Origin: Diphasiastrum complanatum
Lineage: Eukaryota > Streptophyta > Lycopodiopsida > Lycopodiales > Lycopodiaceae
Direction of reading: 5' to 3'
DNA: 64,000 nucleotides
Assembly: GCA_029204225.1 (NCBI GenBank)
Contig: CM055111.1
Coordinates: 25,796,761-25,860,760, forward strand
Below the pieces are notes generated by a model. It saw only the letters and a program-made list of their open reading frames with translations. It ran no database searches and was not told the DNA's origin. This document shows, piece after piece, positions 1 through 64,000 of the stretch. A program made the position numbers and the translations under genes. The first letter of the stretch is position 1. Every line of letters starts with the position of its first letter.

Positions 1-685
1 GCATAGAAAGGAAGATTGAAACACATGCAACACTTTGCACACACTAAGAATGGATTACAAAATCAAACCAACCTGAACACACTCTTTCTTAAGCTCTCAA
101 ACTTTCCAGCAAGTGACCAAATCAAGTTATGGTGTGAAGAGTTACTTGCATTCTTAGAAAATACCCAAAACTAGGATGCCAAGATTACCTAGTAATGAAC
201 AAACTTGATCAACATATGATCAACACACTAAGATATTGATTCAACCTGTAAAACCACATGTAAACCACACTTCTAAAAGTTTATAAACTCCAGCAAGTGA
301 TAAATACAAGATTTAGAGGTGAATGAATGAGCACACTTAGTGAATCACAAGACTAGCTTCACTATCTTGTCAAATCTTGGTGTTTAGATGTAGATCTAAG
401 ATCACTTCACATGAGAATGTTCCTCAACCTGTTAAGAACCTGAAAACACACTTGCATAATGGTTAACACCTTCCAGCAAATGCTCCAATCAAATTACATA
501 AGGAGAATTACTTACATGCTCAACAAAGTACACCAAAATTTATGCCAAAATTGATGACAATCTTTACAATATGCTCTTCACAATGGAGCTTACAATATGT
601 TCACCCAAAAAAAGGGGATCTTTCATCCAAATGGGAGCTTTGCTCAGCCTTTAGGAGAATTACAACTCACTCAAAAGAGCATTTG

Positions 686-749
686 TCATCCACTTAAGGA
701 GAAGTTTCATCCACTTAAGGAGAGTGTTCATCCAAGAATGGAGATTGTC
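686..749. repeat. short tandem repeat in copia leader
   Basis: Two near-perfect copies of a ~21-bp unit containing TCATCCACTTAAGGAGA start at 686 and 707, followed by a decayed third copy. It lies in the leader of family N and is probably a replication-slippage repeat. Confidence 0.6.
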
Positions 750-1021
750 AACAATAGGATTGAAAAGAACATTGTTAGTATTGAATATGCACAAGCCTCA
801 CAATCACAAATGATTAGGTGTTATGATCTAATCCAAAATAGTTTCTTTTCAGCCTCTGATCTTCAATAGACCTGAAATATGCTTTTGATCCACAAGTTCA
901 ACTCACAAAACAAAGGTTAGTAAGATTTGATCAACAAAGCAATGCAAAATCATGCTAGAACTTGATCAAACATCCAAATATCACCAAAAATGGAATACTT
1001 ACTGTAAATAGAAGCCAACCA

Positions 1022-1033
1022 GCTCTGATACCA
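1022..1033 (-). other. copia primer-binding site (initiator Met tRNA)
   Basis: On the minus strand this reads TGGTATCAGAGC, the standard plant copia primer site complementary to the 3' end of initiator-Met tRNA. It directly abuts the LTR end and fixes that boundary and the element's orientation. Confidence 0.9.
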
Positions 1034-1680
1034 TGTGAAAAATATAGATCCTAAGTGGATCTAAACTCCAAGATCATTGGCTTGAATGCTTGCACTCCAA
1101 ACTACATAAGCTAGGAATTGGCAACACATTCTATGCTACCTAGAATGCAAAGAACTTGATCAAAAAGCATTTATCACAAATGGAAACTTCCATAAACATC
1201 AAGTGCGGCCCAAAATAGCATTATACAGTCCATAATACATCAGCCTACCACTTTTGGAAAGCACCTAAGATCATACACACAAAGCTTGAACTCAATCACT
1301 ACACAATGCCAACAATGGAAGGAGAACCCAATAGAAAAATCTCTCATTAAGCAAATGAATACAATGGATCTGCTCCAACCTGTTTCTCCACGGCCTACCT
1401 GCTATATATAGCTGAGAGAGATGACTCTCTCTCCTCTCTCTAGACCCTCCTTACCTAAAATATGCCCTATATAGGTAAAATTGGCATATATGTCCAAAAT
1501 ACATGAAAATGGACTCATTTCGAAGGTCTTGAAGTTTGACACTTCTTCATACTGAAAAAATACACTTACTAAAAATATCTAGACCTGTTTCACACGTGTG
1601 AAAAGTCAGATCCTAAACTATGTGCCATTTTTAGCAATTTTGGCCTAAAACTAGACAAGGAAATGTTGACAATTTTCACA
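1034..1680 (-). repeat. 5' LTR, copia family N
   Basis: On the minus strand the repeat begins TGTGAAAATTGTCAAC and ends TTTTTCACA, with TG...CA termini. It is homologous to the LTR at 20,423-21,076. It contains a CACACGTGTG palindrome at 1591 and a CT-rich stretch near 1420-1445. Confidence 0.85.
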
Positions 1681-1964
1681 TAGTACCGCTGTACTACTCT
1701 GATAACATCTCATCTGTAGAATGCGCTTCATCCAATTCGATAGAGGCCAGATTGTTGTTTTGAATTTATTAACACTACTCATCCCAAATATGAATAATAC
1801 TGGTTACTTTTTAATGTCTGTCAACGACCAGAATAACACTCAAAACCACTTGCCATAATTGTACCAAAAACATAACTTTCTAAAGTTGTCCTCTGCGGGA
1901 ACGACATTATTTACTATGAAATCTATATTAACCCTATTGGTATAGTATAACATATACCAATTTT
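1681..1964 (+). repeat. 3' part of a Ty3/gypsy LTR (element C)
   Basis: This stretch lies between the copia LTR and a gypsy primer site. It is homologous, with many changes, to the minus-strand sequence around 26,000-26,280; the shared motif CTACTCTGATAACAT begins near 1694. It is therefore the end of an LTR of the same gypsy family as element B. The copia insertion truncates its start. Confidence 0.7.
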
Positions 1965-1982
1965 TGGCGCTGTTGCCGGGGA
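1965..1982 (+). other. gypsy primer-binding site (Asp tRNA type)
   Basis: The sequence TGGCGCTGTTGCCGGGGA differs at one base from the complement of the Asp-tRNA 3' end used by Athila/Tat-type plant gypsy elements. It follows the LTR remnant and precedes gag by about 100 bases, as expected. Confidence 0.8.
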
Positions 1983-2099
1983 TAGTTTAGGAAAGTTATA
2001 AGGAATTTGACAAATCTGTTTCCATCTCTAGTGTATGTCAGATAGAGAATCCAGATTAGAATGACACCGTAAGCTTAGAGAGGAATTTTTACGAAAACA

Positions 2100-4445
2100 A
2101 AGTGAGAATACTAGTCAAAGAAATCTAATTATTTTAAAGGGACTTTTTCCGATGATGCAGATAGCTATGTCTCACAATTTGAGTCAACCGCTAATGCGTA
2201 TAACGAGGGAACTAACGTAGACAAACTACGAATTTTCCCTGTTCTGCTAAGAAAGCAGGTGCGCATATGGAATAGTCAAGTTGAACCAGACCGTGTAGGA
2301 ACCTAGTACTTGCTGAAAGATGTGTTTCTGAACCAGTTTAAAGAGATCGGTTACAAATCTAGAATTCTTGGACATCTGAACAATGTTAAGAAGAAGAGTA
2401 AAGACTCCCTTCACAAATATACACGTAAGGTTAAAAATCTCATAGGAAAACTAACTGGTGTATATCCCGTAGATATGTAGATTGAATGGTTTTTGGTTGG
2501 TTTACCACCAAAGATTGATCGATATTGCAGACAAGGGGACATGACCTCCTTAGCAGCAGTAATAGCTAGTGCCAAAAATTTTGAGACCTCGAAACTAGCA
2601 CGAAAGCGATGATCGACGAAGAAATCTCGAAAGTCAAAGACTGATTCTAGTGACAACGATGAAGGTTCAGTTTCAGATTCAAGTACCAGTTTTTCAAGCT
2701 TGGAATCTGAAAACAGCGATTCATCAGAATCAAAAGCTGACAAAGGATAAAGAAAGAATAAACGACAAATTAACGATCAAGCCACCGTAGCACTAGACAC
2801 CATCAGGGTCGCCCATGTTGTTCCATCTCCAAAGCAGTTCAACAACGACACAGTGTTAGAAGGCTTTGAAGAAGAAGATGTTTTTGAAGAAGAAGAACTG
2901 GCCAGACACCAGAGCCAAACCAGCACAATCCCTACAAGTGCTGCTCCTGCTGCTCTTGTTGTGGCTGCTACAACCCAAGTGGATTTTGGTGACGCACTAG
3001 GGTTAGTTCCAGACCTTGCGCGGGTGATCCAGACCATGATTGATGAAAAAATAGACATGAATAAGTGCATATCCGAGATGGGTACTGAAAACACACTGAT
3101 AAGCCAAAAGGTTATTCAGTTGAATCACGAGCTCAAGATTGCCAAGCAACCTGAGGCAAATTTTGTAGCTAAACTGAAGAAGGCCACCCAATCTGTTGAG
3201 CGCCTCAAAGAATATGTGACAAGCCTTCAGAATTCATTGACGACAGTGCAAGACCAAGTGGACAAAGCTGTACAAGATTCAAAACAACAAGTGTTGATGC
3301 TGGCAAGTCAATTAGATTTGATCGAGCTTGAATGCGAACGTCTTCAAGGTGAATTGGATGCAACCACTCTTGAACACAATTCCTATCTGTAGACCCAAGT
3401 GCCTGATTGTCCAGTCACACCGGACAAAATCCAGTACTTGTTCAAAAAAGTTGAAACCTACCGCACTTCATTGGCAGAGGTTCAAAAAAACTTTTACAAA
3501 CTCAAACGAATGACAATCACGGGCAAGGCAAAATCAATCATCAAAGATGACGAAAAGGCAGGTCGGGCCTCAGATTCTAGTTCCTGTGATGTCGCAATTC
3601 TCGCCTCAGCACCAAGATCAGGAGGCATGGATACAGAATTGGAGGGGCCATAAATCGAAGATATACTGAATGGCCAGGCCACATAAGAAGCTCCATCCAC
3701 ATCAACAACCAGGCCTTTGTTTCAAAAACCGATCACCATCGAGAACCAGATCCGAAGCTTTCTACAACAACATCCTCATATGTCCTCAAGGGGTGGATGG
3801 GTGATAAAGTTCAAGACCTCTAAGATAGAGGCAGATAAAGAGTTGGATAAGCTACCAACATTGGTAGAGCAGCCGGCATGGAGAACAACGATATTTGAAA
3901 AGACTCTGGATTCTATCAGAAGTTACGTTGCCAACTCTCGCCAATTGCGGGTAGATCCTTATTATTTACCAATGCCAAGACTCAATAAGTGGAAAGATTT
4001 GGAGATTCCTTTAGATCAAATCAATATCCATATCCCAAATTGGCCCATAATTCACCAGATTTACAATTGGTAGATATCGCTTGACTTCAACAAGGACTTA
4101 CAATTTTATGCGACCGAGTATCGACATTCGCCAGATCCGACCGTTAGGCAATCCGCGCATTTTGCAAATGATTTGACAATATTGGCGTCTGTAGCAACAG
4201 GGTGGGATGATTTTCTACCTCAATTGGCTATTGATCCAAATAAACTAATGACATCCAACAGTGTTCAAGACCAATTGCCACTTTCCAGATTGTACTATCG
4301 TGTTGTGATGTTGGGAGGACAATGGGAATCAAGATTTATAGCATGGACCACGTCGAAATGGATTGTCAAGGTGAATAAGTGCTTTTTACCGCACAAGAAA
4401 GACTTCAACATGGCACGCCTGGAATTCATGGAGAAGGTGAAGTAG
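2100..4445 (+). pseudogene. Ty3/gypsy gag fused in frame to a coiled-coil ORF (element C)
   Basis: The first third is a decayed retrotransposon gag. It matches the minus-strand gag at 24,976-25,660 (shared GLPPKIDRYCRQGDM) and ends in a Ser/Asp-rich then basic tail. The same frame runs on, interrupted only by stops (near 2478, 2610, 2748, 3390, 3651, 3684, 4071), to 4445. From about 2850 to 3600 it is acidic then strongly heptad-like (coiled coil, ~180 residues). The last ~240 codons look globular, with no motif I recognise. No protease, RT or integrase follows; a copia scrap begins instead. This is a long gag polyprotein with an unknown C-terminal part, now dead. The gag call is firm; the function of the extension is unknown. 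Confidence 0.65.
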
Positions 4446-4639
4446 CCCCAAATGAATAATTCTCGCAAGGTGTTATGGGACCGCCACCAATTTTGGTGGA
4501 GGATACTGTTGGAGAGTTTGCGGATCTCAAAGCAACTCTAACCCTAGTTAATAAGTGAGAGGGATTTGGCACCCTGTGTGTATAAGTCCAACCCGATGAT
4601 CACATAGTTATTTGATGACTAGAAAGTCAACTAACCCTG

Positions 4640-5200
4640 ATGTAACACATTGGAAGGCTCTTATCAGAGTTATGAGATATCTTTGAGGTACTATGGACTG
4701 TTGCACTTGTTATGGAGCAGTCGGGAATGACAAACTCAATTTACTCAGTGGTTATACATATGCAAGTTGGGCAGGAGATGTAGACACCCGTAAATCCACC
4801 TCTAGATTTACATTCTTCCTCAACAATGGTCCAATTTCCTGGAACAGTTGCAAACAATCTTCGATAGCTCTATCTTCTACTGAATCAGAGTATATTGTAG
4901 CCTCTCAAGCTACAAAAGAAGCAATTTAGTTAAGGAACTTATTTTCAGATATTGGTCTGAATCAATATGCCCCGAGACATTATTTTTTTATAATCAAAAT
5001 GCCATTGCCTTATCAGCCAACCCTAGATTTCAATCTAGGAGTAAGCAAATTGAATTGAAGTATCATTTTGTCAAAAACAAAGTTCTCAATGAGGAGGTCA
5101 GATTGTAGTACTGTAGAACGCAAGATATGACAGCAGATATTTTTACCAAAGCATTAAGCTTGGAAGCACACAAAAAAAAATTGTTGAACTAAGTTTGAAG
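4640..5200 (+). pseudogene. copia RNase H fragment
   Basis: The frame shows the copia RNase H pattern: SWAGDVDTRKSTS, then GPISWNS, then LSSTESEYI with the active-site Glu, then KEAI. Downstream, a shifted and stop-ridden reading retains traces of the C-terminal part, followed by a leftover AKALS-like end. RT and everything upstream are missing. It belongs to a different copia lineage from the 9.7-12 kb element, whose sequence has SLSSCEVEY at the same place. Confidence 0.75.
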
Positions 5201-5493
5201 GATCGTTGGGCACTGCCAGCTGAATCACTCCTACAGTCCTCCATAGTGTAGTTCGATATTACTGATCTTCGTTCATACAATTCCTCTGTGTTAGGAAGGA
5301 CTTCTATTCCTTTTTGATCATGTATAATAAGATCTGCATCTTGAGCAATTTAAAAGGTTGTTAAGGCAAAAGCAGCTTGTTTTTGAGGGCCCTTGATCTC
5401 TGGTGCAACGCTTACACCGTTCTGTGCATAGGTGTTGATCACCCCTTGCCGAAATCTATATACATTGTTAGGAGTATATGGCTTAAGAGTGAA

Positions 5494-5590
5494 CTGTCAT
5501 CACAAAACACGAGAATCAGCAAATTACAAACAATGATAGTAAAGAGATATGAATCAGAATGAAAATAACTAAAAATGAACAGAATATTAC
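5494..5590 (-). other. spliceosomal intron (97 bp)
   Basis: The minus strand reads AAG|GTAATATTCT at the 5' side and GATGACAG|TTC at the 3' side. It is T-rich, and the flanking exons are open and in phase 0. Confidence 0.6.
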
Positions 5591-5695
5591 CTTTTCAATA
5601 TCTACATCCACTTGTAGATTATACCACTCAAAAAATAACTTTGTATTGTACAGGACGAACCATGCACAACTAAAAGCGTCCTTTTGTTGTACACA

Positions 5696-5799
5696 CTACA
5701 TATATTGAACGAAAATTAGTAATATTATGATAGAAAATTTATTTATGCTATGATGATAGAATTTAACTTAAAAGAAAAATACAGATAAATTGAATATAC
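5696..5799 (-). other. spliceosomal intron (104 bp)
   Basis: The minus strand has donor CAAG|GTATATTC and acceptor ATATGTAG|TGT with an AT-rich body. Exon phases on either side do not match (2 versus 0), so the upstream exon has probably suffered an indel. Confidence 0.5.
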
Positions 5800-6259
5800 C
5801 TTGAGAGATCTAATGGTTGTCTCTCCAATTGAGGTTGTCGTTGTCGGTATTTCCCAATGATATCATGAAGTAGAGAATCAAATTCTCTATGTGTATTTGC
5901 AGCTGTGTTTAATTTTACACATAGAAAATTTGATACTCCCTCCTTATTTATCTTTATAGAAATAATGTTCAGGCTCCAATGTCAACTGCAACAACCAAAA
6001 TACAAATATCGATAAATCCGTACTTATTAAAGCAATCCTTACTTATTAAAGCAATGTCGCATGCAACAATCCAGATTAAAGCAACAAAAACAAAAGAGCA
6101 ATTCTTATTTTCATATGGAATCAAATAAAATTCCGCCACTGAACTGCATTCAATAAAATATATAGCCTTCTTAAATTAGGCTTCTTTTGCCTTTATTGCT
6201 TCCATGAAAAATGGAATAACAACAAAAACTATACCATGGGAATCGGAACTAATACTATG

Positions 6260-7290
6260 CTACAAAAAGGAGCCTCCGGCTTCTACAATTACATCTGAAA
6301 TTTTTGATGTTTTATCTTTTAGCTCGGCACAAAATTTGGAACCTAATCTAAAGCTTTTACGCGAATCTAGAAGAAAAAAATCAAAATAATTGCGGAGAAG
6401 ATCAATTTTATTAGCCAGGTAGGCCTCGAATTGGTTATAATGGTCAGAATCAAAATAAACTTGGGCAGGATCGTATGGAATTTTGACAAATAGTTAATTT
6501 TTTTTTTAAATACAGGAGCAGAAAGAGAAGTAGATACAATATTTACAGATTTCTCTGTTATTTTGTCAAGCTCCTCTTGGGTAATCAACACTTTTGGTAA
6601 AGAAACCTGCTGAGGAGCTGGACGAATAATAGGAGGAGAAAGGGGTGATGACTCTCGATTTGAATCAGATTCTCCAGCATCTGACTCAGAGCTCAGGACA
6701 ATCTGGGGTCTCTTGGCAGAGATAACTCTAGGAGGAAGGGAAGCAGTTGGCCTTCGAGATCTAGTTTTCTTGGGGACAAGTTGCTTTCTTTTCCTCCTAG
6801 AGGTAGTCGGCAAGTTGGTTCTATCTAGAGGCAGGTCTCTGGAGGTGCTGGCATTATCAACATGCAGACTAGAAAAATGGTCCAGAAGTCTTCTGATAAT
6901 GACGAAATCTTTTGGCATGATGGTGACACACTTACCATGCACTGCCAAAAGACAGACATTCTCAAAAAATTGGGACATAAAATCCTCTGCAGCACCTTGT
7001 AAGGCCTGCATGGTTGTCATGGCAAAACGAACATTTAGCCCAAGTGACAGAGTGACATTCCTGATAGATCGGCTGAAAGGAGCTCTAGGGATCAACAATT
7101 CAGTTGATCTCTCGAGTTTTCTAATCTCCATTAGCCAGACTTGCTTCCTGCCACGTCTACGGCCAATACCAGGAGAAATGTTGACAGATTCTTTGCTTGG
7201 GAGGATCTGCTAGATAATTGGTTTCTTTCTCATTTTGGTTCTTTTTCGTGTTCAAAACAGTTTCTGGGTTGGTTCAGGTTTGTTGGGCAT
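6260..7290 (-). pseudogene. histone H3 / CENH3-like protein with long C-terminal extension
   Basis: From 7131 downward the minus strand encodes an unmistakable H3 histone fold: EIRKLERSTELLIP, then PFSR, RFAMTTMQALQGAAEDF, AVHGKCVTIMPKDF, RRLLDHF (about 85 residues). LLIPRAPF, AAEDF and PKDF are CENH3-like, although loop 1 has canonical H3 length. Upstream, the same frame continues as a basic ~50-codon tail to an ATG at 7290 but has TGA (7252-7254) and TAG (7210-7212). After the fold comes a non-histone extension: a basic RRKRKQLVPKK stretch (NLS-like), PQIVLSSESD (looks like a SUMO-interacting motif followed by acidic Ser), then ~80 further codons. These last continue in another frame after a T10/A10 run near 6500 and end at TAG 6260. 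Normal H3 ends just after the fold. The stops and frameshift suggest a pseudogene. Confidence 0.75.
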
Positions 7291-8280
7291 TTTCTAGATG
7301 TTTTCTTGTTATTGCAATACCCAGAATCAGGCAGAAGGGACTGATTAACATCGTAGTATTGTGTCATGTCTGTCAGAGGACACTTAGGTTTGTCACTCTT
7401 GCATTGAAGCACATGCATAAACGACCACAATCAGTCAATCATACATGCCAAAAGGTTCAACCATTAGATCAACATGCAAAACTGTTGAACAATGACCGAA
7501 ATCCTACTTTAATGTTGCAAAAATGAGTTTGAAATCAGGTCCTCAACATACTAAAACTAAGCTACACCTGCATTAATCCACAGAACTTAAACAAGAAACT
7601 AATCTACAACATTTTAGAAGTCCAAGAATCAAGAAACCAACTAGTCTTTTGATTTTTGTACATCCCAAGAACATCAAGAACAAAGTTGTAAGAGAATATG
7701 CAAGAACTACACCACAACCCTAGTCTATTTAGTTTACCTGAATGCTGATTCCTACATTAATCCACAAACAAGAAATGAAAACTAATCCACTCTAGAAAAG
7801 CAGAAAATCTAATCCACACTACGATCCACAATCACACACAAGGGAGGGAAGGGCAAGATCATGAATACATTCACTCAAGAAACAAGCATGATCAAGGAGC
7901 TCAATGGATGTACCAAAACTCATGGAGGCTCTTCTCATTTCAGCATGGAGTTGGTACATTTCACAAAAAGCTCCTCTTCTCAAAGAGGGAGTGTCTTAAA
8001 TAAAAAAGAGAGCTCCTTAAGTGGCATCCTAGTGGCATTTCCACATTTTACAAATTACAAGTTGAATTAGGCTCTCCACTAGAGGTCACCATCAAAAGGT
8101 GTCTCACTCTACTTTCTTTAAGAGGGATCTACTTACATTTATTACTTTGTCTAGAAATACTAGTTCCTACATGGTCATTCCATCTTTCAAGATTCACCAT
8201 GAGGCTTACACAGTATTCCTCGGCTCTCATACTCGGCTCTCAGTCTTCGTTCTTCTCATTTTTTTAGAGACCTCCTCGGT
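7291..8280. other. no gene recognised
   Basis: The sequence is AT-rich. Around 7840-8080 there is purine-rich, copia-leader-like sequence with an open stretch of 69 codons that resembles nothing I know. I see no promoter, RNA gene or LTR ends. The part next to the histone block may hold its 5' flank. Confidence 0.4.
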
Positions 8281-9715
8281 CTAAGGTGAGAGGTGCTCTT
8301 GAGTTGCTTTGGTCAAGTATCTTGGGGATTCGTTAGAATCAGCCAACATCATCCCACCCCTAATGTGTTGCAGAACCCACTGCAACTCATATTGGACGAT
8401 GTCGTTTCGCTTCCGCATTGGCATCTTCGATCGACACTTGGAAAAGCATAGATCCTTGTTCACTTGCATAAAACCAAGTGCTTATTATTGCCAGTCTTTA
8501 TCAAAATCTGCTCTCGCAATTTGTCGTAATTTAACCAGAATGTCTTATTGCTGCAAGTAGTTGATATTCTCAAAATTGGAGAGCTCCCAACAACTTGACA
8601 ATCTTGCATGCTTGAGTGATTCGCACATGTCTTTTCTCTTATCACTTGTATCTGCCATTGACGGTTTCATCTCTGGTTTCTTGGCAGGTACTAACTTCTG
8701 GGAGGTCTGTATCCTCTGCAGTTCTTCGTTCAGTTGAAGTCCCAATCTTAAGAAAAACTTTTGATCTTTAGGTTGCACAAACTTCGATTCTCAGTCTCAA
8801 GCAGATGGACTCATCATCAAAAAATTGGTGGTAGGAACAAATTTGGATGGACGGTTTGGTAACGTTAAAGAAACACGATGAAGACTTGGTGGTAGGGTGA
8901 AAGAACTGATAGTTCTACAATTGCAACCTTGGACCCTTACAATGTCAAGCTTCGATCACCACTTGTTGGGTGAGGAACTCATTTTATTTTGCAGGTTGAC
9001 GGTTGTCTTCATCTTTTCTTTTTCTGCAGCTCTTTCTTCCTTTGATCCATTACTTTTGGATCTCTTTGGGCTTCAGAGAAGGGGATTCAACTATAATTGC
9101 TCCAGAGAGTTTCCTTTGATCAAGATAGATCTGACTTAACTGTTACTTAAGTTTTGTCCTTTCCTCCTCAGCTTCTTTGCTTTATTTCTTTATTTCTTCT
9201 AGCTGCTTCGCTTGCTTCTTAGATCTTTTCTGGCTGATCAACCATTGTAGGTGGTAGTTGGTCTCCGCAATACACTTGCAATGATTTTTTAGCCACTTCA
9301 GCAAAACTATCAGGCTCTGAAAAACTGGGAATTCCTCAGATGAATAGTGATATAATGGCAAACAGATACATGGAAGGTAGGGTGGAGGTGGTGACATCAG
9401 TAGATGGTGTGACAATAGGCATGAGAATGGGTGTAGAAGTATGGCAAGAGGCTGGTTGAAGAAGGAGGCTGACTTTCCAATGCTTGTGCTTTTCTTTTCT
9501 GAAGGATCTTTGCCGTGACTGGGGTACTTCTAATTGAGTTGCTTTGGATTGCCCATCTGTCTTCTTAGCCTTGTCTTTATCGCCTGTGATTTGTGACCTT
9601 GGCTGTCGATTTTACTGATGTTGTTGCTGGCAGTGTAGCTGCTCCTAGTGGATCCAAGCATATCCACTCTCCCCCCTCTCCAAAGTTTGTTGATGGAGAT
9701 GTTGTTATCTGTAGC
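8281..9715 (-). pseudogene. degenerate coding block, unknown protein
   Basis: Several minus-strand stretches in shifting frames read as protein: a Pro/Thr-rich segment near 9330-9450, then FAEVAKKSLQVYCGDQLPP with a Lys/Glu-rich helix (9180-9310), then LSQIYLDQRKLSGAIIVE (about 9090-9150), then LRLGLQLNEELQ (8720-8760), and an open stretch down to 8281. Frames are joined by stops and indels. It has no retroelement signature. It is cut at about 9715 where plus-strand copia integrase begins. It could be a captured or extra ORF like that of element C, but I found no shared motif. Confidence 0.35.
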
Positions 9716-12043
9716 TTGCATGCTCTACATTTTAGTACTTCTATCAAAGCACTAAGATGTGATAATGGAGGAGAGTACACCTCCAATAAAATGAAAGACT
9801 TTTGTGAGATCAATGGTATTAAGTTACAATACACTTGTTCCTACACCCCTCAACAAAATGGGGTGGCCGAGAGGAAAAATAGGAGTCTATGTGAGTGTGC
9901 AAAGTCCTTGAGGCTTGATCCATCACTTCCCATCTCATTTTGGGGAGAAGCCATAACATGTGCTAATTATTTGTGTAATAGACTTCCTAGTAGTGCTATA
10001 GATGGGATCTCACCTTATCAAGCCTTGTTTGATAAGAAATCCAATGTAAAAGATTTTAAGATCTTTGGATGTACTTGTTATGTACACATTCCTTTGGAGA
10101 CTAGAAGGAAAGAAGATGCTACCTCCTTCAAAGGAATCTTTGTTGGCTATGGAGAAAATAGCTAGGGATATAGGATATATGATCCTACATCCAAGAAAGT
10201 AAAGGTAAGCAAGGATGTACTTTTTGATGAGTCACAATTTGCTTAGAGCTTGTCAAATGGATCTAACCCATTGTGCATTGAAGATCTTGACAAATCCGAG
10301 GAGGATCTTGACAAACCCGAGGAGGATCATGACAAACCCGAGGATGGAGATTTGGATCCAAGTCAAAAGGGGCCAAGAAAATCATCAAGGAGCAAGGCCG
10401 AGCCCTCAAGGCTTACCTATGTAGACAAGGGAAAGCAAAAGGAAGGCTCTACATCTTCTACCTCTTACTCTTTTTTAGCTACATTGATTGAAGAACCATC
10501 ATCTTTTGAAGAAGCATGTAAATCTAAAGTTTGGAGAGATGCAATGCAAGTAGAGTATGATGCATTAGAAGAGAATCATACTTGGAATCTTGTAAATCTT
10601 TCAAGAGGAAAGAAACCACTTGCAAGTAAGTGGATTTATAGAATTAAGTACAATCAAGATGGATCTATTAGTAAATACAAAGCTAGGCTTGTTGCTAAGG
10701 GATTTCTTCAAATAAAAGGATTGGATTATGAAGAAACATTTGCACCTGTAGCTAAGCTTGTAACTATTAGATTAATCATTTGCATTGCTACTTTGTTCAA
10801 ATGGGATTTCTACCAAATGGATGTAACAAATGCCTTCTTAAATGGCTTCTTAGAAGAGGAAATCTACATGATGCAACCCGAGGGCTTCATCAAGGTTGGT
10901 GAGGAGCAAAAGGTGTGCTACTTAAGGAAGAGCCTATATGGCTTGAAGCAAGCACCTAGAGCTTGGTACTCTAGGTTGCATGATTTTCTCTATTCCCTTG
11001 GCTTTGTACTAAGTGCTTATGAACCTTCTTTATATTTCAAATGTAATGAAGGAAAGATCATCATTTTGGTTCTTTATGTTGATGACATCATTATGACAGG
11101 AAATGATGATGATGGCATAGGCAAAGTAAAAGTTGACTTATCTAGTGAGTTCAAGATGGTAGATCTAGGCTTCCTAAAGTTTATACTTGGGATAGAAGTG
11201 TCTAGAAGTAGCAATTGTACTTTCATAAGTCAATCTAAGTATGCTACTTCCATTCTTGAAAGATTTGGTATGAAAGATTGTAAGGGGATTGACACCCCTA
11301 TGGAGCATGTTGTGAAAGCAACTAATGAAGGTGATGAAGCATCCTTTGAGGACATCACTCTCTTTAGGAAGCTTATAGGCTCTCTAATCTATTTAACTAT
11401 CACTAGACCTGACTTAAGTTTTTGTGTAAGCAAGTTGAGTCAAAGTATGCAAGCTCCTTTAGTTCATCATTGGAAAAGTGCCAAGAGAGTACTTAGATAT
11501 GTTTCTAGTACTAGATTTTTTGGCATACTTTATGAAAGATCTAACTTGCACTTGAGAGCCTACTCGGATTCAGATTTTGCAGGTGACAAGATGGATAGGA
11601 AGTCCATTAGTGCATTTGCAACATTTCTTTGTGGAGGAGTGATATCTTGGCTTTCCAAAAAGCAAGATACAATCTCACTATCTTCTTGTGAAGTCGAGTA
11701 CAAGGCATTGACTTCAACAACCAAAGAGCTCCTATGGCTAAGAAGACTCTTGATGGAACTACATGTGCTAGAGGCCGAGGAGATCCCTTACATATTTTGT
11801 AACAATCAAGCTTCTCAACAAATTGCTTCAAATTCTATCTTCCATGCTAGAACAAAGCATATTGAGATAGCTCACCACTTTGTGAGGGAGAAGGTACAAT
11901 CCAAGGAAGTGCAACTACATCATGTACCATCATCCGAATGCATAGCTGATATCTTAACCAAACCATTGTCCAAAGATTCATTTTTTAAGTTAAGATATGC
12001 TCTTAAAATTGTAGATAGATGTACAATAGATTTGCCAAGTTAG
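9716..12043 (+). pseudogene. copia pol: integrase C-half, RT and RNase H
   Basis: A single frame has only two TAG stops (10,163 and 10,244). It begins inside the integrase core (CDNGGEY, then NGVAERKN), passes through the integrase C-terminal FGCTCYVH segment and an acidic linker, then a full RT (KARLVAKGF, QMDVTNAFLNG, SLYGLKQAPRAW, catalytic YVDD) and RNase H (SDSDFAGD, SCEVEY, ARTKHIE, CIADILTKPL). The canonical CDNQ of RNase H reads CNNQ here, a D-to-N change at a metal-binding position. It ends 13 bases before the LTR. Gag, protease and the integrase N-terminus are missing. Without the two stops it would be nearly intact. It is the best source of pol in the left half. Confidence 0.9.
10280..10342 (+). 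repeat. 3 x 21-bp in-frame tandem repeat
   Basis: Three copies of a 21-bp unit encode EDLDK(S/P)E-type acidic heptads in the linker between integrase and RT. The phase is preserved, so the expansion kept the frame open. Confidence 0.85.
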
Positions 12044-12056
12044 AAGTGAGGAGGAG

Positions 12057-12930
12057 TGTTGAAAATTGTCACTTCTCACTTGACATTGGTTCATGTAAAT
12101 ATTGATCAAACATTAGAATATGTTGATGATATGATTTCACACGTGTGGAGCCTGTTCCCACGTGTGAAAGGATGTACTTTTCATGTTTGTATATATCCAA
12201 ATTGATTTTGTATCATTCTAGTTAGTGTGAACATGAAATGACTAGTTTTTAGTCAAGTTGACTAGTCACCTACAAATTAGTTTTTCCTTGCATGTGCATG
12301 AGTAAATGCTCCCACATGGCAAGTGGATGTTCACACGTGTGTATAGAGTACTAGAAGATAAGAGTTAACCATTTTCCTTAGATCCTATTTTGTAGGGAAT
12401 ATTCCTATATTCTAGGAGACTAGCTTTTTGGATTTTAGTCATATTCTAGAAGGTCAACTATTGGATAAAGATCAAGGATGGATAAAATGGATAGATCTGA
12501 GTGATGTGGCACTCTTCACATGTGTGAAGGCCTGCTAGACTGTACCAGACTCATGGATGTACTTCATCCATAAAAGGATCATCATTTTGCTAAGAAAATT
12601 GATGAGACTTTTGCACTCTACACTTTTGTGAGATTTCTAGTCATTTGTCTTGTGATTTTTATGCATGATTGCTATCTAGTATCATTGTACTTGTTGTTTC
12701 AGGTGCAGGCCGTACAGTGGACAGTACTCCACACGTGTGAAGCCGCTCTCACTAAAAAATGATGTGTTGATCCATTGCTCTTGCTTAAATCCAAGTGTAG
12801 TGAATCTAGATCAAAATCTAATGTGTAGAACTTGATAGATTCATTTATTAAGCAACCAATAACTCTCTATGATTGTAAAGTACAATCATTATTGTCCTAA
12901 AAACTGTAAAATTTATCATATCTTGCAGAC
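12057..12930 (+). repeat. 3' LTR of the 9.7-12 kb copia (family E)
   Basis: It begins TGTTGAAAATTGTCAC right after the polypurine tract GTGAGGAGGAG (12,043-12,056). It is homologous to the LTR at 50,275. It contains CACACGTGTG at 12,138, 12,332 and 12,730 and the variant CCCACGTGTG at 12,158. The 3' end is approximate, because this copy diverges from its homologue there and is abutted by another copia fragment. Confidence 0.75.
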
Positions 12931-12950
12931 AACACACGCCCTGACATTGA

Positions 12951-13502
12951 GTCTTGAGGTATATATCTTCTACCTTGGATTATGGACTATACTCTGAAGG
13001 AGAAGGTTTGACTTTGATTGCTTTTTCAGATTCAGATTTTGTAGGAGACAGGTTGGATAGGAAATCCACAAGTGCTTACACTATATTTCTTGGAGGAAAT
13101 CTGGTTTCTTGGCTGTCAAAGAAGCACGCAACTATTTTCTTATCATCTTGTGAAGTTGAGTACAAATCTCTTACAACCACAACAAATGAGGTTTTATGGA
13201 TCAAAAGGCTACTTTTGGAGCTTAAGTGTTATGTAGATGAAGACTTACCAATTATCAAGAATGATAACTTTTCTGCTCAGGCTCTTGCAAATAATTCAGT
13301 CTTTCATACAAGGACCAAGCATATTGAACTGGCTCATCATTTTGTAAGAGAAAAAGTCATTGGAAGAGAGATCTCATTGGAGCATGTTTCATCTTCAGAT
13401 TGTGTTGCAGATCTTCTCACCAAGCCTCTACTCAAGAATGTCTTTATAAAGATGAGGTCTAACCTTGGCCTAATTTTGAAATCTATGTTGATAGAAACAT
13501 AA
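12951..13502 (+). pseudogene. copia RNase H, C-terminal fragment
   Basis: The frame is open from VLRYISSTLDYGL through SDSDFVGD, SCEVEY, TRTKHIELAHHF and CVADLLTKPL to a TAA. The canonical CDN reads KND. It starts abruptly after the preceding LTR, so RT and everything upstream are lost. The polypurine tract AAGGAGGAG follows at 13,508-13,516. Confidence 0.85.
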
Positions 13503-13516
13503 ATTTTAAGGAGGAG

Positions 13517-14245
13517 TGTAAAGATTATTAAAGTATTATCTTCCTATCTCGAGTTTGGGGTCATGTCCATGATAATTTCCACTAGATTTCATGTTGTACA
13601 TATAAGGAGTGTGAATTGAGCACATATCCTTCTAGTGTAGCTCGGATTTGAGTTAGATAGGTTCAATTATAATGACATGCAGATGTTTAGATAGCATGCA
13701 AAGTTTTACTGTATGCATGCAAGCCACATACAATCAGTGCATGCAACATGCAAAGTAGTTTCTGTGATCTACACATGTCTAGGCAATTTTATGAGTTGAC
13801 ATGAAGTACATGCACCATACATGCATGCAGTTACACATGTGGATCTCTGGTAGGTGAATATGTTCAGTTAAGTGGACTTTCCATGCAACTCCACTGTAGG
13901 AATTCAAGTCTCTCTCATGTAGGGAAAGCTGGGCATGTTTTGCCATATTATGAATATTGAGATTTTGGTGTTTTGAACTCATTTTCTCTCTACCCGAGTT
14001 TTCTATGTATGATTTTCTCTCTCTACCCGAGAGCAGCCTCTTTTTCCCATACTGAACACTTAGAATTTTTCTAACATTCATTTCTCATAGTGAAGAGTTA
14101 GATTTTTTCATCAGATGTATGCCATTGTGCTCTTGCCTTAGATTTTTCAAGCATACTGTTCTTTGATCAATCTTGTGCAATCACAACACCTCAGTAAGAT
14201 CCTATAGGGTGTGTGGTGAAGTTCACACGTGCCAAAAACTTCACA
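13517..14245 (+). repeat. 3' LTR of the 12.95 kb copia fragment
   Basis: It starts TGTAAAGATT directly after the polypurine tract and ends near ACTTCACA, giving TG...CA termini. It carries the CTCTCTACCCGAG motif twice (near 13,990 and 14,020), also seen in the LTRs at 16.8 and 18.3 kb, and a partial G-box palindrome TTCACACGTGCC near the end. Confidence 0.65.
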
Positions 14246-15100
14246 AAATAATGACATGACAGATCGACGAGCACTCGTGACTTGGGGATTCTTGGCATAC
14301 CAATTTTTCTCCTTTCACATAAGGTATATTTTGTGGTTTTTCTTTCTTCTTGAAGTATGGTTTGTTAATCCTTGAGCTCCACTATTGTGCATGTTTTGCT
14401 TGGAATATAGATTTTTGTTTAAAACTAATCGGTCCTTTCTTTAGCATTTGAGTACCGATGTGGTGAAAACTGACTAGGTCCTTGAACTACTTAGGTATTG
14501 ACAAACTAGTATAATTTTTATCTATACTTGGGTATTGTGACTTACGATCCCAGATATTTCATGGGTATTGTCGAATAAGATTAAATTTGTCTAAATAACG
14601 AGTGAAATTAGGCAATATCTTAGATACCTATCGTCCTGACATCTATTGGATGGTATATTTGCTTTTCTACTATTCTTAGAAGTTGAAATCTTATGCATGG
14701 TATGCTCGAAGTTCAAAACAAGAAAAGAATGGTTGTTAGACATTTTATTTGGAGATGAAATGTTTTGTGCATAATTGCGTCAACCTCTACGAGACACCAA
14801 AGCGGGTCATCCACTATTTGTGGTTAAAAAACACCACTTTGGTTAAGTGTCACACTAGTCACACCCACCATTGGTATCGTCTAGTGAAATATCTAGACCC
14901 AATGGTCACCGAAAAAAACACCGCTTATCAAACAAGGTGACACGTATAACTAGCACCCTCCCGTGGCACGACAACTAACAAAGAGATGACATCCTATTTC
15001 TATTTTGTGTATGTGTGCTAGCTTCATCTTGTGTGCCTTAAAATTGTTGATTGAGTGCTCATGGGCATTACTTGAAAATTATCAATACCATCCTCTCTAC
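14246..15100. other. no gene recognised
   Basis: This is AT-rich sequence with no retroelement protein, LTR ends or RNA gene visible. A 63-codon plus-strand reading near 14,750-14,940 has no recognisable motif. Confidence 0.4.
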
Positions 15101-15320
15101 CACGTGCAGACGTAGTGTAATGGGGATGTCCTTAATCACCCTCACCTAGAGTGATGTTAGACCTCCTTGCAGCCATGCCTCTGGGGGCATGAAAAACCCT
15201 CATCGGCTGGGGAGCACAGGGTGATTGAGACGGCCCTTGGGATTGGAAGCGGTATCCCTCAATCACTCACGTAAGGGCAGTGTGGCCCTTCCCCTGTAGG
15301 GCAACCTGGCGAGACCAATC
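15101..15320. other. GC-rich block of unknown nature
   Basis: The block is visibly richer in G and C than all its surroundings. It repeats an AATCACCCT/AGGGTGATT/AATCACTC motif in both orientations, so it can fold. No open frame spans it. It lies beyond the C-terminal end of the gypsy integrase, where a polypurine tract and LTR would be expected, but no LTR partner is seen in the window. Confidence 0.35.
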
Positions 15321-15639
15321 CCCCGTCGAGAATTTCTCTTAACAACATCCCAAGAAAGGCCAAGATCCAAGAAGAGGATCTTCACATATCAAAACCCTAA
15401 AAAGATTCAAGGAGAGTGTCAAGCACTCTATTTTCAAACTGAGCCATTCCACCATCAGATCAGATGCCAAGATTGACACCCTTGGTAGGCTTAGTTCCCA
15501 TTTAGATCTGTAGTTTAACCCGCTCCCCATTGGATCGAAGCCCATAATACTACACGACAACTCACCTGATTGGAGATCAAAACCCTAACCTTGCTCTCTT
15601 GATAGCTACAAAAAAGGAGGTATGGAAAGCGTCCAACAC

Positions 15640-16790
15640 TGAGGCTTTATTCGATGATGAGGAGCCTATCCTGAACTCTTCAAGAAGTGTTTGGAAAGCC
15701 AGTGGAAACCAGTACTTGCGCAACTGACTACCATTGATGGGTGTAGCAAAGGTATCCCATCCATTGTTTCTGAAGTCACTGTCCCTAGCGATAGGATGTC
15801 GGTGATGCGATAAGGGCCTTCACCAGTGAGCTTCACCTTTTCTTTGATCGCCTCTGTCTTGTACATGAGGACCAAATCTCCTTTTTAAAGTTCTTTCTTG
15901 TAAAGACAATGATCATGCCAAGCCTTACGATGTGCTCTCTCTACGACAAGAGCATGGACCGCTAACAAGCATGTTTTGCACAACTTGTGTAGCGCTTCAT
16001 GACGAAGGTGGAGCGATCTTGTATCATCCAATCATTGCACTGTGTCAATGCAAAGAGATGGAATCCGAAATTTCACTAGCATGATTGCATCTTGGCCATA
16101 CACCAGTTGAATGACATTTGTTTGGTGTTGCCTTTGTATGTAGTTCTGAAAGCCCACAGAGCAGCGTGTAGTTTGTGCTCCCAATCTGATCTGTTTGCTT
16201 CCACTATCTTTGTCAAAATATCGCACAGAATCTTATTAGAAGATTCGGCTTGGCCATTGCCTCTTGGGCAGTAAGGCGTGCTGAAACGATGGATCACAAA
16301 GAACTCTTCTAATAAGACCTTGATGGTCTCGTTGAAAAATTGAGTTCCCCGATCGCTAACTATCTCCACGGGGCATCTGCAGCGCACAATGATATTTTTG
16401 TAAAGGAACTTCGCGGTGGACCTAGCATCTTCTACATGCACTACTTTGGCTTCAACCCACTTTGTGAGATAATTTGTAGCCACGATGATATATCGGGCTT
16501 GGGTACTGCAAGTCGCTGGGTGAATAGGGCCGATGTAATCAAGTCCCCACTTCTCAAATGGTGCTTGAGCCAATATATGATGTAACGACTCATAGTTCAT
16601 ATTTGTTGGTCTACGTGCCCTCAGACATACATCACAATGTTTGATATATGCCTTAGTATCCTTGTGCATTGTTGGCCACCAGCAGCCGGCAGATTGTAAG
16701 ATCTTGTGTACTATAACATCCACTGCAAATTGTCCACCTCCCATTGCCTCATGTGAGAGGGCATTCAGTAGCAAATGCAGTCTTGTGTTG
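15640..16790 (-). pseudogene. Ty3/gypsy integrase
   Basis: On the minus strand: an HHCC zinc domain (SHEAMGG...CDVCLRAR), the core with DYIGP, SDRGTQF and GNGQAESSNK giving D, D and E, AFRTTYK, then after frameshifts the C-terminal KEKVKLTGEGPYRI segment. It is part of a gypsy element whose protease/RT lies at 19,032-20,400; most of RT and RNase H between them is gone. The right edge abuts a copia LTR that has itself lost its first ~40 bases, so one deletion removed both. Confidence 0.85.
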
Positions 16791-16794
16791 ATCC

Positions 16795-17512
16795 TCCGGT
16801 GTCTTACACTTTTCTATGTCAAGCAATGTCAAGCATCTTGGTGTAGAACATTGATAAGATCAAAATTGGCATAGATGGCAAAATGGTCAAATCCACATGT
16901 AATGCCTCTATCAATGAGCCAAAGTAGTGTAAGAGGTGAAACTCGAGCTAAATAGATTTTTGACAAGTGTTTTGATTTAGTTTGATGTCTGACAAGTCAA
17001 AGTTCAAGAGGTCCAATAGAATTTAGAGGTGGAAGCATCAATGGTCCAATAGGATTTGAGTTATGCTTGATAATGATACAATAGAATCAAGAGGTGAATG
17101 CATCATTGGTCCAATAGAATTAAGAGGTTGTAAATATGAGGTCCAATCATGTTTGAGTTTGGATTAGCTCGTGGATCTACTAGTATCATTGTACTTCTCA
17201 TTTGGTGCTAAGTAATTTGGAGATCAATCAAGTTTTTGAGTCTAAGTGTTTACTTGCTTTCTCTCTCTACCCAAGAGAGATTGATTGCATTATCTCTCTA
17301 CCCAAGGGTAGGCCTTTTCCATACTTAGTTGTTTGAAAAGACAACTTCCCACATGTGTGTATGTACTTTGGTTTTGAGTAAATGCATGTAGTAGTGTGTT
17401 TTTGCCTTTGAGAGTGAGATAGATCTTGAATCTCAATCTAATCTTGATCATTGTGCATTCACACACCTTAGGATATCTAAATCACACTTAGTGGACACTC
17501 CACATGTGTGAA
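16795..17512 (+). repeat. 5'-truncated LTR of rearranged copia
   Basis: It is homologous along its length to the LTR at 18,333-19,031 but lacks the first ~40 bases. It contains CTCTCTACCCAAG motifs and ends near CACATGTGTGAAATT, joined directly to RNase H coding sequence. Confidence 0.8.
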
Positions 17513-18290
17513 ATTAGATATGCTCTTTCTATGTTGAAAAAATTCCATATGGGAAATTCTAAGAGCATAGATACTCCAATGGAGCAAATTGTGAAGTATC
17601 CTAATAAAGGTGATGAAAGATCCTTCAAGGACATCACACTTTTTAGGAGTCTTATAGGCTCCTTAATTTGGCTTACTATCACTAGGCCCGACTTGAGCTT
17701 TTGTGTGCCCAAGTTGAGCCAATTTATGCAAGATCCAAAGATCCATCATTGGAAGATGGCCAAGAGGATTCTAAGATATATATCTTCATCTTTTGACTAT
17801 GGTCTACTCTACAAAAGTGAAGATCTATCCATTATTGGCTACTCGAATTTGGACTTTGCAAGCGATAAGATGGATCGAAAGTCTATAAGTGCATACACCA
17901 TATTTCTTGGGGGCAATCTAATATCTTGGCTTTCCAAAAAACAAGATACTATATCTCTTTCTCCATGTGAGTCCGAGTACAAAGCACTCACCATGACTAC
18001 CAAAGAGGTGCTTTGGATCAAGAGATTGTTATTGGAGCTAAAGTGCATCAAAGGAGGACGATCTACCAATGATCAAATGTGACAATATCTCAGCCCAAGA
18101 TCTTGCCAATAATCCCATATTTCATGCAAGGAGCAAGCACATAGAAGTGGCACACCACTTTGTGGGAAAAGCTTATTGGAGGAGAAATCTATGTGGAGCA
18201 TGTCAATACATCCTCTTGTATTGCCGATCTACTCACCAAGCCTTTGAGCAAAAGTGCCTTCACCAAGCATAGCATCTTCGAGTAATATCA
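17513..18290 (+). pseudogene. copia RT end + RNase H fragment
   Basis: The sequence begins just after the RT catalytic core (SIDTPMEQIV, LIGSLIWLTITRPDLSF), continues into RNase H (SNLDFASD, SPCESEYKAL, KEVLWIKRLLLEL), then after a frameshift near 18,060 reads CDNISAQ and ARSKHIEVAHHF and loses frame again. It lies directly between two LTRs, with primer site, gag, protease, integrase and most of RT deleted. Confidence 0.85.
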
Positions 18291-18332
18291 AGATCAATGC
18301 TTAATCTTCAATAGATAACTTTTCATAAGGAG

Positions 18333-19031
18333 TGTGAAAAATGCAAAAAAAGATTATCTATGTTTGTTGTAGGGGTCTTACACTTTTCTATGTCAAGCAT
18401 CTTAGTGTAGAACATGTAATGCCTCTATTGAGCCAAAGTAGTGTAAGAGATGAAAATCGAGCTAAATATATTGTTGACAAGTGTTTTGATTTAGTTTGAT
18501 GTGTGACAAGTCAAAGTTCAAGTCCAATAGAATTTAGAGGTGGAAGCATCAATGGTCCAATATGATTTGAGTTATGCTTGAGAATGATCGAATAAAATCA
18601 AGAGGTGGATGCATCTTTGGTCCAATAGAATTAAGAGGTTGTAACTATGAGGTCCAATCATGTTTGAGTTTGGATTAGCTCGTGGATTTACTAGTATCAT
18701 TGTACTTCTCATTTGGTGCTAAGTAACTTGGCGATCAATCAAGTTTTTGAGTCTAAGTGTTTACTTGCCTTCTCTCTCTACCAGAGAGCAGTTGATTGCA
18801 TTATCTCTCTACCCAAGAGTAGGCCTTTTCCATTACTTAACTTTTTGAAAGGACAACTTCCCACACATGTGTATGTATTTTGGTTTTGAATAAATGCATG
18901 TAGTAGTGTGTTTTTGCCTTTGAGAGTGAGATAGATCTTGAATCTCAATCTAATCTTGATCATTGTGCATTCACACACCTTAGGAGATCTAAATCACACT
19001 TAGTGGACATCTCACATTTGTGAAATTCACA
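18333..19031 (+). repeat. 3' LTR of rearranged copia
   Basis: It starts TGTGAAAAATGC after the polypurine tract ATAAGGAG and ends TTCACA. It is inserted within gypsy RT: the minus-strand frame on its right reads LD-stop-VAGAE, the usual RT LDxLAG segment, up to the LTR edge. Confidence 0.8.
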
Positions 19032-20400
19032 CTTCCGCTCCAGCTACTTAATCTAACACGCTTTCTATGAACGGTAAGAGAAAGTGATCCTTCCATGTCA
19101 CAACGTTAAGTGCCTTTAGATTGACACAAATCCGCATTTTGACATTCTTCTTGGGAACAATAACTATGGGTGACACCCATTCTGTGTGCTCTTGTGCTCC
19201 CACATGAACAATTTTGTCTTCTTTGTCTGGCTCTACTAGATTCATCGGTTGAGTGAGAGCTGGTCTCTCGTAGACTTGTTCTTCTTTTTTCTGATTTACA
19301 TCAGGTTCCTGTTGCGCTTTTGGCATCATGATCACCACATCATCCAAGGTATAACTCTTGAAGTTTTCTGGCACATCATGGACTTGTGCCTTACTCTTTT
19401 TTTTCCTTCAAAAGGTTGATCTTAGTTCGATTCGTGAGTGATATCTTATGCATTGCTTCTGACATTCCTGAAGTTGATGTCGAAGCTTACATGCTTCACC
19501 GCCCATGTGGAGGGATCCACCTTTATCGCCCGCTCTCTATTCTCAAATGTGATTTTGACGGTCCCCCAATCATGAACTACTTGTGCAATTTGCAACCAAG
19601 GTCGTCCCAACAAAACTCAATAGGTAGTGGGTGTTTCAGGAATGTCCATCACCACAAATGTGATGACAAATTGTACCCCTACTATCTTGACTGGAATGAC
19701 TTCTACAATCCCCTTCGGCCACACACATGATTGATTAGCTAATCTGATGGCAAACTTGGCAACTTTCAGGCCTTGTAGATTTCATTTCTCATACAAAGTA
19801 GTAGAGATAAGGTTGACACCCGATCCTCTATCTACAATAGCAGCTTCTTCTCCGAAGAGTTTGTGCTTGATAGGAAGAGTTATATTGTGCTACTCACTCT
19901 CGCAAGCTGCTCCAATGTTCAGAACATTGTCGGCTTCTTCAAATCTAGCGCAAAATAAGAGTTCTTTGGAAGGTATGTCCAGTTCTGTATTCAACCAATC
20001 TGACAAGACACCCTTTGCTTGAGGTGCAAGTCGAAGGAACTCTCTAGTAGAGATGTTCATTGTACTAGATAAGATGTTTGTCAGTAGTTCCATCCTTGGA
20101 CGTAGTGGGTTTCTTTTCTAGCCTATCCTCAATCCAAGATCCAAGCAATCTGGCATCAAGGAGATGAAGTTAGTTGTCACGTGTAGGTTCGTTCTCATGA
20201 GAGCAATAACATATCCCAGAATTCAGCATGAATGGAAGATCCACATCTAACTCTAACATCCATTAACCCTAAGCATTAACACTACAAGCATTAATACTAC
20301 GCATCCATTAACACTACGATCGACAATGAAGATACCTTACTCTTTCTCTCTCTCCCTTTCTCTCTCACAAAAAACATAAGAATATGCAATTCCAATAATA
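19032..20400 (-). pseudogene. Ty3/gypsy protease region and RT start
   Basis: On the minus strand, a decayed protease-type region (20,100-19,400) includes a recognisable LAPQAKGVLSDWLNTELDIP stretch. It is followed by the spacer and the N-terminal RT signature EWVSPIVIVPKK, MRICVNLKALN and KDHFLLPFIESVLD. The frame then reaches a stop and the copia LTR. Frame changes in the protease part show decay. With 15,640-16,790 it forms one gypsy element, probably inserted before the copia. Confidence 0.75.
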
Positions 20401-20422
20401 ATCCCATCCAACAATTAACAAC

Positions 20423-21076
20423 TGTGAAAAAAGTGGATCTTGAATGGATCCAAACTCCCAAAATACTTGGCTAAGATCTTTGCACAACAAGCTACAAAAG
20501 CTAGAAATGGCAAAGCATCCTAATGCTACCTTTGATACACATGAACTTGACAAAGCATTCAAGAGACAAAAGAAACTAATAAAAGGTACTGATGGCAGCC
20601 AAAAACAACAACATATCAGCCCTACAACAGCAGTCACCACTTTTGGAAACCTCTTAAGATAATACACAAAAGCTTGAAGACAATACACAAAGCAATGCTC
20701 TCAATGGAGGAAGAAACTGTGACAATGATCTATTGATCTCTCTCAACAATACAATAAGTTTCTCCAACCTGTTCTCCACGAATTTCAGCCTAATATAGGT
20801 GAGAGAGATGACTCTCTCTCCTCTCTCTAGAACTTAGGACCCAAATTTAGGACACCAGTAGCCTAAAATAGCTAATTTTAGCCTATATGTCCAAATAACA
20901 TGATTTTGGGGTCATTTCGAAGGTCCTGAAGTTTGAGACTTCTTCAACATAAAATATATACTAAAATAAAAGTATCTAGGCCTCTTTCAGACTTGTGACA
21001 TGTTAGATTCAAAACTATGTACAAAAATTGCCAATTTAGGCCTCAAACTAGCTAGGAAATGTTGACAATTTTCATA
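20423..21076 (-). repeat. 3' LTR, copia family N
   Basis: It is homologous to 1034-1680. On the minus strand the first dinucleotide is TA rather than TG (TATGAAAATTGTC), a terminal mutation. It lies immediately after the polypurine tract and ends TTTTTCACA at 20,423. Confidence 0.85.
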
Positions 21077-21086
21077 CTCCCTCTTC

Positions 21087-23389
21087 AACTTAACTTGCTA
21101 GTTTTACAACACTACTTTGCTCCAACCTAAGAATGATCTCCATCATGATAATAGATCTCTTCTCAAGTGTTCTAATATGTACAATATGAAGTACAATATA
21201 ATTGATATAGATAATAGTGTCCATATAGGATGCTTCACTATTTCTTACATCAATTTTACATAGAATGGTGAACAAAATACATGTAAAAGAACATAGAATC
21301 ATAATGAAAGGATTCCTCCATGTATCCGCCTTTGAATTCTCTGTGAAACAGTAGCAAACAAGTTGTAAGTGAAAGTAACCAACAAGTGTTTGAATGTCTC
21401 CTCCACATTCCATTATGCCCATAGTGAATGCACCATGTATCTCCATGAATGAACCTCCATCACCACCTTGCCTTTGTAGATCTCCAATCCATGAAAGCCC
21501 TTGAGTGAATGAATGTCAAAATGATGTGTTCTCTGCTCCATTTGAATGAGCAAAACCTGAACTTGAAATACTTGAAGTATCTCCACAAGATTTGCATACA
21601 ACCCTTGATCCTACATTGTCAACAATTTGCCAATTTGCCGACACTAGGATGCTGGATTTTGAACTTTGTTCAAAAGTAAACATATCGACCACTTCAATAT
21701 CTTTCAAGATTTGAATGAATGCATGTACTTGATCATAAGAACCAGCAATTATAACTATTCCATCTCCAAGATCCAAAGGATGCAAAACTATGGAACTAGT
21801 TTCATTGAATTTTGACAATTCCAACACATTGACATGACAATGTTCATACATGAGATTAAACAAATAAGGTAGAGTAAAAGGACACTTACTTGTTGTTCCA
21901 ACAACCTTACTTGAACCTTCAAGAACCTGAAAAAACAGATCCAAAATGCTTTGCCCATGTGGCTCCCCTTTGATGCTTTTGACTAGCTTCCAATTGCTAC
22001 TTGCCTCGTGGTGTTGATGAAGCAATTCAAGATCAACATCTTGATCTTCCAATAAAACATCAAGGACTTTGCACTTATAAACATCTTCAGATCTGAACCT
22101 TTGAAGATACTCCCTCTCAAACACATGATTAACATCCCACAAGTTCTCATCATTGCTTTATTTCAACCTTTCACTATAGTTAGTGAAAACAATGTCACCA
22201 TCATAAACCAAAAGATAGATTTCTACAATTCTATCCAACATGAAGTAGAGTAGATGAAGTTGAGTATCAAATGTAATCAAACCAGCCCATTTGAGCTTAA
22301 ACCAAACCTCAATGAGCTCACCAATGAGATCTTCCTTGCCTTGGAGAAATTGCCACTTGAGTTGCTCCATATAGTCTTCTTCATCCAACCTTTTGCCATC
22401 TTGATCATGCATGAACACTCCACAAGATTTATAGCAACCTTTGAGTTGATGAAGAGATGTAAGATCCATGTCTTGAATGTTCCCAAGAGTCACTCTTCCT
22501 TTGTCCTTTCCTTCACAAGACTCCCTCTTAATGATCACACCACAAAAGTTAGCAATCTCTCTCTTGATAGTTGCATAATAAGAAATGGAAGAATCTTGAA
22601 TATTAGAAGCCATGAAAACAATACATAGTTCCTTCAAAATAAGAATGACTGAAGTACTTTTTTTTGTCAAACCTGGACTTTCAATCAATGATATAGGTAA
22701 TGATAATGAACCCTCACTATCATTCACAAAAGCATCATTCAAAGTACATCCTACTTTGAACACTTCACATTCATCTCTCCCTTTTGACTTGAGATCTTCC
22801 TCACCAAGTCTCACGATAGAACCTTTTGATCTACTTTCTTTATGAATACATGTGACACCACTTGTTTCACAAATGACTTTTTTGGACTCATCACATAAAG
22901 ATACAAAAGAAACTTTTTCTTCAATCATGCTCAAAGCACCATCTCTTTCCAAATGAGTAAATAAGTCATTAGCAACAACCATTTCCAAAGAAGAGTTTTT
23001 ATCACCTCCATTGATGAAGTTACCTCTCTTCTTACCTTTTTCATTTTTGCACTTTCCATGTAGTTCCATTGAAGAGCCACCAAGACTTGGAAATCTATGA
23101 GTAGAAGAGTTCAAACATGATACTGATTTAGCACCACATGACTCCATTTGACTAGTAGGTAGCACTAGTCCATCTTCAAGATCCAATGGATCCAAAACAT
23201 TGATCATAGATTCACCAAAAGTTGCCAAGTTAGCACAACAATAACTATCTCCAAGAAGCTCATTAGATCTCAACCTAGATCTAGCATAAGGAAGTTCTTT
23301 AGACTTTGCATAAGATCTACCAATCTTATTGATGCTAGGGATTGACTTTTGAAAGTTGAGAGAACCACCAACATCCATTTCATTCCTCT
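21087..23389 (-). pseudogene. novel non-pol ORF of family N (lineage 1)
   Basis: Minus strand, read after the protease. A frame open to a stop at 22,158 is followed, in a different frame, by an open stretch from 22,142 to 21,516 and then the tail at 21,446-21,090. Conserved with element K in the same order: HKESRSKGSI, FKVGCTLNDAFVNDSE, DLTSLHQLKG, GKRL..EDYMEQ, DLIGELIEV, LHLLYFMLD, YDGDIVFTN, FEREYLQRFRSEDV, and the tail CKIDVRNSEAS...RTLE+RSI. It has no integrase, RT or RNase H motif. The function is unknown. The tail ends at the polypurine tract. Confidence 0.75.
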
Positions 23390-24673
23390 TGTTAGACATA
23401 ACAAATGCATCAAGCTTGTAAAGTCTACCTTGTCTATTTCCCCTAGCAATCAAGACATATCCCTTAGTAATGAAGCAAACATCCCCAACAAACTTTGTCT
23501 TGTACCCTTTTTTTAACATTTGACCAACACTTAGCAAATTCCTTGAAAGTGAAGGAATGTAAAGAACACCATCAAGCCTTACATTCCTATTAGTAGAAAG
23601 GCAAATAGGAATTGAGCCAATACCTTTGATCATACACTCACCACCATTTGGCATGTGAACAACTTTCTTGGTTCCAACATAAGAGATCAAAGAAGTAAAG
23701 AACTCCTTGTGACTAGTCATGTGTGAACTAGATCCACTATCCACCATGAATCCTTGTCACTTCCACTTGACATTAGACTTGAAGAACACATCATGAGAGA
23801 ATCACAAGAATCTAGATCCTCATTAGAAGTACAAAAGTTGTTTTGCTTGCTACCTTCATTACTTTGCTTCTTATGACATTCATTTGCAAAATGACCTTTT
23901 ATCCCACAATAAAAGCACTTGAACTTTGACTTGTCTTTCTTTCTAAAAGAAGTAGAAGAGGAGGAGGAAGAGTGATCATCATGATCTGAGTTACAACCTT
24001 TGGACCATTTCCTTTTGCCTTTACCTTTGCCTTTGACTTTGCCTTTTGTGAAGAAAGCCTCTTCACCTCCACCTTGCAAGGATGCACCATCAAGCTTTGA
24101 TTGCAACCTATGTTCTTCAGCCAATAAGATTTCTTGCAAGTCAACCACACTTGGCAAGACTCTTTGAATGGCAAAACTTTGCACAAGGTTAGCATGTTCA
24201 TCTAGCAAACCATTCAACATAACCTGGACTATTTCACCATCTTTTATGCTTTCATCAATGCATGCTAGATCATCACTTAAGGACTTAACCCTCAAGACAA
24301 ATGCATGAGCACTTTTACCCTCTCTTTGTCTACTAGAAAATATTTGCCTCCTCAGGGTCAATACCCTAGATGTGGACTTTGATTCAAAGAGCTTCTTCAA
24401 GGCATTCCATGCCTCACTTGCACTTTGACTATTACCAACTTCCTTGAGAAGTTCATTAGTAACATTCATTTTAATGATATGAAGAGCCCTTTTGGCCTTC
24501 TTATCAAGCCTTTGTTGCTCTTGAACTATGGGTGGTCTCTCTTTAGTTCCTGCAACTATGTCCATGAGTTCATTCAACTCAAGTAAGGATTCCATCCTCA
24601 CTTTCCAGGTAGAGTAGTTTGATAAACTCAACCTATCATTAGTTTCTAACATGATCCCACCATTGGAAGCCAT
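23390..24673 (-). pseudogene. copia gag and protease, family N
   Basis: It starts MASNGGIMLETNDRL at 24,673. Gag carries the UBN2-type segment (NYSTWKVRMESLL, ALHIIKMNVTNELL, STSRVLTLRRQIF) and a CCHC knuckle CFYCGIKGHFANEC. A frameshift near 23,740 separates gag from protease, whose active-site segment reads DSGSSSHM rather than DSGASSHM, followed by LYIPSLSRNLLSVGQ. Protease-like sequence continues to about 23,390, where the non-pol ORF begins. Confidence 0.85.
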
Positions 24674-24975
24674 GAATATAATGATTTTTCAACTTTTAGG
24701 CTCTGTCCTGATGCACCTAGCACTACTTTCCTCTCAACAAATGATGGATAAGAAAATCTCAGAAGATCTAGGACCCTAAAACACTTCTATCTTGAACCTG
24801 GCTGGTTTCCAAACATAGAAAGGAAGATTGAAAATGCATGCAACACTTTGCACACACTAAGAATGGATTACAAACTCAAACCAACCTAAACACACTCTTA
24901 CTTAAGCTCTCAAACTTTCCAGCAAGTGACCAAATCAAGTCATGGTGTGAAGAGTTACTTGCATTCTTTGGACTT

Positions 24976-25660
24976 TCGTTTCCTTTTGTGATCAGTATCA
25001 TCAGTTTATGAGTCTGATGAATCACTAGAATCAGATTTGGTACTTGATAAACTTGAACTAGATTCTTATTTAGAGTCATCTTCACTCTCTCTAAAGTCAT
25101 ACTTATATTTTCGAGTACGTCTAGTAGAACGTCTTTTATGTGCTAACTTCAATGTCTCATAATTCTCAGCACTTGCTATGACTGTTGTTAAAGAAGTCAT
25201 ATCTCCTTGTCTACAGTATCGGTCAATTTTCGGTGGTAAACCTGTTAGAAACCACTCGATCTGCATTGTGACAGGATATACACCAGTTAATTTTTCAATC
25301 AGATTCTTTACTTTTTGTGTGTATCTTCGAAGTAATTTTTTTTTTCTTCTGAACATTATTAAGTCGTCCAAAGATTTTGGACGAATAACCAAGTTCTCTG
25401 AACTGGTTTAAAAACACATCTTTCAGTAGTACCCAGGTGTGACACGTCGTGATTCACTTGACTGTACCATATGCGTGCTAGCTTTCTCAGAAGACCTAGA
25501 AAAATCCGTAGTTTGTCTGCATCAGCACCTTCATTATCCGAGTTAGCAATTGACTCAAACTGCGAAACGTAGCTGTCAGCATCGTCTGAAGACGTCCCTT
25601 TAAAATAACCATATTTGATCTTCGAGATTGAGGTAAAGCAAGGAGCAGGGCCTTTCATAA
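24976..25660 (-). pseudogene. Ty3/gypsy gag (element B)
   Basis: The minus strand reads KGTSSDDADSYVSQFESIAN, a frameshift near 25,380, then LPPKIDRYCRQGDMTSLTTV and a Ser/Asp-rich tail with stops. It is the counterpart of gypsy C gag at 2100-2750. It is cut at 24,976 by copia N at the Lys/Arg-rich tail, so any downstream ORF of this copy is not contiguous here. Confidence 0.75.
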
Positions 25661-25934
25661 TCGACTCTGGTTATGGATTTGGATCAGGCTCTGGAACTGG
25701 ATTAACAACTTTCAAACCTAGTTCAGCTACAGCAGAAGCTTCAGGAACAGGGTTTTTCGGTAGGTTTTCAGGATTAAAATTCAAGAAGGGTGATTCTCCT
25801 CTTTGCAAAGATTCTTGAATTCTTTTGAAAAATTCCTCTCGAAGTTTCTGATATCTTTCTAGTCAAGCAGCTCTATCTGAGATGCACTAGGGATGGAGAT
25901 GGAAATGTCAGTTTGCATCAACTTTGTTTGGCTA

Positions 25935-25952
25935 TCCCCGACAACTGCGTCA
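25935..25952 (-). other. gypsy primer-binding site (Asp tRNA type, decayed)
   Basis: The minus strand reads TGACGCAGTTGTCGGGGA, differing at three positions from the consensus Asp site. It lies between LTR and gag and is collinear with 1965-1982. Confidence 0.65.
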
Positions 25953-26835
25953 AAAATTGGCATATGTCGCAATATACTAACACAGAATTGGCATATGTCG
26001 CAATATGCCAACCGTCAGAATTGCTATATTTATGTAGTAATTAGTTCGTTCCCCAAGGAGATAGCTTTAAAAAGTTGTTAAGTTGATACATTATTGACTT
26101 ATTTCAAATGAAATTGTGTCGAATGGGAATCTGGTTGTCAACAGACATTTTGTAAGTAGCCATTACCACTTTTAGAAAAGGTGTGTAAAAGTAATAAGTG
26201 CTAAACAACAGTCTTCATCTATCAAACCGAATGTACAGCATTCTTCAAATGAAATGTTATCAGAGTAGCTCAAATGAATTACACTCTGACTGATTAAGTT
26301 GCCAGCAAGGCTTTGTGCTATGTTCGATGCAGACGCATACGATCAGACAAAATGTTAATCTTATTCTTGAATTAATGTGTTCTAGACAGAAGTCCTCAAC
26401 AACTAAAGTCCAATCTTGATTAAAGAGCTCAAGTAGTTCGCAAATATGTTACAAACAATTATCTTTGTTACTAACATGAATACAGATCAATAACTCAGTT
26501 CCTCAGTCAGGGACTACCATTTCACAACATACATACTTTTCTATCAGCAACTGTGGAAAACTACACCAAGGTAAACTTCACTTGAAAGTCAAATACAAAG
26601 TATTCGTGCAAATAAGTGAGTTAGTTTAGAGACAGTTCTTTAATTCAACTTCACGAAAATACAGCAAACGATTGTAATGGATTATTGTAATGTCTCTAAC
26701 CAAAGAATGATTTAAGTTCTGTGTACGAGATTGCTAGTAGACTCGAAATCACTCACACTCAACAGTGCGGAGAACAGAAATAAGAAAGAATAACCTTCGT
26801 CACTCTATTCATTTCTCCAATCTCAAATATACAAT

Positions 26836-26920
<85 letters not shown>

Positions 26921-27268
26921 GTGGGAATGAAACATGTCTACTCTTATAGCCTACGAAACAAACAAGCACACCTTTTCAGATTCTTGGTGCATCGCTCTAT
27001 TTACAAATTCTAATTAACATATAAACTATAAGTACATGTAATCTGTACAATTGTCGATTCATTGTGACGATTTGAATTCAGTCGTTTCATATTCCAAGTG
27101 GCATTTCTTTTCAGGAGGTCATGTCCTTTAATTAAAGATAGGTCCTTAAGCATTTATATCAAAAAATGATATAGGGCTCTTCAAAATATATAGTTGTCCA
27201 GCGCATATACTCATTCCTAAGTATAGATTGCCATTTTTAAATAAATATACAAATATGTGGTATCACAA
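25953..27268 (-). repeat. 5' LTR of gypsy B (boundaries approximate)
   Basis: Its 3' portion (25,990-26,290) is homologous to the LTR remnant at 1681-1964. On the right it abuts a gypsy A integrase frame that stays readable to about 27,268, where the minus strand reads TGTGATACCACA, a plausible LTR start. It contains a long (TC)n tract and direct copies of GGCATATGTCGCAATAT at 25,960 and 25,989. Confidence 0.5.
26838..26918. repeat. (CT)n microsatellite, 81 bp
   Basis: An uninterrupted CT dinucleotide repeat of about 40 units lies inside the gypsy B LTR. The reading of Ser-Leu repeats across it is not a gene. Confidence 0.98.
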
Positions 27269-28085
27269 TCCCGTAGAGGATCTTGTTTGATGATTTTGCT
27301 TGTCCGTTACAACGTGGGTAATAGGGGGTACTCTTCCTATGGACAAGCAGATACGAGGATAACAGGTGAGTGATAGTCTCATTTAAGAAATGTGTTTCCC
27401 GATCAGCACCCAAAACGGACTAAGATGTTCTCATACAAGAATTTTGCAGTGGAGTTGGCATCAGCCTTTCTCACCGCCTTGGCTTATACCCATTTGGTCA
27501 AGTAGTCAGTGGCCACTATTATATATCGAGCTTGCGAGCCACGAGCAGCTAGATGAATAGGGCCGACATAGTCAATGCCCCATTTTTCAAATGGCATTTC
27601 AAGCAAAACAGGTCGTAACGGCATCCTATCCTTTCCCTGGGTTTGGTTGAATCATTGACACATGCCACACCTCTTGACCTGATAGTGAATATCTCTGAAC
27701 ATCGTGGGCCACCATAGGCCATGTTGTAATACCTTCTTACTGTAGCTTCGGTAGTGAAATGCCACCTCCTATTCCTTCGTGGGCGATGCTCACTACACGA
27801 GACACTTCGTGCGATAGGGTACAACGACGTATAATTCCATCGTTGCAAATGCGATATAGTTGTCCTGTTATCAATGTGAATGGGGCAGATTTAATAATCA
27901 ACCTGCGTCGTTCTACTTTGCTCATCTCAAGGGGAGGTCATCCTGACATAAGATATCCCACAATATCGGCAGCCCACTCTGGGACGGCGTCAACATGGAA
28001 TAGTATGGCATCACGGAGTTCATCATCAACCCCTCTACTCTCGGGAACATTTCAGATCCTTGAGAGGTGATCGGCCAGATATTGG
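27269..28085 (-). pseudogene. Ty3/gypsy RNase H end and integrase (element A)
   Basis: The minus strand, in shifting frames, reads ADHLSRI (end of RNase H), GYLMSG, LYRICNDGIIRRC, HEGIGG and CHFTTEATVRRYY, then WGIDYVGPIHLAARGSQAR-type integrase core, LTKWV, STAKFLYENI and GQAKSSNKILYG. It ends abruptly at the gypsy B LTR and, on the other side, at plus-strand copia G. It is homologous to the integrase at 15.6-16.8 kb. Confidence 0.8.
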
Positions 28086-28089
28086 AGTC

Positions 28090-28638
28090 TTTAAACTCAA
28101 ATAAGGTCAAAGGAGCAACAAGGAAGTGTTTCTCAAGTTTACTTTACTTGTTTTATCTCATGTTTGAGCTATTTCATGTGGATGTGTGCAAACTGTCAAG
28201 ATATGGAAAAACTAGCTACATTGTCTTGCAATATCTTATTGTTGGAGTTGTACTAGAATTCTTGGCTGGTTTTGTTGATGGACATGAAGCTAATAAAGTT
28301 TCATTATGTCACTCATCCATGGCTAAGTCCTCAAGTGTTGAGCTACTTGGTGCCAATACTTGGAGATTGTCAATTTTTTATGAATTCATGGTCACTTTCT
28401 TGTGTCAAGTAGATTTTGAAGATGGACTAGTGCAACCTACTTGGTTTATGGAGTCATGTGGTGCTAGATTTGCATCATTGATGTACTCACCTATCATGGA
28501 TTTCCAGGGTTTGATGGTTTCTTGTGGCAAGATGGAGATGGAGGCTCATTCATGGAGTTTTATGGTAGAGACATATCAAGAAAGGACAAATATGGAGGAT
28601 ACAAGCAAGCATTGGATGATCACTCACATTTATTGTTT
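28090..28638 (+). pseudogene. novel non-pol ORF of copia G, 5' part (lineage 1)
   Basis: It is collinear with element K at 59,077-59,600: open frame KVKGATRKC-type start, LFYLMFELFHVDVCKLSRYG, IVGVVLEFLAGF, LLGANTWRLSIF, GLVQPTWFMESCGA. The 5' end is joined to gypsy A; the 3' end is split at ATTGTTT by the insertion of copia F and resumes at 39,462. The frame is intact over this stretch, so decay is recent or slow. Confidence 0.8.
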
Positions 28639-28670
28639 TGACAAAATTTCCAAAATTCACACGTGTGGGG

Positions 28671-28795
28671 TGTTAGAAATGGTGAACTCCTGCAACTTTG
28701 TCGTAGCACGAACAAGACACGAAGGTCGAACGAGAACAATTCGCGACAGTCAATGTGTCTTTGACTCGAAGCACAAACGAGAACAATTCGCGACA
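28671..28795 (+). repeat. 5' LTR of copia S (125 bp)
   Basis: It begins TGTTAGAAATGGTGAAC and ends AATTCGCGACA, directly followed by the primer site. It contains two copies of ACGAGAACAATTCGCGACA. It matches the inverted 34,395-34,519 copy, also 125 bp. This is very short for a copia LTR. Confidence 0.9.
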
Positions 28796-28807
28796 TGGTA
28801 TCATAGC
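28796..28807 (+). other. copia S primer-binding site
   Basis: TGGTATCATAGC differs by one base (T for G) from the initiator-Met primer site and directly abuts the LTR. Confidence 0.85.
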
Positions 28808-28889
28808 CAACAGGTTGTCACTACTGATATCCCAGCAGTGATTCTTCCAGACAACATAATATGGCTACGACAATCCAGACCAGAGTAGT

Positions 28890-29523
28890 AATCAGTCTCA
28901 ATGACGCAAATTATAGAATCCGGAAATTCAAAATCAAAACACTCCTGAAGGACGAAGGCATCTGGTCGGTGACCGAGCTCTCAGAGGTACAGCCTCCAGA
29001 GGGAGACCCGAGGAGAGTTGAATAGATCAGAAAGGATGAGCGCGCAATGGTGATCATCGTTTCGTCCATAAATGAAGATCTACTCATGCATATTGAAGAC
29101 TACGAAAGCAGCCATGCAGCACGAGAAAGATTAAAGCAGAAGTATGAAGTGAGGACTGCAGCTTCAGTCATGCACCTTCACAATCAGCTACAATCAATAC
29201 GGTGGGATGGCAACCAGTTGGATCAACACGTTGAGAAGATCATAACGATCTTTGCTCAACTCGCTGCATCAGGACAGGAGCACCAGGTCCCAGCACCACA
29301 GCAGCTGATGTACTTCATGAAATCTCTACTGACGTCCTATCAGCCGTTGAGAATGCTCATACTGAGTCTACCAGATATGACATTCGACAAAGCAGTCAGT
29401 CTTGTCGCTGATGAGAGACTGATGAGAGACGAAGGAGAAGCAGTGATCAAGAGAAGGCTCTCTTCACAAAAGGAAATAAGAAGAACAAAAACAAGCCAAG
29501 ATTCGAGAAGACGAAGTCCTTGA
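28890..29523 (+). pseudogene. copia S gag
   Basis: A UBN2-type gag: early NYRIRKFKIKTLLKDEGIWSV, one stop near 29,023, then open through SSHAARERLKQKYE, HLHNQLQSIRW, LPDMTFDKAVSLVADERLM to a TGA at 29,521. The knuckle domain follows in another frame. Confidence 0.8.
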
Positions 29524-30149
29524 ATCAACAATCTTCTTCATGCAATCACTGCCACAAACCAGGCCATACGGCCAACAAATACTGGTTCAATCCAGCAATA
29601 CCTTGCATGCACTACAAGAAGAAAGGGCATTCTGCATACGACTGCAGATTCAACCCAAAAAAAAAAAACAAAGCTGAAAAGGCAAACGTTGCAGAATCAT
29701 CTAAAGATGCAGAAAGAGGTGACGAAGCTTTCACAATACTTGACAAAGCTTCGACAAGCTACTCCAAACATGACTATGATGTGGTCATTGATTCAGGAGC
29801 AACGTCTCACATAACTTGCAACAAAAAGATCTTGATCAACTTTCACGAACTCAAAAACAACAGAACGGTGATTCTAGGTGATGGAAGCAGACACGATGTC
29901 AAGGGCATCGGCTCTCTATAACTACGAACACTGTCAGGCCAAGCAGAGCTACCAGGAGCACTCTATGTGCCCTCACTCAGAAAAGATCTGCTATTTGTCT
30001 CCAAGATGGCAGATCTAGGCATTCGAGTTTTGTTCGACGGCAACACTTGCCGTATGATCGAGAAGACGACAAACAAGTTGCTGACGATCGGATGCAGAGA
30101 AGGAAACCTCTACCAGGCCAAAATAATAAGCAACTCTGATATCATATGA
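29520..30149 (+). pseudogene. copia S zinc knuckles and protease
   Basis: Two CCHC-type knuckles, each with a Cys replaced by Tyr: CNHCHKPGHTANKY (last Cys lost) and CMHYKKKGHSAYDC (second Cys lost). Protease active site VVIDSGATSHI, then GDGSRHDVKGIGSL and a TAA at 29,919, then LRKDLLFVSKMADLG and the protease end. Both Tyr changes fit G-to-A transitions on this strand. Confidence 0.85.
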
Positions 30150-31139
30150 AATGCTTCAGAAAATGAAGATCAACTCTGGCATAGGAGAATATATCATCTG
30201 AACGTGCGGAGCCTGTACGACATGAGCACAAAGGACATTGTCACAGGTCTCAAAATATCAAGGCCTGAGGTTGAGTTCTGCGAAGCTTGTCAAAAAGACA
30301 AGCAACATTGGAATCCATTCACACACGAAGGAAGAAGAGCCAAGGAAGTTCTTGAGCTTGTCCACTCCGAGGTCTTTGGACCAATGAAAACAAATTCGCT
30401 CTCAGATTCGAGATATTTTCTAACGTTCATAGATGATTATAGCCGAATGACCACAATCTACTACTTGAAGAAGAAATCCAAAGTATTTGATTCTTTCAAG
30501 AAGTTTGTGGCAGAGCGACACACCTCAAAAAATATACAGATCCTTAGATCTAACAATGGAGGTGAATACAAAAGCACAGAATTCTCAAGATTTTGTGAAG
30601 AACAAGGGATTGAGCACCAGTTCACTCCTGCATACACACCAGAATAAAACGGTGTGGCAGAAAGAAAAAACAGAATGCTAGTTGAAGGAGCCAAATGCAT
30701 GATAGCACAGGCTCAATTGGTAGGTCAATTCTGGGCCGAGGCAATAGCTACAGCTGTACACCTACAGGACAAATCTACAACGACAGCGCTGGAGAACAAA
30801 ACACCATACGAGATGTGGACAGGCAAAAAGCCTGATCTATCATATGCACGAGTGTTTGGATGTGCAACATACAAGCACATCCCAAAGGAAAAGAGAAGCA
30901 AGTTCGATGACAAATCTGAGCAAGCAATCATGGTCGGCTACTCGAACGGAACACATGTGTACAGACTCTATGATCCAACCACGAAGAAGGTTGCTTTGAG
31001 CAGAGATGTAAAGTTTGACGAGACCACATTCCCTGGACTGAAAGATGAAAGAGGCCATGAGATCTTCACACTACTACCTATTCAAGAGGGAGATCGAGGA
31101 CAGTCATCAAATCACATTGTAGGACCCCAGACTCCATAG
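30150..31139 (+). pseudogene. copia S integrase
   Basis: HHCC zinc domain (LWHRRIYHL, CEACQKDK), core D in TFIDDYSR, second Asp changed to Asn (RSNNGGEY for RSDNGGEY), a TAA at 30,645 where the family usually has Gln (PE-stop-NGVAE), catalytic Glu kept in NGVAERKNR, then KTPYEMWTGKKP and FGCATYKHIP. It cannot make active integrase because of the stop and the D-to-N change. Confidence 0.9.
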
Positions 31140-31349
31140 CAGCAGGAAATAGGGGATCGACTCCACAAACAAGAACTGTTCGAGTAGCAACGAAACGAAC
31201 CTCGAAGGTCAACAAGACAAAGAAGACCTCCAGACCGCTATTCTGACAATCTTCAATGGAGCGAAAACACGTAGTTTGAGTACTGCAGCTTCACAGAAGA
31301 GCCAGCAATATACCAAGAAGCTATCCAGAGTCCATAGAGAGAATTCTGA

Positions 31350-32054
31350 AAATAGGCAATGTCATAAGAGATCGATTCCATGAGGCGAAATGAGGCATGG
31401 ACATTAAAACCACTTTTAGAAAACAGAAAAGTAGTTGACTACAAATGGGTGTACAAAAAAAAGATGAAATCAGATGGCACCATTGGCCGCTACAAAGCAA
31501 GGCTTGTCACGAAGGGCTACATGTAGAGATATGGTGTCGAATATTTCGACACATATTTGCCCATGGTCAAGATGACAAGCATAAGGTTGCTCCTTGCATA
31601 CGCCACACAGTACAATCTGGAAATTCACCAGATTGACGTAAAAACAGCCTTTCTCCACGGAGATTTAGAGGAGGAAATTTTCATGAAACAACGTGAAGGC
31701 TATGAAGGCCCCGGCAACAGACAATATGTCTGTCGATTGCAGAGATGCATCTGCGATCTAAAACAGGCATCACGAGCCTGGTACAAAAAGCTTGATGGTC
31801 TTCTGAAGTCTCTAGACTTCAATCCTACTCAACCAGACTATAATGTCTACATCAAAAGAGTAGGAAAGGATTTTTTGATACTAACCATTTTTGTGGATGA
31901 TTCGCTGATGATAGGAAATTTCTTGATGTTGATCAAAGACACGAAGAGTCAGATTTCTGAAAACTACGAAATCACAGATCTTGGAGAAGCAACAAAATGC
32001 CTAGGGCTAGAGATCAGAAGAGATCAAATAAATGAAAAAATACACTTGAGTTAG
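31350..32054 (+). pseudogene. copia S reverse transcriptase (partial)
   Basis: AWTLKPLL and YKWVYKKKMKSDGTIGRYKARLVTKGY-type fingers, with a stop near 31,524, then QIDVKTAFLHGDLEEEIFM, CDLKQASRAWY, catalytic FVDD, and LGEATKCLGLEIRRDQ. It stops at IHLS, exactly at the inversion breakpoint; the next residues (IDYLTSEYARKVL) are on the opposite strand at about 35,350. Confidence 0.85.
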
Positions 32055-32055
32055 C

Positions 32056-33706
32056 ACTTGCTAGAAAATTAGTCTTGTTTAAGAAGAAACCTAAGGTAGA
32101 TCATCTTAGAGTTTTTGGTTGTGCTTGCTTTGTTCATGTGCCCTTGGAAACAAGGAAAAGAGATGATCTTAATTCTATTAAAAGGATCATGGTTGGATAT
32201 GCATCCAACAAGAAAGCTTACAGAATCTATGTTCCCTCTACCTCAACTGCAATTGAGAGTAGGGATGTTATATTCCATGAGGATCAAAAATACATTCTTG
32301 AGGAGGCCAAGCTCAAAGATTCTCACAAAAATACTCCAATCATCACCCTTGAAGACTATCATGGAGAGATGGGTGGGTCCGAGAATTGAGGAGGAGTCAC
32401 CTCGAATCCTTTCACCAAGGAGATCTCAAAGAGAAAGATCCGAGCCTAGGAGGCTTACTTATGAAGCGGCAAGCAAGTGGAAATCAACTCCACTAATTGT
32501 GCTTACTTTATTTCACATGAGGAGCCAAAGGATGTATATGATGCACTCAACTCAAAGGAATGGTACCTTGCCATGAAAGTTTGCTTGCTTTTCAAAAGTC
32601 TATATGGACTAAAGCAACCTCCAAGCACATGGTATTCTCGACTTAACACCTTTCTTGAGTCACTAGGATTTAATCTTGGTAACTATGATCCTTCCTTATA
32701 TGTCAAGTTTTTTTATAAAGATATTGTCATCTTTCTTATTTATGTTGATGATATCATTCTGACAGGAAGTTGTATCAAGTTAGTTGAGAAAGCCAAGATT
32801 GCACTTGGAAAAGAGTTCAAGATGCAAGATCTTGGAAAAATTCACTACATACTAGGACTAGAGATTGACTTTCTTAAAGAAAAAGCTTTTGTATGTCAAT
32901 CCAAGTATGCTCATTCAATTTTAAAAAAGTTCAATATGTTAGATTGTAAGAGTATAGAAACTCCTATGGAGCAAAATGTAAAAGACCCTAACAAAGGTGA
33001 TGAAAGATCCTGCGTGGACATCACACTTTTTAGAAGTCTTATAGGCTCCTTAATTTGGCGCACAATAACTAGACTTGACATAAGCTTCAGTGTTCATAAG
33101 TTGAGCCAAGCTATGCAAAATCCTACTATTTATCATTGGAAAATGGCCAAGAGAGTGCTTAGATATATATCTTCAACTTTTGCTTATGGTTTACTGTATA
33201 GAAGTGAAGATCTTTCTGTTGTTGGTTATTCTGACTCGGATTTTGCAAGTGATAGAGCAGATCAAAAATCTACAAGTGCTTATGTCATATATCTTGGAGG
33301 AAACTTGATATCTTGGCTTTCCAAAAAGCAAGATACTGTATCACTCTCATCATGTGAAGCTGAGTACAAGGCACTCACTACAACAACAAGGGAAGTGCTT
33401 TGGATCAAGAGGTTACTAGTGGAGCTAAAGATAATCATGGAAGAAGATCTACCTATGATCATGTGTGACAACATTTCAGCCCAAGCCCTTGTCAAAAACC
33501 CAATATTCCATGCAAGGAGCAAGCATATCGAAGTTGCACATCACTTCGTGAGAGAGAAGCTCATTGGACGGGAAATCTACTTGGAGCACATCGACACATC
33601 ATCTTGTATTGCTGATATGCTCACCAAACCTTTGATAAAAAGTTCCTTCATCAAGCATAGAGCCAATCTTGGAGTAATACCAAGATCCACGTTCAAGTCA
33701 ATATAG
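32056..33706 (+). pseudogene. copia F integrase end, RT and RNase H (inverted segment)
   Basis: It begins in integrase (ALARKLVLFKKKPKVDHLRVFGC), with the linker to 32,389 and overlapping frames, then an open 409-residue frame. RT is internally deleted: the AMK of its start joins KSLYGLKQPPSTW, skipping about 110 residues; YVDD is present. RNase H looks complete (SDSDFASD, SCEAEY, MCDNISAQ, ARSKHIEVAHHF, CIADMLTKPL). It ends 18 bases before the LTR with a GGAGGAG purine tract. Its strand is opposite to the rest of F because of the inversion. Confidence 0.85.
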
Positions 33707-33723
33707 ATTGTTTTTAGGAGGAG

Positions 33724-34394
33724 TGCTGAAATGGAAAAATAATCCATGTTGACTTTAGGCTTGCTACAAATAGTGTATCATGCAAGTATGTTGTTCATAA
33801 ATGCAAAATGCCAAGTTTGGCCTAGATAGAACTCAAGCTACATGGATATGTCATATCTAGAATGATGTCCATAGTGACATGCAAGACATGCACAAAGTGT
33901 AATGGACACATGCATGATGATTTGGACATTTCTAGTTAGAACTAGGACACTTGGAAAAAGTTGGTAGAGTTTCATGCATGAGAAGTGACAAATGTCACAT
34001 AGACTCTAGTTTTCAAATCAGATGTCATTTAATGATGGATGGATGTGGTTCTACCTCGAACTACCTCAAACTCCATAAATATGTGTAGCTCTCCTCATAT
34101 TTTATGATAACGAACCAAAGCTTTGTAGCTATCTCATGCCATTTTGGATCCACACAAATTTTGCTTGTTATCTCTCTATCTTTTTCTCTCTAACTCGTGT
34201 TGAGGCTAATGCTAATACACTGATATCTTGTACTTTTGCTCATTTATGATTCATTGCTATCATTCTCTGAAGCTTAGCATGCTAGATTGTTAAGCCATAA
34301 TTTTTGTACTAGATCTTTCTAATCAATCTAGAATCAGGTTATTGTGCTAATCATAAAACTTAATTAGATCTATCATACTTGTGGATCTTTCCCA
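33724..34394 (+). repeat. copia F 3' LTR, inverted and cut by S
   Basis: It starts TGCTGAAATGG and matches the reverse complement of 38,680-39,461 but stops at GATCTTTCCCA, where the S 3' LTR begins. The missing last ~30 bases (CACACGTGTGAATTTTGG...) are at 28,639-28,670. It also lacks an ~88-bp stretch present in the 5' LTR (around 39,220-39,310). Confidence 0.85.
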
Positions 34395-34519
34395 TGTCGC
34401 GAATTGTTCTCATTCGTGCTACAAGTCAAAGACACGTTGACTGTCGCAAATTGTTCTCATTCGATCTTCGTGTCTTGTTCGTGTTGCGACAAAGTTGCAG
34501 GAGTTCACCATTTCTGACA
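34395..34519 (-). repeat. copia S 3' LTR (inverted segment)
   Basis: It is the 125-bp partner of 28,671-28,795, preceded on the minus strand by the polypurine tract CAAGAGGGAG. It begins TGTCAGAAATGG and ends AATTCGCGACA. Confidence 0.9.
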
Positions 34520-34529
34520 CTCCCTCTTG

Positions 34530-35352
34530 AACCTTGCAGCTTTGTTCCTTCAATCCAATTGCCTCTCTTTGCTTGGTAAAGAGTGGCTTGTCGAGCAGTT
34601 TCGTGAGGAGATCTGCAATCATACTTTCTGATTTTATGAACTGGACCTGGAGCTCTCCTTTCGAGATTAAATCTCGAATGTGATGGTACTTCAGAGGAAT
34701 GTGCTTCGTCTTTGAATGGAATACAGGATCCTGGAATAGATAGATTGCACTGTGGGAGTCCATCATCATCCTGCTTGGTCCCTCTTGTGGTATCCCGATT
34801 GCCTCCAACATAATTTGTAGCCATACTACCTCATTCGCCACTTTTGAGGCTGCGACATATTCAGCCTCACAAGAGGATTGGGCTACCAAGGTTTGTTTTT
34901 TGCATATCCAGCTAATTGCAGCTTCGCACGCTATTGTACATCCTCCAGTAATGGACTTGCTGTCATCTTTGCAGCTCGCCCAACTTGCAACACTGTAGTG
35001 ATGCAGCTCGAATCCTTTCTCTTCGTTTCTAGCTTTGTAGGTTAATCCAACATTTTGGGTACCCTTTAGATACTGTAGGATTTGTTTGGCTATTTTCCAA
35101 TGTGCTAGACTAGGATTGGAACAGAATTGGCTCAATGCGTAGACAGAGAAGGCCAGATCGGGTCTGGTACAAATTGTTAAGTACATCAGACTACCGATTA
35201 AGTTCTGGTAGGGTATAGCTGCCATCTTCTGTTTTTCCTCTTCTGTTTTTGGGCACTCCTGTTTCGTGATCTTGGCTCCTTCACAGTCCATCATGTGGTA
35301 CTGCTTCAGCACTTTTCTGGCATATTCTGACGTGAGGTAATCTATTTCACAA
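34530..35352 (-). pseudogene. copia S RNase H (inverted segment)
   Basis: The minus strand reads SEYARKVLKQYHMMDC, LIGSLMYLT.TRPDLAF, then RNase H with SVASWASCKDDSKS (Asp replaced by Ser/Ala), SSCEAEYVAAS, DSHSAIYL, SKTKHIPLKYHHIRD and MIADLLTKLLDKP. The frame then runs open into the LTR. It completes the RT left at 32,055. Confidence 0.85.
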
Positions 35353-35990
35353 ATGGGTTGCACAATTTATTTCACCCCAATATTTAATAGGCAAAGAAGC
35401 TTCAACTCGAATTGCTTTAGCACATTCACATAAAGATCTGTTTTTCCTCTCAGCAACTCCATTTTGAGATGGAGAATAAGCACAAGAAAACTCTCTCTTT
35501 ATTCCTTCACCTTCACAGTATTCATGAGACTTGTTGGAGATGTATTCACCTCTTCCATCACATCTTAAAGCTTTAACTTTGAAAGAAAACTATTTCTCAA
35601 CATAAGCTTTGAAGATTAGGAAGTGATCAAATACCATAGCCTTTGAAGAAAGTATACAACCAAGTATATATAGTAAAGTCATCAATAAAGGTGATAAAAC
35701 ATGTTGCACCACCAATACTTTCAGAAGAGAAAAAATGTACATCCAAGAGTATAAGCTCCAAAGGATGAGTAGTCTTGATAAATGACTTCTGATATGGCTT
35801 TCTGTGTGATTTTGCAATAGCACAAGCCTCACAAGGCTTGAAATCTTTGGAAAGAGATTTGAAAGACCAATAGCCTTCACTTTCTTGACCATAGAAGACA
35901 TAGATTTAGAGTTAGGATGCCCCAACCTTCTATGCCATAACTCCTCCTTAGATAACAAAGCAACTTCACAAAGGTTTGCATTCTATAAGA
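35353..35990 (-). pseudogene. copia F integrase, N-terminal and core
   Basis: The minus strand reads ELWHRRLGHPNSKSM (HHCC start), a frameshift near 35,850 after which the core is read in pieces (CDGRGEY in place of CDNGGEY, SQNGVAERKN), and the end PIKYWGE.NCATHL at the inversion breakpoint. The next residues (ALARKLVLFKKK) are at 32,056 on the other strand. Confidence 0.8.
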
Positions 35991-36170
35991 ATTCAACTTA
36001 AAAATTCAACCACATCTAGATCCATCAGCTAGGATCTCATCATTTTTCTTGATAAAGCAAGTATTGGAGTTGAAATTTACATCACAACCATTATCAAGCA
36101 ACTTTCCCACACTAATCAAGTTCTTTGTAGGTTTTGGAATGAAAAGAACATTAGAAAGTGCAAGAATTTT

Positions 36171-37910
36171 TTAAGAAGCAAGTTTCAAAGGAATGTTGCC
36201 AATTCCTTCTATAGAGCACTCATGATCATTAGCAGTGTAAATAGATCTCTTAAGTCCTTTATAAGGTACAATTGAGTCAAAAGACTCCTTAGAACAGCAC
36301 ATATGTGAAGAAGCTCCACTATCTATGTACCAAGCTCCATCTTTCTTGAAAGGTGATGAAGAAAAATTGGACACCATAAGTGATCCTTCTCCATCACTTG
36401 CAACAGAATATTCTTCAATCTCTTTGGAGAGATTAGCTTGCTTGAGTTGATTTTTCTTCTTAAAGCAATTAGAGGAATAGTGCTCTTTCTTGCCACAGAA
36501 GAAACACTTCACTTTCTTCTTCTTGGTCTTTGAAGTAGAGGGATGAGATGAATCAGCCTCTTCACCATCTTTGTCTCGATCTTTGGCTTTGTCTTTGTTG
36601 GATGTTTGAGAGAACTGGTTCTTACTCCTTCCTTTATGCTTGTCTTTGACAAAGAGGGCTTTGTCACTTCCACCATGCTCGAGTTTGTTCGTCCTGGAAA
36701 GTTTATAGATTTGCCTAGATTCTTCAGAAATAAGAATTCCTTGGAGATTTTCTAGATTAGGCAACTCCTCCTTAATGGCAAAAGACTGAACAAGATTATT
36801 ATAGTCATCTTTCAAGCCATTTAAAATGACTTGAACTAGCTCATCTTGGTTAATAGTAACACCAACACAGGAAAGCTCTCTATGTAAACCTTTAACTCTT
36901 AGAACATCAGAACATAGTTTGATGCACTCTCATCACTTCTTTGGAAACTTTGAAAATGTCAAAATATTGGAGATATCTATCTAATGTTGTAAGTAGGGGT
37001 CCTAAAAATGCCAAAGATGAATTGAGCCCTTTTGGCTTAGTAAAGACCCATCTTAGAATAAAATATTCAAGGTAGGTAGAAGTAGAAACTCGAGCTACCA
37101 TAGGAATTGCCATTTGTACTTTGCATGCCACATTTAATGCATGAAAATATTAGGTGGCACAATTAGACATATTGAGGTGGCTTGAATAAGTCTAGATAGC
37201 TTGAGAGGTGGATTCATAACTCCAATTCAACTCAAAGTACGAGGAGAGTCCATGGATCTATATATATATGTGATGTACTCTCATTGAGAAGATGATGAAA
37301 TTTGTGTATAATACAAATTTGGAGACTAAGCTCTTTGTGCCCTCTCTCTCTCCACGAGTTTTGTACTTGCTATTTTCTCTCTCTAGCCAAGTAGAGGCAT
37401 TTATGATGTTTTGTCTTATGTTTTGTTGACAGATCTTGATTGTAACACAATAATAGTGCTTGTATGATCAGCTTTCCTATTGACAGCCAATGCTAGTCTG
37501 ATCTTTATGGTGTTATTGTATTTAGGAGATAAAAAATACATGTGTAGGGCGTCCCACACGTGTGAATTCAACAGAAAAATCCGATTCCTAAGAGTGAGTA
37601 TTCTAGAAGTATTCTTTGCTTCATAGATAGACTTAAGTGCACCCCAAGCATCTTTAGTTGTGGTGCAAGATCCTATCTCTCTCAAAATTTCATTAGATAC
37701 ATTCATCTTAATGAAATGTAGAGCCATTCTAGCTCTATTCCTATACTTAGGAATTTCAGCCTGTGCTTGAGGTTCCTCCTCAACACCAAGCACAATATCC
37801 ATAACATCCTGGAGTATCAAAATAGACTCCATTCTAAACTGCCAAATTGAGTAATTAGAAATATTTAGTCTTTCATTTGCTTCTAGAAGATATCCTCCCA
37901 AAGATGCCAT
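36171..37910 (-). pseudogene. copia F gag and protease, split by a solo LTR
   Basis: It starts MASLGGYLLEANERL. Gag runs to TSRILTLRNRIFLL and is interrupted by the solo LTR. It resumes at about 36,956 with FQSFQRSDESAS-like sequence, LVQVILNGLKDDYNNLVQSFAI, then a Lys-rich stretch, knuckle CFFCGKKEHYSSNC and protease WYIDSGASSHM, ending at IGNIPLKLAS. Confidence 0.85.
36957..37573 (+). repeat. solo LTR with TSD GAAAA
   Basis: It has TG...CA termini (TGTCAAAATATT...GAATTCAACA) and is flanked on both sides by GAAAA (36,952-36,956 and 37,574-37,578). It contains CACACGTGTG at 37,555, CT-rich tracts and a TATATATATATG stretch. It sits within F gag and is the product of LTR-LTR recombination of a later insertion. 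Confidence 0.85.
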
Positions 37911-38679
37911 TTGGATGAAGACTTCTTAGTTATTGGACTGCAATCGTTTGAGCTTGTTCCAATCAGACTTAAAGTTGCTGCTCTCTTTCACTATAGGTAT
38001 TTTCAAGGATTTTCTACCTTCCTATGTGAAACACTTGCAACTGTATTTGAGATGGGTCTCAAATATTCCATAAGACAAGATATCTAGATCAGACACACAA
38101 AGTGGATTGAGACACTTTGGCTAGTTTGAATCCTACTTTTGGCACGTGTGAAATGCTTCAAAAAAAAATACTATTGACACTCAAAAGGCTCAAAGAGTGT
38201 TCAATTACTTCAAACTTAGTTTTGATCTCCAGTTTTTTGTATTGGATGCTCAAAACAATGGATTCAGAACAAAGCAAGGTTGAATCAAATCAAAATGTTG
38301 TCACTCAGATTTTGGACCTATCCCTATCCTCTTTAAGAGCTTATAACTCTTGATAGACACATCAGATTAATTTGGTTTCAATTTCTATGGAAAGTACGGA
38401 TCATAAGCTTTCCATCAAGCTATAAGACCACTATCTTTGGATCTACAAGCAACGAGATAGAAGAGACTGAAAATCTCTGATTTTCACATGTGCAAAATTC
38501 TAGAATTCCGTACTACCACTTTTCAGGTCTGAAAATTCAGTTCCAATCCGATTTGATCCAAATACACTTCAGAGAAAGGTGAGAGCAAGTGCAAAACTGT
38601 TTTTTTGCTTGATTTAGCTCTCAATTTCTTGTACAATCAAAGATATTAACATGCAAAGCTCAATTTGGCTCTGATACCA
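37911..38679 (-). other. copia F leader and primer-binding site
   Basis: This is the non-coding leader between gag and the 5' LTR. The primer site TGGTATCAGAGC lies at 38,668-38,679 on the minus strand, directly against the LTR. No credible ORF. Confidence 0.75.
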
Positions 38680-39461
38680 TGACAAAATTTCCAAAATTCA
38701 CACGTGTGGGAAAGATCCACAAGTATGATAGATCTAATTGAGCTTTATGATTAGCACAACAACCTAATTCTAGATTGATTAGCAAGATCTAGTACAAAAA
38801 TTATGGCTTAACCACAATCTAGCATGCTAAGCTTCAAAGAATGATAACAATGAATCATAAATGAGCAAAAGTACAAGATATCAGTGTATTAGCATTAGCC
38901 TCAACACGAGTTAGAGAGAGAAAGATAGAGAGATAACAAGCAAAATTTGTGTGGATCCAAAATGGCATGAGATAGCTACAAAGCTGTGGTTTTTCATCAT
39001 AAAATATGAGGAGAGCTACACATATTTATGGAGTTTGAGGTGGAACCACATCCATCCATCATTAAATGACATCTTAAGTGAAAACTAGAGTCTATGTGAC
39101 ATTTGTCACTTCTCATGCATAAAACTCTACCAACTTTTTTCAAGTGTCCTAGTTCTAACTAGAAATGTACAAATCATCATGCATGTGTCCATTACACTTT
39201 GTGCATGCCTTGCATGTCACTATGGATCACTCACAATTAATGCATGTGAATTGGCACGAGTTTCTACAAGCATAATTTTGCTAATTCTATGTCTACAAAC
39301 TATATGAAAGTTGTACTCATCATTCTAGATATGACATATCCATGTAGCTCGAGTTCTATCTAGGCCAAACTTGGCACTTTGCATTTATGAACAACATACT
39401 TGCATGGTACAATATTTGTAGCAAGCCTAAAGTCAAGATGGATTATTTTTTCATTTCAACA
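38680..39461 (-). repeat. copia F 5' LTR
   Basis: The minus strand begins TGTTGAAATG and ends GAAATTTTGTCA. It contains CACACGTGTG at 38,699. It is the complete reference copy that shows the 3' LTR has been split and inverted. Confidence 0.85.
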
Positions 39462-39739
39462 GTTTGGTTGCTGTAATTTTCCAGAGAGTTCAAAATTTGA
39501 TTCATGGAGGAATCCTTTCATTCACATTCTATTTGGTTCTTCATGTTCTAGTCATATCTTGATGTGTAAAATTGATGTAAGAAATAGTGAAGCATCCAGT
39601 TTGGACACTATTCTCTATATCAATTACGAAAGATACTTTAGAACATTAGAAAGGAGATCTATACTTAGGATGGAGATCATTCTAAAGTTGGATCAAAGTA
39701 GTATGGTTAGAACTATGCCAAAACTAGTTGAAGAGAGAG
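39462..39739 (+). pseudogene. copia G conserved C-terminal tail (lineage 1)
   Basis: It resumes the ORF left at 28,638: FGCCNFPESSKFDSWRNPFI, MCKIDVRNSEASSLDTILY, RTLERRSILRMEIILKLDQSS, ending in a purine-rich GAAGAGAGAG just before the LTR. It is collinear with the tails of K and N; this is the most conserved part of the novel ORF. Confidence 0.8.
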
Positions 39740-40209
39740 TGTAACTAGTTTAGTCTAGTTTAGTCATATTTTGATAAATTGTCAATATGAGGCCAAAACT
39801 CATTTTAGACTTAGAGATAAACTTTTTGAAGTTATATTAGTTTAAAATACATTCAATAAACACAATTTGAAAGTGTGGAAAAGCTGGTAGTCGAGTTTGA
39901 GAGAGATTCAAATTTGAACTTTGGGTACATTGAATCTAGACCCAAAAATAGTAGAGTTTACATTTTGGAAGGAAAGCCAAGTGGCCAAATAGGGTTTGTA
40001 CACTCTATAAAAGGATGTAACTCGTGGAGAGACACATCTTCTCTCTTCTCTCTCTCATTTCATCATTATACATGGTCCTCTTTGGGTTCTACTAGTCATT
40101 GGTGCACTCTCATGATGTTATCTTGCAATCTTCTGTGTAGAATGCTCATATTTATTGCTATTTTTTGTTCCACACGTGTGAAATATAGTAGGATGCTGTA
40201 ATTGTATGG
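39740..40209 (+). repeat. copia G 3' LTR, truncated
   Basis: It begins TGTAACTAGTTTAG (short deletion after the first bases compared with K), has the TATAAAAGG promoter-like motif near 40,010 and CACACGTGTG at 40,171, and breaks off at about 40,209 where H gag begins. About 180 bases of LTR are missing. Confidence 0.8.
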
Positions 40210-41056
40210 ACAACTTGTACAAATTGTCCTTAATGGTCTAGGAGATGACTTTGAAAATTTGGCCCAAAGTTTTGCCATCCATGACACTTTGTCAACTATA
40301 GAAAAACTTCATAGTAGTGTATTAGTGGCTGAAGAGTGTAGGATGCTCCACATCAAGGCAAGAATGACGGTTCATTGTCTTTGTAGGATGGAGATGAGAA
40401 AGCCGATTTCTCATTCAAGGGAAAAAAATAAGACCAATGGAAAGAAGAAGCATCCCAAGGAGGCCAAAGAAGAGGATGATGCATCAACCTCAAAGGACAA
40501 GTCAAAACAAAAATGCTTCTTTTGTGAAAAGAAGGGGCATTATGCATCCGAATGCTACAAGATGCTAAAAGCAAAAGAGGAGGAGGACAAACAAGAGAAC
40601 CTTGCATATGAAGAGGATGGAGATGATGAGATCTCATCTTTGATGGCATCTACATCCACTCCAACAAGCAAAAGCAACTCAAAGGACACTCGGTGGATTG
40701 ATAGTGGGGCTAGCTCCCACATGACTTTCCAAAAGGACACATTCTCAACCGTACACTCTTTCAATGGTGCTAATAAATTTGTTTCTTTAACAAATGATCA
40801 AGAATGTAAGATAGATGGTATTGGTACCATCTCATTAAGTCTAGGATTTAGCAAAAGGATGGATCTAGACAATGTCCTTTTTGTACCATCAATTACCAAG
40901 AGCTTGCTTAGTGTCGGACAACTAATGGAAGATGGTTTAGATGTTCACTTCAAGCATGGAGTTTGTTCCAGCATGAAGATTGATATTTGCATAGCAAATG
41001 GTGTTAAACAAGGTAGTTTGTTTAAGTTGGATGCTAAAATTGCTATGGCAAAATAG
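40210..41056 (+). pseudogene. copia H gag (C-half) and protease
   Basis: Open frame: LVQIVLNGLGDDFENLAQSF, a Lys/Glu-rich stretch, knuckle CFFCEKKGHYASEC, protease RWIDSGASSHM, IDGIGTISLSLG and LFVPSITKSLLSVGQL, ending at TAG. The gag N-terminus, leader and 5' LTR are missing at the junction with G. Confidence 0.85.
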
Positions 41057-41059
41057 GAA

Positions 41060-41837
41060 ATCATTCATTCAAATGTACACTCTTTTTCTCATGTACCAAG
41101 TAGTGATGATAACATGCATGAAACATTCTTAGATGTTTATACAAGAGATGGTTGGATCCATCTAGTATCTTGTGTGAATGAAAGTGAAATCAACAACCTT
41201 GGTGTCAATGATCTTGCAATGATTGAAGAGGAGCAACAAAGTGATGGAGATCTTGAGGATCCACCTCAAAGATCATCTCCAAGAAGATCCACAAAGGCAA
41301 GGGCCAAGCCTTCAAGGCTCACTTATCTTGGCAAAGGTAATCAAGGGAAAGATTCTCAACCATTCACTTTCAACACTTTTCTTAATTCAATGCTTGATGA
41401 ACTATTTTGCTATGAGATCTACATGAGGCAAACCGAGGTATGCTATGAGAACTACATGAGGCAACTTGAGGGCTTCATCAAGAAGGAAGTTGAAGATAAG
41501 ATGTGTAATGACTCATTTGAGAACAAGTTTTTATGTCTTAGTGATCTAAAGATTGTTATGGACCAATAAAGAGTAAATTGGTTGTTTGATAAAATGAGTT
41601 CTCTCGGATTTAGGAAGAGCAAGAATGAGTTAATCACTCATTGTTTGGAAAAATGTGTTTTTTCTTTTGGAGAGGCAAATTGTAAGCTTCTTAATTTTTT
41701 TAGGAGAAAGTTTCAAGTTCATACATCTTCACTCAACATGGAAGAAATCAAGTGCAAAGGTGCAAGAAAGAATCAAGACTCTTCAATTCATCTTGGAGGA
41801 GATCAAGATCATAAAAGCTCTATCTTGGATATGGTGA
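41060..41837 (+). pseudogene. copia H: linker, RT scrap and lineage 2 ORF tail
   Basis: After protease there is no integrase. The frame reads a linker of the integrase-RT type (SSPRRSTKARAKPSRLTYLGKG), a duplicated RT scrap EIYMRQTE/ENYMRQLEGFIKK, then lineage 2 sequence EANCKLLNF and, in the frame ending at 41,837, HLHSTWKKSSAKVQERIKTL and KALSWIW-stop. The last motif matches the end of element J's ORF (HLHEIWKESISKM...EALSWIW-stop). The polypurine tract TTGAAGAGGAG precedes the LTR. Confidence 0.65.
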
Positions 41838-41973
41838 TAGGTCATGTCATCATCTTTGGGGGCTCATTAGCCATCTTCTAGACCTGAATATGATTCATTT
41901 CTGATTTTAAGATCAGGTATTAGAATTGTAGATAGATACATTATTGTTTCCAAGGCTAGATTTGAAGAGGAGT

Positions 41974-42651
41974 GTGAAAAATAGCCTAATTTGGCAAATC
42001 TAGAAATGTAGAACATTGTAAATATTGTGTATAATTGCGTTCCACACATGAAAGGCCAAGATGCCACATGGAAACCCACTCCTAATATAGGTTAGGTCAA
42101 GTCAAGAGAGTTGGTCATGTCTACTTGGTGGTCATTCCTACTTTATAGGACCTACACCTAAGGTTAAGGTGAAAATTTGACCAACTAGCTACCTACCAAG
42201 CATAACTCTAGGATATAGGCTAGAGTTTAGTTTTAGGGCAAAAAGAGTGAGTTAACTTCCTTATTACATACTGGAAATCCACCTAACGGAAGTCGAATTT
42301 GCTATTTATTCCAAGCTCCCATAGTGAGAAGATAGATTATTTTTGGAGCTCATTGGTAATCTCAAGCTAGTACACTATGTACATTGAGTTTTTGTGATCC
42401 AAATGAAACCAAATCAGTTTCTACTTGTTTCTCAGCTTGAAGGCCGTACTAAAGCTTGTAGTACACATGTGTGGGCTCGGATTTCAATGTTGATCAATGC
42501 TTTTGATTGTTAATCCTTGTTGTTTGTCAAACTACCAATCTAGATCAACTTTTTTGTGTCTAGTTTTTTGATAGATTGTTAAGCAAGCATCAATCACTCT
42601 TGTGAATCTTTTGTATATCCATTTATGGTCCTAAAGTACAGTACTTTCACA
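41974..42651 (+). repeat. copia H 3' LTR
   Basis: It begins TGTGAAAAATAGCC after the polypurine tract and ends CTTTCACA. It contains CACACATG and TACACATGTGTG variants of the shared palindrome. It abuts an integrase copy that lacks its own 5' half. Confidence 0.8.
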
Positions 42652-43847
42652 CTTATGGATAGTGGATTAGATGTACATTTCAAGCATGGAGCATGTTCTA
42701 TCTTGAAAGATGATAAATGTATTGCTAATGGTTTCAAGCAAGGGAGGTTATTCAAGTTGGATGCTAATGTGATGGTTGGAAGTGTAAACATGGCAAGGGA
42801 GGAGCTCACTCAAGTGGAATTGTGGCACAAAAGGTTAGGCCATCCTAACTACAAAGCTATGAAGACCATGGTGACAAAGGAGCTAGCAAGTGGACTTCCC
42901 AAGACCATATCCAAGTGTGGCAAGCTTTGTGAAGCTTGTGTACTCTCCAAATCTCATAAGCTACCTTTCAAGAGATCTTTGACAAGATCTAACTCTCCTC
43001 TTGACATTATACACTTGGATGTTCATTCATTTTCACATGAATCTAATGGTGGAGCTCTTATGTATGTCACTTTTATTGATGATAGATCAAGATACTCTTG
43101 GGTTTACCTCTTGTCTAAGAAAAGTGAAGTTTTTGAGTCCTTTGTAAAGTTTAAAACTCTTGTAGAAAAGCAACTTAATACTAGCTTGAAAGTATTAAGA
43201 TGTGATAATGGAGGGGAGTACATATCTAATAGGATGAAAGAGTTTTGTGAAACTAATGGCATTAGGAGAGAGTTCACATGCACATACACTCCACAACAAA
43301 ATGGAGTAGCTGAGAGAAAGAATAGGACACTATGTGAGTGTGCTAAAGCTTTGAGATTAGATGCATCCCTTCCTATTCCATTTTGGGGAGAAGCTATTTT
43401 ATCTGCAAATTTTCTATGCAATAGAATGACTAATAGTGCCATTGAAGGACTTACACCTTATGAAGTATTGTATGGAAAAAAGCCAAATCTTAGTGATTTA
43501 AAAGTTTTTGGATGTACTTGCTATGTACATATTCCTTTAGAAACAAGAAAAAAGGAAGATGCCACTTCATTCAAAGGCATTTTTGTTGGTTATAGTGAAA
43601 ATAGTAAAGCTTATAGGATAGCTGATCCTATTACCAAGAAAGTTGTTGTAAGTAGAGATGTATTTTTTGATGAATCTCTCCAAGCCAAAGGAAATGTGAC
43701 TTCCAACAACACTCAAGTTGTCAAGGATCATGCTATGGCCAAGGATGAGCTTCATGAAGATGAAGGCCAAGAGGAACTTGTTCAAAGTCCAAAGGTGCCA
43801 AGAAGATTAACAAGGACAAAGATTGAGCCATCAAGGCTCAAGAATGA
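42652..43847 (+). pseudogene. copia protease end and intact integrase fragment
   Basis: Frame open throughout: protease tail MDSGLDVHFKHGACS, integrase HHCC (LWHKRLGHPNYKAM, CEACVLSKSHK), D in TFIDDRSRYSW, D in RCDNGGEY, E in NGVAERKN, then FGCTCYVHIPLE and the linker to RT. All catalytic residues are present. It stops at SRLKND where an unrelated sequence begins; RT is missing. Gag-protease upstream was replaced by the H LTR. Confidence 0.9.
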
Positions 43848-44525
43848 TATGTGCGCAAACGGCTATAAGATCATTTATTGATTTTCTGATTCTTCAAGCA
43901 CTGCATGCAAATCCATGCAATGCATTGGCGTGAGAGAAATACAGTTCTCTCATGAGTAATGTCTCTCTTACTAGCGGACTTGTGGATCTTCAGATCCTAT
44001 GCAGAATTGTCTCGCATGCATATGGACTCGTATCCTGTCTGTGTGTCTTGCTTACTAGCATTAGACTACTATTTTTGTGTGTTGTATCAAGCATCATCCA
44101 GAAAGTATATAGTCTTGTCGTATAACTTCTAGATTAGAGTAATCAAACATCTACAGCTAATCACAAATTACAAGAGTGGCAGATTAGCCACGACCTAGAG
44201 TGTATCTGCTGACGTTATGCTATCAAATCAGATATCTGTACTTTTGGGTACTTGCATGATCTTGCTGGTCCTTTTGGAGCGTGAGGGCAGAAAAAGGTGT
44301 CGCGATGATTTTTGTGTGGCTTTGGGCCTTTTGACTTTCGTGTCGTCTAACTTTCTCTCCCTGTACCGCGAAAAATTCCCTTCCGCGAATTTTTCTCGTT
44401 CGTGTCTTTTCGTAAGGGTGTTCGCGAACATTTTTGCTTCGTGCCTTTTGACTTTCGTATTCGCTAACATTTTCGTCAAACAGAGGGCTGAACGCTAGCA
44501 AAGCTTTGGTAATAGAAACGTTTTG
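43848..44525. other. unassigned, with S-like LTR remnant
   Basis: Between two copia fragments. At 44,320-44,480 the minus strand holds ACGAACGAGAAAAATTCGCG, close to the ACGAGAACAATTCGCGA unit of the S LTR, and GCCTTTTGACTTTCGT occurs twice (44,327 and 44,447). It is probably a decayed LTR of an S-related element. No coding sequence. Confidence 0.4.
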
Positions 44526-44529
44526 TTTC

Positions 44530-44740
44530 TTCAATTGGCTCTATGCTTGATAAAGGAATTTTTGCTCAAAGGTTTGGTGAGCAAATGCAATACATGATGA
44601 TGTGTCGATGTGCTCCAAATAGATTTCTCTTTCAATGAGCTTCTCTCTCACAAAGTGATGTGCAACTTCGATGTGATTGCTCCTTGCATGAAATATATTT
44701 AGATCTTTTGCAAGTGATTTTTGAAGGATATTAGGTTGCT
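44530..44740 (-). pseudogene. copia RNase H C-terminal scrap
   Basis: The minus strand reads LAKDLNIFHARSNHIEVAHHFVREKL, IYLEHIDTSSC and, after a shift, the TKPL region. It is close to F RNase H. Only about 65 residues remain. Confidence 0.75.
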
Positions 44741-44959
44741 AAAATTCACTCTTGATCACATCATTTGGAAGATTTTATATTCTTTGTAGAAAGAGGGGCA
44801 ATTCTACTAGTTTAGCAAGTGCATTATTTCTAGTATTCTATAATTTGATTTTTGTTCAAGATCATTCTTAGATCTTTATAATTTATTACTGATCTTTTCA
44901 GGTCCCTAAGAAGTGGGATAAGGTAGATCTTTAATCGAATCAATAGAAGTAACATTTAT

Positions 44960-45859
44960 TTGTGTCAAGTCCTTGATTAGGAGAGGTAGCCAAATGGTAG
45001 ACAATGGTTTCAATGTTGATTTTGATTCAAATGAATGTTTCATCAAGAAGAAGGGTAAGATAGTGGCTAACGGCACTAGACTTGGCAAACTTTATAAGTT
45101 GGATGCATTTGTGGATGCTAATGTTGTCATGTTGGCCAAGAAGAGCAAGATATCTACCTTCACTTTATGGCACAAAAGACTTGGACATGTCAACTCGGGT
45201 TCCATGGAGGCTATGATCAAGGAGGAGTATGCTTTAGGCCTACCAAGGTCTATTGGAAAGGAAGACAAGGTTTGTGAAGCATGTGCTTTATCCAAGGCAC
45301 ATAAGAAGGTGTTTCCTAACTCCATCACAAAGTCATCTCATCATCTTGAACTCATACACTTGGATGTGCATATTGCTAGCACCAAATATAATGGAGCTTT
45401 ATCCATGTTTTTAACCTTCATTGATGACTACTCAAGATATTGCTGGGTGTTCTTACTTTCCTTCAAGTCTCAAGTATTTGATACTTTTGTAAAGTTCAAG
45501 TTGTTTGTGAAAAAGCATCATAATCATAGCATCAAGATTCTTAGAAGTGACAATGGTGGAGAATATATCTCCAATGAGTTCAAGGCCTTTTGTGAGGAGG
45601 AAGGGATCAAGAAAAAAACTTCTGGTCCTTACAACGAGTTGCTGAAAGAAGGAATAGAACATTATGTGAATGTTCTAAGGCTTTAAGATTGGATGCTTGT
45701 TTGCCCAAATCTTTTTGAATCTCTTGTATGTGCAAACTACTTGATGAATATGGTGTCTTGCAAAGCAATTCAATGCAAAAATCCTTATGAGATGTTGTAT
45801 GAAAATAAACCCAATCTTAATCACTTGAAAGTTTTTGGGTGTAGATGTTATGTGCATGT
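44960..45859 (+). pseudogene. copia protease end and integrase fragment
   Basis: Open from NGFNVDFDSNECFIKK through HHCC (LWHKRLGHVNSGSM, CEACALSKAHK), TFIDDYSRYCW, RSDNGGEY; a frameshift near 45,620 destroys NGVAERKN, then NPYEMLYENKPNLNHLKVFGC in another frame. It ends at CYVHV where the LTR of element I is inserted. Confidence 0.85.
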
Positions 45860-46506
45860 TGTGATAGATTCAACTAAGTTAGTCATATTTGTTACATTTT
45901 TATATTTGACAAATTGAGGCCAACTTTATATTAGACTTAGAGTATGACTTTTCAAAGTTTATTAGTCTAAATTTCATTTGAATAAACACTTTTTGAAAGT
46001 GGAAGAAAGCTAGTAGTTGAGTTTGAGTATATTCAAATTTAAATGCTGGGTACATTGAATCTAGACCCAAAAATAATAGGATTTACATTTTGGAGAAAAA
46101 GCCAAGTGGCCAAATAGGATTTGGACCTGTTATAAAAGGATGTAACTCATAGAAAGACATATCTTCTCTCTTCTCTATCTCATTTCATGCCTATACATGG
46201 TTCTATTGGGTTCTACTATCCATTGGTTCACTATACTTGTGATTGCTTGCAATTCTATGTGTAGAATGATCTATATTTGTTATTTTTGGATCCACACGTG
46301 TGAAATATAGTAGCTTTCTGGTTTTGTATGGACAACAACAGTACTTTATGATTTGATTCATGTTTGAACAAGTTCTATTAGAGTTTGCATCTCATTCATA
46401 AAGTAGATGCTAATTTTTCTACATTGGCAGGATTGTTGATTTGTTCTCTTTCTAAACCCAAAATCACTTTATGGATTTGGATCATCATTGATCTGAATGC
46501 TTTCAC
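45860..46506 (+). repeat. copia I 5' LTR and primer site
   Basis: It begins TGTGATAGATTCAAC and ends TTTCACA. It is homologous to the K LTRs (shared TTGAATCTAGACCCAAAAATA, TATAAAAGG near 46,132) and carries CACACGTGTG at 46,293. The adjoining primer site (46,507) reads TGATATCTGAGC, two changes from consensus. Confidence 0.8.
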
Positions 46507-47076
46507 ATGATATCTGAGCTTGTGTTTCAAGTTATGGAGGAAAACATATCTATCAATGATTTGGTGAAAATATCAAGGCTAGAGCATGCTAGAGAGGATT
46601 CTACACCAAAATCGAGTTTATTACATATCAACTTGTAGATTTATAAACTTGATCAATTCCAATTTTTGAATTCACATACTGGATTTGGCTGATTTTTGGA
46701 TCATTGGATCAGCCTAAGTGGTGGCTAATAGATTGCATATCAGATTTTTCAACATTTGCATGTAGCTTTAGAACAATCAATTTTTTGTGATTTTGTCAAA
46801 ACTCTAATTTTGATTGAATCTCTAGATAGTGAGGTTTCTGGACTTCATTTGAGTGTGTTTCAATCTTAGGAAGTGGCAAGAGTCATTATTGAGAAAAGAT
46901 CATAGGTTGATCAAGATTTCATGATTCTATGTGTTGATTTGCTTGGTATAAGTGCTAGAAGAGAATTTTTGAGTAGTTTAAAATCTTTGTGATTTCTTTT
47001 GAAAACATTTGTTGTTGTTCAAAGGAGTGCTTTTTGCATTGAAACAAGTTGAAAGATAAGATCAGGTCATTATTAC

Positions 47077-48061
47077 ATGGCAACATCTAGTGGAGTCATG
47101 TTGGAAGCCAATCATAAGCTTACCTCAAGTAACTATTCATTGTGGATAATGAGTATGGAATCACTTCTTGAGATGAATGATGTTTTGGATATTGTTGTGG
47201 GTTTGAAGGAGAAACCAGCAACACAACAAGATCAAATGAGGTATGATAAGAAAGCCAAAAGGGCTCTACACATGATCAAGATGAATGTTACCAAAGAGCT
47301 TCTCAAGGAAGTTGGTAAGTGTACTTCATTAAGTGAGGCTTGGGATTCAGTGAAGAAGCTTTATGAATCCAAGTCTACTTCTAGAGTGTTGACTCTAAGA
47401 AGGCAAATCTTTTTTTCTTTGCAAAAGAATGAAGAAAGTCCAAATACTTTTATTTTGAGAATAAAAGCATTGAATGATGGGTTGGCTTGCATTGATGAGA
47501 GCATTAAAGGAAGAAGAGCTTGTTCAAGTTATTCTTCATGGATTGTTGGATGTTTATGCTAACATTGTTCAAAGTATTGCTATTCAAAAGACTTTGCCAA
47601 GTTTTATGGATCTTCAAGAGATCTTGATCAATGAAAAATATAGGCTTCAAGCAAGAAGTGGATCTACATCGACACTTCAAGAGGAGGCTACGTTCACAAA
47701 GAAAAAATTCAAGGGAAAAAGCAAAAGTAAGTGGTCTAAAGGGCAAGATCAAGTAGATGTTTCTTCAAGTGGCAAAAATAAAGATAAATCAAAGCTCAAG
47801 TGCTTCTATTGTGGCATTAAAGGACACTTTGCAAGTGAGTGCTACAAGAAGAAGAGAGATCAAAGAGATAAGCAAGGTAATCTTACTCTTGATGAGGATA
47901 ATTTGGATGTTCAAGATGCAAATGATGATGCTTTTGTGATGTCTTCATGTATGCTTGCTAATGATGGAGATCTAGATCCTTGGTGGATTGATAGTGGAGC
48001 AAGTTCACACATGACTTTTCACAAAGAGTACTATCTCTTCTTTGTTGGCATATGGAGATGA
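47077..48061 (+). pseudogene. copia I gag and protease start
   Basis: It starts MATSSGVMLEANHKL. UBN2-type gag (NYSLWIMSMESLLE, STSRVLTLRRQIF), a 1-base shift near 47,510, LVQVILHGLLDVYAN, knuckle CFYCGIKGHFASEC, protease WWIDSGASSHM, then divergence and TGA. Close to K gag. Confidence 0.85.
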
Positions 48062-48267
48062 CAAGAGGGTGGAGTGTTAAAATTTCACAATTCTACTAGT
48101 TTCGGTCATATGACTTGTATATAGTTAGATGGTCATGATGTGGCTTGTCACACGTGCCAAATAGCATAGGATTCCATTCATAAGGATGTTCTCAAGTTGA
48201 ACTAAGTGATAGAACCTTTGGAATGAGTCCAAATCATGCTTAGATACAAGAGAGAAAAATTAAGAGC

Positions 48268-48843
48268 TGTTGAAATTGTCACTTCCATGTTATATTTGAT
48301 CAATCATGAGATCTATGTTCATGATAGGATCTCACACATGTGGAGCCTATTTCCACGTGTGAAAGGATGTACAAAATGTACTTGATAATAGTTAGATTCA
48401 TTTTGGTTCAATTTACACAAGTGTGAACTTGATTTGTGGCTAGAATCTAAGAAAAAGTCACTTTGACCAATTTCCATGTAATTAGCTTGCACTTCCATGT
48501 GAATGAGTAAATGCTCTCGCATGTCAAGTTGTTGTTCACATGTGTGGATTAGGTTGTAGAGGATAAGATTTAGATATTCTACTAGATCCTATTTTATAGG
48601 GAATATTCTTATATTTGTGAAAGACTAGCTTTTTGGTTTCTAGCTAATGTGAGAAGTCAACTTTGGATAATGAGCATATTTGGCTCCCATTGGTGGATCT
48701 AGATGACTAGGCACCCTTCACACATGTGAAAGCCTGCTGGACAGTACACATCTTATGGATGTACTTGATCTATAGAGAGATCAACCATTTCAATAGAAAG
48801 TTGATGAGAGATTTACAATCTAGCAATTTGCTTGTGATTCACA
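48268..48843 (+). repeat. copia E 5' LTR, 3'-truncated
   Basis: It begins TGTTGAAATTGTCAC, matches 50,275 onward, and stops at TGCTTGTGATTCACA, about 270 bases short of the full LTR, at the RT junction. Confidence 0.8.
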
Positions 48844-48845
48844 CA

Positions 48846-50262
48846 TAGTGGATCTATAGAATAAAGTACAATCAAGATGGATCTATAAGTAAGTACAAAG
48901 CTAGACTTGTTGCTAAGGGGTTTCTTCAAACTAAAGGCATAGATTATGAAGAAACATTTGCACCTATAGCAAAGCTTCTAACTATTAGAATGATCATTTG
49001 TATTGCTACTTTGTTCAAGTGGAATCTCTATCAAATGGATGTGACCAATGCATTTCTGAATGGCTACTTGGAGGAGGAAATATACATGTTGAAACTCTAG
49101 GGCTTCATCAAGGATGGTGAGGAGGACAAGGTTTGTCATTTGAAGAAGAGCCTATATGGCTTGAAGCAAACACCTAGAGCTTGGTACTCTAGGTTGCATG
49201 ATTTTCTCTACTCCCTTGGCTTTGTGATTAGTTCTTATGAACCTTCAATGTACATCAAGTGTAATGATGGTAAGATCATCATTTTAGTTCTTTATGTTGA
49301 TGATATCATATTGACAGGAAATAATGGTGAAGGCATAAGAAAAGTTAAAGTTGCATTGTCTAGTGACTTCAAGATGATAGATCTAGGACTTCTAAAGTTC
49401 ATACTTGAAATAGAAGTTTCTAGAGGTAGTGATTTCACTTTCGTAAGTCAATCAAAGTATGCTACTTCCATTCTTGAAAAGTTTGGCATGAAATATTGTA
49501 AAGGGATTGACACCCCTATGAAGCAACTTTGTAAAGTTTCTAATGATGGTGATGAAGCATCCTTTGAGGACATCACACTTTTTAGAAAGCTTATAGGCTC
49601 CTTAATCTATTTGACAATCACTAGAACATATTTGAGTTATAGTGTAAGCAAGTTGAGTCAATATATGCAAGGTCCCTTGATGCATCATTGGAAAAGTGCC
49701 AAGAGAGTACTTAGATATGTCTCTTCTACTAGATTTTTTGGAATTCTCTATCAAGGATCTAACTTGTACTTGAGGGCACATTCGGATTCAGATTTTGCAG
49801 GAGACAACATGGATAGGAGATCTATAAGTGCATTTGTCACTTTCCTTTGTGGAGGAGTGATATCTTGGCTTTCTAAAAAGCAAGATACAATCTCTCTTTC
49901 CTCATGTGAAGCTGAGTACAAGGCATTGACTTCAACAACAAAAGAAATCCTATGGCTGAAAAGACTTTTGGTGGAACTACAAGTGCTAAAGGCTAAGGAA
50001 ATCCCTTGCAACTATGGTGACAATCAAGCTTCTCAACAAATTGCTACAACTCCTATCTTCCATGCTAGAACAAAGCATATTGAGATAGCTCATCACTTTG
50101 CAAGTTAGAAGGTGCAATCCAAGGAGGTACAACTTCATCATGTGCCATCATCCAAGTGCATAGCTAATATCTTAACCAAACCTTTGGCTAAAGATCCATT
50201 TTTCAAGTTAATAAGTGCTCTTGGAATTGTAGATAGATGTACATTAGACTTACCAAGTTAGA
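48846..50262 (+). pseudogene. copia E RT and RNase H
   Basis: IYRIKYNQDGSISKYKARLV begins RT near the fingers. A TAG interrupts at 49,098 (family has Pro-Glu there), then SLYGLKQTPRAW, catalytic YVDD, and RNase H with SDSDFAGD, SCEAEY, YGDNQASQ (Asp kept, unlike the 12-kb copy), ARTKHIEIAHHF. A TAG at 50,106 precedes the C-terminal ILTKPL region. Closely related to 9,716-12,043. Confidence 0.9.
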
Positions 50263-50274
50263 AGTGAGGAGGAG

Positions 50275-51120
50275 TGTTAAAATTGTCACTTCCAACTTGT
50301 TATATTTGATCAATCATGAGATCTATCTTTATGATAGGATGTCACACATGTGGAGCCTGTTCCCACATGTAAAAGAATGTGCAAAATGTACTTGATAATA
50401 GTTAGATTCATTTTGGTTCAATCTACACAAGTGTGAACTTGATTTGTGGCTAGAATCTAAGAAAAAGTCACTTTGATCAATTTCCATGTAATTAGCTTGC
50501 ACTTGTGAATGAGTAAATGCTCCCACATGTCAAGTTGTTGTTCACACGTGTGGATCAGGTTGTAGATTTAGATATCCACTAGATCCTATTTTATAAAGAG
50601 TATTCCTATATTTGTGGAAGACTAGGTTTTTGGTTTCTAGCTAATGTGATAAGTCAACTTTGGATAATGAGCATATTTGGCTCCCATTGGTGGATCTAGA
50701 TGACTAGGCAATCTTCACATGTGTGAAGGCCTGCTGGACAGTACACAGCTCGTGGATGTACTTGATCTATAAAGAGATCAACCATTTCAATAGAAAGTTG
50801 ATGAGAGATTTACAATCTAGCAATTTGCTTGTGATTTTATGCTTGGAATGCTATCAAATGTATTAGTACTTTACTCTCTGGTCACAGGTTGTATAGTGGC
50901 TGATTTCCACACGTGTGAGGCCGCCCTTGATAATTTTTTAAGTTTACATTAGTTGATCTTTCTAAATAGTTGATGATCTATGTGTAGATCTTGATCTAAT
51001 CAATAGAATTGATAGATTCATAGATTTGGTAATCAACACCTCTCGTAGATTGATTAAGTACAATCAATCATTGTTCTTTTTATTGAAAATCAATAGGAGC
51101 TATTTTTGGTATTTTTTACA
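50275..51120 (+). repeat. copia E 3' LTR
   Basis: It starts TGTTAAAATTGTCAC after GAAGTGAGGAGGAG and ends near TTTTTTACA. It contains CACACGTGTG at 50,543 and 50,908. Confidence 0.8.
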
Positions 51121-51319
51121 TTTTGAGATATCTCCAAGATTCCAACCATAACTTGGTAGAGATGAAGGTTCAACCAAATATAGCATTAGGGATAGGTTTA
51201 GGGCTACTCATACCTTCCCAAAACTGTGATGGATCATGTATATATGGAAAGACATGTTTTGTTACTGCAGATGGTTCTATTGCAAATCCTGCTCGGCCAG
51301 CTTGTGGACGGCGGACTCG

Positions 51320-51595
51320 GCTCAAGATTGTATACATAGTTCTGAGGCTCAGCTCGGCCAAGATTGTATGGAAAGGACTGAGGCTCTCAGCTCAATTGAG
51401 ATCTGATGTAGGGGACTAAGACTCAGATCGGTCGAGATCTGATGTAGGAGACTATGAGGCTCGGCTCGATCAAGATCTAATGCAGGGGACTGAGACTTGG
51501 CTCGATCGAGATCTAATGTAGGGGAATGAGGCTCGGCTCGGTCGGGATCTGATGTAGGGGACTGAGACTCAGCTCGGTCGAGATCTGATATAGGG
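51320..51595. repeat. GGCTCGGCTCGGTCGAGAT minisatellite, block 1
   Basis: About seven imperfect copies of a ~36-bp unit of the form GAGGCTCGGCTCGGTCGAG + ATCTGATGTAGGGGACT. It lies in the non-coding part of gypsy D, distal to the integrase end, probably its LTR. Confidence 0.8.
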
Positions 51596-52174
51596 GAAAA
51601 ATATTGAAAAAAATTTTAGAGGTAATTGCTTGTTCGAAAGTGAAACTTGACAAATGTATAGGACATTGTGGATCGGTATGTACTTGTGTTCGTGGTAGAA
51701 TGGTCGGTTAACAGGCTGGAATAACGTCTTTCTGATAAGATGTGGAAAAGAGGATGTTTTTTCTCAATAACGTACTAGTAGCGAGCTTTCAACCCAAATC
51801 GGTATTGAAGGATTTGTTTTTTTTTTTGCATGCTCCAGTAGAGCTATCTCTAGCGGTGTTGCTTGTGCAAGATTTAACGATTTTTTTGGAATGTAGCAAA
51901 CCTTGGCAGCGTATGGTTTTTGAAAATGGATGAGGATGGCGCTCAAGATCCGTAGTGGATGTCTGTAGATGTTGTCCAAGGATGTGAATGTGTGATCAAG
52001 CACGGTCATAATGTATGAAAGATTGCCAAAAGTGAGCTAGGATGCACAAAGATAGCCAGAATTGGTCGCTAGAAACATAAAAAAAAACTTGCACATTGCT
52101 GAGGTGCAAATGAGTTCAACCAGTGCTATTTTATAGTCGTTGAAGCCCTAAGTTAAATGCTCTTGTTGATGGCA
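51596..52174. other. no gene recognised (gypsy D 3' region)
   Basis: Non-coding, between two minisatellite blocks. Likely LTR sequence of gypsy D, but I cannot place its ends because no second copy is in the window. Confidence 0.4.
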
Positions 52175-52480
52175 TACTCGGCTCAGTCAAGATTGGTGTA
52201 GCAGACTCGATCGAGATTGTTTGCAGAGTGTTGAGGCTCGGCTCGGTCGAGATTGTATGCAAAGGAATGAGGCTCGGCTCGATCGAGATTGGTGTAGTAG
52301 ACTCGGTCAAAATTGTATGCAGAGTGCTAAGAGGCTCGACCTGCTAGTTGAGATTCAGCACTTGGCTTGGTTGAGAGTCAAGTCAAAAAGGCTCGGTCGA
52401 GATTCATGACTCGGCTCAGTCGAGATTGATGTTGAAGACTTAGTCGAGTGGTCATGTATACTGACTCGGCGAAGTGCTTA
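52175..52480. repeat. GGCTCGGCTCGGTCGAGAT minisatellite, block 2
   Basis: More degenerate copies of the same core as block 1 (GAGGCTCGGCTCGGTCGAGAT with tails TGTATGCAGAG or TGGTGTAG). Shared core and different tails suggest two independent expansions from one motif. Confidence 0.75.
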
Positions 52481-52813
52481 TGCAAACTAGCTTGGTTTGA
52501 AAACTTAGTAACTAAAGTAGAAATGACAAGTATTGAAGTATGATGAAGTTCTCAGTTGGACATGTGGTCTCAATTACCAGATTTATTTGTTGAAAAAAAA
52601 AATGATGTCTCCGAATGTCAGAAAGAATATGGACCCGAAAAGTTTGAAAATCTGTCCTTTGAAGCTATACCATATGATGTTGACCTGGTACACTCTTGGT
52701 AATGGGAAATAGAGAAACAAAACAATGAAGGATAATGATGAGAAAAAATTATTCAGTAACGACAGACATAATCAATAAAAAAAGATTATAAAATAATAAT
52801 AAACAAAAATGAG

Positions 52814-53181
52814 TTACATACAAAAAATGAAGAGTGGTGATATTAGAGAGGGTTCGGCTCTATTGGGAAATATTTTATGAATGACATATGGTCCTTCACT
52901 CCTGAATTTAAGTTTTTCGGGGTGCTTCTTGGAGGTATAAAAAAGCACTTGATCACCTTGATCTAAATCTTTATTGCGTAGGTGTCTATCATGCCAAGAT
53001 TTTTGACATAGTTTGTTAAAGAGTTGTGCATGATAAGAGATGAGACAAGTCTCGCACAATTGAGCTAACGTAAATAGCTTGTTTTGAACCTCCTGTTCAA
53101 TCACAACTTTCTCACATAGATCAGTGGAGAAGGTTTGCATGACTCTCAAAGAAGGAAGTAAAAATTCAACAGGCACTATTT
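52814..53181 (-). pseudogene. gypsy D integrase, C-terminal part
   Basis: The minus strand reads IVPVEFLLPSLRVMQTF at the J insertion site, then WHDRHLRNKDLDQGDQVLFY and EKLKFRSEGPYVIHKIF, the C-terminal integrase segment, ending with a stop. The preceding residues are at 63,919-64,000. Confidence 0.85.
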
Positions 53182-54011
53182 GTGCAAAAAGTACAAAAAG
53201 GACCAAGAGTGGATCCTAATCTGATCCTCAAGAGGGATTGGTTGTCAAATTACTTGATCTATCAATCTACTTCAAATTAAGATCAATCTAGATCAATTCT
53301 AGACACAAAATCTAACAAGAACAATCATTAATTGAAGGTAAGTGTACTTTATGGTTGCACATGTGTGAAACACTGTCTGAGTACGGACTCCAACCTGAAA
53401 ATCAAGTACACATTGATAGAACCTCAAAACAATCAAAACAAATGTAGACAAATGGAGAGAATCACTCAAAATTGCTTCCAAAACCAAGATTGGTGTCTCA
53501 CAATGATTATGGCCAAATGTGGCTCTATATATACAATAAGTGGGAGCTCGTGGTACTGATCATCCCTCTAATCCCACATGTGTGAAGGTGCTTTGTCATA
53601 TGATGATTCATCATGCAAAACTGACACTTGGACAAAACCTTCTATTTTGAGCACTTTTGGTCCATTTTCCTTCTATATGGAGATCTACTTGGAAATCTTC
53701 TAGAAGTCAAAATTCGTCTACTTCAGCTTATTCCACACATGTGAGCTGTCCTCTACACATGGGATATGACACCTAACCAAAGGATGTGGCTCATGCAATC
53801 AATAGATTGATGCCATGTGTCATATGTCTAGAAAACTAGTTTTTGGCCTTTTTAGCCACTAGAACTTGAATTAAATCATATGTACAACCTATATGATTAT
53901 GGTACATGAAAAGTACACTATTTTCACACGTGGGAATAGGTTCCACACATGTGTGTTTATCTATATACAAGATTTTTGGCCTCTACCAAGCTTATTTTTG
54001 CATTTTTCACA
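53182..54011 (-). repeat. copia J 3' LTR
   Basis: The minus strand begins TGTGAAAAATGC and ends TTTTTGCACA, 830 bp, abutting the polypurine tract at 54,012-54,022. It carries CACATG(T)GTG variants and one CACACGTGGG. Confidence 0.9.
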
Positions 54012-54148
54012 CTCCTCAAAAATCTAGCTTGGTAAATCTAGCTTGATGGAAAACGTGATGATCTTGAACTTGACTCCATGGGCTGAATTGGTCTTTGCTA
54101 GTTCAAAAGGTGTGAAGATCAGCCAATGAGCTTGATGTTGATCTGAAA

Positions 54149-55071
54149 TCACCATATCCATGATAGTGCTTCTTTGATGTTGACATCTTTGATGAGCTCG
54201 AGAACTTTGCACCATCCTAGCATCTTCGAAATTGATTCCTTCCAAATTTCATGTAGATGCTTGACTTTGAGGCTTGCTCCTTCTTCATGTGCATGCTCCT
54301 CCATGAGAAAATAAAGATTTCTTCTTGACTTATTAGGATCACAAAGATCTAACATCATGTTACCATGATCTAGAGAATTAGACTTATTCAAATTGGCAAG
54401 ACTATGCATGCTATAATAACAAAGTGTTTACATCATATCTTCATGCTTGTTTACCATGCTAATCTCAGATCTAATGAGGCTAAATACTTCATTATGGAGA
54501 TAAGTGTCTTTAGAACATGATTCACTTACTCTCGTAAAGAGTTTACAATTTGCCTCAATACAAATTTTCAAACTATGAGTGAACAAATCACTTTTGCTCT
54601 TAATGACTCAAGAGCATACATTTGATGAAATAATCATTTGCTTTCTAATTGATTTAAAATCAATTTCAACCTTTTAAGAACATCATCTATGTTCTCAAGA
54701 GAGACTTCATACTCAACTAGTATGGCTTTACTCCAATTTTGAGATGCAATGATCTCACTAAAGCAAATTGATTTATCAAATGACATAAGAGAAGTAAGTA
54801 TGAGATGTATACCACATGAGATATGCTCCTCTTTCCCTTGAAATGTGAGCCACATGGAATCAACCATATTTCTTGAGTTTCTTTTTGGAATCACACACTT
54901 GAACCTTGAGATGATTCTTTAAGATCCTCTTCATGGTGCTCCTTCTTGATGGAAATCCGAGACCTCCATGTCTCATAATGATCACAACAACTATGACCAC
55001 ACAATATGCACTTCCTATGATTATCAAAATTACTTATGCTAGAAACATAAGTCCAAAAATCACCACAACTT
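54149..55071 (-). pseudogene. copia J ORF, second module and C-terminal tail (lineage 2)
   Basis: The minus strand, continuing the ORF of 60,533-61,490 across nested K, reads RKCILCGHSCCDHYETW, SICFSEIIASQNWSKAILVEYE (54,700-54,800), then after frame changes CIEANCKLFTRVSES and DTYLHNEVFSLI, and finally HLHEIWKESISKM...IKEALSWIW-stop. Each of the first motifs repeats one in the first module. The last motif matches the end of copia H. Several stops break it. Function unknown. Confidence 0.65.
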
Positions 55072-55347
55072 TGTGAGAGATTTCAAGTAGTTTAGTCTAG
55101 TTTAATCACATTTTGGTAAATTGTCAATAAGAGGCCAAAACTCATTTTAGACTTAGAGATAAACTTTTTGAAGTTATATTAGTTTAAAATACATTCAATA
55201 AACACTTTTGAAAAGTGTGGGAAATTTGGTAGTCGAGTTTGAGAAAGATTCAAATTTGAACTTTGGGTACATTGAATCTAGACCCAAAAATAGTAGGATT
55301 TACATTTTGGAGGGAAAGCCAAGTGGCCAAATAGGGTTTGGAAACTC

Positions 55348-55354
55348 TATAAAA
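55348..55354 (+). promoter_or_regulatory. LTR TATA box
   Basis: TATAAAA lies about 275 bases into the LTR, and the same motif is conserved at the matching place in the K 3' LTR (60,155), G (near 40,010) and I (near 46,132). Transcription would start about 30 bases further on. Confidence 0.6.
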
Positions 55355-55489
55355 GAATGTAACTCGTGGAGAGACACATCTTCTCAGTATACATGGTTCT
55401 CTTTGGGATCTACTACTCATTGGTGCACTATCTTGGTGTTATCTTGCAATTCGATGTGTAGAATGATCAATTATTGCTATTTTCGGTTT

Positions 55490-55499
55490 CACACGTGTG
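55490..55499. promoter_or_regulatory. CACACGTGTG palindrome (example; recurrent in LTRs)
   Basis: A perfect 10-bp palindrome containing a G-box core (CACGTG) flanked by CA/TG. Exact copies occur at 1591, 12138, 12332, 12730, 28658, 37555, 38699, 40171, 46293, 50543, 50908, 55490, 60318, 62903 and 63265; most are within LTRs, and 62903 is in the J leader. CACATGTGTG variants are also common. It is likely a transcription-factor site; CGTGTG halves also fit the brassinosteroid-response element bound by BZR-type factors. Confidence 0.6.
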
Positions 55500-55704
55500 A
55501 AATACAGTAAGGTACTGTAATTGTAAGGACAGCAAACATATTTTATGTTTTGGTTCATGTTTGATCAATATCTCTTAGAGTTTGCATCTCATTTTGTATG
55601 TAGATGCTGATTTTTCTACATTGGCATGATTGTTGGTTTGCTCCTTATTGTAACCAAAGATTTGGGACATGGATTGGATCTTGAATGATCTGAAATCCTT
55701 CACA

Positions 55705-55716
55705 TGGTATCAGAGC
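55705..55716 (+). other. copia K primer-binding site
   Basis: TGGTATCAGAGC, a perfect initiator-Met primer site directly abutting the LTR. Confidence 0.95.
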
Positions 55717-56305
55717 TCTTGTGTTTCAGATTATGAAAGGATCAACCATCTTTAGCAAGGATTTGGAGGAGTTACCAATGCTAGAGCATGCTAGATTGAT
55801 CTCTACTCAAAAATCAGCATTTTTGCATGTGTAGAATTGATCTTTTGTAGGTCAAAACTCAATATAGGGTTATATACTTGATCACTTCCGATTTCACACT
55901 TGGTTTACTGGATTTAGATGATATTTGGTGCATTAGGAAGGTCTCATTGGAGTCTACAAGAAGATATACCAAGTTTTTAGAAATTGCATGTAGAATTTGA
56001 GATATTCAATTTTTTGTAATTTTGTCAAAACCCTAATTTTGATTGGATCTCTAGTTCGTGAGGTTACTAAACTTCATTTGAGTGTGTTTCAATCTTAGTA
56101 AGTGGCAAGAATCATTAGATTGAGGATAGATCATAGGTTGATCAAGATTTCACTATTCTATGTGTTGATTTTCTAGTTAGAAGTGCTAGAAGAGATTTGA
56201 GAGGTTCCATATCTTTGTGATTTCTTTTTTAGTTCATTTTTTGACATTCAAGAGAGTGCTTTGTGCATTGGAACAGGTTGAAAGAGAAGATCAGGTCACT
56301 TCAAC
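55717..56305 (+). other. copia K leader
   Basis: Non-coding leader of about 590 bases from primer site to gag ATG; presumably holds the packaging signal. It is homologous to the leader of I (46,520-47,076). Confidence 0.7.
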
Positions 56306-57600
56306 ATGGCTACAAGTGGTGGATTTATGTTGGAGAGCAATGATAGGCTTACCTCAATCAACTATTCTACTTGGAAGGTGAGGATGGGGTCCTTATTGGA
56401 GATAAATGAGTTGATGGAGATTGTTGTAGGTTTGGAGGAGAGACCAGCAACTCAACAAGATCAAGTGAGGTATGACAAGAGAGCAAAGAAAGCTCTACAC
56501 ATGATTAAGATGAATGTTACCAATGAACTTCTCAAGAAAGTTGGTAAGTGCACATCATCTTTGGAGGCTTGGGAAGCTTTGAAGAAGCTTTATGAATCCA
56601 AGTCTACATCAAGAGTGCTTACTCTTAGGAGGCAAATCTTTCAAAGTTTGCAAAAGAAGGAAGAGAGTACTCATGCTTTTGTTTTGAGGGTTAAAGCATT
56701 CAATAATGAGTTAGCATGTATTGATGAAAGCATTAAAGAGGTAGAGCTTCTTCAAGTTATACTTAATGGCTTGTTGGATGATCATGCTAATCTTGTTCAA
56801 AGTTTTGCTATTCAAAAGACTTTGCCAAGTATTATGGATTTGCAAGAGATCTTGGTGAATGAGGAGTATAGGCTTCAATCAAGAGGAGGTGGATCTACAT
56901 CGACATCTTATTATGAAGAGGATGCTATGTTCATCAAAGGCAAGTTCAAGGGCAAAGGCAAAGGCAAGTGGTCTAAAGGGCAAGATCAAGGTGAGACTTC
57001 TTCTTTTGGCAAAAAAAAAAGATAAGTCTAAGTTGAAATGCTTTTATTGTGGAATCAAAGGGCATTTTGCAAATGAATGTTTGAAGAAGCAAAGAGATGA
57101 AGGTAGCAAGCAAATCAACTTTACTACTAATGATGAGGATCTAGGTGGTGGTGATTCTCTTTTGATGTGTTCTTCAAGTCCAATATCAAGTGAAGGTGAC
57201 AAAGATTCATGGTGGATTGATAGTGGAGCTAGCTCACACATGACTAGTCACAAGGAGTTCTTTACTTCTTTGGTCACTTATGATGGAGCCAAGAAAGCAA
57301 TTCACATGGCCAATGGTGGTGAGTGTGTGATTGAAGGTATTGGTTCAATTCCTATTTGTCTCTCTACTAATAGGAAAGCAAGACTTGATGGTGTTCTTTA
57401 CATTCCTTCACTTTCAAAGAATTTGCTAAGTGTTGGTCAAATGATAAAGAAAGGACACATGGTAAAGTTTGGTGGTGATGCTTGTTTCATTACAAAGGAA
57501 GAAATTTTGGTTGCTAGGGGCAATAGACAAGGTAAACTTTTCAAGCTTGATGCTTTTGTTATGGCTAACAAAAAGGATGGAATGGAAAAGGAGATTGGTC
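56306..57600 (+). pseudogene. copia K gag and protease
   Basis: It starts MATSGGFMLESNDRL, the first ATG after the leader and the same start as N and I. UBN2-type gag (NYSTWKVRMGSLLE, ALHMIKMNVTNELL, STSRVLTLRRQIF, LLQVILNGLLDDHANLVQSF), then a frame change at an A10 run (57,011-57,020), knuckle CFYCGIKGHFANEC, protease WWIDSGASSHM and LYIPSLSKNLLSVGQM, ending near KLFKLDAFVMANKK. Only the A-run shift breaks it. Confidence 0.88.
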
Positions 57601-59883
57601 TCAACTTTCAAAGTTACCTTTTAGCATCAATAAGATTGGTGGATCTTATGCAAAGTCTAACAAGCTTCCTTATGCTAGATCTAGGTCAAGATCTAATATG
57701 CTTCTTGGAGATGTTCATCTTTGTGCTAACTTGGCTAGTCTTGAGGATAATGATGGTGTTTCAAAGGTTCTTCATGGCAAGTGCAAGCATGCAAAAGGTA
57801 AGGAAAGATCTAACTTCATCAATGGAGGTGAAGGTTCTTCCTTGAAAAAGATTGTTGTTAATGATTTCTTTGATCATATGTCAAAAGATGTTGCTAGGTG
57901 CATGCATGAAGGGGGTGGTTCTTCTACATTCTTTTGTGATGAGTCCAAGAAAGTCATTTTTCCAGCAAGTGGAGTCACATGTCTTCATAAAGAGAGTAGA
58001 TCAAATGGTTCTATCAAGAGACTTAGTGAGGGAGATACTCACAAGTCAAGAAGAAGAGAAGTATGTGAAGAGTTCAAAGTAGGATGTACTTTGAATGATG
58101 TCATTGTGAATGATAGTGAGGAAGATTCATTATCATATGATTCATTACCTAAAACATTGAGTAGAAGTTCTTGTTTGAAAAAAGAGAGTACTTCAATCAT
58201 CCTTATGTTGAAGGTACTAATCATATTTTTCATGGCTTCTAATGTTTTTGAGGTTTCTACTTCTTATGATGCAATCATTAAGAGGGAGTCTTATGAAGGA
58301 AAGAGCAATGGAAGATTGGTTTTTGGGAAGATCCAAGGCATGGATCTCACATATCTTCATCAACTCAAAGGATTCTATGATTGTGAATTGATCACTCATG
58401 ATCGAGATGGCAAAAGGTTGGTTGGAGAAGACTACATGGAACAAATCGAGAGGCAATTTCTTCAAGACAAGGCAGATCTCATTGGTGAGCTTATTGAGGT
58501 TTTGTATGAACTCAAGAGGGCTGGATTTCTTAGGTTTGATATTCATCTTCACCTACTCTACTTCGTGTTGGATGGAAAGTTTGGAATCTATCTTTTGATT
58601 TATGATGGTGACATTGGTGACATTGTTTTCACTAACCTTTGTGAAAATTCGAGATCAAGCATTGATGAGATCTTGTTGGATCTAGATCATATGTTTGAGA
58701 GGGAGTATTTTCAGAGGTTCAGGTCTGAAGATATTCATATCTTTGATATCTTTGATGATCAAGAGAAAGATAAGCAAGTGGAAGCGACAAACTTTGCTTT
58801 ATTCACATGTTTTGAAGAATTTTCTTGTGTAGATGATGCTATGCAAGTGGATATTGGTTCTCATGTTTTTCATAATGGAAAAGCAAGTAATGGATCTGGA
58901 AAAAAAAGTTTGTTCAATGACTTTGATGGTCAAGAGGAAGACCAAGAGGTTGGTCTCAAAGGGCTTCAACAACACAAAAGGAAAGGTGGCAATTTGGAGC
59001 TAGTCAAGAGCATCAAAGGAAGAGTATTTGGCAAAAATGTTTTGGATCTGTTTTTGCAGCTTATTGAAAACTTAAGTAAGGTCAAAGGAGCAGCAAGGAA
59101 GTGTTGTTCAAGTTTACTTTACTTGTTCTATCTCATGTTTGAGCTATTTCATGTGGATGTGTGCAAATTGTCAAGATATGGACAAACTAGCTACATTGTC
59201 TTGCAATATCTTATTGTTGGAGTTGTACTAGCATTCTTGGCTGGTTTTGCTGATGGAAATGAAGCTAATGGAGGTTCATTATGTCACTCATCCATGGCTA
59301 AGTTCTCAAGTGTTGAGCTACTTGGTGCCAATACTTGGAGATTGTCAATTTTTGGTGAATTCATGGTCATTTTCTTGTGTCAAGTAGATCTTGAAGATGC
59401 ACTAGTGCAACTTACTTGGTTTATGCAGTCATGTGGTGCTGGATTTGCATCATTAATGTACTCACCTACTCATGGATTTCCAAGGTTTGATAGTTTCTTG
59501 TGGCAAGATGGAGATGGAGGCTGTTTTATGGTGGAGACATATCAAGAAAGGACAAAGTTGGAGGACACAAGCAAGCAAATGGTCATCACTCATATTTATT
59601 GTTTGGTTGCTGTAATTTTTCAGAGAGTTCAAAGTTTGAAACATGGAGAAATCATTTCATTCACATTCTATTTGGTTCTTCATGTTCTAGCTATATCTTG
59701 ATGTGTAAAATTGATGTAAGAAATAGTGAAGCATCCAATTTGGACACTATTCTCTATATCAATTATGAAAGATACTTTAGAACCTTAGAAAGGAGATCTA
59801 TACTTAGGATGGAATTCATTCTAAAATTGGATCAAAGTTCTAATGTCAAAACTATGCCAAAACTAGTTGAAGAGGGAGTGTGA
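57601..59883 (+). pseudogene. novel non-pol ORF of copia K (lineage 1), ~650 residues
   Basis: Begins after protease in an altered frame (a missing A near 57,611 relative to N) and then runs open for over 600 codons from 57,698. Conserved with N in order: HKESRSNGSI, FKVGCTLNDVIVNDSE, DLTYLHQLKG, GKRL.GEDYMEQ, DLIGELIEVL, LHLLYFVLDGKFGIYLL, FEREYFQRFRSEDI, then FYLMFELFHVDVCKLSRYG and LLGANTWRLSIF (shared with G). A frame change near 59,590 leads to the tail CKIDVRNSEAS...RTLERRSI, whose TGA stop is formed by the first bases of the LTR. Two hydrophobic stretches (SIILMLKVLIIFFMA and IVGVVLAFLAGF) could be membrane segments. No known domain is recognised. Confidence 0.78.
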
Positions 59884-60532
59884 GAGATTTCAACTAGTTT
59901 AGTCTAGTTTAGTCACATTTTGGTAAATTGTCAATAAGAGGCCAAAACTCATTTTAGACTTAAAAATAAACTTTTTGAAGTTATATTAGTTTAAAATACA
60001 TTCAATAAACACTTTTGGAAAGTGTGAGAAAGTTGGTAGTCGAGTTTGAGAGATATTCAAATTTGAACTTTGGGTATATTGAATCTAGACCCAAAAATAG
60101 TAGGGTTTACATTTTGGAGGGAAAGCCACGTGGCCAAATAGGGTTTGGAAACTCTATAAAAGGATGTAACTCGTGGAGAGACACATCTTCTCTCTTCTCT
60201 CTCTCATTTCATCATTATACATGGTTCTCTTTGGGTTCTACTACTCATTGGTGCACTATCTTGGTGTTATCTTGCAATTCTATGTGTAAAATGATCATTT
60301 ATTGCTATTTTCGGTTCCACACGTGTGAAATACAGTAGGGTACTGTAATTGTACGGACAGCAAACATATTTTATGTTTTGGTTCATGTTTGATCAATATC
60401 TCTTAGAGTTTGCATCTCATTTTGTATGTAGATGCTGATTTTTCTACATTGGCATGATTGTTGGTTTGCTCCTTATTGTAACCAAAGATTTGGGACATGG
60501 ATTGGATCTTGAATGATCTGAAATCCTTCACA
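59879..60532 (+). repeat. copia K 3' LTR
   Basis: It begins TGTGAGAGATTTCA after the polypurine tract GAAGAGGGAG and ends CCTTCACA. It has a CT-rich stretch near 60,190-60,210, TATAAA at 60,155 and CACACGTGTG at 60,318. Confidence 0.92.
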
Positions 60533-61490
60533 AACTTCGCATGATTTTTCCAATATTGAAATCAAAAGATATTTCCATCTCAATAAGGCTAATTACTTGC
60601 TTATGGATATAAGTGTCCACTTTGGATGCTTCACTTATTCTCATAAGAAGTTTACAACTTGCCTTTAAGATTGCAAACTTATAATTTTCATCTTTATGAA
60701 TGAACACATCATTCATGATCTTATTGAAACCAAAAGATCCTACATTATGAAGACATTTCCATTTTCTTGACTTCCTACCTAATGTAAGCTTACAAGGAAA
60801 ACATATTTTGCTATCTTTCAAGGCATCACACTCAACTAGTATTGCCTTAATCCACCTTTGAGATACAAAAATCTCTTCAAAGCAAAATGGTTTTTCATAA
60901 GTTGACATGAGAGCATAAATGAAACTATTTTCATTTTGTGATTGCTCTTTATTCTTGATTGATTTCTCTTGGATAATAACAATAAGTTTGAACTTATCTA
61001 AAGTTCCAAGCAAAATACTTTTCAAGGACATAAAATAAATCCAAGTTACTTTCATGAAAGTGACATCTATCTTTGCATCTTGAACCAAACAATGCACTTC
61101 CAAATGAAAAATTTCAAAAGATTCAACATGTGTTGTGATGGACTCTTGAAGACAAATCTTGCAAGTCCTTGTGAGACTCCAAGCCTCATTCACCTTTCCA
61201 CAAAGGAAACACCTTTCCTTGGACTTGTCCTTCTTGTATTTTCATTTTGAACTTGAAGCTCCATCCTTCACCTCGGCCCTCTTGCTTTGGTTCTCCTTGG
61301 ATGGATTGGTCTTCTTTTTGTAGCATCTTGAGAAAATATATCCTCCCTTGCCACAAAGGTTGCACTTAGGATCCTTTCTTTCCTTCAATAGGATGCCACT
61401 TATTGATGTCATGTGAATAAAAACCTGTGACATGATTCTACAAATGTAATTTGTGACTTTCAAGAGACTAGATTTGAACATCTTCAACAA
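60533..61490 (-). pseudogene. copia J ORF, knuckle and first module (lineage 2)
   Basis: One minus-strand frame with one stop (TGA at 61,242). It opens with a gag-like knuckle CNLCGKGGYIFSRC in which Tyr replaces the knuckle His, then CFLCGK...TCKICLQ, then PFCFEEIFVSQRWIKAILVECD, then ASCKLLMRISEASKVDTYIHKQVISLI. The last three motifs recur in order in the second module at 54,400-55,030. The frame is split by K at KIMRSL. No protease, RT or integrase motif; no known domain beyond the Cys motifs. Confidence 0.68.
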
Positions 61491-63074
61491 TCTAGAAGGA
61501 TCTACAAAAGGTCTAGCTCACAAACCTAGGAATCAATCTTCACAGTAATGACTAGTCACTTGAAAACTTTGCTTTGATCACTAAGATAAAAGCACACAAT
61601 CTTTGAATCAAATCACTAAAGAAATCAGATCCAATCTCCTATTGGACTCATCAAATACCAATGACTTTTTCTTTTGAAAGTTGAAATGGATATGAAAAAG
61701 ATTTGACACCTAGATTTTTCTTTTCACTTGACTAGTTTTCTCAACACTTGAGATTCTTGAACAAAAGATGGGTTTTGTTTCAAATACACGAAAATCAAAC
61801 TTAATCACTTCTTTTGGACTCACTCTTGACCCAAATAATCTCACACTTGAGATTTAGAATGAATTTGATTTGATTTGACAACAAACCATACCACCAATTT
61901 TTCACAAAGCTTAAAAATTAGACAACTAGAGATTCACAAGGATCTCAACCATGCATGAATACTCAAATATGGACTCCTGCTCATTCTAGACATCCAATGG
62001 GATCTCAAATTGACCCTCACACTCTCACAAAGAAAGTTGAATAGAACTAATTTGAGCTTCATACATACTATGTCAATTTTTGCTCAATAAATTGATTCAA
62101 TCACCCCTATTGGATTCTACCAATTACTCTACCTTTAGAGACTTGGAATGAAATTCAAAATCAAAAGTTGTGATTTTTCTCACTAAGATATTGTGCTTCA
62201 AAGAGCTAATGCCACTTAGAAAGATTTGATCACCTAGGAAGAGACAAACTCTCCACCAATAACAACACATAATGAGCTTCTAGATCTTGCCCTCTAAAAG
62301 GAAGAAACTCTTAGAAAATTGGATCCCTCTCTACACATTTGTCATAGACACCTTAATGACTCTTTTCAAACCTTACAATCACTCAAACAAATTGAGTAGG
62401 GTTGAACAATGTGACTTGGATCTCAATCTCTTTTCTAGAACTCTCAATTTAAGCCAATCTATGTCAAATTCTACAAAAGATTTGCATAGATGCTCTATAT
62501 GCACTAGAAACTCTCAAAGGTTTCACTTGGAGGACAGATCCAAAGATGTTTTCTAGCAAATTGATGCTTCTAAACTTGACCCTATCACTCTTGAACAAAT
62601 CTAGAGTGATGGTACAATGGATTTCAACCTCTCACCTTGCATATCACTCCTTAATCTATGATTTTTAGCAAAATCTCTCTCAACTTTAACATGCACTCAA
62701 AAAATCAGAAATGATCAATTAATGCACCTATTTCAAGCTTCAAATTTAATTTCTTGGCTGATCTAATCCAAGAACTAATCAAGGGATTAGATTCTCTATA
62801 GAAAATGCTTGATTTTGCACCAAAAATCTCTCAAATTGGGTGTGTGAGTCAAATTGTACAAATTTTTGAATTTTCTCAGCCAGAACCGGAGCTGTACGAT
62901 CTCACACGTGTGAAAAGGGTTCCTACAGCCCACAACAAGTTCTGGTCTAAAAATTTTGAGAATATCTATCAAATCCAACTCGCTACCCAAAATTTGACTA
63001 GTTTCCAAAAAACTGCTAATTTTGGCTTTGATTTGGATTAACCCTATCAATTTCAACAAAACCTCTTGTACTAG
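61491..63074 (-). other. copia J leader
   Basis: About 1.6 kb between primer site and the Cys-motif ORF, with no credible frame; any gag N-terminal sequence here is too decayed or divergent to recognise. It contains CACACGTGTG at 62,903, outside the LTR. Confidence 0.5.
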
Positions 63075-63086
63075 GCTCTGATACCA
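63075..63086 (-). other. copia J primer-binding site
   Basis: The minus strand reads TGGTATCAGAGC, a perfect initiator-Met site directly abutting the LTR, followed by CTAGTACAAGAGG. Confidence 0.92.
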
Positions 63087-63918
63087 TGTGCAAAAAGTAC
63101 AAAAAGGACCAAGAGTGGATTCTAATATGATCCTCAAGAGGGATTGGTTGTCAGATTACTTGATCTATCAATCTACTTCAAATTAAGATCAAGCTAGATC
63201 AATTCTAGACACAAAATCCTAACAAGAACAATCATTAATTGAAGGTAAGTGTACTTTATGGTTGCACACGTGTGAAACACTGTCTGAGTACGGACTCCAA
63301 CCTGAAAATCAAGTACACATTGATAGAACCTCAAAACAATCAAAACAAATGTAGACAAATGGAGAGAATCACTCAAAATTGCTTCCAAAACCAAGATTGG
63401 TGTCTCACAATGATTATGGCCAAATGTGGCTCTATATATACAATAAGTGGGAGCTCGTGGTACTGATCATCCCTCTAATCCCACATGTGTGAAGGTGCTT
63501 TGTCATATGATGATTCATCATGCAAAACTGACACTTGGACAAAACCTTCTATTTTGAGCACTTTTGGTCTATTTTCCTTCTATATGGAGATCTACTTGGA
63601 AATCTTCTAGAAGTCAAAATTCGTCTACTTCAGCTTATTCCACACATGTGAGCTGTCCTCTACACATGGGATATGACACCTAACCAAAGGATGTGGCTCA
63701 TGCAATCAATAGATTGATGCCATGTGTCATATGTCTAGAAAACTAGTTTTTGGCCTTTTTAGCCACTAGAACTTGAATTAAATCATATGTACAACCTATA
63801 TGATTATGGTACATGAAAAGTACACTATTTTCACACGTGGGAATAGGTTCCACACATGTGTGTTTATCTATATACAAGATTTTTGGCCTCTACCAAGCTT
63901 ATTTTTGCATTTTTCACA
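63087..63918 (-). repeat. copia J 5' LTR
   Basis: 832 bp, nearly identical to 53,182-54,011. A TATATATA stretch at 63,433-63,440, with the LTR read on the minus strand, is a candidate TATA box. CACACGTGTG at 63,265 is CACATGTGTG in the 3' LTR copy, a single C-to-T change at its CpG. Confidence 0.92.
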
Positions 63919-64000
63919 CTATTGCCTCTTGACCATGAACGATATGGAAGGGTGTGATCCATCCAGTGACTTTCTTTGGAGTGGTACGATATGTCCAGAT
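63919..64000 (-). pseudogene. gypsy D integrase, part upstream of the J insertion
   Basis: The minus strand reads IWTYRTTPKKVTGWITPFHIVHGQEA, the conserved integrase segment, broken by J and continued at 53,181. The remainder of gypsy D lies right of the window. Confidence 0.85.

Follow-up and report, generated by a model that had tools for sequence, protein, structure and literature searches.

Open reading frames over decayed polymerase in a probable swarm of non-autonomous copia-type elements of Diphasiastrum complanatum

The closest described systems are RLG_Sabrina_SA and RLG_WHAM of wheat, semi-autonomous gypsy elements that are present in high copy number and, as described in PMC9744471, have kept gag-protease without reverse transcriptase (RT) and integrase (IN). 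The same account describes non-autonomous variants of both, whose gag-pro has given way to different coding segments, called unique short proteins. RLG_Quinta is described as carrying gag and a domain of unknown function, DUF1, and sequence exchange has been reported for it (PMC11302176). TR-GAG elements are described as non-autonomous LTR elements with one ORF that includes gag, with a copia example given (PMC8704663). The same source reports that a copia element without an intact ORF has transposed in other plants. BARE2 and the non-autonomous RLC_Angela are copia elements thought, in the account of PMC9744471, to be mobilised by the proteins of a partner.

The elements described here lie in a 64,000-nucleotide stretch of contig CM055111.1 (the window), and their families were followed into other genomic copies. 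As in Sabrina_SA and WHAM, a selected gag-protease stands beside dead RT and IN in families K/N and H; J has no gag-protease and resembles the gag-pro-replaced variants. Unlike those gypsy elements, as far as their description extends, the elements here are copia, and much of the added segment can be traced by alignment to pol that has decayed in frame. RLG_Quinta is likewise non-autonomous, fuses gag to a domain that lacks an explanation and has reported sequence exchange, but it is gypsy and centromeric. TR-GAG ORFs, as described, comprise gag only, whereas the frame here continues through decayed pol (290 codons past the protease in family M, 770 in K) and J lacks gag. The non-autonomous Angela coding sequences of wheat are reported to hold numerous frameshifts and stops (PMC9744471), whereas many copies here retain the frame. 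A literature search of titles and abstract openings found no report of a non-autonomous copia element whose frame is kept while its residues are unconstrained.

Element J and its relatives

Element J (53181..63918, minus strand) is split by a nested element, K. It has the TG..CA ends of a Ty1/copia LTR pair and the 5-bp target site duplication (TSD) CTATT on either side. Its 5′ LTR (63087..63918, minus strand) and 3′ LTR (53181..54014, minus strand) are 99% identical, with 6 mismatches in 831 aligned columns, which agrees with the near-identical LTRs and TSD described in an earlier note on this DNA. The note's further claim that J moved recently is not secure, because the K inserted in it is more diverged than the LTRs of J. 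The primer binding site, TGGTATCAGAGC (63075..63086, minus strand), adjoins the 5′ LTR and presumably matches the initiator Met tRNA.

The J ORF begins with a gag-type CCHC remnant, an integrase remnant and module 1 (60533..61517, minus strand; one in-frame stop). Past K, the end of module 1, a linker and the start of module 2 follow in a broken frame (54637..55071, minus strand), and the last part (54152..54601, minus strand; one in-frame stop) holds the end of module 2 and a tail to ALSWIW. This tail, HLHEIWK...ALSWIW, lies at 54152-54280 and ends 134 nt before the 3′ LTR; the note had placed its end just before the polypurine tract. In the window the ORF is disrupted by the insertion of K as well as by frameshifts and in-frame stops, so that an intact J frame is visible only in other genomic copies. 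The two modules are homologous, again as the note proposed: within the window they are 68% alike over 346 nucleotide columns, and module 2 of L007, a genomic copy with an open frame, matches module 1 of the window J at 37.5% amino acid identity (136 columns, E 2e-17). A Pfam search found neither a gag nor a protease domain in J, and no family at E ≤5 in a 656-aa J ORF; zinc-knuckle remnants are present.

Element H (40213..41837, plus strand) is 5′-truncated, and its frame is also broken in the window. It runs from the end of gag through CCHC, protease, an IN remnant and a linker to a module that ends in ALSWIW. Pfam recognised Pol_BBD in H (1e-21) and no family at E ≤5 in a 361-aa H ORF. The H tail (41703..41834, plus strand) matches the C-terminus of J at 48% over 44 columns (E 9e-7), which upholds the shared ending that had been proposed, and the ORF of the open J copy L007 matches an H copy (L027) at E 4e-41 and 5e-23, one match per module. 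The H stop lies 135 nt from the 3′ LTR, the start of which was judged by eye, and an unbroken frame from gag to ALSWIW was not seen among the H copies read.

J and H had also been said to differ in their LTRs. Within the window this stands, as the J LTR found no match in the H region at E 1e-3, and against four other H copies it gave only 37-58-bp matches. However, an H-type element elsewhere (L031, gag-protease-module) bears the J LTR, 95% identical over 831 bp. LTRs and bodies have therefore been swapped among elements, and it was too strong to call J a lineage of its own, marked by a different LTR.

The nested K (55072..60532, plus strand) consists of gag-protease and a decayed IN/RT tail; it has TG..CA ends and the 5-bp TSD AACTT on both sides, again as in Ty1/copia. 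Its frame is broken here and uninterrupted over 1203 aa in other copies, e.g., L080. Gag, CCHC and protease/Pol_BBD occupy 56282..57845 (plus strand) in two overlapping frames (Retrotran_gag_2 2e-22, Pol_BBD 1e-24). The tail (57569..59883, plus strand) holds decayed integrase and RT, scored on L080, and a last third without assignment; the last K frame stops a few bases into the 3′ LTR (59879). Against PDB sequences, the K frame matched a Copia VLP protein (E 2e-5) and gave weak zinc-finger and nucleocapsid matches. Family N (21090..24688, minus strand), a diverged relative of K, also joins gag-protease to a decayed tail; its frame is broken in the window copy by a 4-nt frameshift in the protease and six stop positions in the frame of K. 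Family M shares the plan of K, with one 738-aa frame over decayed pol and a stop 209-210 nt from the 3′ LTR. Retrotran_gag_2 and Pol_BBD are both present in M, so that copia gag and protease are found in K and M alike.

The search for further copies that the note had proposed showed the J family to be abundant: all 150 scored J matches, the best of 18,920 rough first-look candidates, are at least 92% identical. Matches free of internal stops recur at fixed frame lengths: with the J query, 659 aa in 9 of 150 matches and 467-468 aa in 23; 738 aa in 36 of 150 with an H-type gag query, and 1203 aa in 19 of 131 with the K query. A looser tally that includes matches with a stop read through gives 39, 20, 9 and 24 (738, 1203, 659 and 467-468 aa), and a few of the matches look like duplicate contigs. 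Shorter frames recur too (282 aa six times in the 150 matches of the gag search), and related integrases lie within frames of up to 1327 aa in 2 of 150 matches. One K copy, three M copies and several J copies have a frame of recurring length that extends to the 3′ LTR or close to it. The LARD and TRIM classes are defined by the absence of coding capacity, and the 659-, 738- and 1203-aa frames set these elements apart from them.

Polymerase ancestry of the tails and modules

Two recognisable copia regions of the window served as yardsticks for decayed pol: an RT with RNase H (10247..12040, plus strand; RVT_2 6e-75) and an integrase (42583..43881, plus strand; rve 8e-11, SH3_retrovirus 8e-31, gag_pre-integrs 2e-17). 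Against recognisable IN or RT, four of seven J/H segments outscored every shuffle. The J sequence aligns with integrase from aa 106 on (z 16), both J modules begin with a stretch that resembles the RT N-terminus (z 6.5 and 6.6), and the part of H that precedes the module resembles the IN-RT linker (z 23.9), each with 0 of 300 shuffles scoring as high. The middle (NDSF..THC) and C-terminal (CVFS..end) segments of H and the ALSWIW part of the J tail did not match the pol at 10247 (z -0.7, 0.6 and 0.1). The K tail of L080 matches IN (z 9.1) and RT (z 7.7), and the whole M tail matches IN (z 19.3), with 0 of 200 shuffles in each case; the last third of the K tail matched none of three pol targets (z 0.1 to 0.7).

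Domain searches recover little of this. Pfam found no family in the 770-aa K tail, and the M frame passes the cut-off for a retroviral SH3-like domain at 28.3 against 27 bits. The copia pol order is PR-IN-RT-RH; in J, K and M only decayed remnants of pol are seen, IN before RT. Alignment to pol at the DNA level is weak, with z 2.5 and 4.1 for J module 1, 2.5 and 1.8 for module 2, at most 1.5 for K, N and H, and -0.3 to 2.3 for the ALSWIW tails. The protein alignments show pol ancestry for much of the tails in J, H, K and M, though not for every segment. The earlier statement that J encodes no pol thus holds for domains that Pfam recognises, but much of the module itself derives from copia integrase and RT, now decayed.

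The module motif CKL..R.SEAS..DTY matches the DEASFEDI stretch of two RT-bearing elements of the window, in the same frame by our own arithmetic. A nucleotide-level cis element was considered for CK..SEAS, at which K and N agree in 20 of 20 third positions. As the motif is also present in RT, pol ancestry is preferred, and a cis role may exist beside it. Matches to Bunya_G2 (E 7e-4, 19.4 against 25 bits), I-HmuI_NUMOD-like and eIF3g were weak, below the cut-off and dismissed as chance; the Pfam search of the J, H, K and M parts gave no creditable captured host domain.

Selection on frame and on residues

The decayed tails of K and N are 73% identical in nucleotides, and the decay is therefore not recent. 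When one copy of each is compared, omega is 0.11 (0-0.19) in gag, 0.47 in CCHC-protease and 0.92 (0.75-1.17; 693 codons) in the tail. Among fixed differences, taken from four K and two N copies with one of each from the window itself, the tail has 130 nonsynonymous (N) and 35 synonymous (S) changes, giving an omega of 1.32 (375 codons). The last 60 codons before the tail (16 N, 6 S; omega 0.94) are no tighter than the single-copy tail estimate. Despite these free residues, the tail holds no fixed stop over both N copies against 5.5 expected, a state reached in 8 of 2000 neutral runs, and all seven fixed indels are in frame. The one genuine stop in the set is confined to one N copy; two fixed differences labelled as stops are steps within multiply changed codons (TCA/GAA).

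For H, variants found in at least three copies give an omega of 0.21 in gag-protease (12 N, 20 S) and 0.79 in the module (22 N, 9 S); over all shared variants, the contrast of 0.55 with 0.75 is not significant (p 0.21). HSPs with less than 85% identity, and codons present in fewer than 8 copies, were left out of these counts. Both shared H indels (n=2) are in frame, as against 18 of 73 single-copy ones.

For J, none of 1000 neutral simulations per module remained stop-free in the comparison with H. Stops make up 6 of 170 shared variants and 11 of 446 singletons, without depletion, and none of the 73 variants found in at least four copies. A 1-nt frameshift is common to two J copies. In the J-H nucleotide alignment, in which the L047 row is just 1 nt and the H copy L061 is left out, four fixed gaps on the 5′ side have lengths not divisible by three (7, 1, 28 and 14; net 48), and only the later fixed gaps are in frame. 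The J (L037-L056) and H (L057-L076) copies were hand-picked among the 150 best matches, H chiefly for long frames. Since this choice lowers the stop counts of shared and single-copy variants to a similar degree, the comparison rests on how the two classes differ. Three duplicates (L004, L028, L030) were removed, and the J variant count stood without L001 and with the deletion-subfamily region masked in 8 copies.

The earlier note had read the module as a shared accessory ORF. In its fullest form, this would be a functional accessory protein, e.g., an aid to RNA packaging in trans, which the two elements have in common and J carries twice. The strong similarity of the modules between J and H, their duplication and the zinc-knuckle remnants are consistent with it, and the residues of J are not wholly free: omega is 0.42-0.51 for module 2 against H, and 0.67 for shared J variants against 1.04 for singletons (p 0.038). 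A module and a C-terminus common to J and H thus stand, but an independent gene is not supported, as much of the module is decayed pol. An accessory ORF would be of non-pol origin and constrained in its residues; here, pol ancestry is found in segments of J/H, K and M, with the ALSWIW segment without assignment, no Pfam family is found in a J and an H ORF, and omega is 0.79-1.32 in the H, K and N tails, an argument that is weaker for J itself. For variants in at least three copies, the H module is also looser than the gag-protease of the same copies, and K and M carry different decayed tails at this same place. An accessory protein is accordingly considered unlikely.

Still less probable is that the C-terminal extension is a spacer, whose length or bulk on Gag-protease matters for particle stoichiometry or protease timing. 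This would account for free residues and a kept frame in the gag-protease families H, K, M and N, but J keeps its frame in many copies without a gag or protease domain, the tails of M and K are far apart in length, and an in-frame deletion of 531 nt (by our own arithmetic) recurs in J. Plain recent debris, with pol decay so young that frames are open without selection, would fit the recurrence of exact frame lengths, as in young copies, and the LTR pairs of three M copies (98.6-99.7% identity in the longest stretch that aligned), but it is already disfavoured and improbable given the fixed K/N differences and the neutral runs.

A selected frame and its meaning

The reading preferred here is that J is probably one of a swarm of recombining, non-autonomous copia-type elements in which selection keeps the frame open and not the residues. 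The internal region of the swarm would be a copia gag-pol frame in which IN and RT have decayed past most domain searches while the frame stayed open throughout; J would additionally have lost gag and protease and doubled the decayed-pol module. Gag, RT and IN would be supplied in trans. Elements whose RNA is translated nearly to the 3′ LTR may leave more copies. A stop soon after the protease would create a 3′ UTR of ~1-2.5 kb, which could expose the RNA to nonsense-mediated decay or translation-linked silencing; alternatively, translation may be coupled to packaging. On this view, selection would act on the open frame and the tail peptide would be incidental, so that translatability may be more important than the protein product. 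The transposition of a copia element without an intact ORF (as reported in PMC8704663) and the degenerate Angela coding sequence (as described in PMC9744471) indicate that an open frame is not always needed. It is possible, and put forward tentatively, that these elements form a long-lived non-autonomous copia class in which dead pol, its frame but not its residues kept by selection, serves as a “translational shield” that ribosomes have to traverse if the genomic RNA is to survive; J would then have given up gag and retained the shield alone.

Extra ORFs of retrotransposons are often taken for accessory genes. Here much of that frame is decayed polymerase and, in K and N at least, residues drift while fixed stops and frameshifts are missing. 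Should the pattern prove general, a frame that stays open while its residues are free would point to selection on translation as such, and unknown ORFs and DUFs of non-autonomous elements would have to be assessed differently. This makes testable the question of whether translation of the whole RNA, rather than its product, decides which defective retrotransposon RNAs survive to be copied.

Structure of J and its copies in the genome

Decayed pol persists as an open frame in many copies of these copia-type elements, gag is constrained, and modules are swapped among families. The element J, which was flagged in the earlier note with correct coordinates and motifs, occupies 53181–63918 on the minus strand and is bounded by a pair of LTRs with TG...CA ends and by the TSD CTATT on both sides. 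The LTRs are approximately 832 bp in length with 6 differences in 831 aligned columns, and the PBS, TGGTATCAGAGC, adjoins the 5′ LTR. The ORF of this copy is disrupted by in-frame stops, by frameshifts and by K, a second element inserted mid-ORF at 55072–60532 on the plus strand with the TSD AACTT.

The two homologous modules proposed for J are borne out by module 2 of L007, a genomic copy with an open frame, which matches module 1 of the window’s J at 37.5% amino acid identity over 136 columns (E 2e-17). The C-terminus is likewise common to J and H, the other element ending in ALSWIW (L007 tail against H tail, E 9e-7), as is the module (both modules of the L007 ORF against the H-family copy L027, E 4e-41 and 5e-23).

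The LTR pair of the nested K is more diverged (21/633, K2P 0.034) than that of its host J (6/831, K2P 0.007; Fisher p 0.0003), and the TSDs of both are intact. LTR dating of the two elements is self-contradictory. Conversion of the J LTRs, or K LTRs that were unequal at insertion, may account for the conflict.

The assembly holding the window spans 1.74 Gb. It contains more copies of J: a 237-aa piece of J returned 18,920 candidates in a rough first look, with 150/150 of those scored showing at least 92% identity. The J LTR returned 2,974 candidates, and all 40 scored were at least 97% identical. A frame of 656–659 aa is intact in several J copies; no stop falls inside the match at 659 aa in 9/150 scored rows and at 467–468 aa in 23/150 (24 if one with a read-through stop is counted). 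The 468-aa form (L044, L045, L056) has, by arithmetic, a 531-nt in-frame deletion and retains the ALSWIW end. At G000:C8:41303839-41322406, five J matches with an exact spacing of 4,465 bp form a tandem array whose unit is of LTR-plus-body size.

The earlier note gave J and H different LTRs, which fails for L031, an H-type element with a J-type LTR (95% over 831 bp). Bodies and LTRs have therefore been exchanged. A chimeric junction lies at 39460–40214, where the 3′ piece of a K-type element (tail end and LTR) adjoins H at its truncated gag. The H-family copy L068 is an in-frame patchwork: a fragment of integrase core precedes its protease end, and a single frame continues through to ALSWIW. 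Direct repeats of ~570 bp (91% identical) at 48268–50836 surround little besides an RT-RNase H segment (48849–50108), as if an LTR element had been stripped of all but its RT.

Pol ancestry of the shared module

The accessory ORF postulated for J and H is shared as a module, but much of it is decayed copia pol. Segments of both elements were aligned locally, with 300 shuffles per query, to an RT (10247–12040; Pfam RVT_2 6e-75) and an integrase (42583–43881; rve 8e-11, SH3_retrovirus 8e-31) from the window. The C.LCG region of J matches the integrase (z 16). The starts of J modules 1 and 2 align with the N-terminal end of the RT, with z 6.5 and z 6.6 respectively. For the H stretch preceding the module, the alignment is to the IN-RT linker plus the start of RT (z 23.9). 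In each of these four cases 0/300 shuffles scored as high. No match to these yardsticks was seen for H NDSF..THC (z −0.7), H CVFS..end (0.6) or the J tail (0.1), and the same comparison of the J tail and the H C-terminal segment found no pol source for the ALSWIW end. Longer DNA alignments of J, H, K and N parts to pol are weak.

When 3 or fewer mismatches are allowed, the DNA pattern for the motif CKL..R.SEAS..DTY has 6 sites in the window against 0.04 expected by shuffling. Two of the six lie in RT-bearing elements, where the frame, by arithmetic, reads DEASFEDI. The sequence GTGAAGCATCCNNNNNGGACACT occurs exactly at 59726–59748 (K), 39587–39609 (a K-type piece), 21216–21238 (N, a diverged relative of K) and 60612–60634 (J module 1). 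A nucleotide-level role for it is possible because K and N agree at 20/20 third positions, with their tails only 73% alike overall.

The same plan recurs in other families. H-type copies, taken jointly over the 8 loci read, hold gag, CCHC, protease, an integrase remnant, the IN-RT linker, the module and ALSWIW in order. A search with the L031 gag found family M, with a 738-aa frame without internal stop in 36/150 rows (39 when read-through rows are kept); among 4 copies fetched, an LTR pair is present within 3, 98.6–99.7% identical over the longest piece. The M tail is decayed integrase (z 19.3), and the M frame exceeds the Pfam cut-off for a retroviral SH3-like domain. For K, a tail-segment search gave a 1203-aa frame without internal stop in 19/131 rows (20 with one read-through). 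In the K copy L080 a single frame covers gag, decayed integrase (z 9.1) and decayed RT. With the RT at locus L023 as target the RT remnant scores z 7.7 (0/200 shuffles), and with the window’s RT 3.6 (3/200); inspected by eye, it reads YDGD in place of YVDD. The last third of the L080 tail had no pol match in shuffle-tested alignments. In the window, the last frame of K terminates within the first bases of its 3′ LTR, and N (21090–24688) has the same decayed tail with its frame broken. The frames that contain related integrases reach 1327 aa (2/150 rows), so fuller relatives exist.

Tests for selection on frame and residues

The frame 3′ of gag-PR (the tail) may be kept open by selection that does not hold its residues. 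Between L080 and the window’s N, omega is 0.11 for gag (at a dS of 1.8, near saturation), 0.47 (0.26–0.87) for CCHC-PR and 0.92 (0.75–1.17) for the 693 codons of the tail. To exclude post-insertion damage, only fixed differences were counted, with 4 copies of K set against 2 of N. Over 375 tail codons these comprise 130 nonsynonymous and 35 synonymous differences (omega 1.32), with no stop common to both N copies against 5.5 expected; only 8/2000 neutral simulations were stop-free. The 60 codons preceding the tail give an omega of 0.94 (16 N, 6 S); the protease region thus shows no clear constraint at its end either.

In a codon-blind nucleotide alignment, all seven fixed K/N indels are in frame (126, 3, 3, 12, 36, 3 and 9 nt). 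Indels unique to one H copy are in frame in 18/73 cases, a rate at which 7/7 would arise by chance with a probability of ~6e-5. The single-copy comparison of the whole tail has its gaps in frame from codons 488 to 990; a later cluster of +11, −4 and +5 sums to +12, and additional gaps, of 12 and 3, also keep the frame. The window’s N carries a 4-nt frameshift upstream of its tail; read in K’s frame, it also has six stop positions, some within the gap cluster.

The H data come from 26 copies, with 2 duplicates dropped. Restricting the count to variants seen in 3 or more copies leaves 12 N, 20 S and 1 stop for gag-PR (omega 0.21), and 22 N, 9 S and no stop for the module (omega 0.79). For all shared variants omega is 0.55 versus 0.75, a difference that is not significant (p 0.21). 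Both indels shared among H copies, one of 3 nt and one of 33 nt, preserve the frame. In J (30 sequences), omega is 0.67 for shared variants and 1.04 for singletons (p 0.038), and stops make up 6/170 shared variants, 11/446 single ones and 0/73 of those in at least 4 copies. Shared in-frame J indels are one of 42 nt (12 copies, two placements) and the 531-nt deletion; a 1-nt frameshift is shared by 2 copies. Against H, the J modules have no stops in the copies compared, where neutrality predicts 6–8 (0/1000 simulations stop-free per module). Gaps in the J-H nucleotide alignment are in frame in the 3′ part, with four non-multiple-of-3 gaps (net 48) in the 5′ part. J supports an open frame less cleanly than K/N because of its stops, frameshift and 5′ gaps.

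Proposed mechanism and known relatives

In plants, RNA surveillance acts on long 3′ UTRs. A genomic RNA with a stop shortly after the protease would do worse, in a particle pool that would be fed by gag-PR families and with RT and IN supplied by the fuller relatives. Silencing of Arabidopsis EVD RNA is described as translation-dependent (PMC8892269); this could serve as an analogy only, as it concerns a spliced short gag RNA. An Arabidopsis copia element without any intact ORF is reported to have transposed (PMC8704663) and the CDS of non-autonomous wheat Angela elements is described as degenerate (PMC9744471), which both count against a general open-frame rule.

Gag-pro semi-autonomous elements, gag with an unknown domain and TR-GAGs have been described. 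H, K, M and N belong with these as their copia relatives, and J as a derivative lacking gag-PR. A literature search found no report of a frame kept while residues drift. The mechanism is put forward as a proposal, and what appears to be new in these elements is the retention of an open frame while its residues drift.
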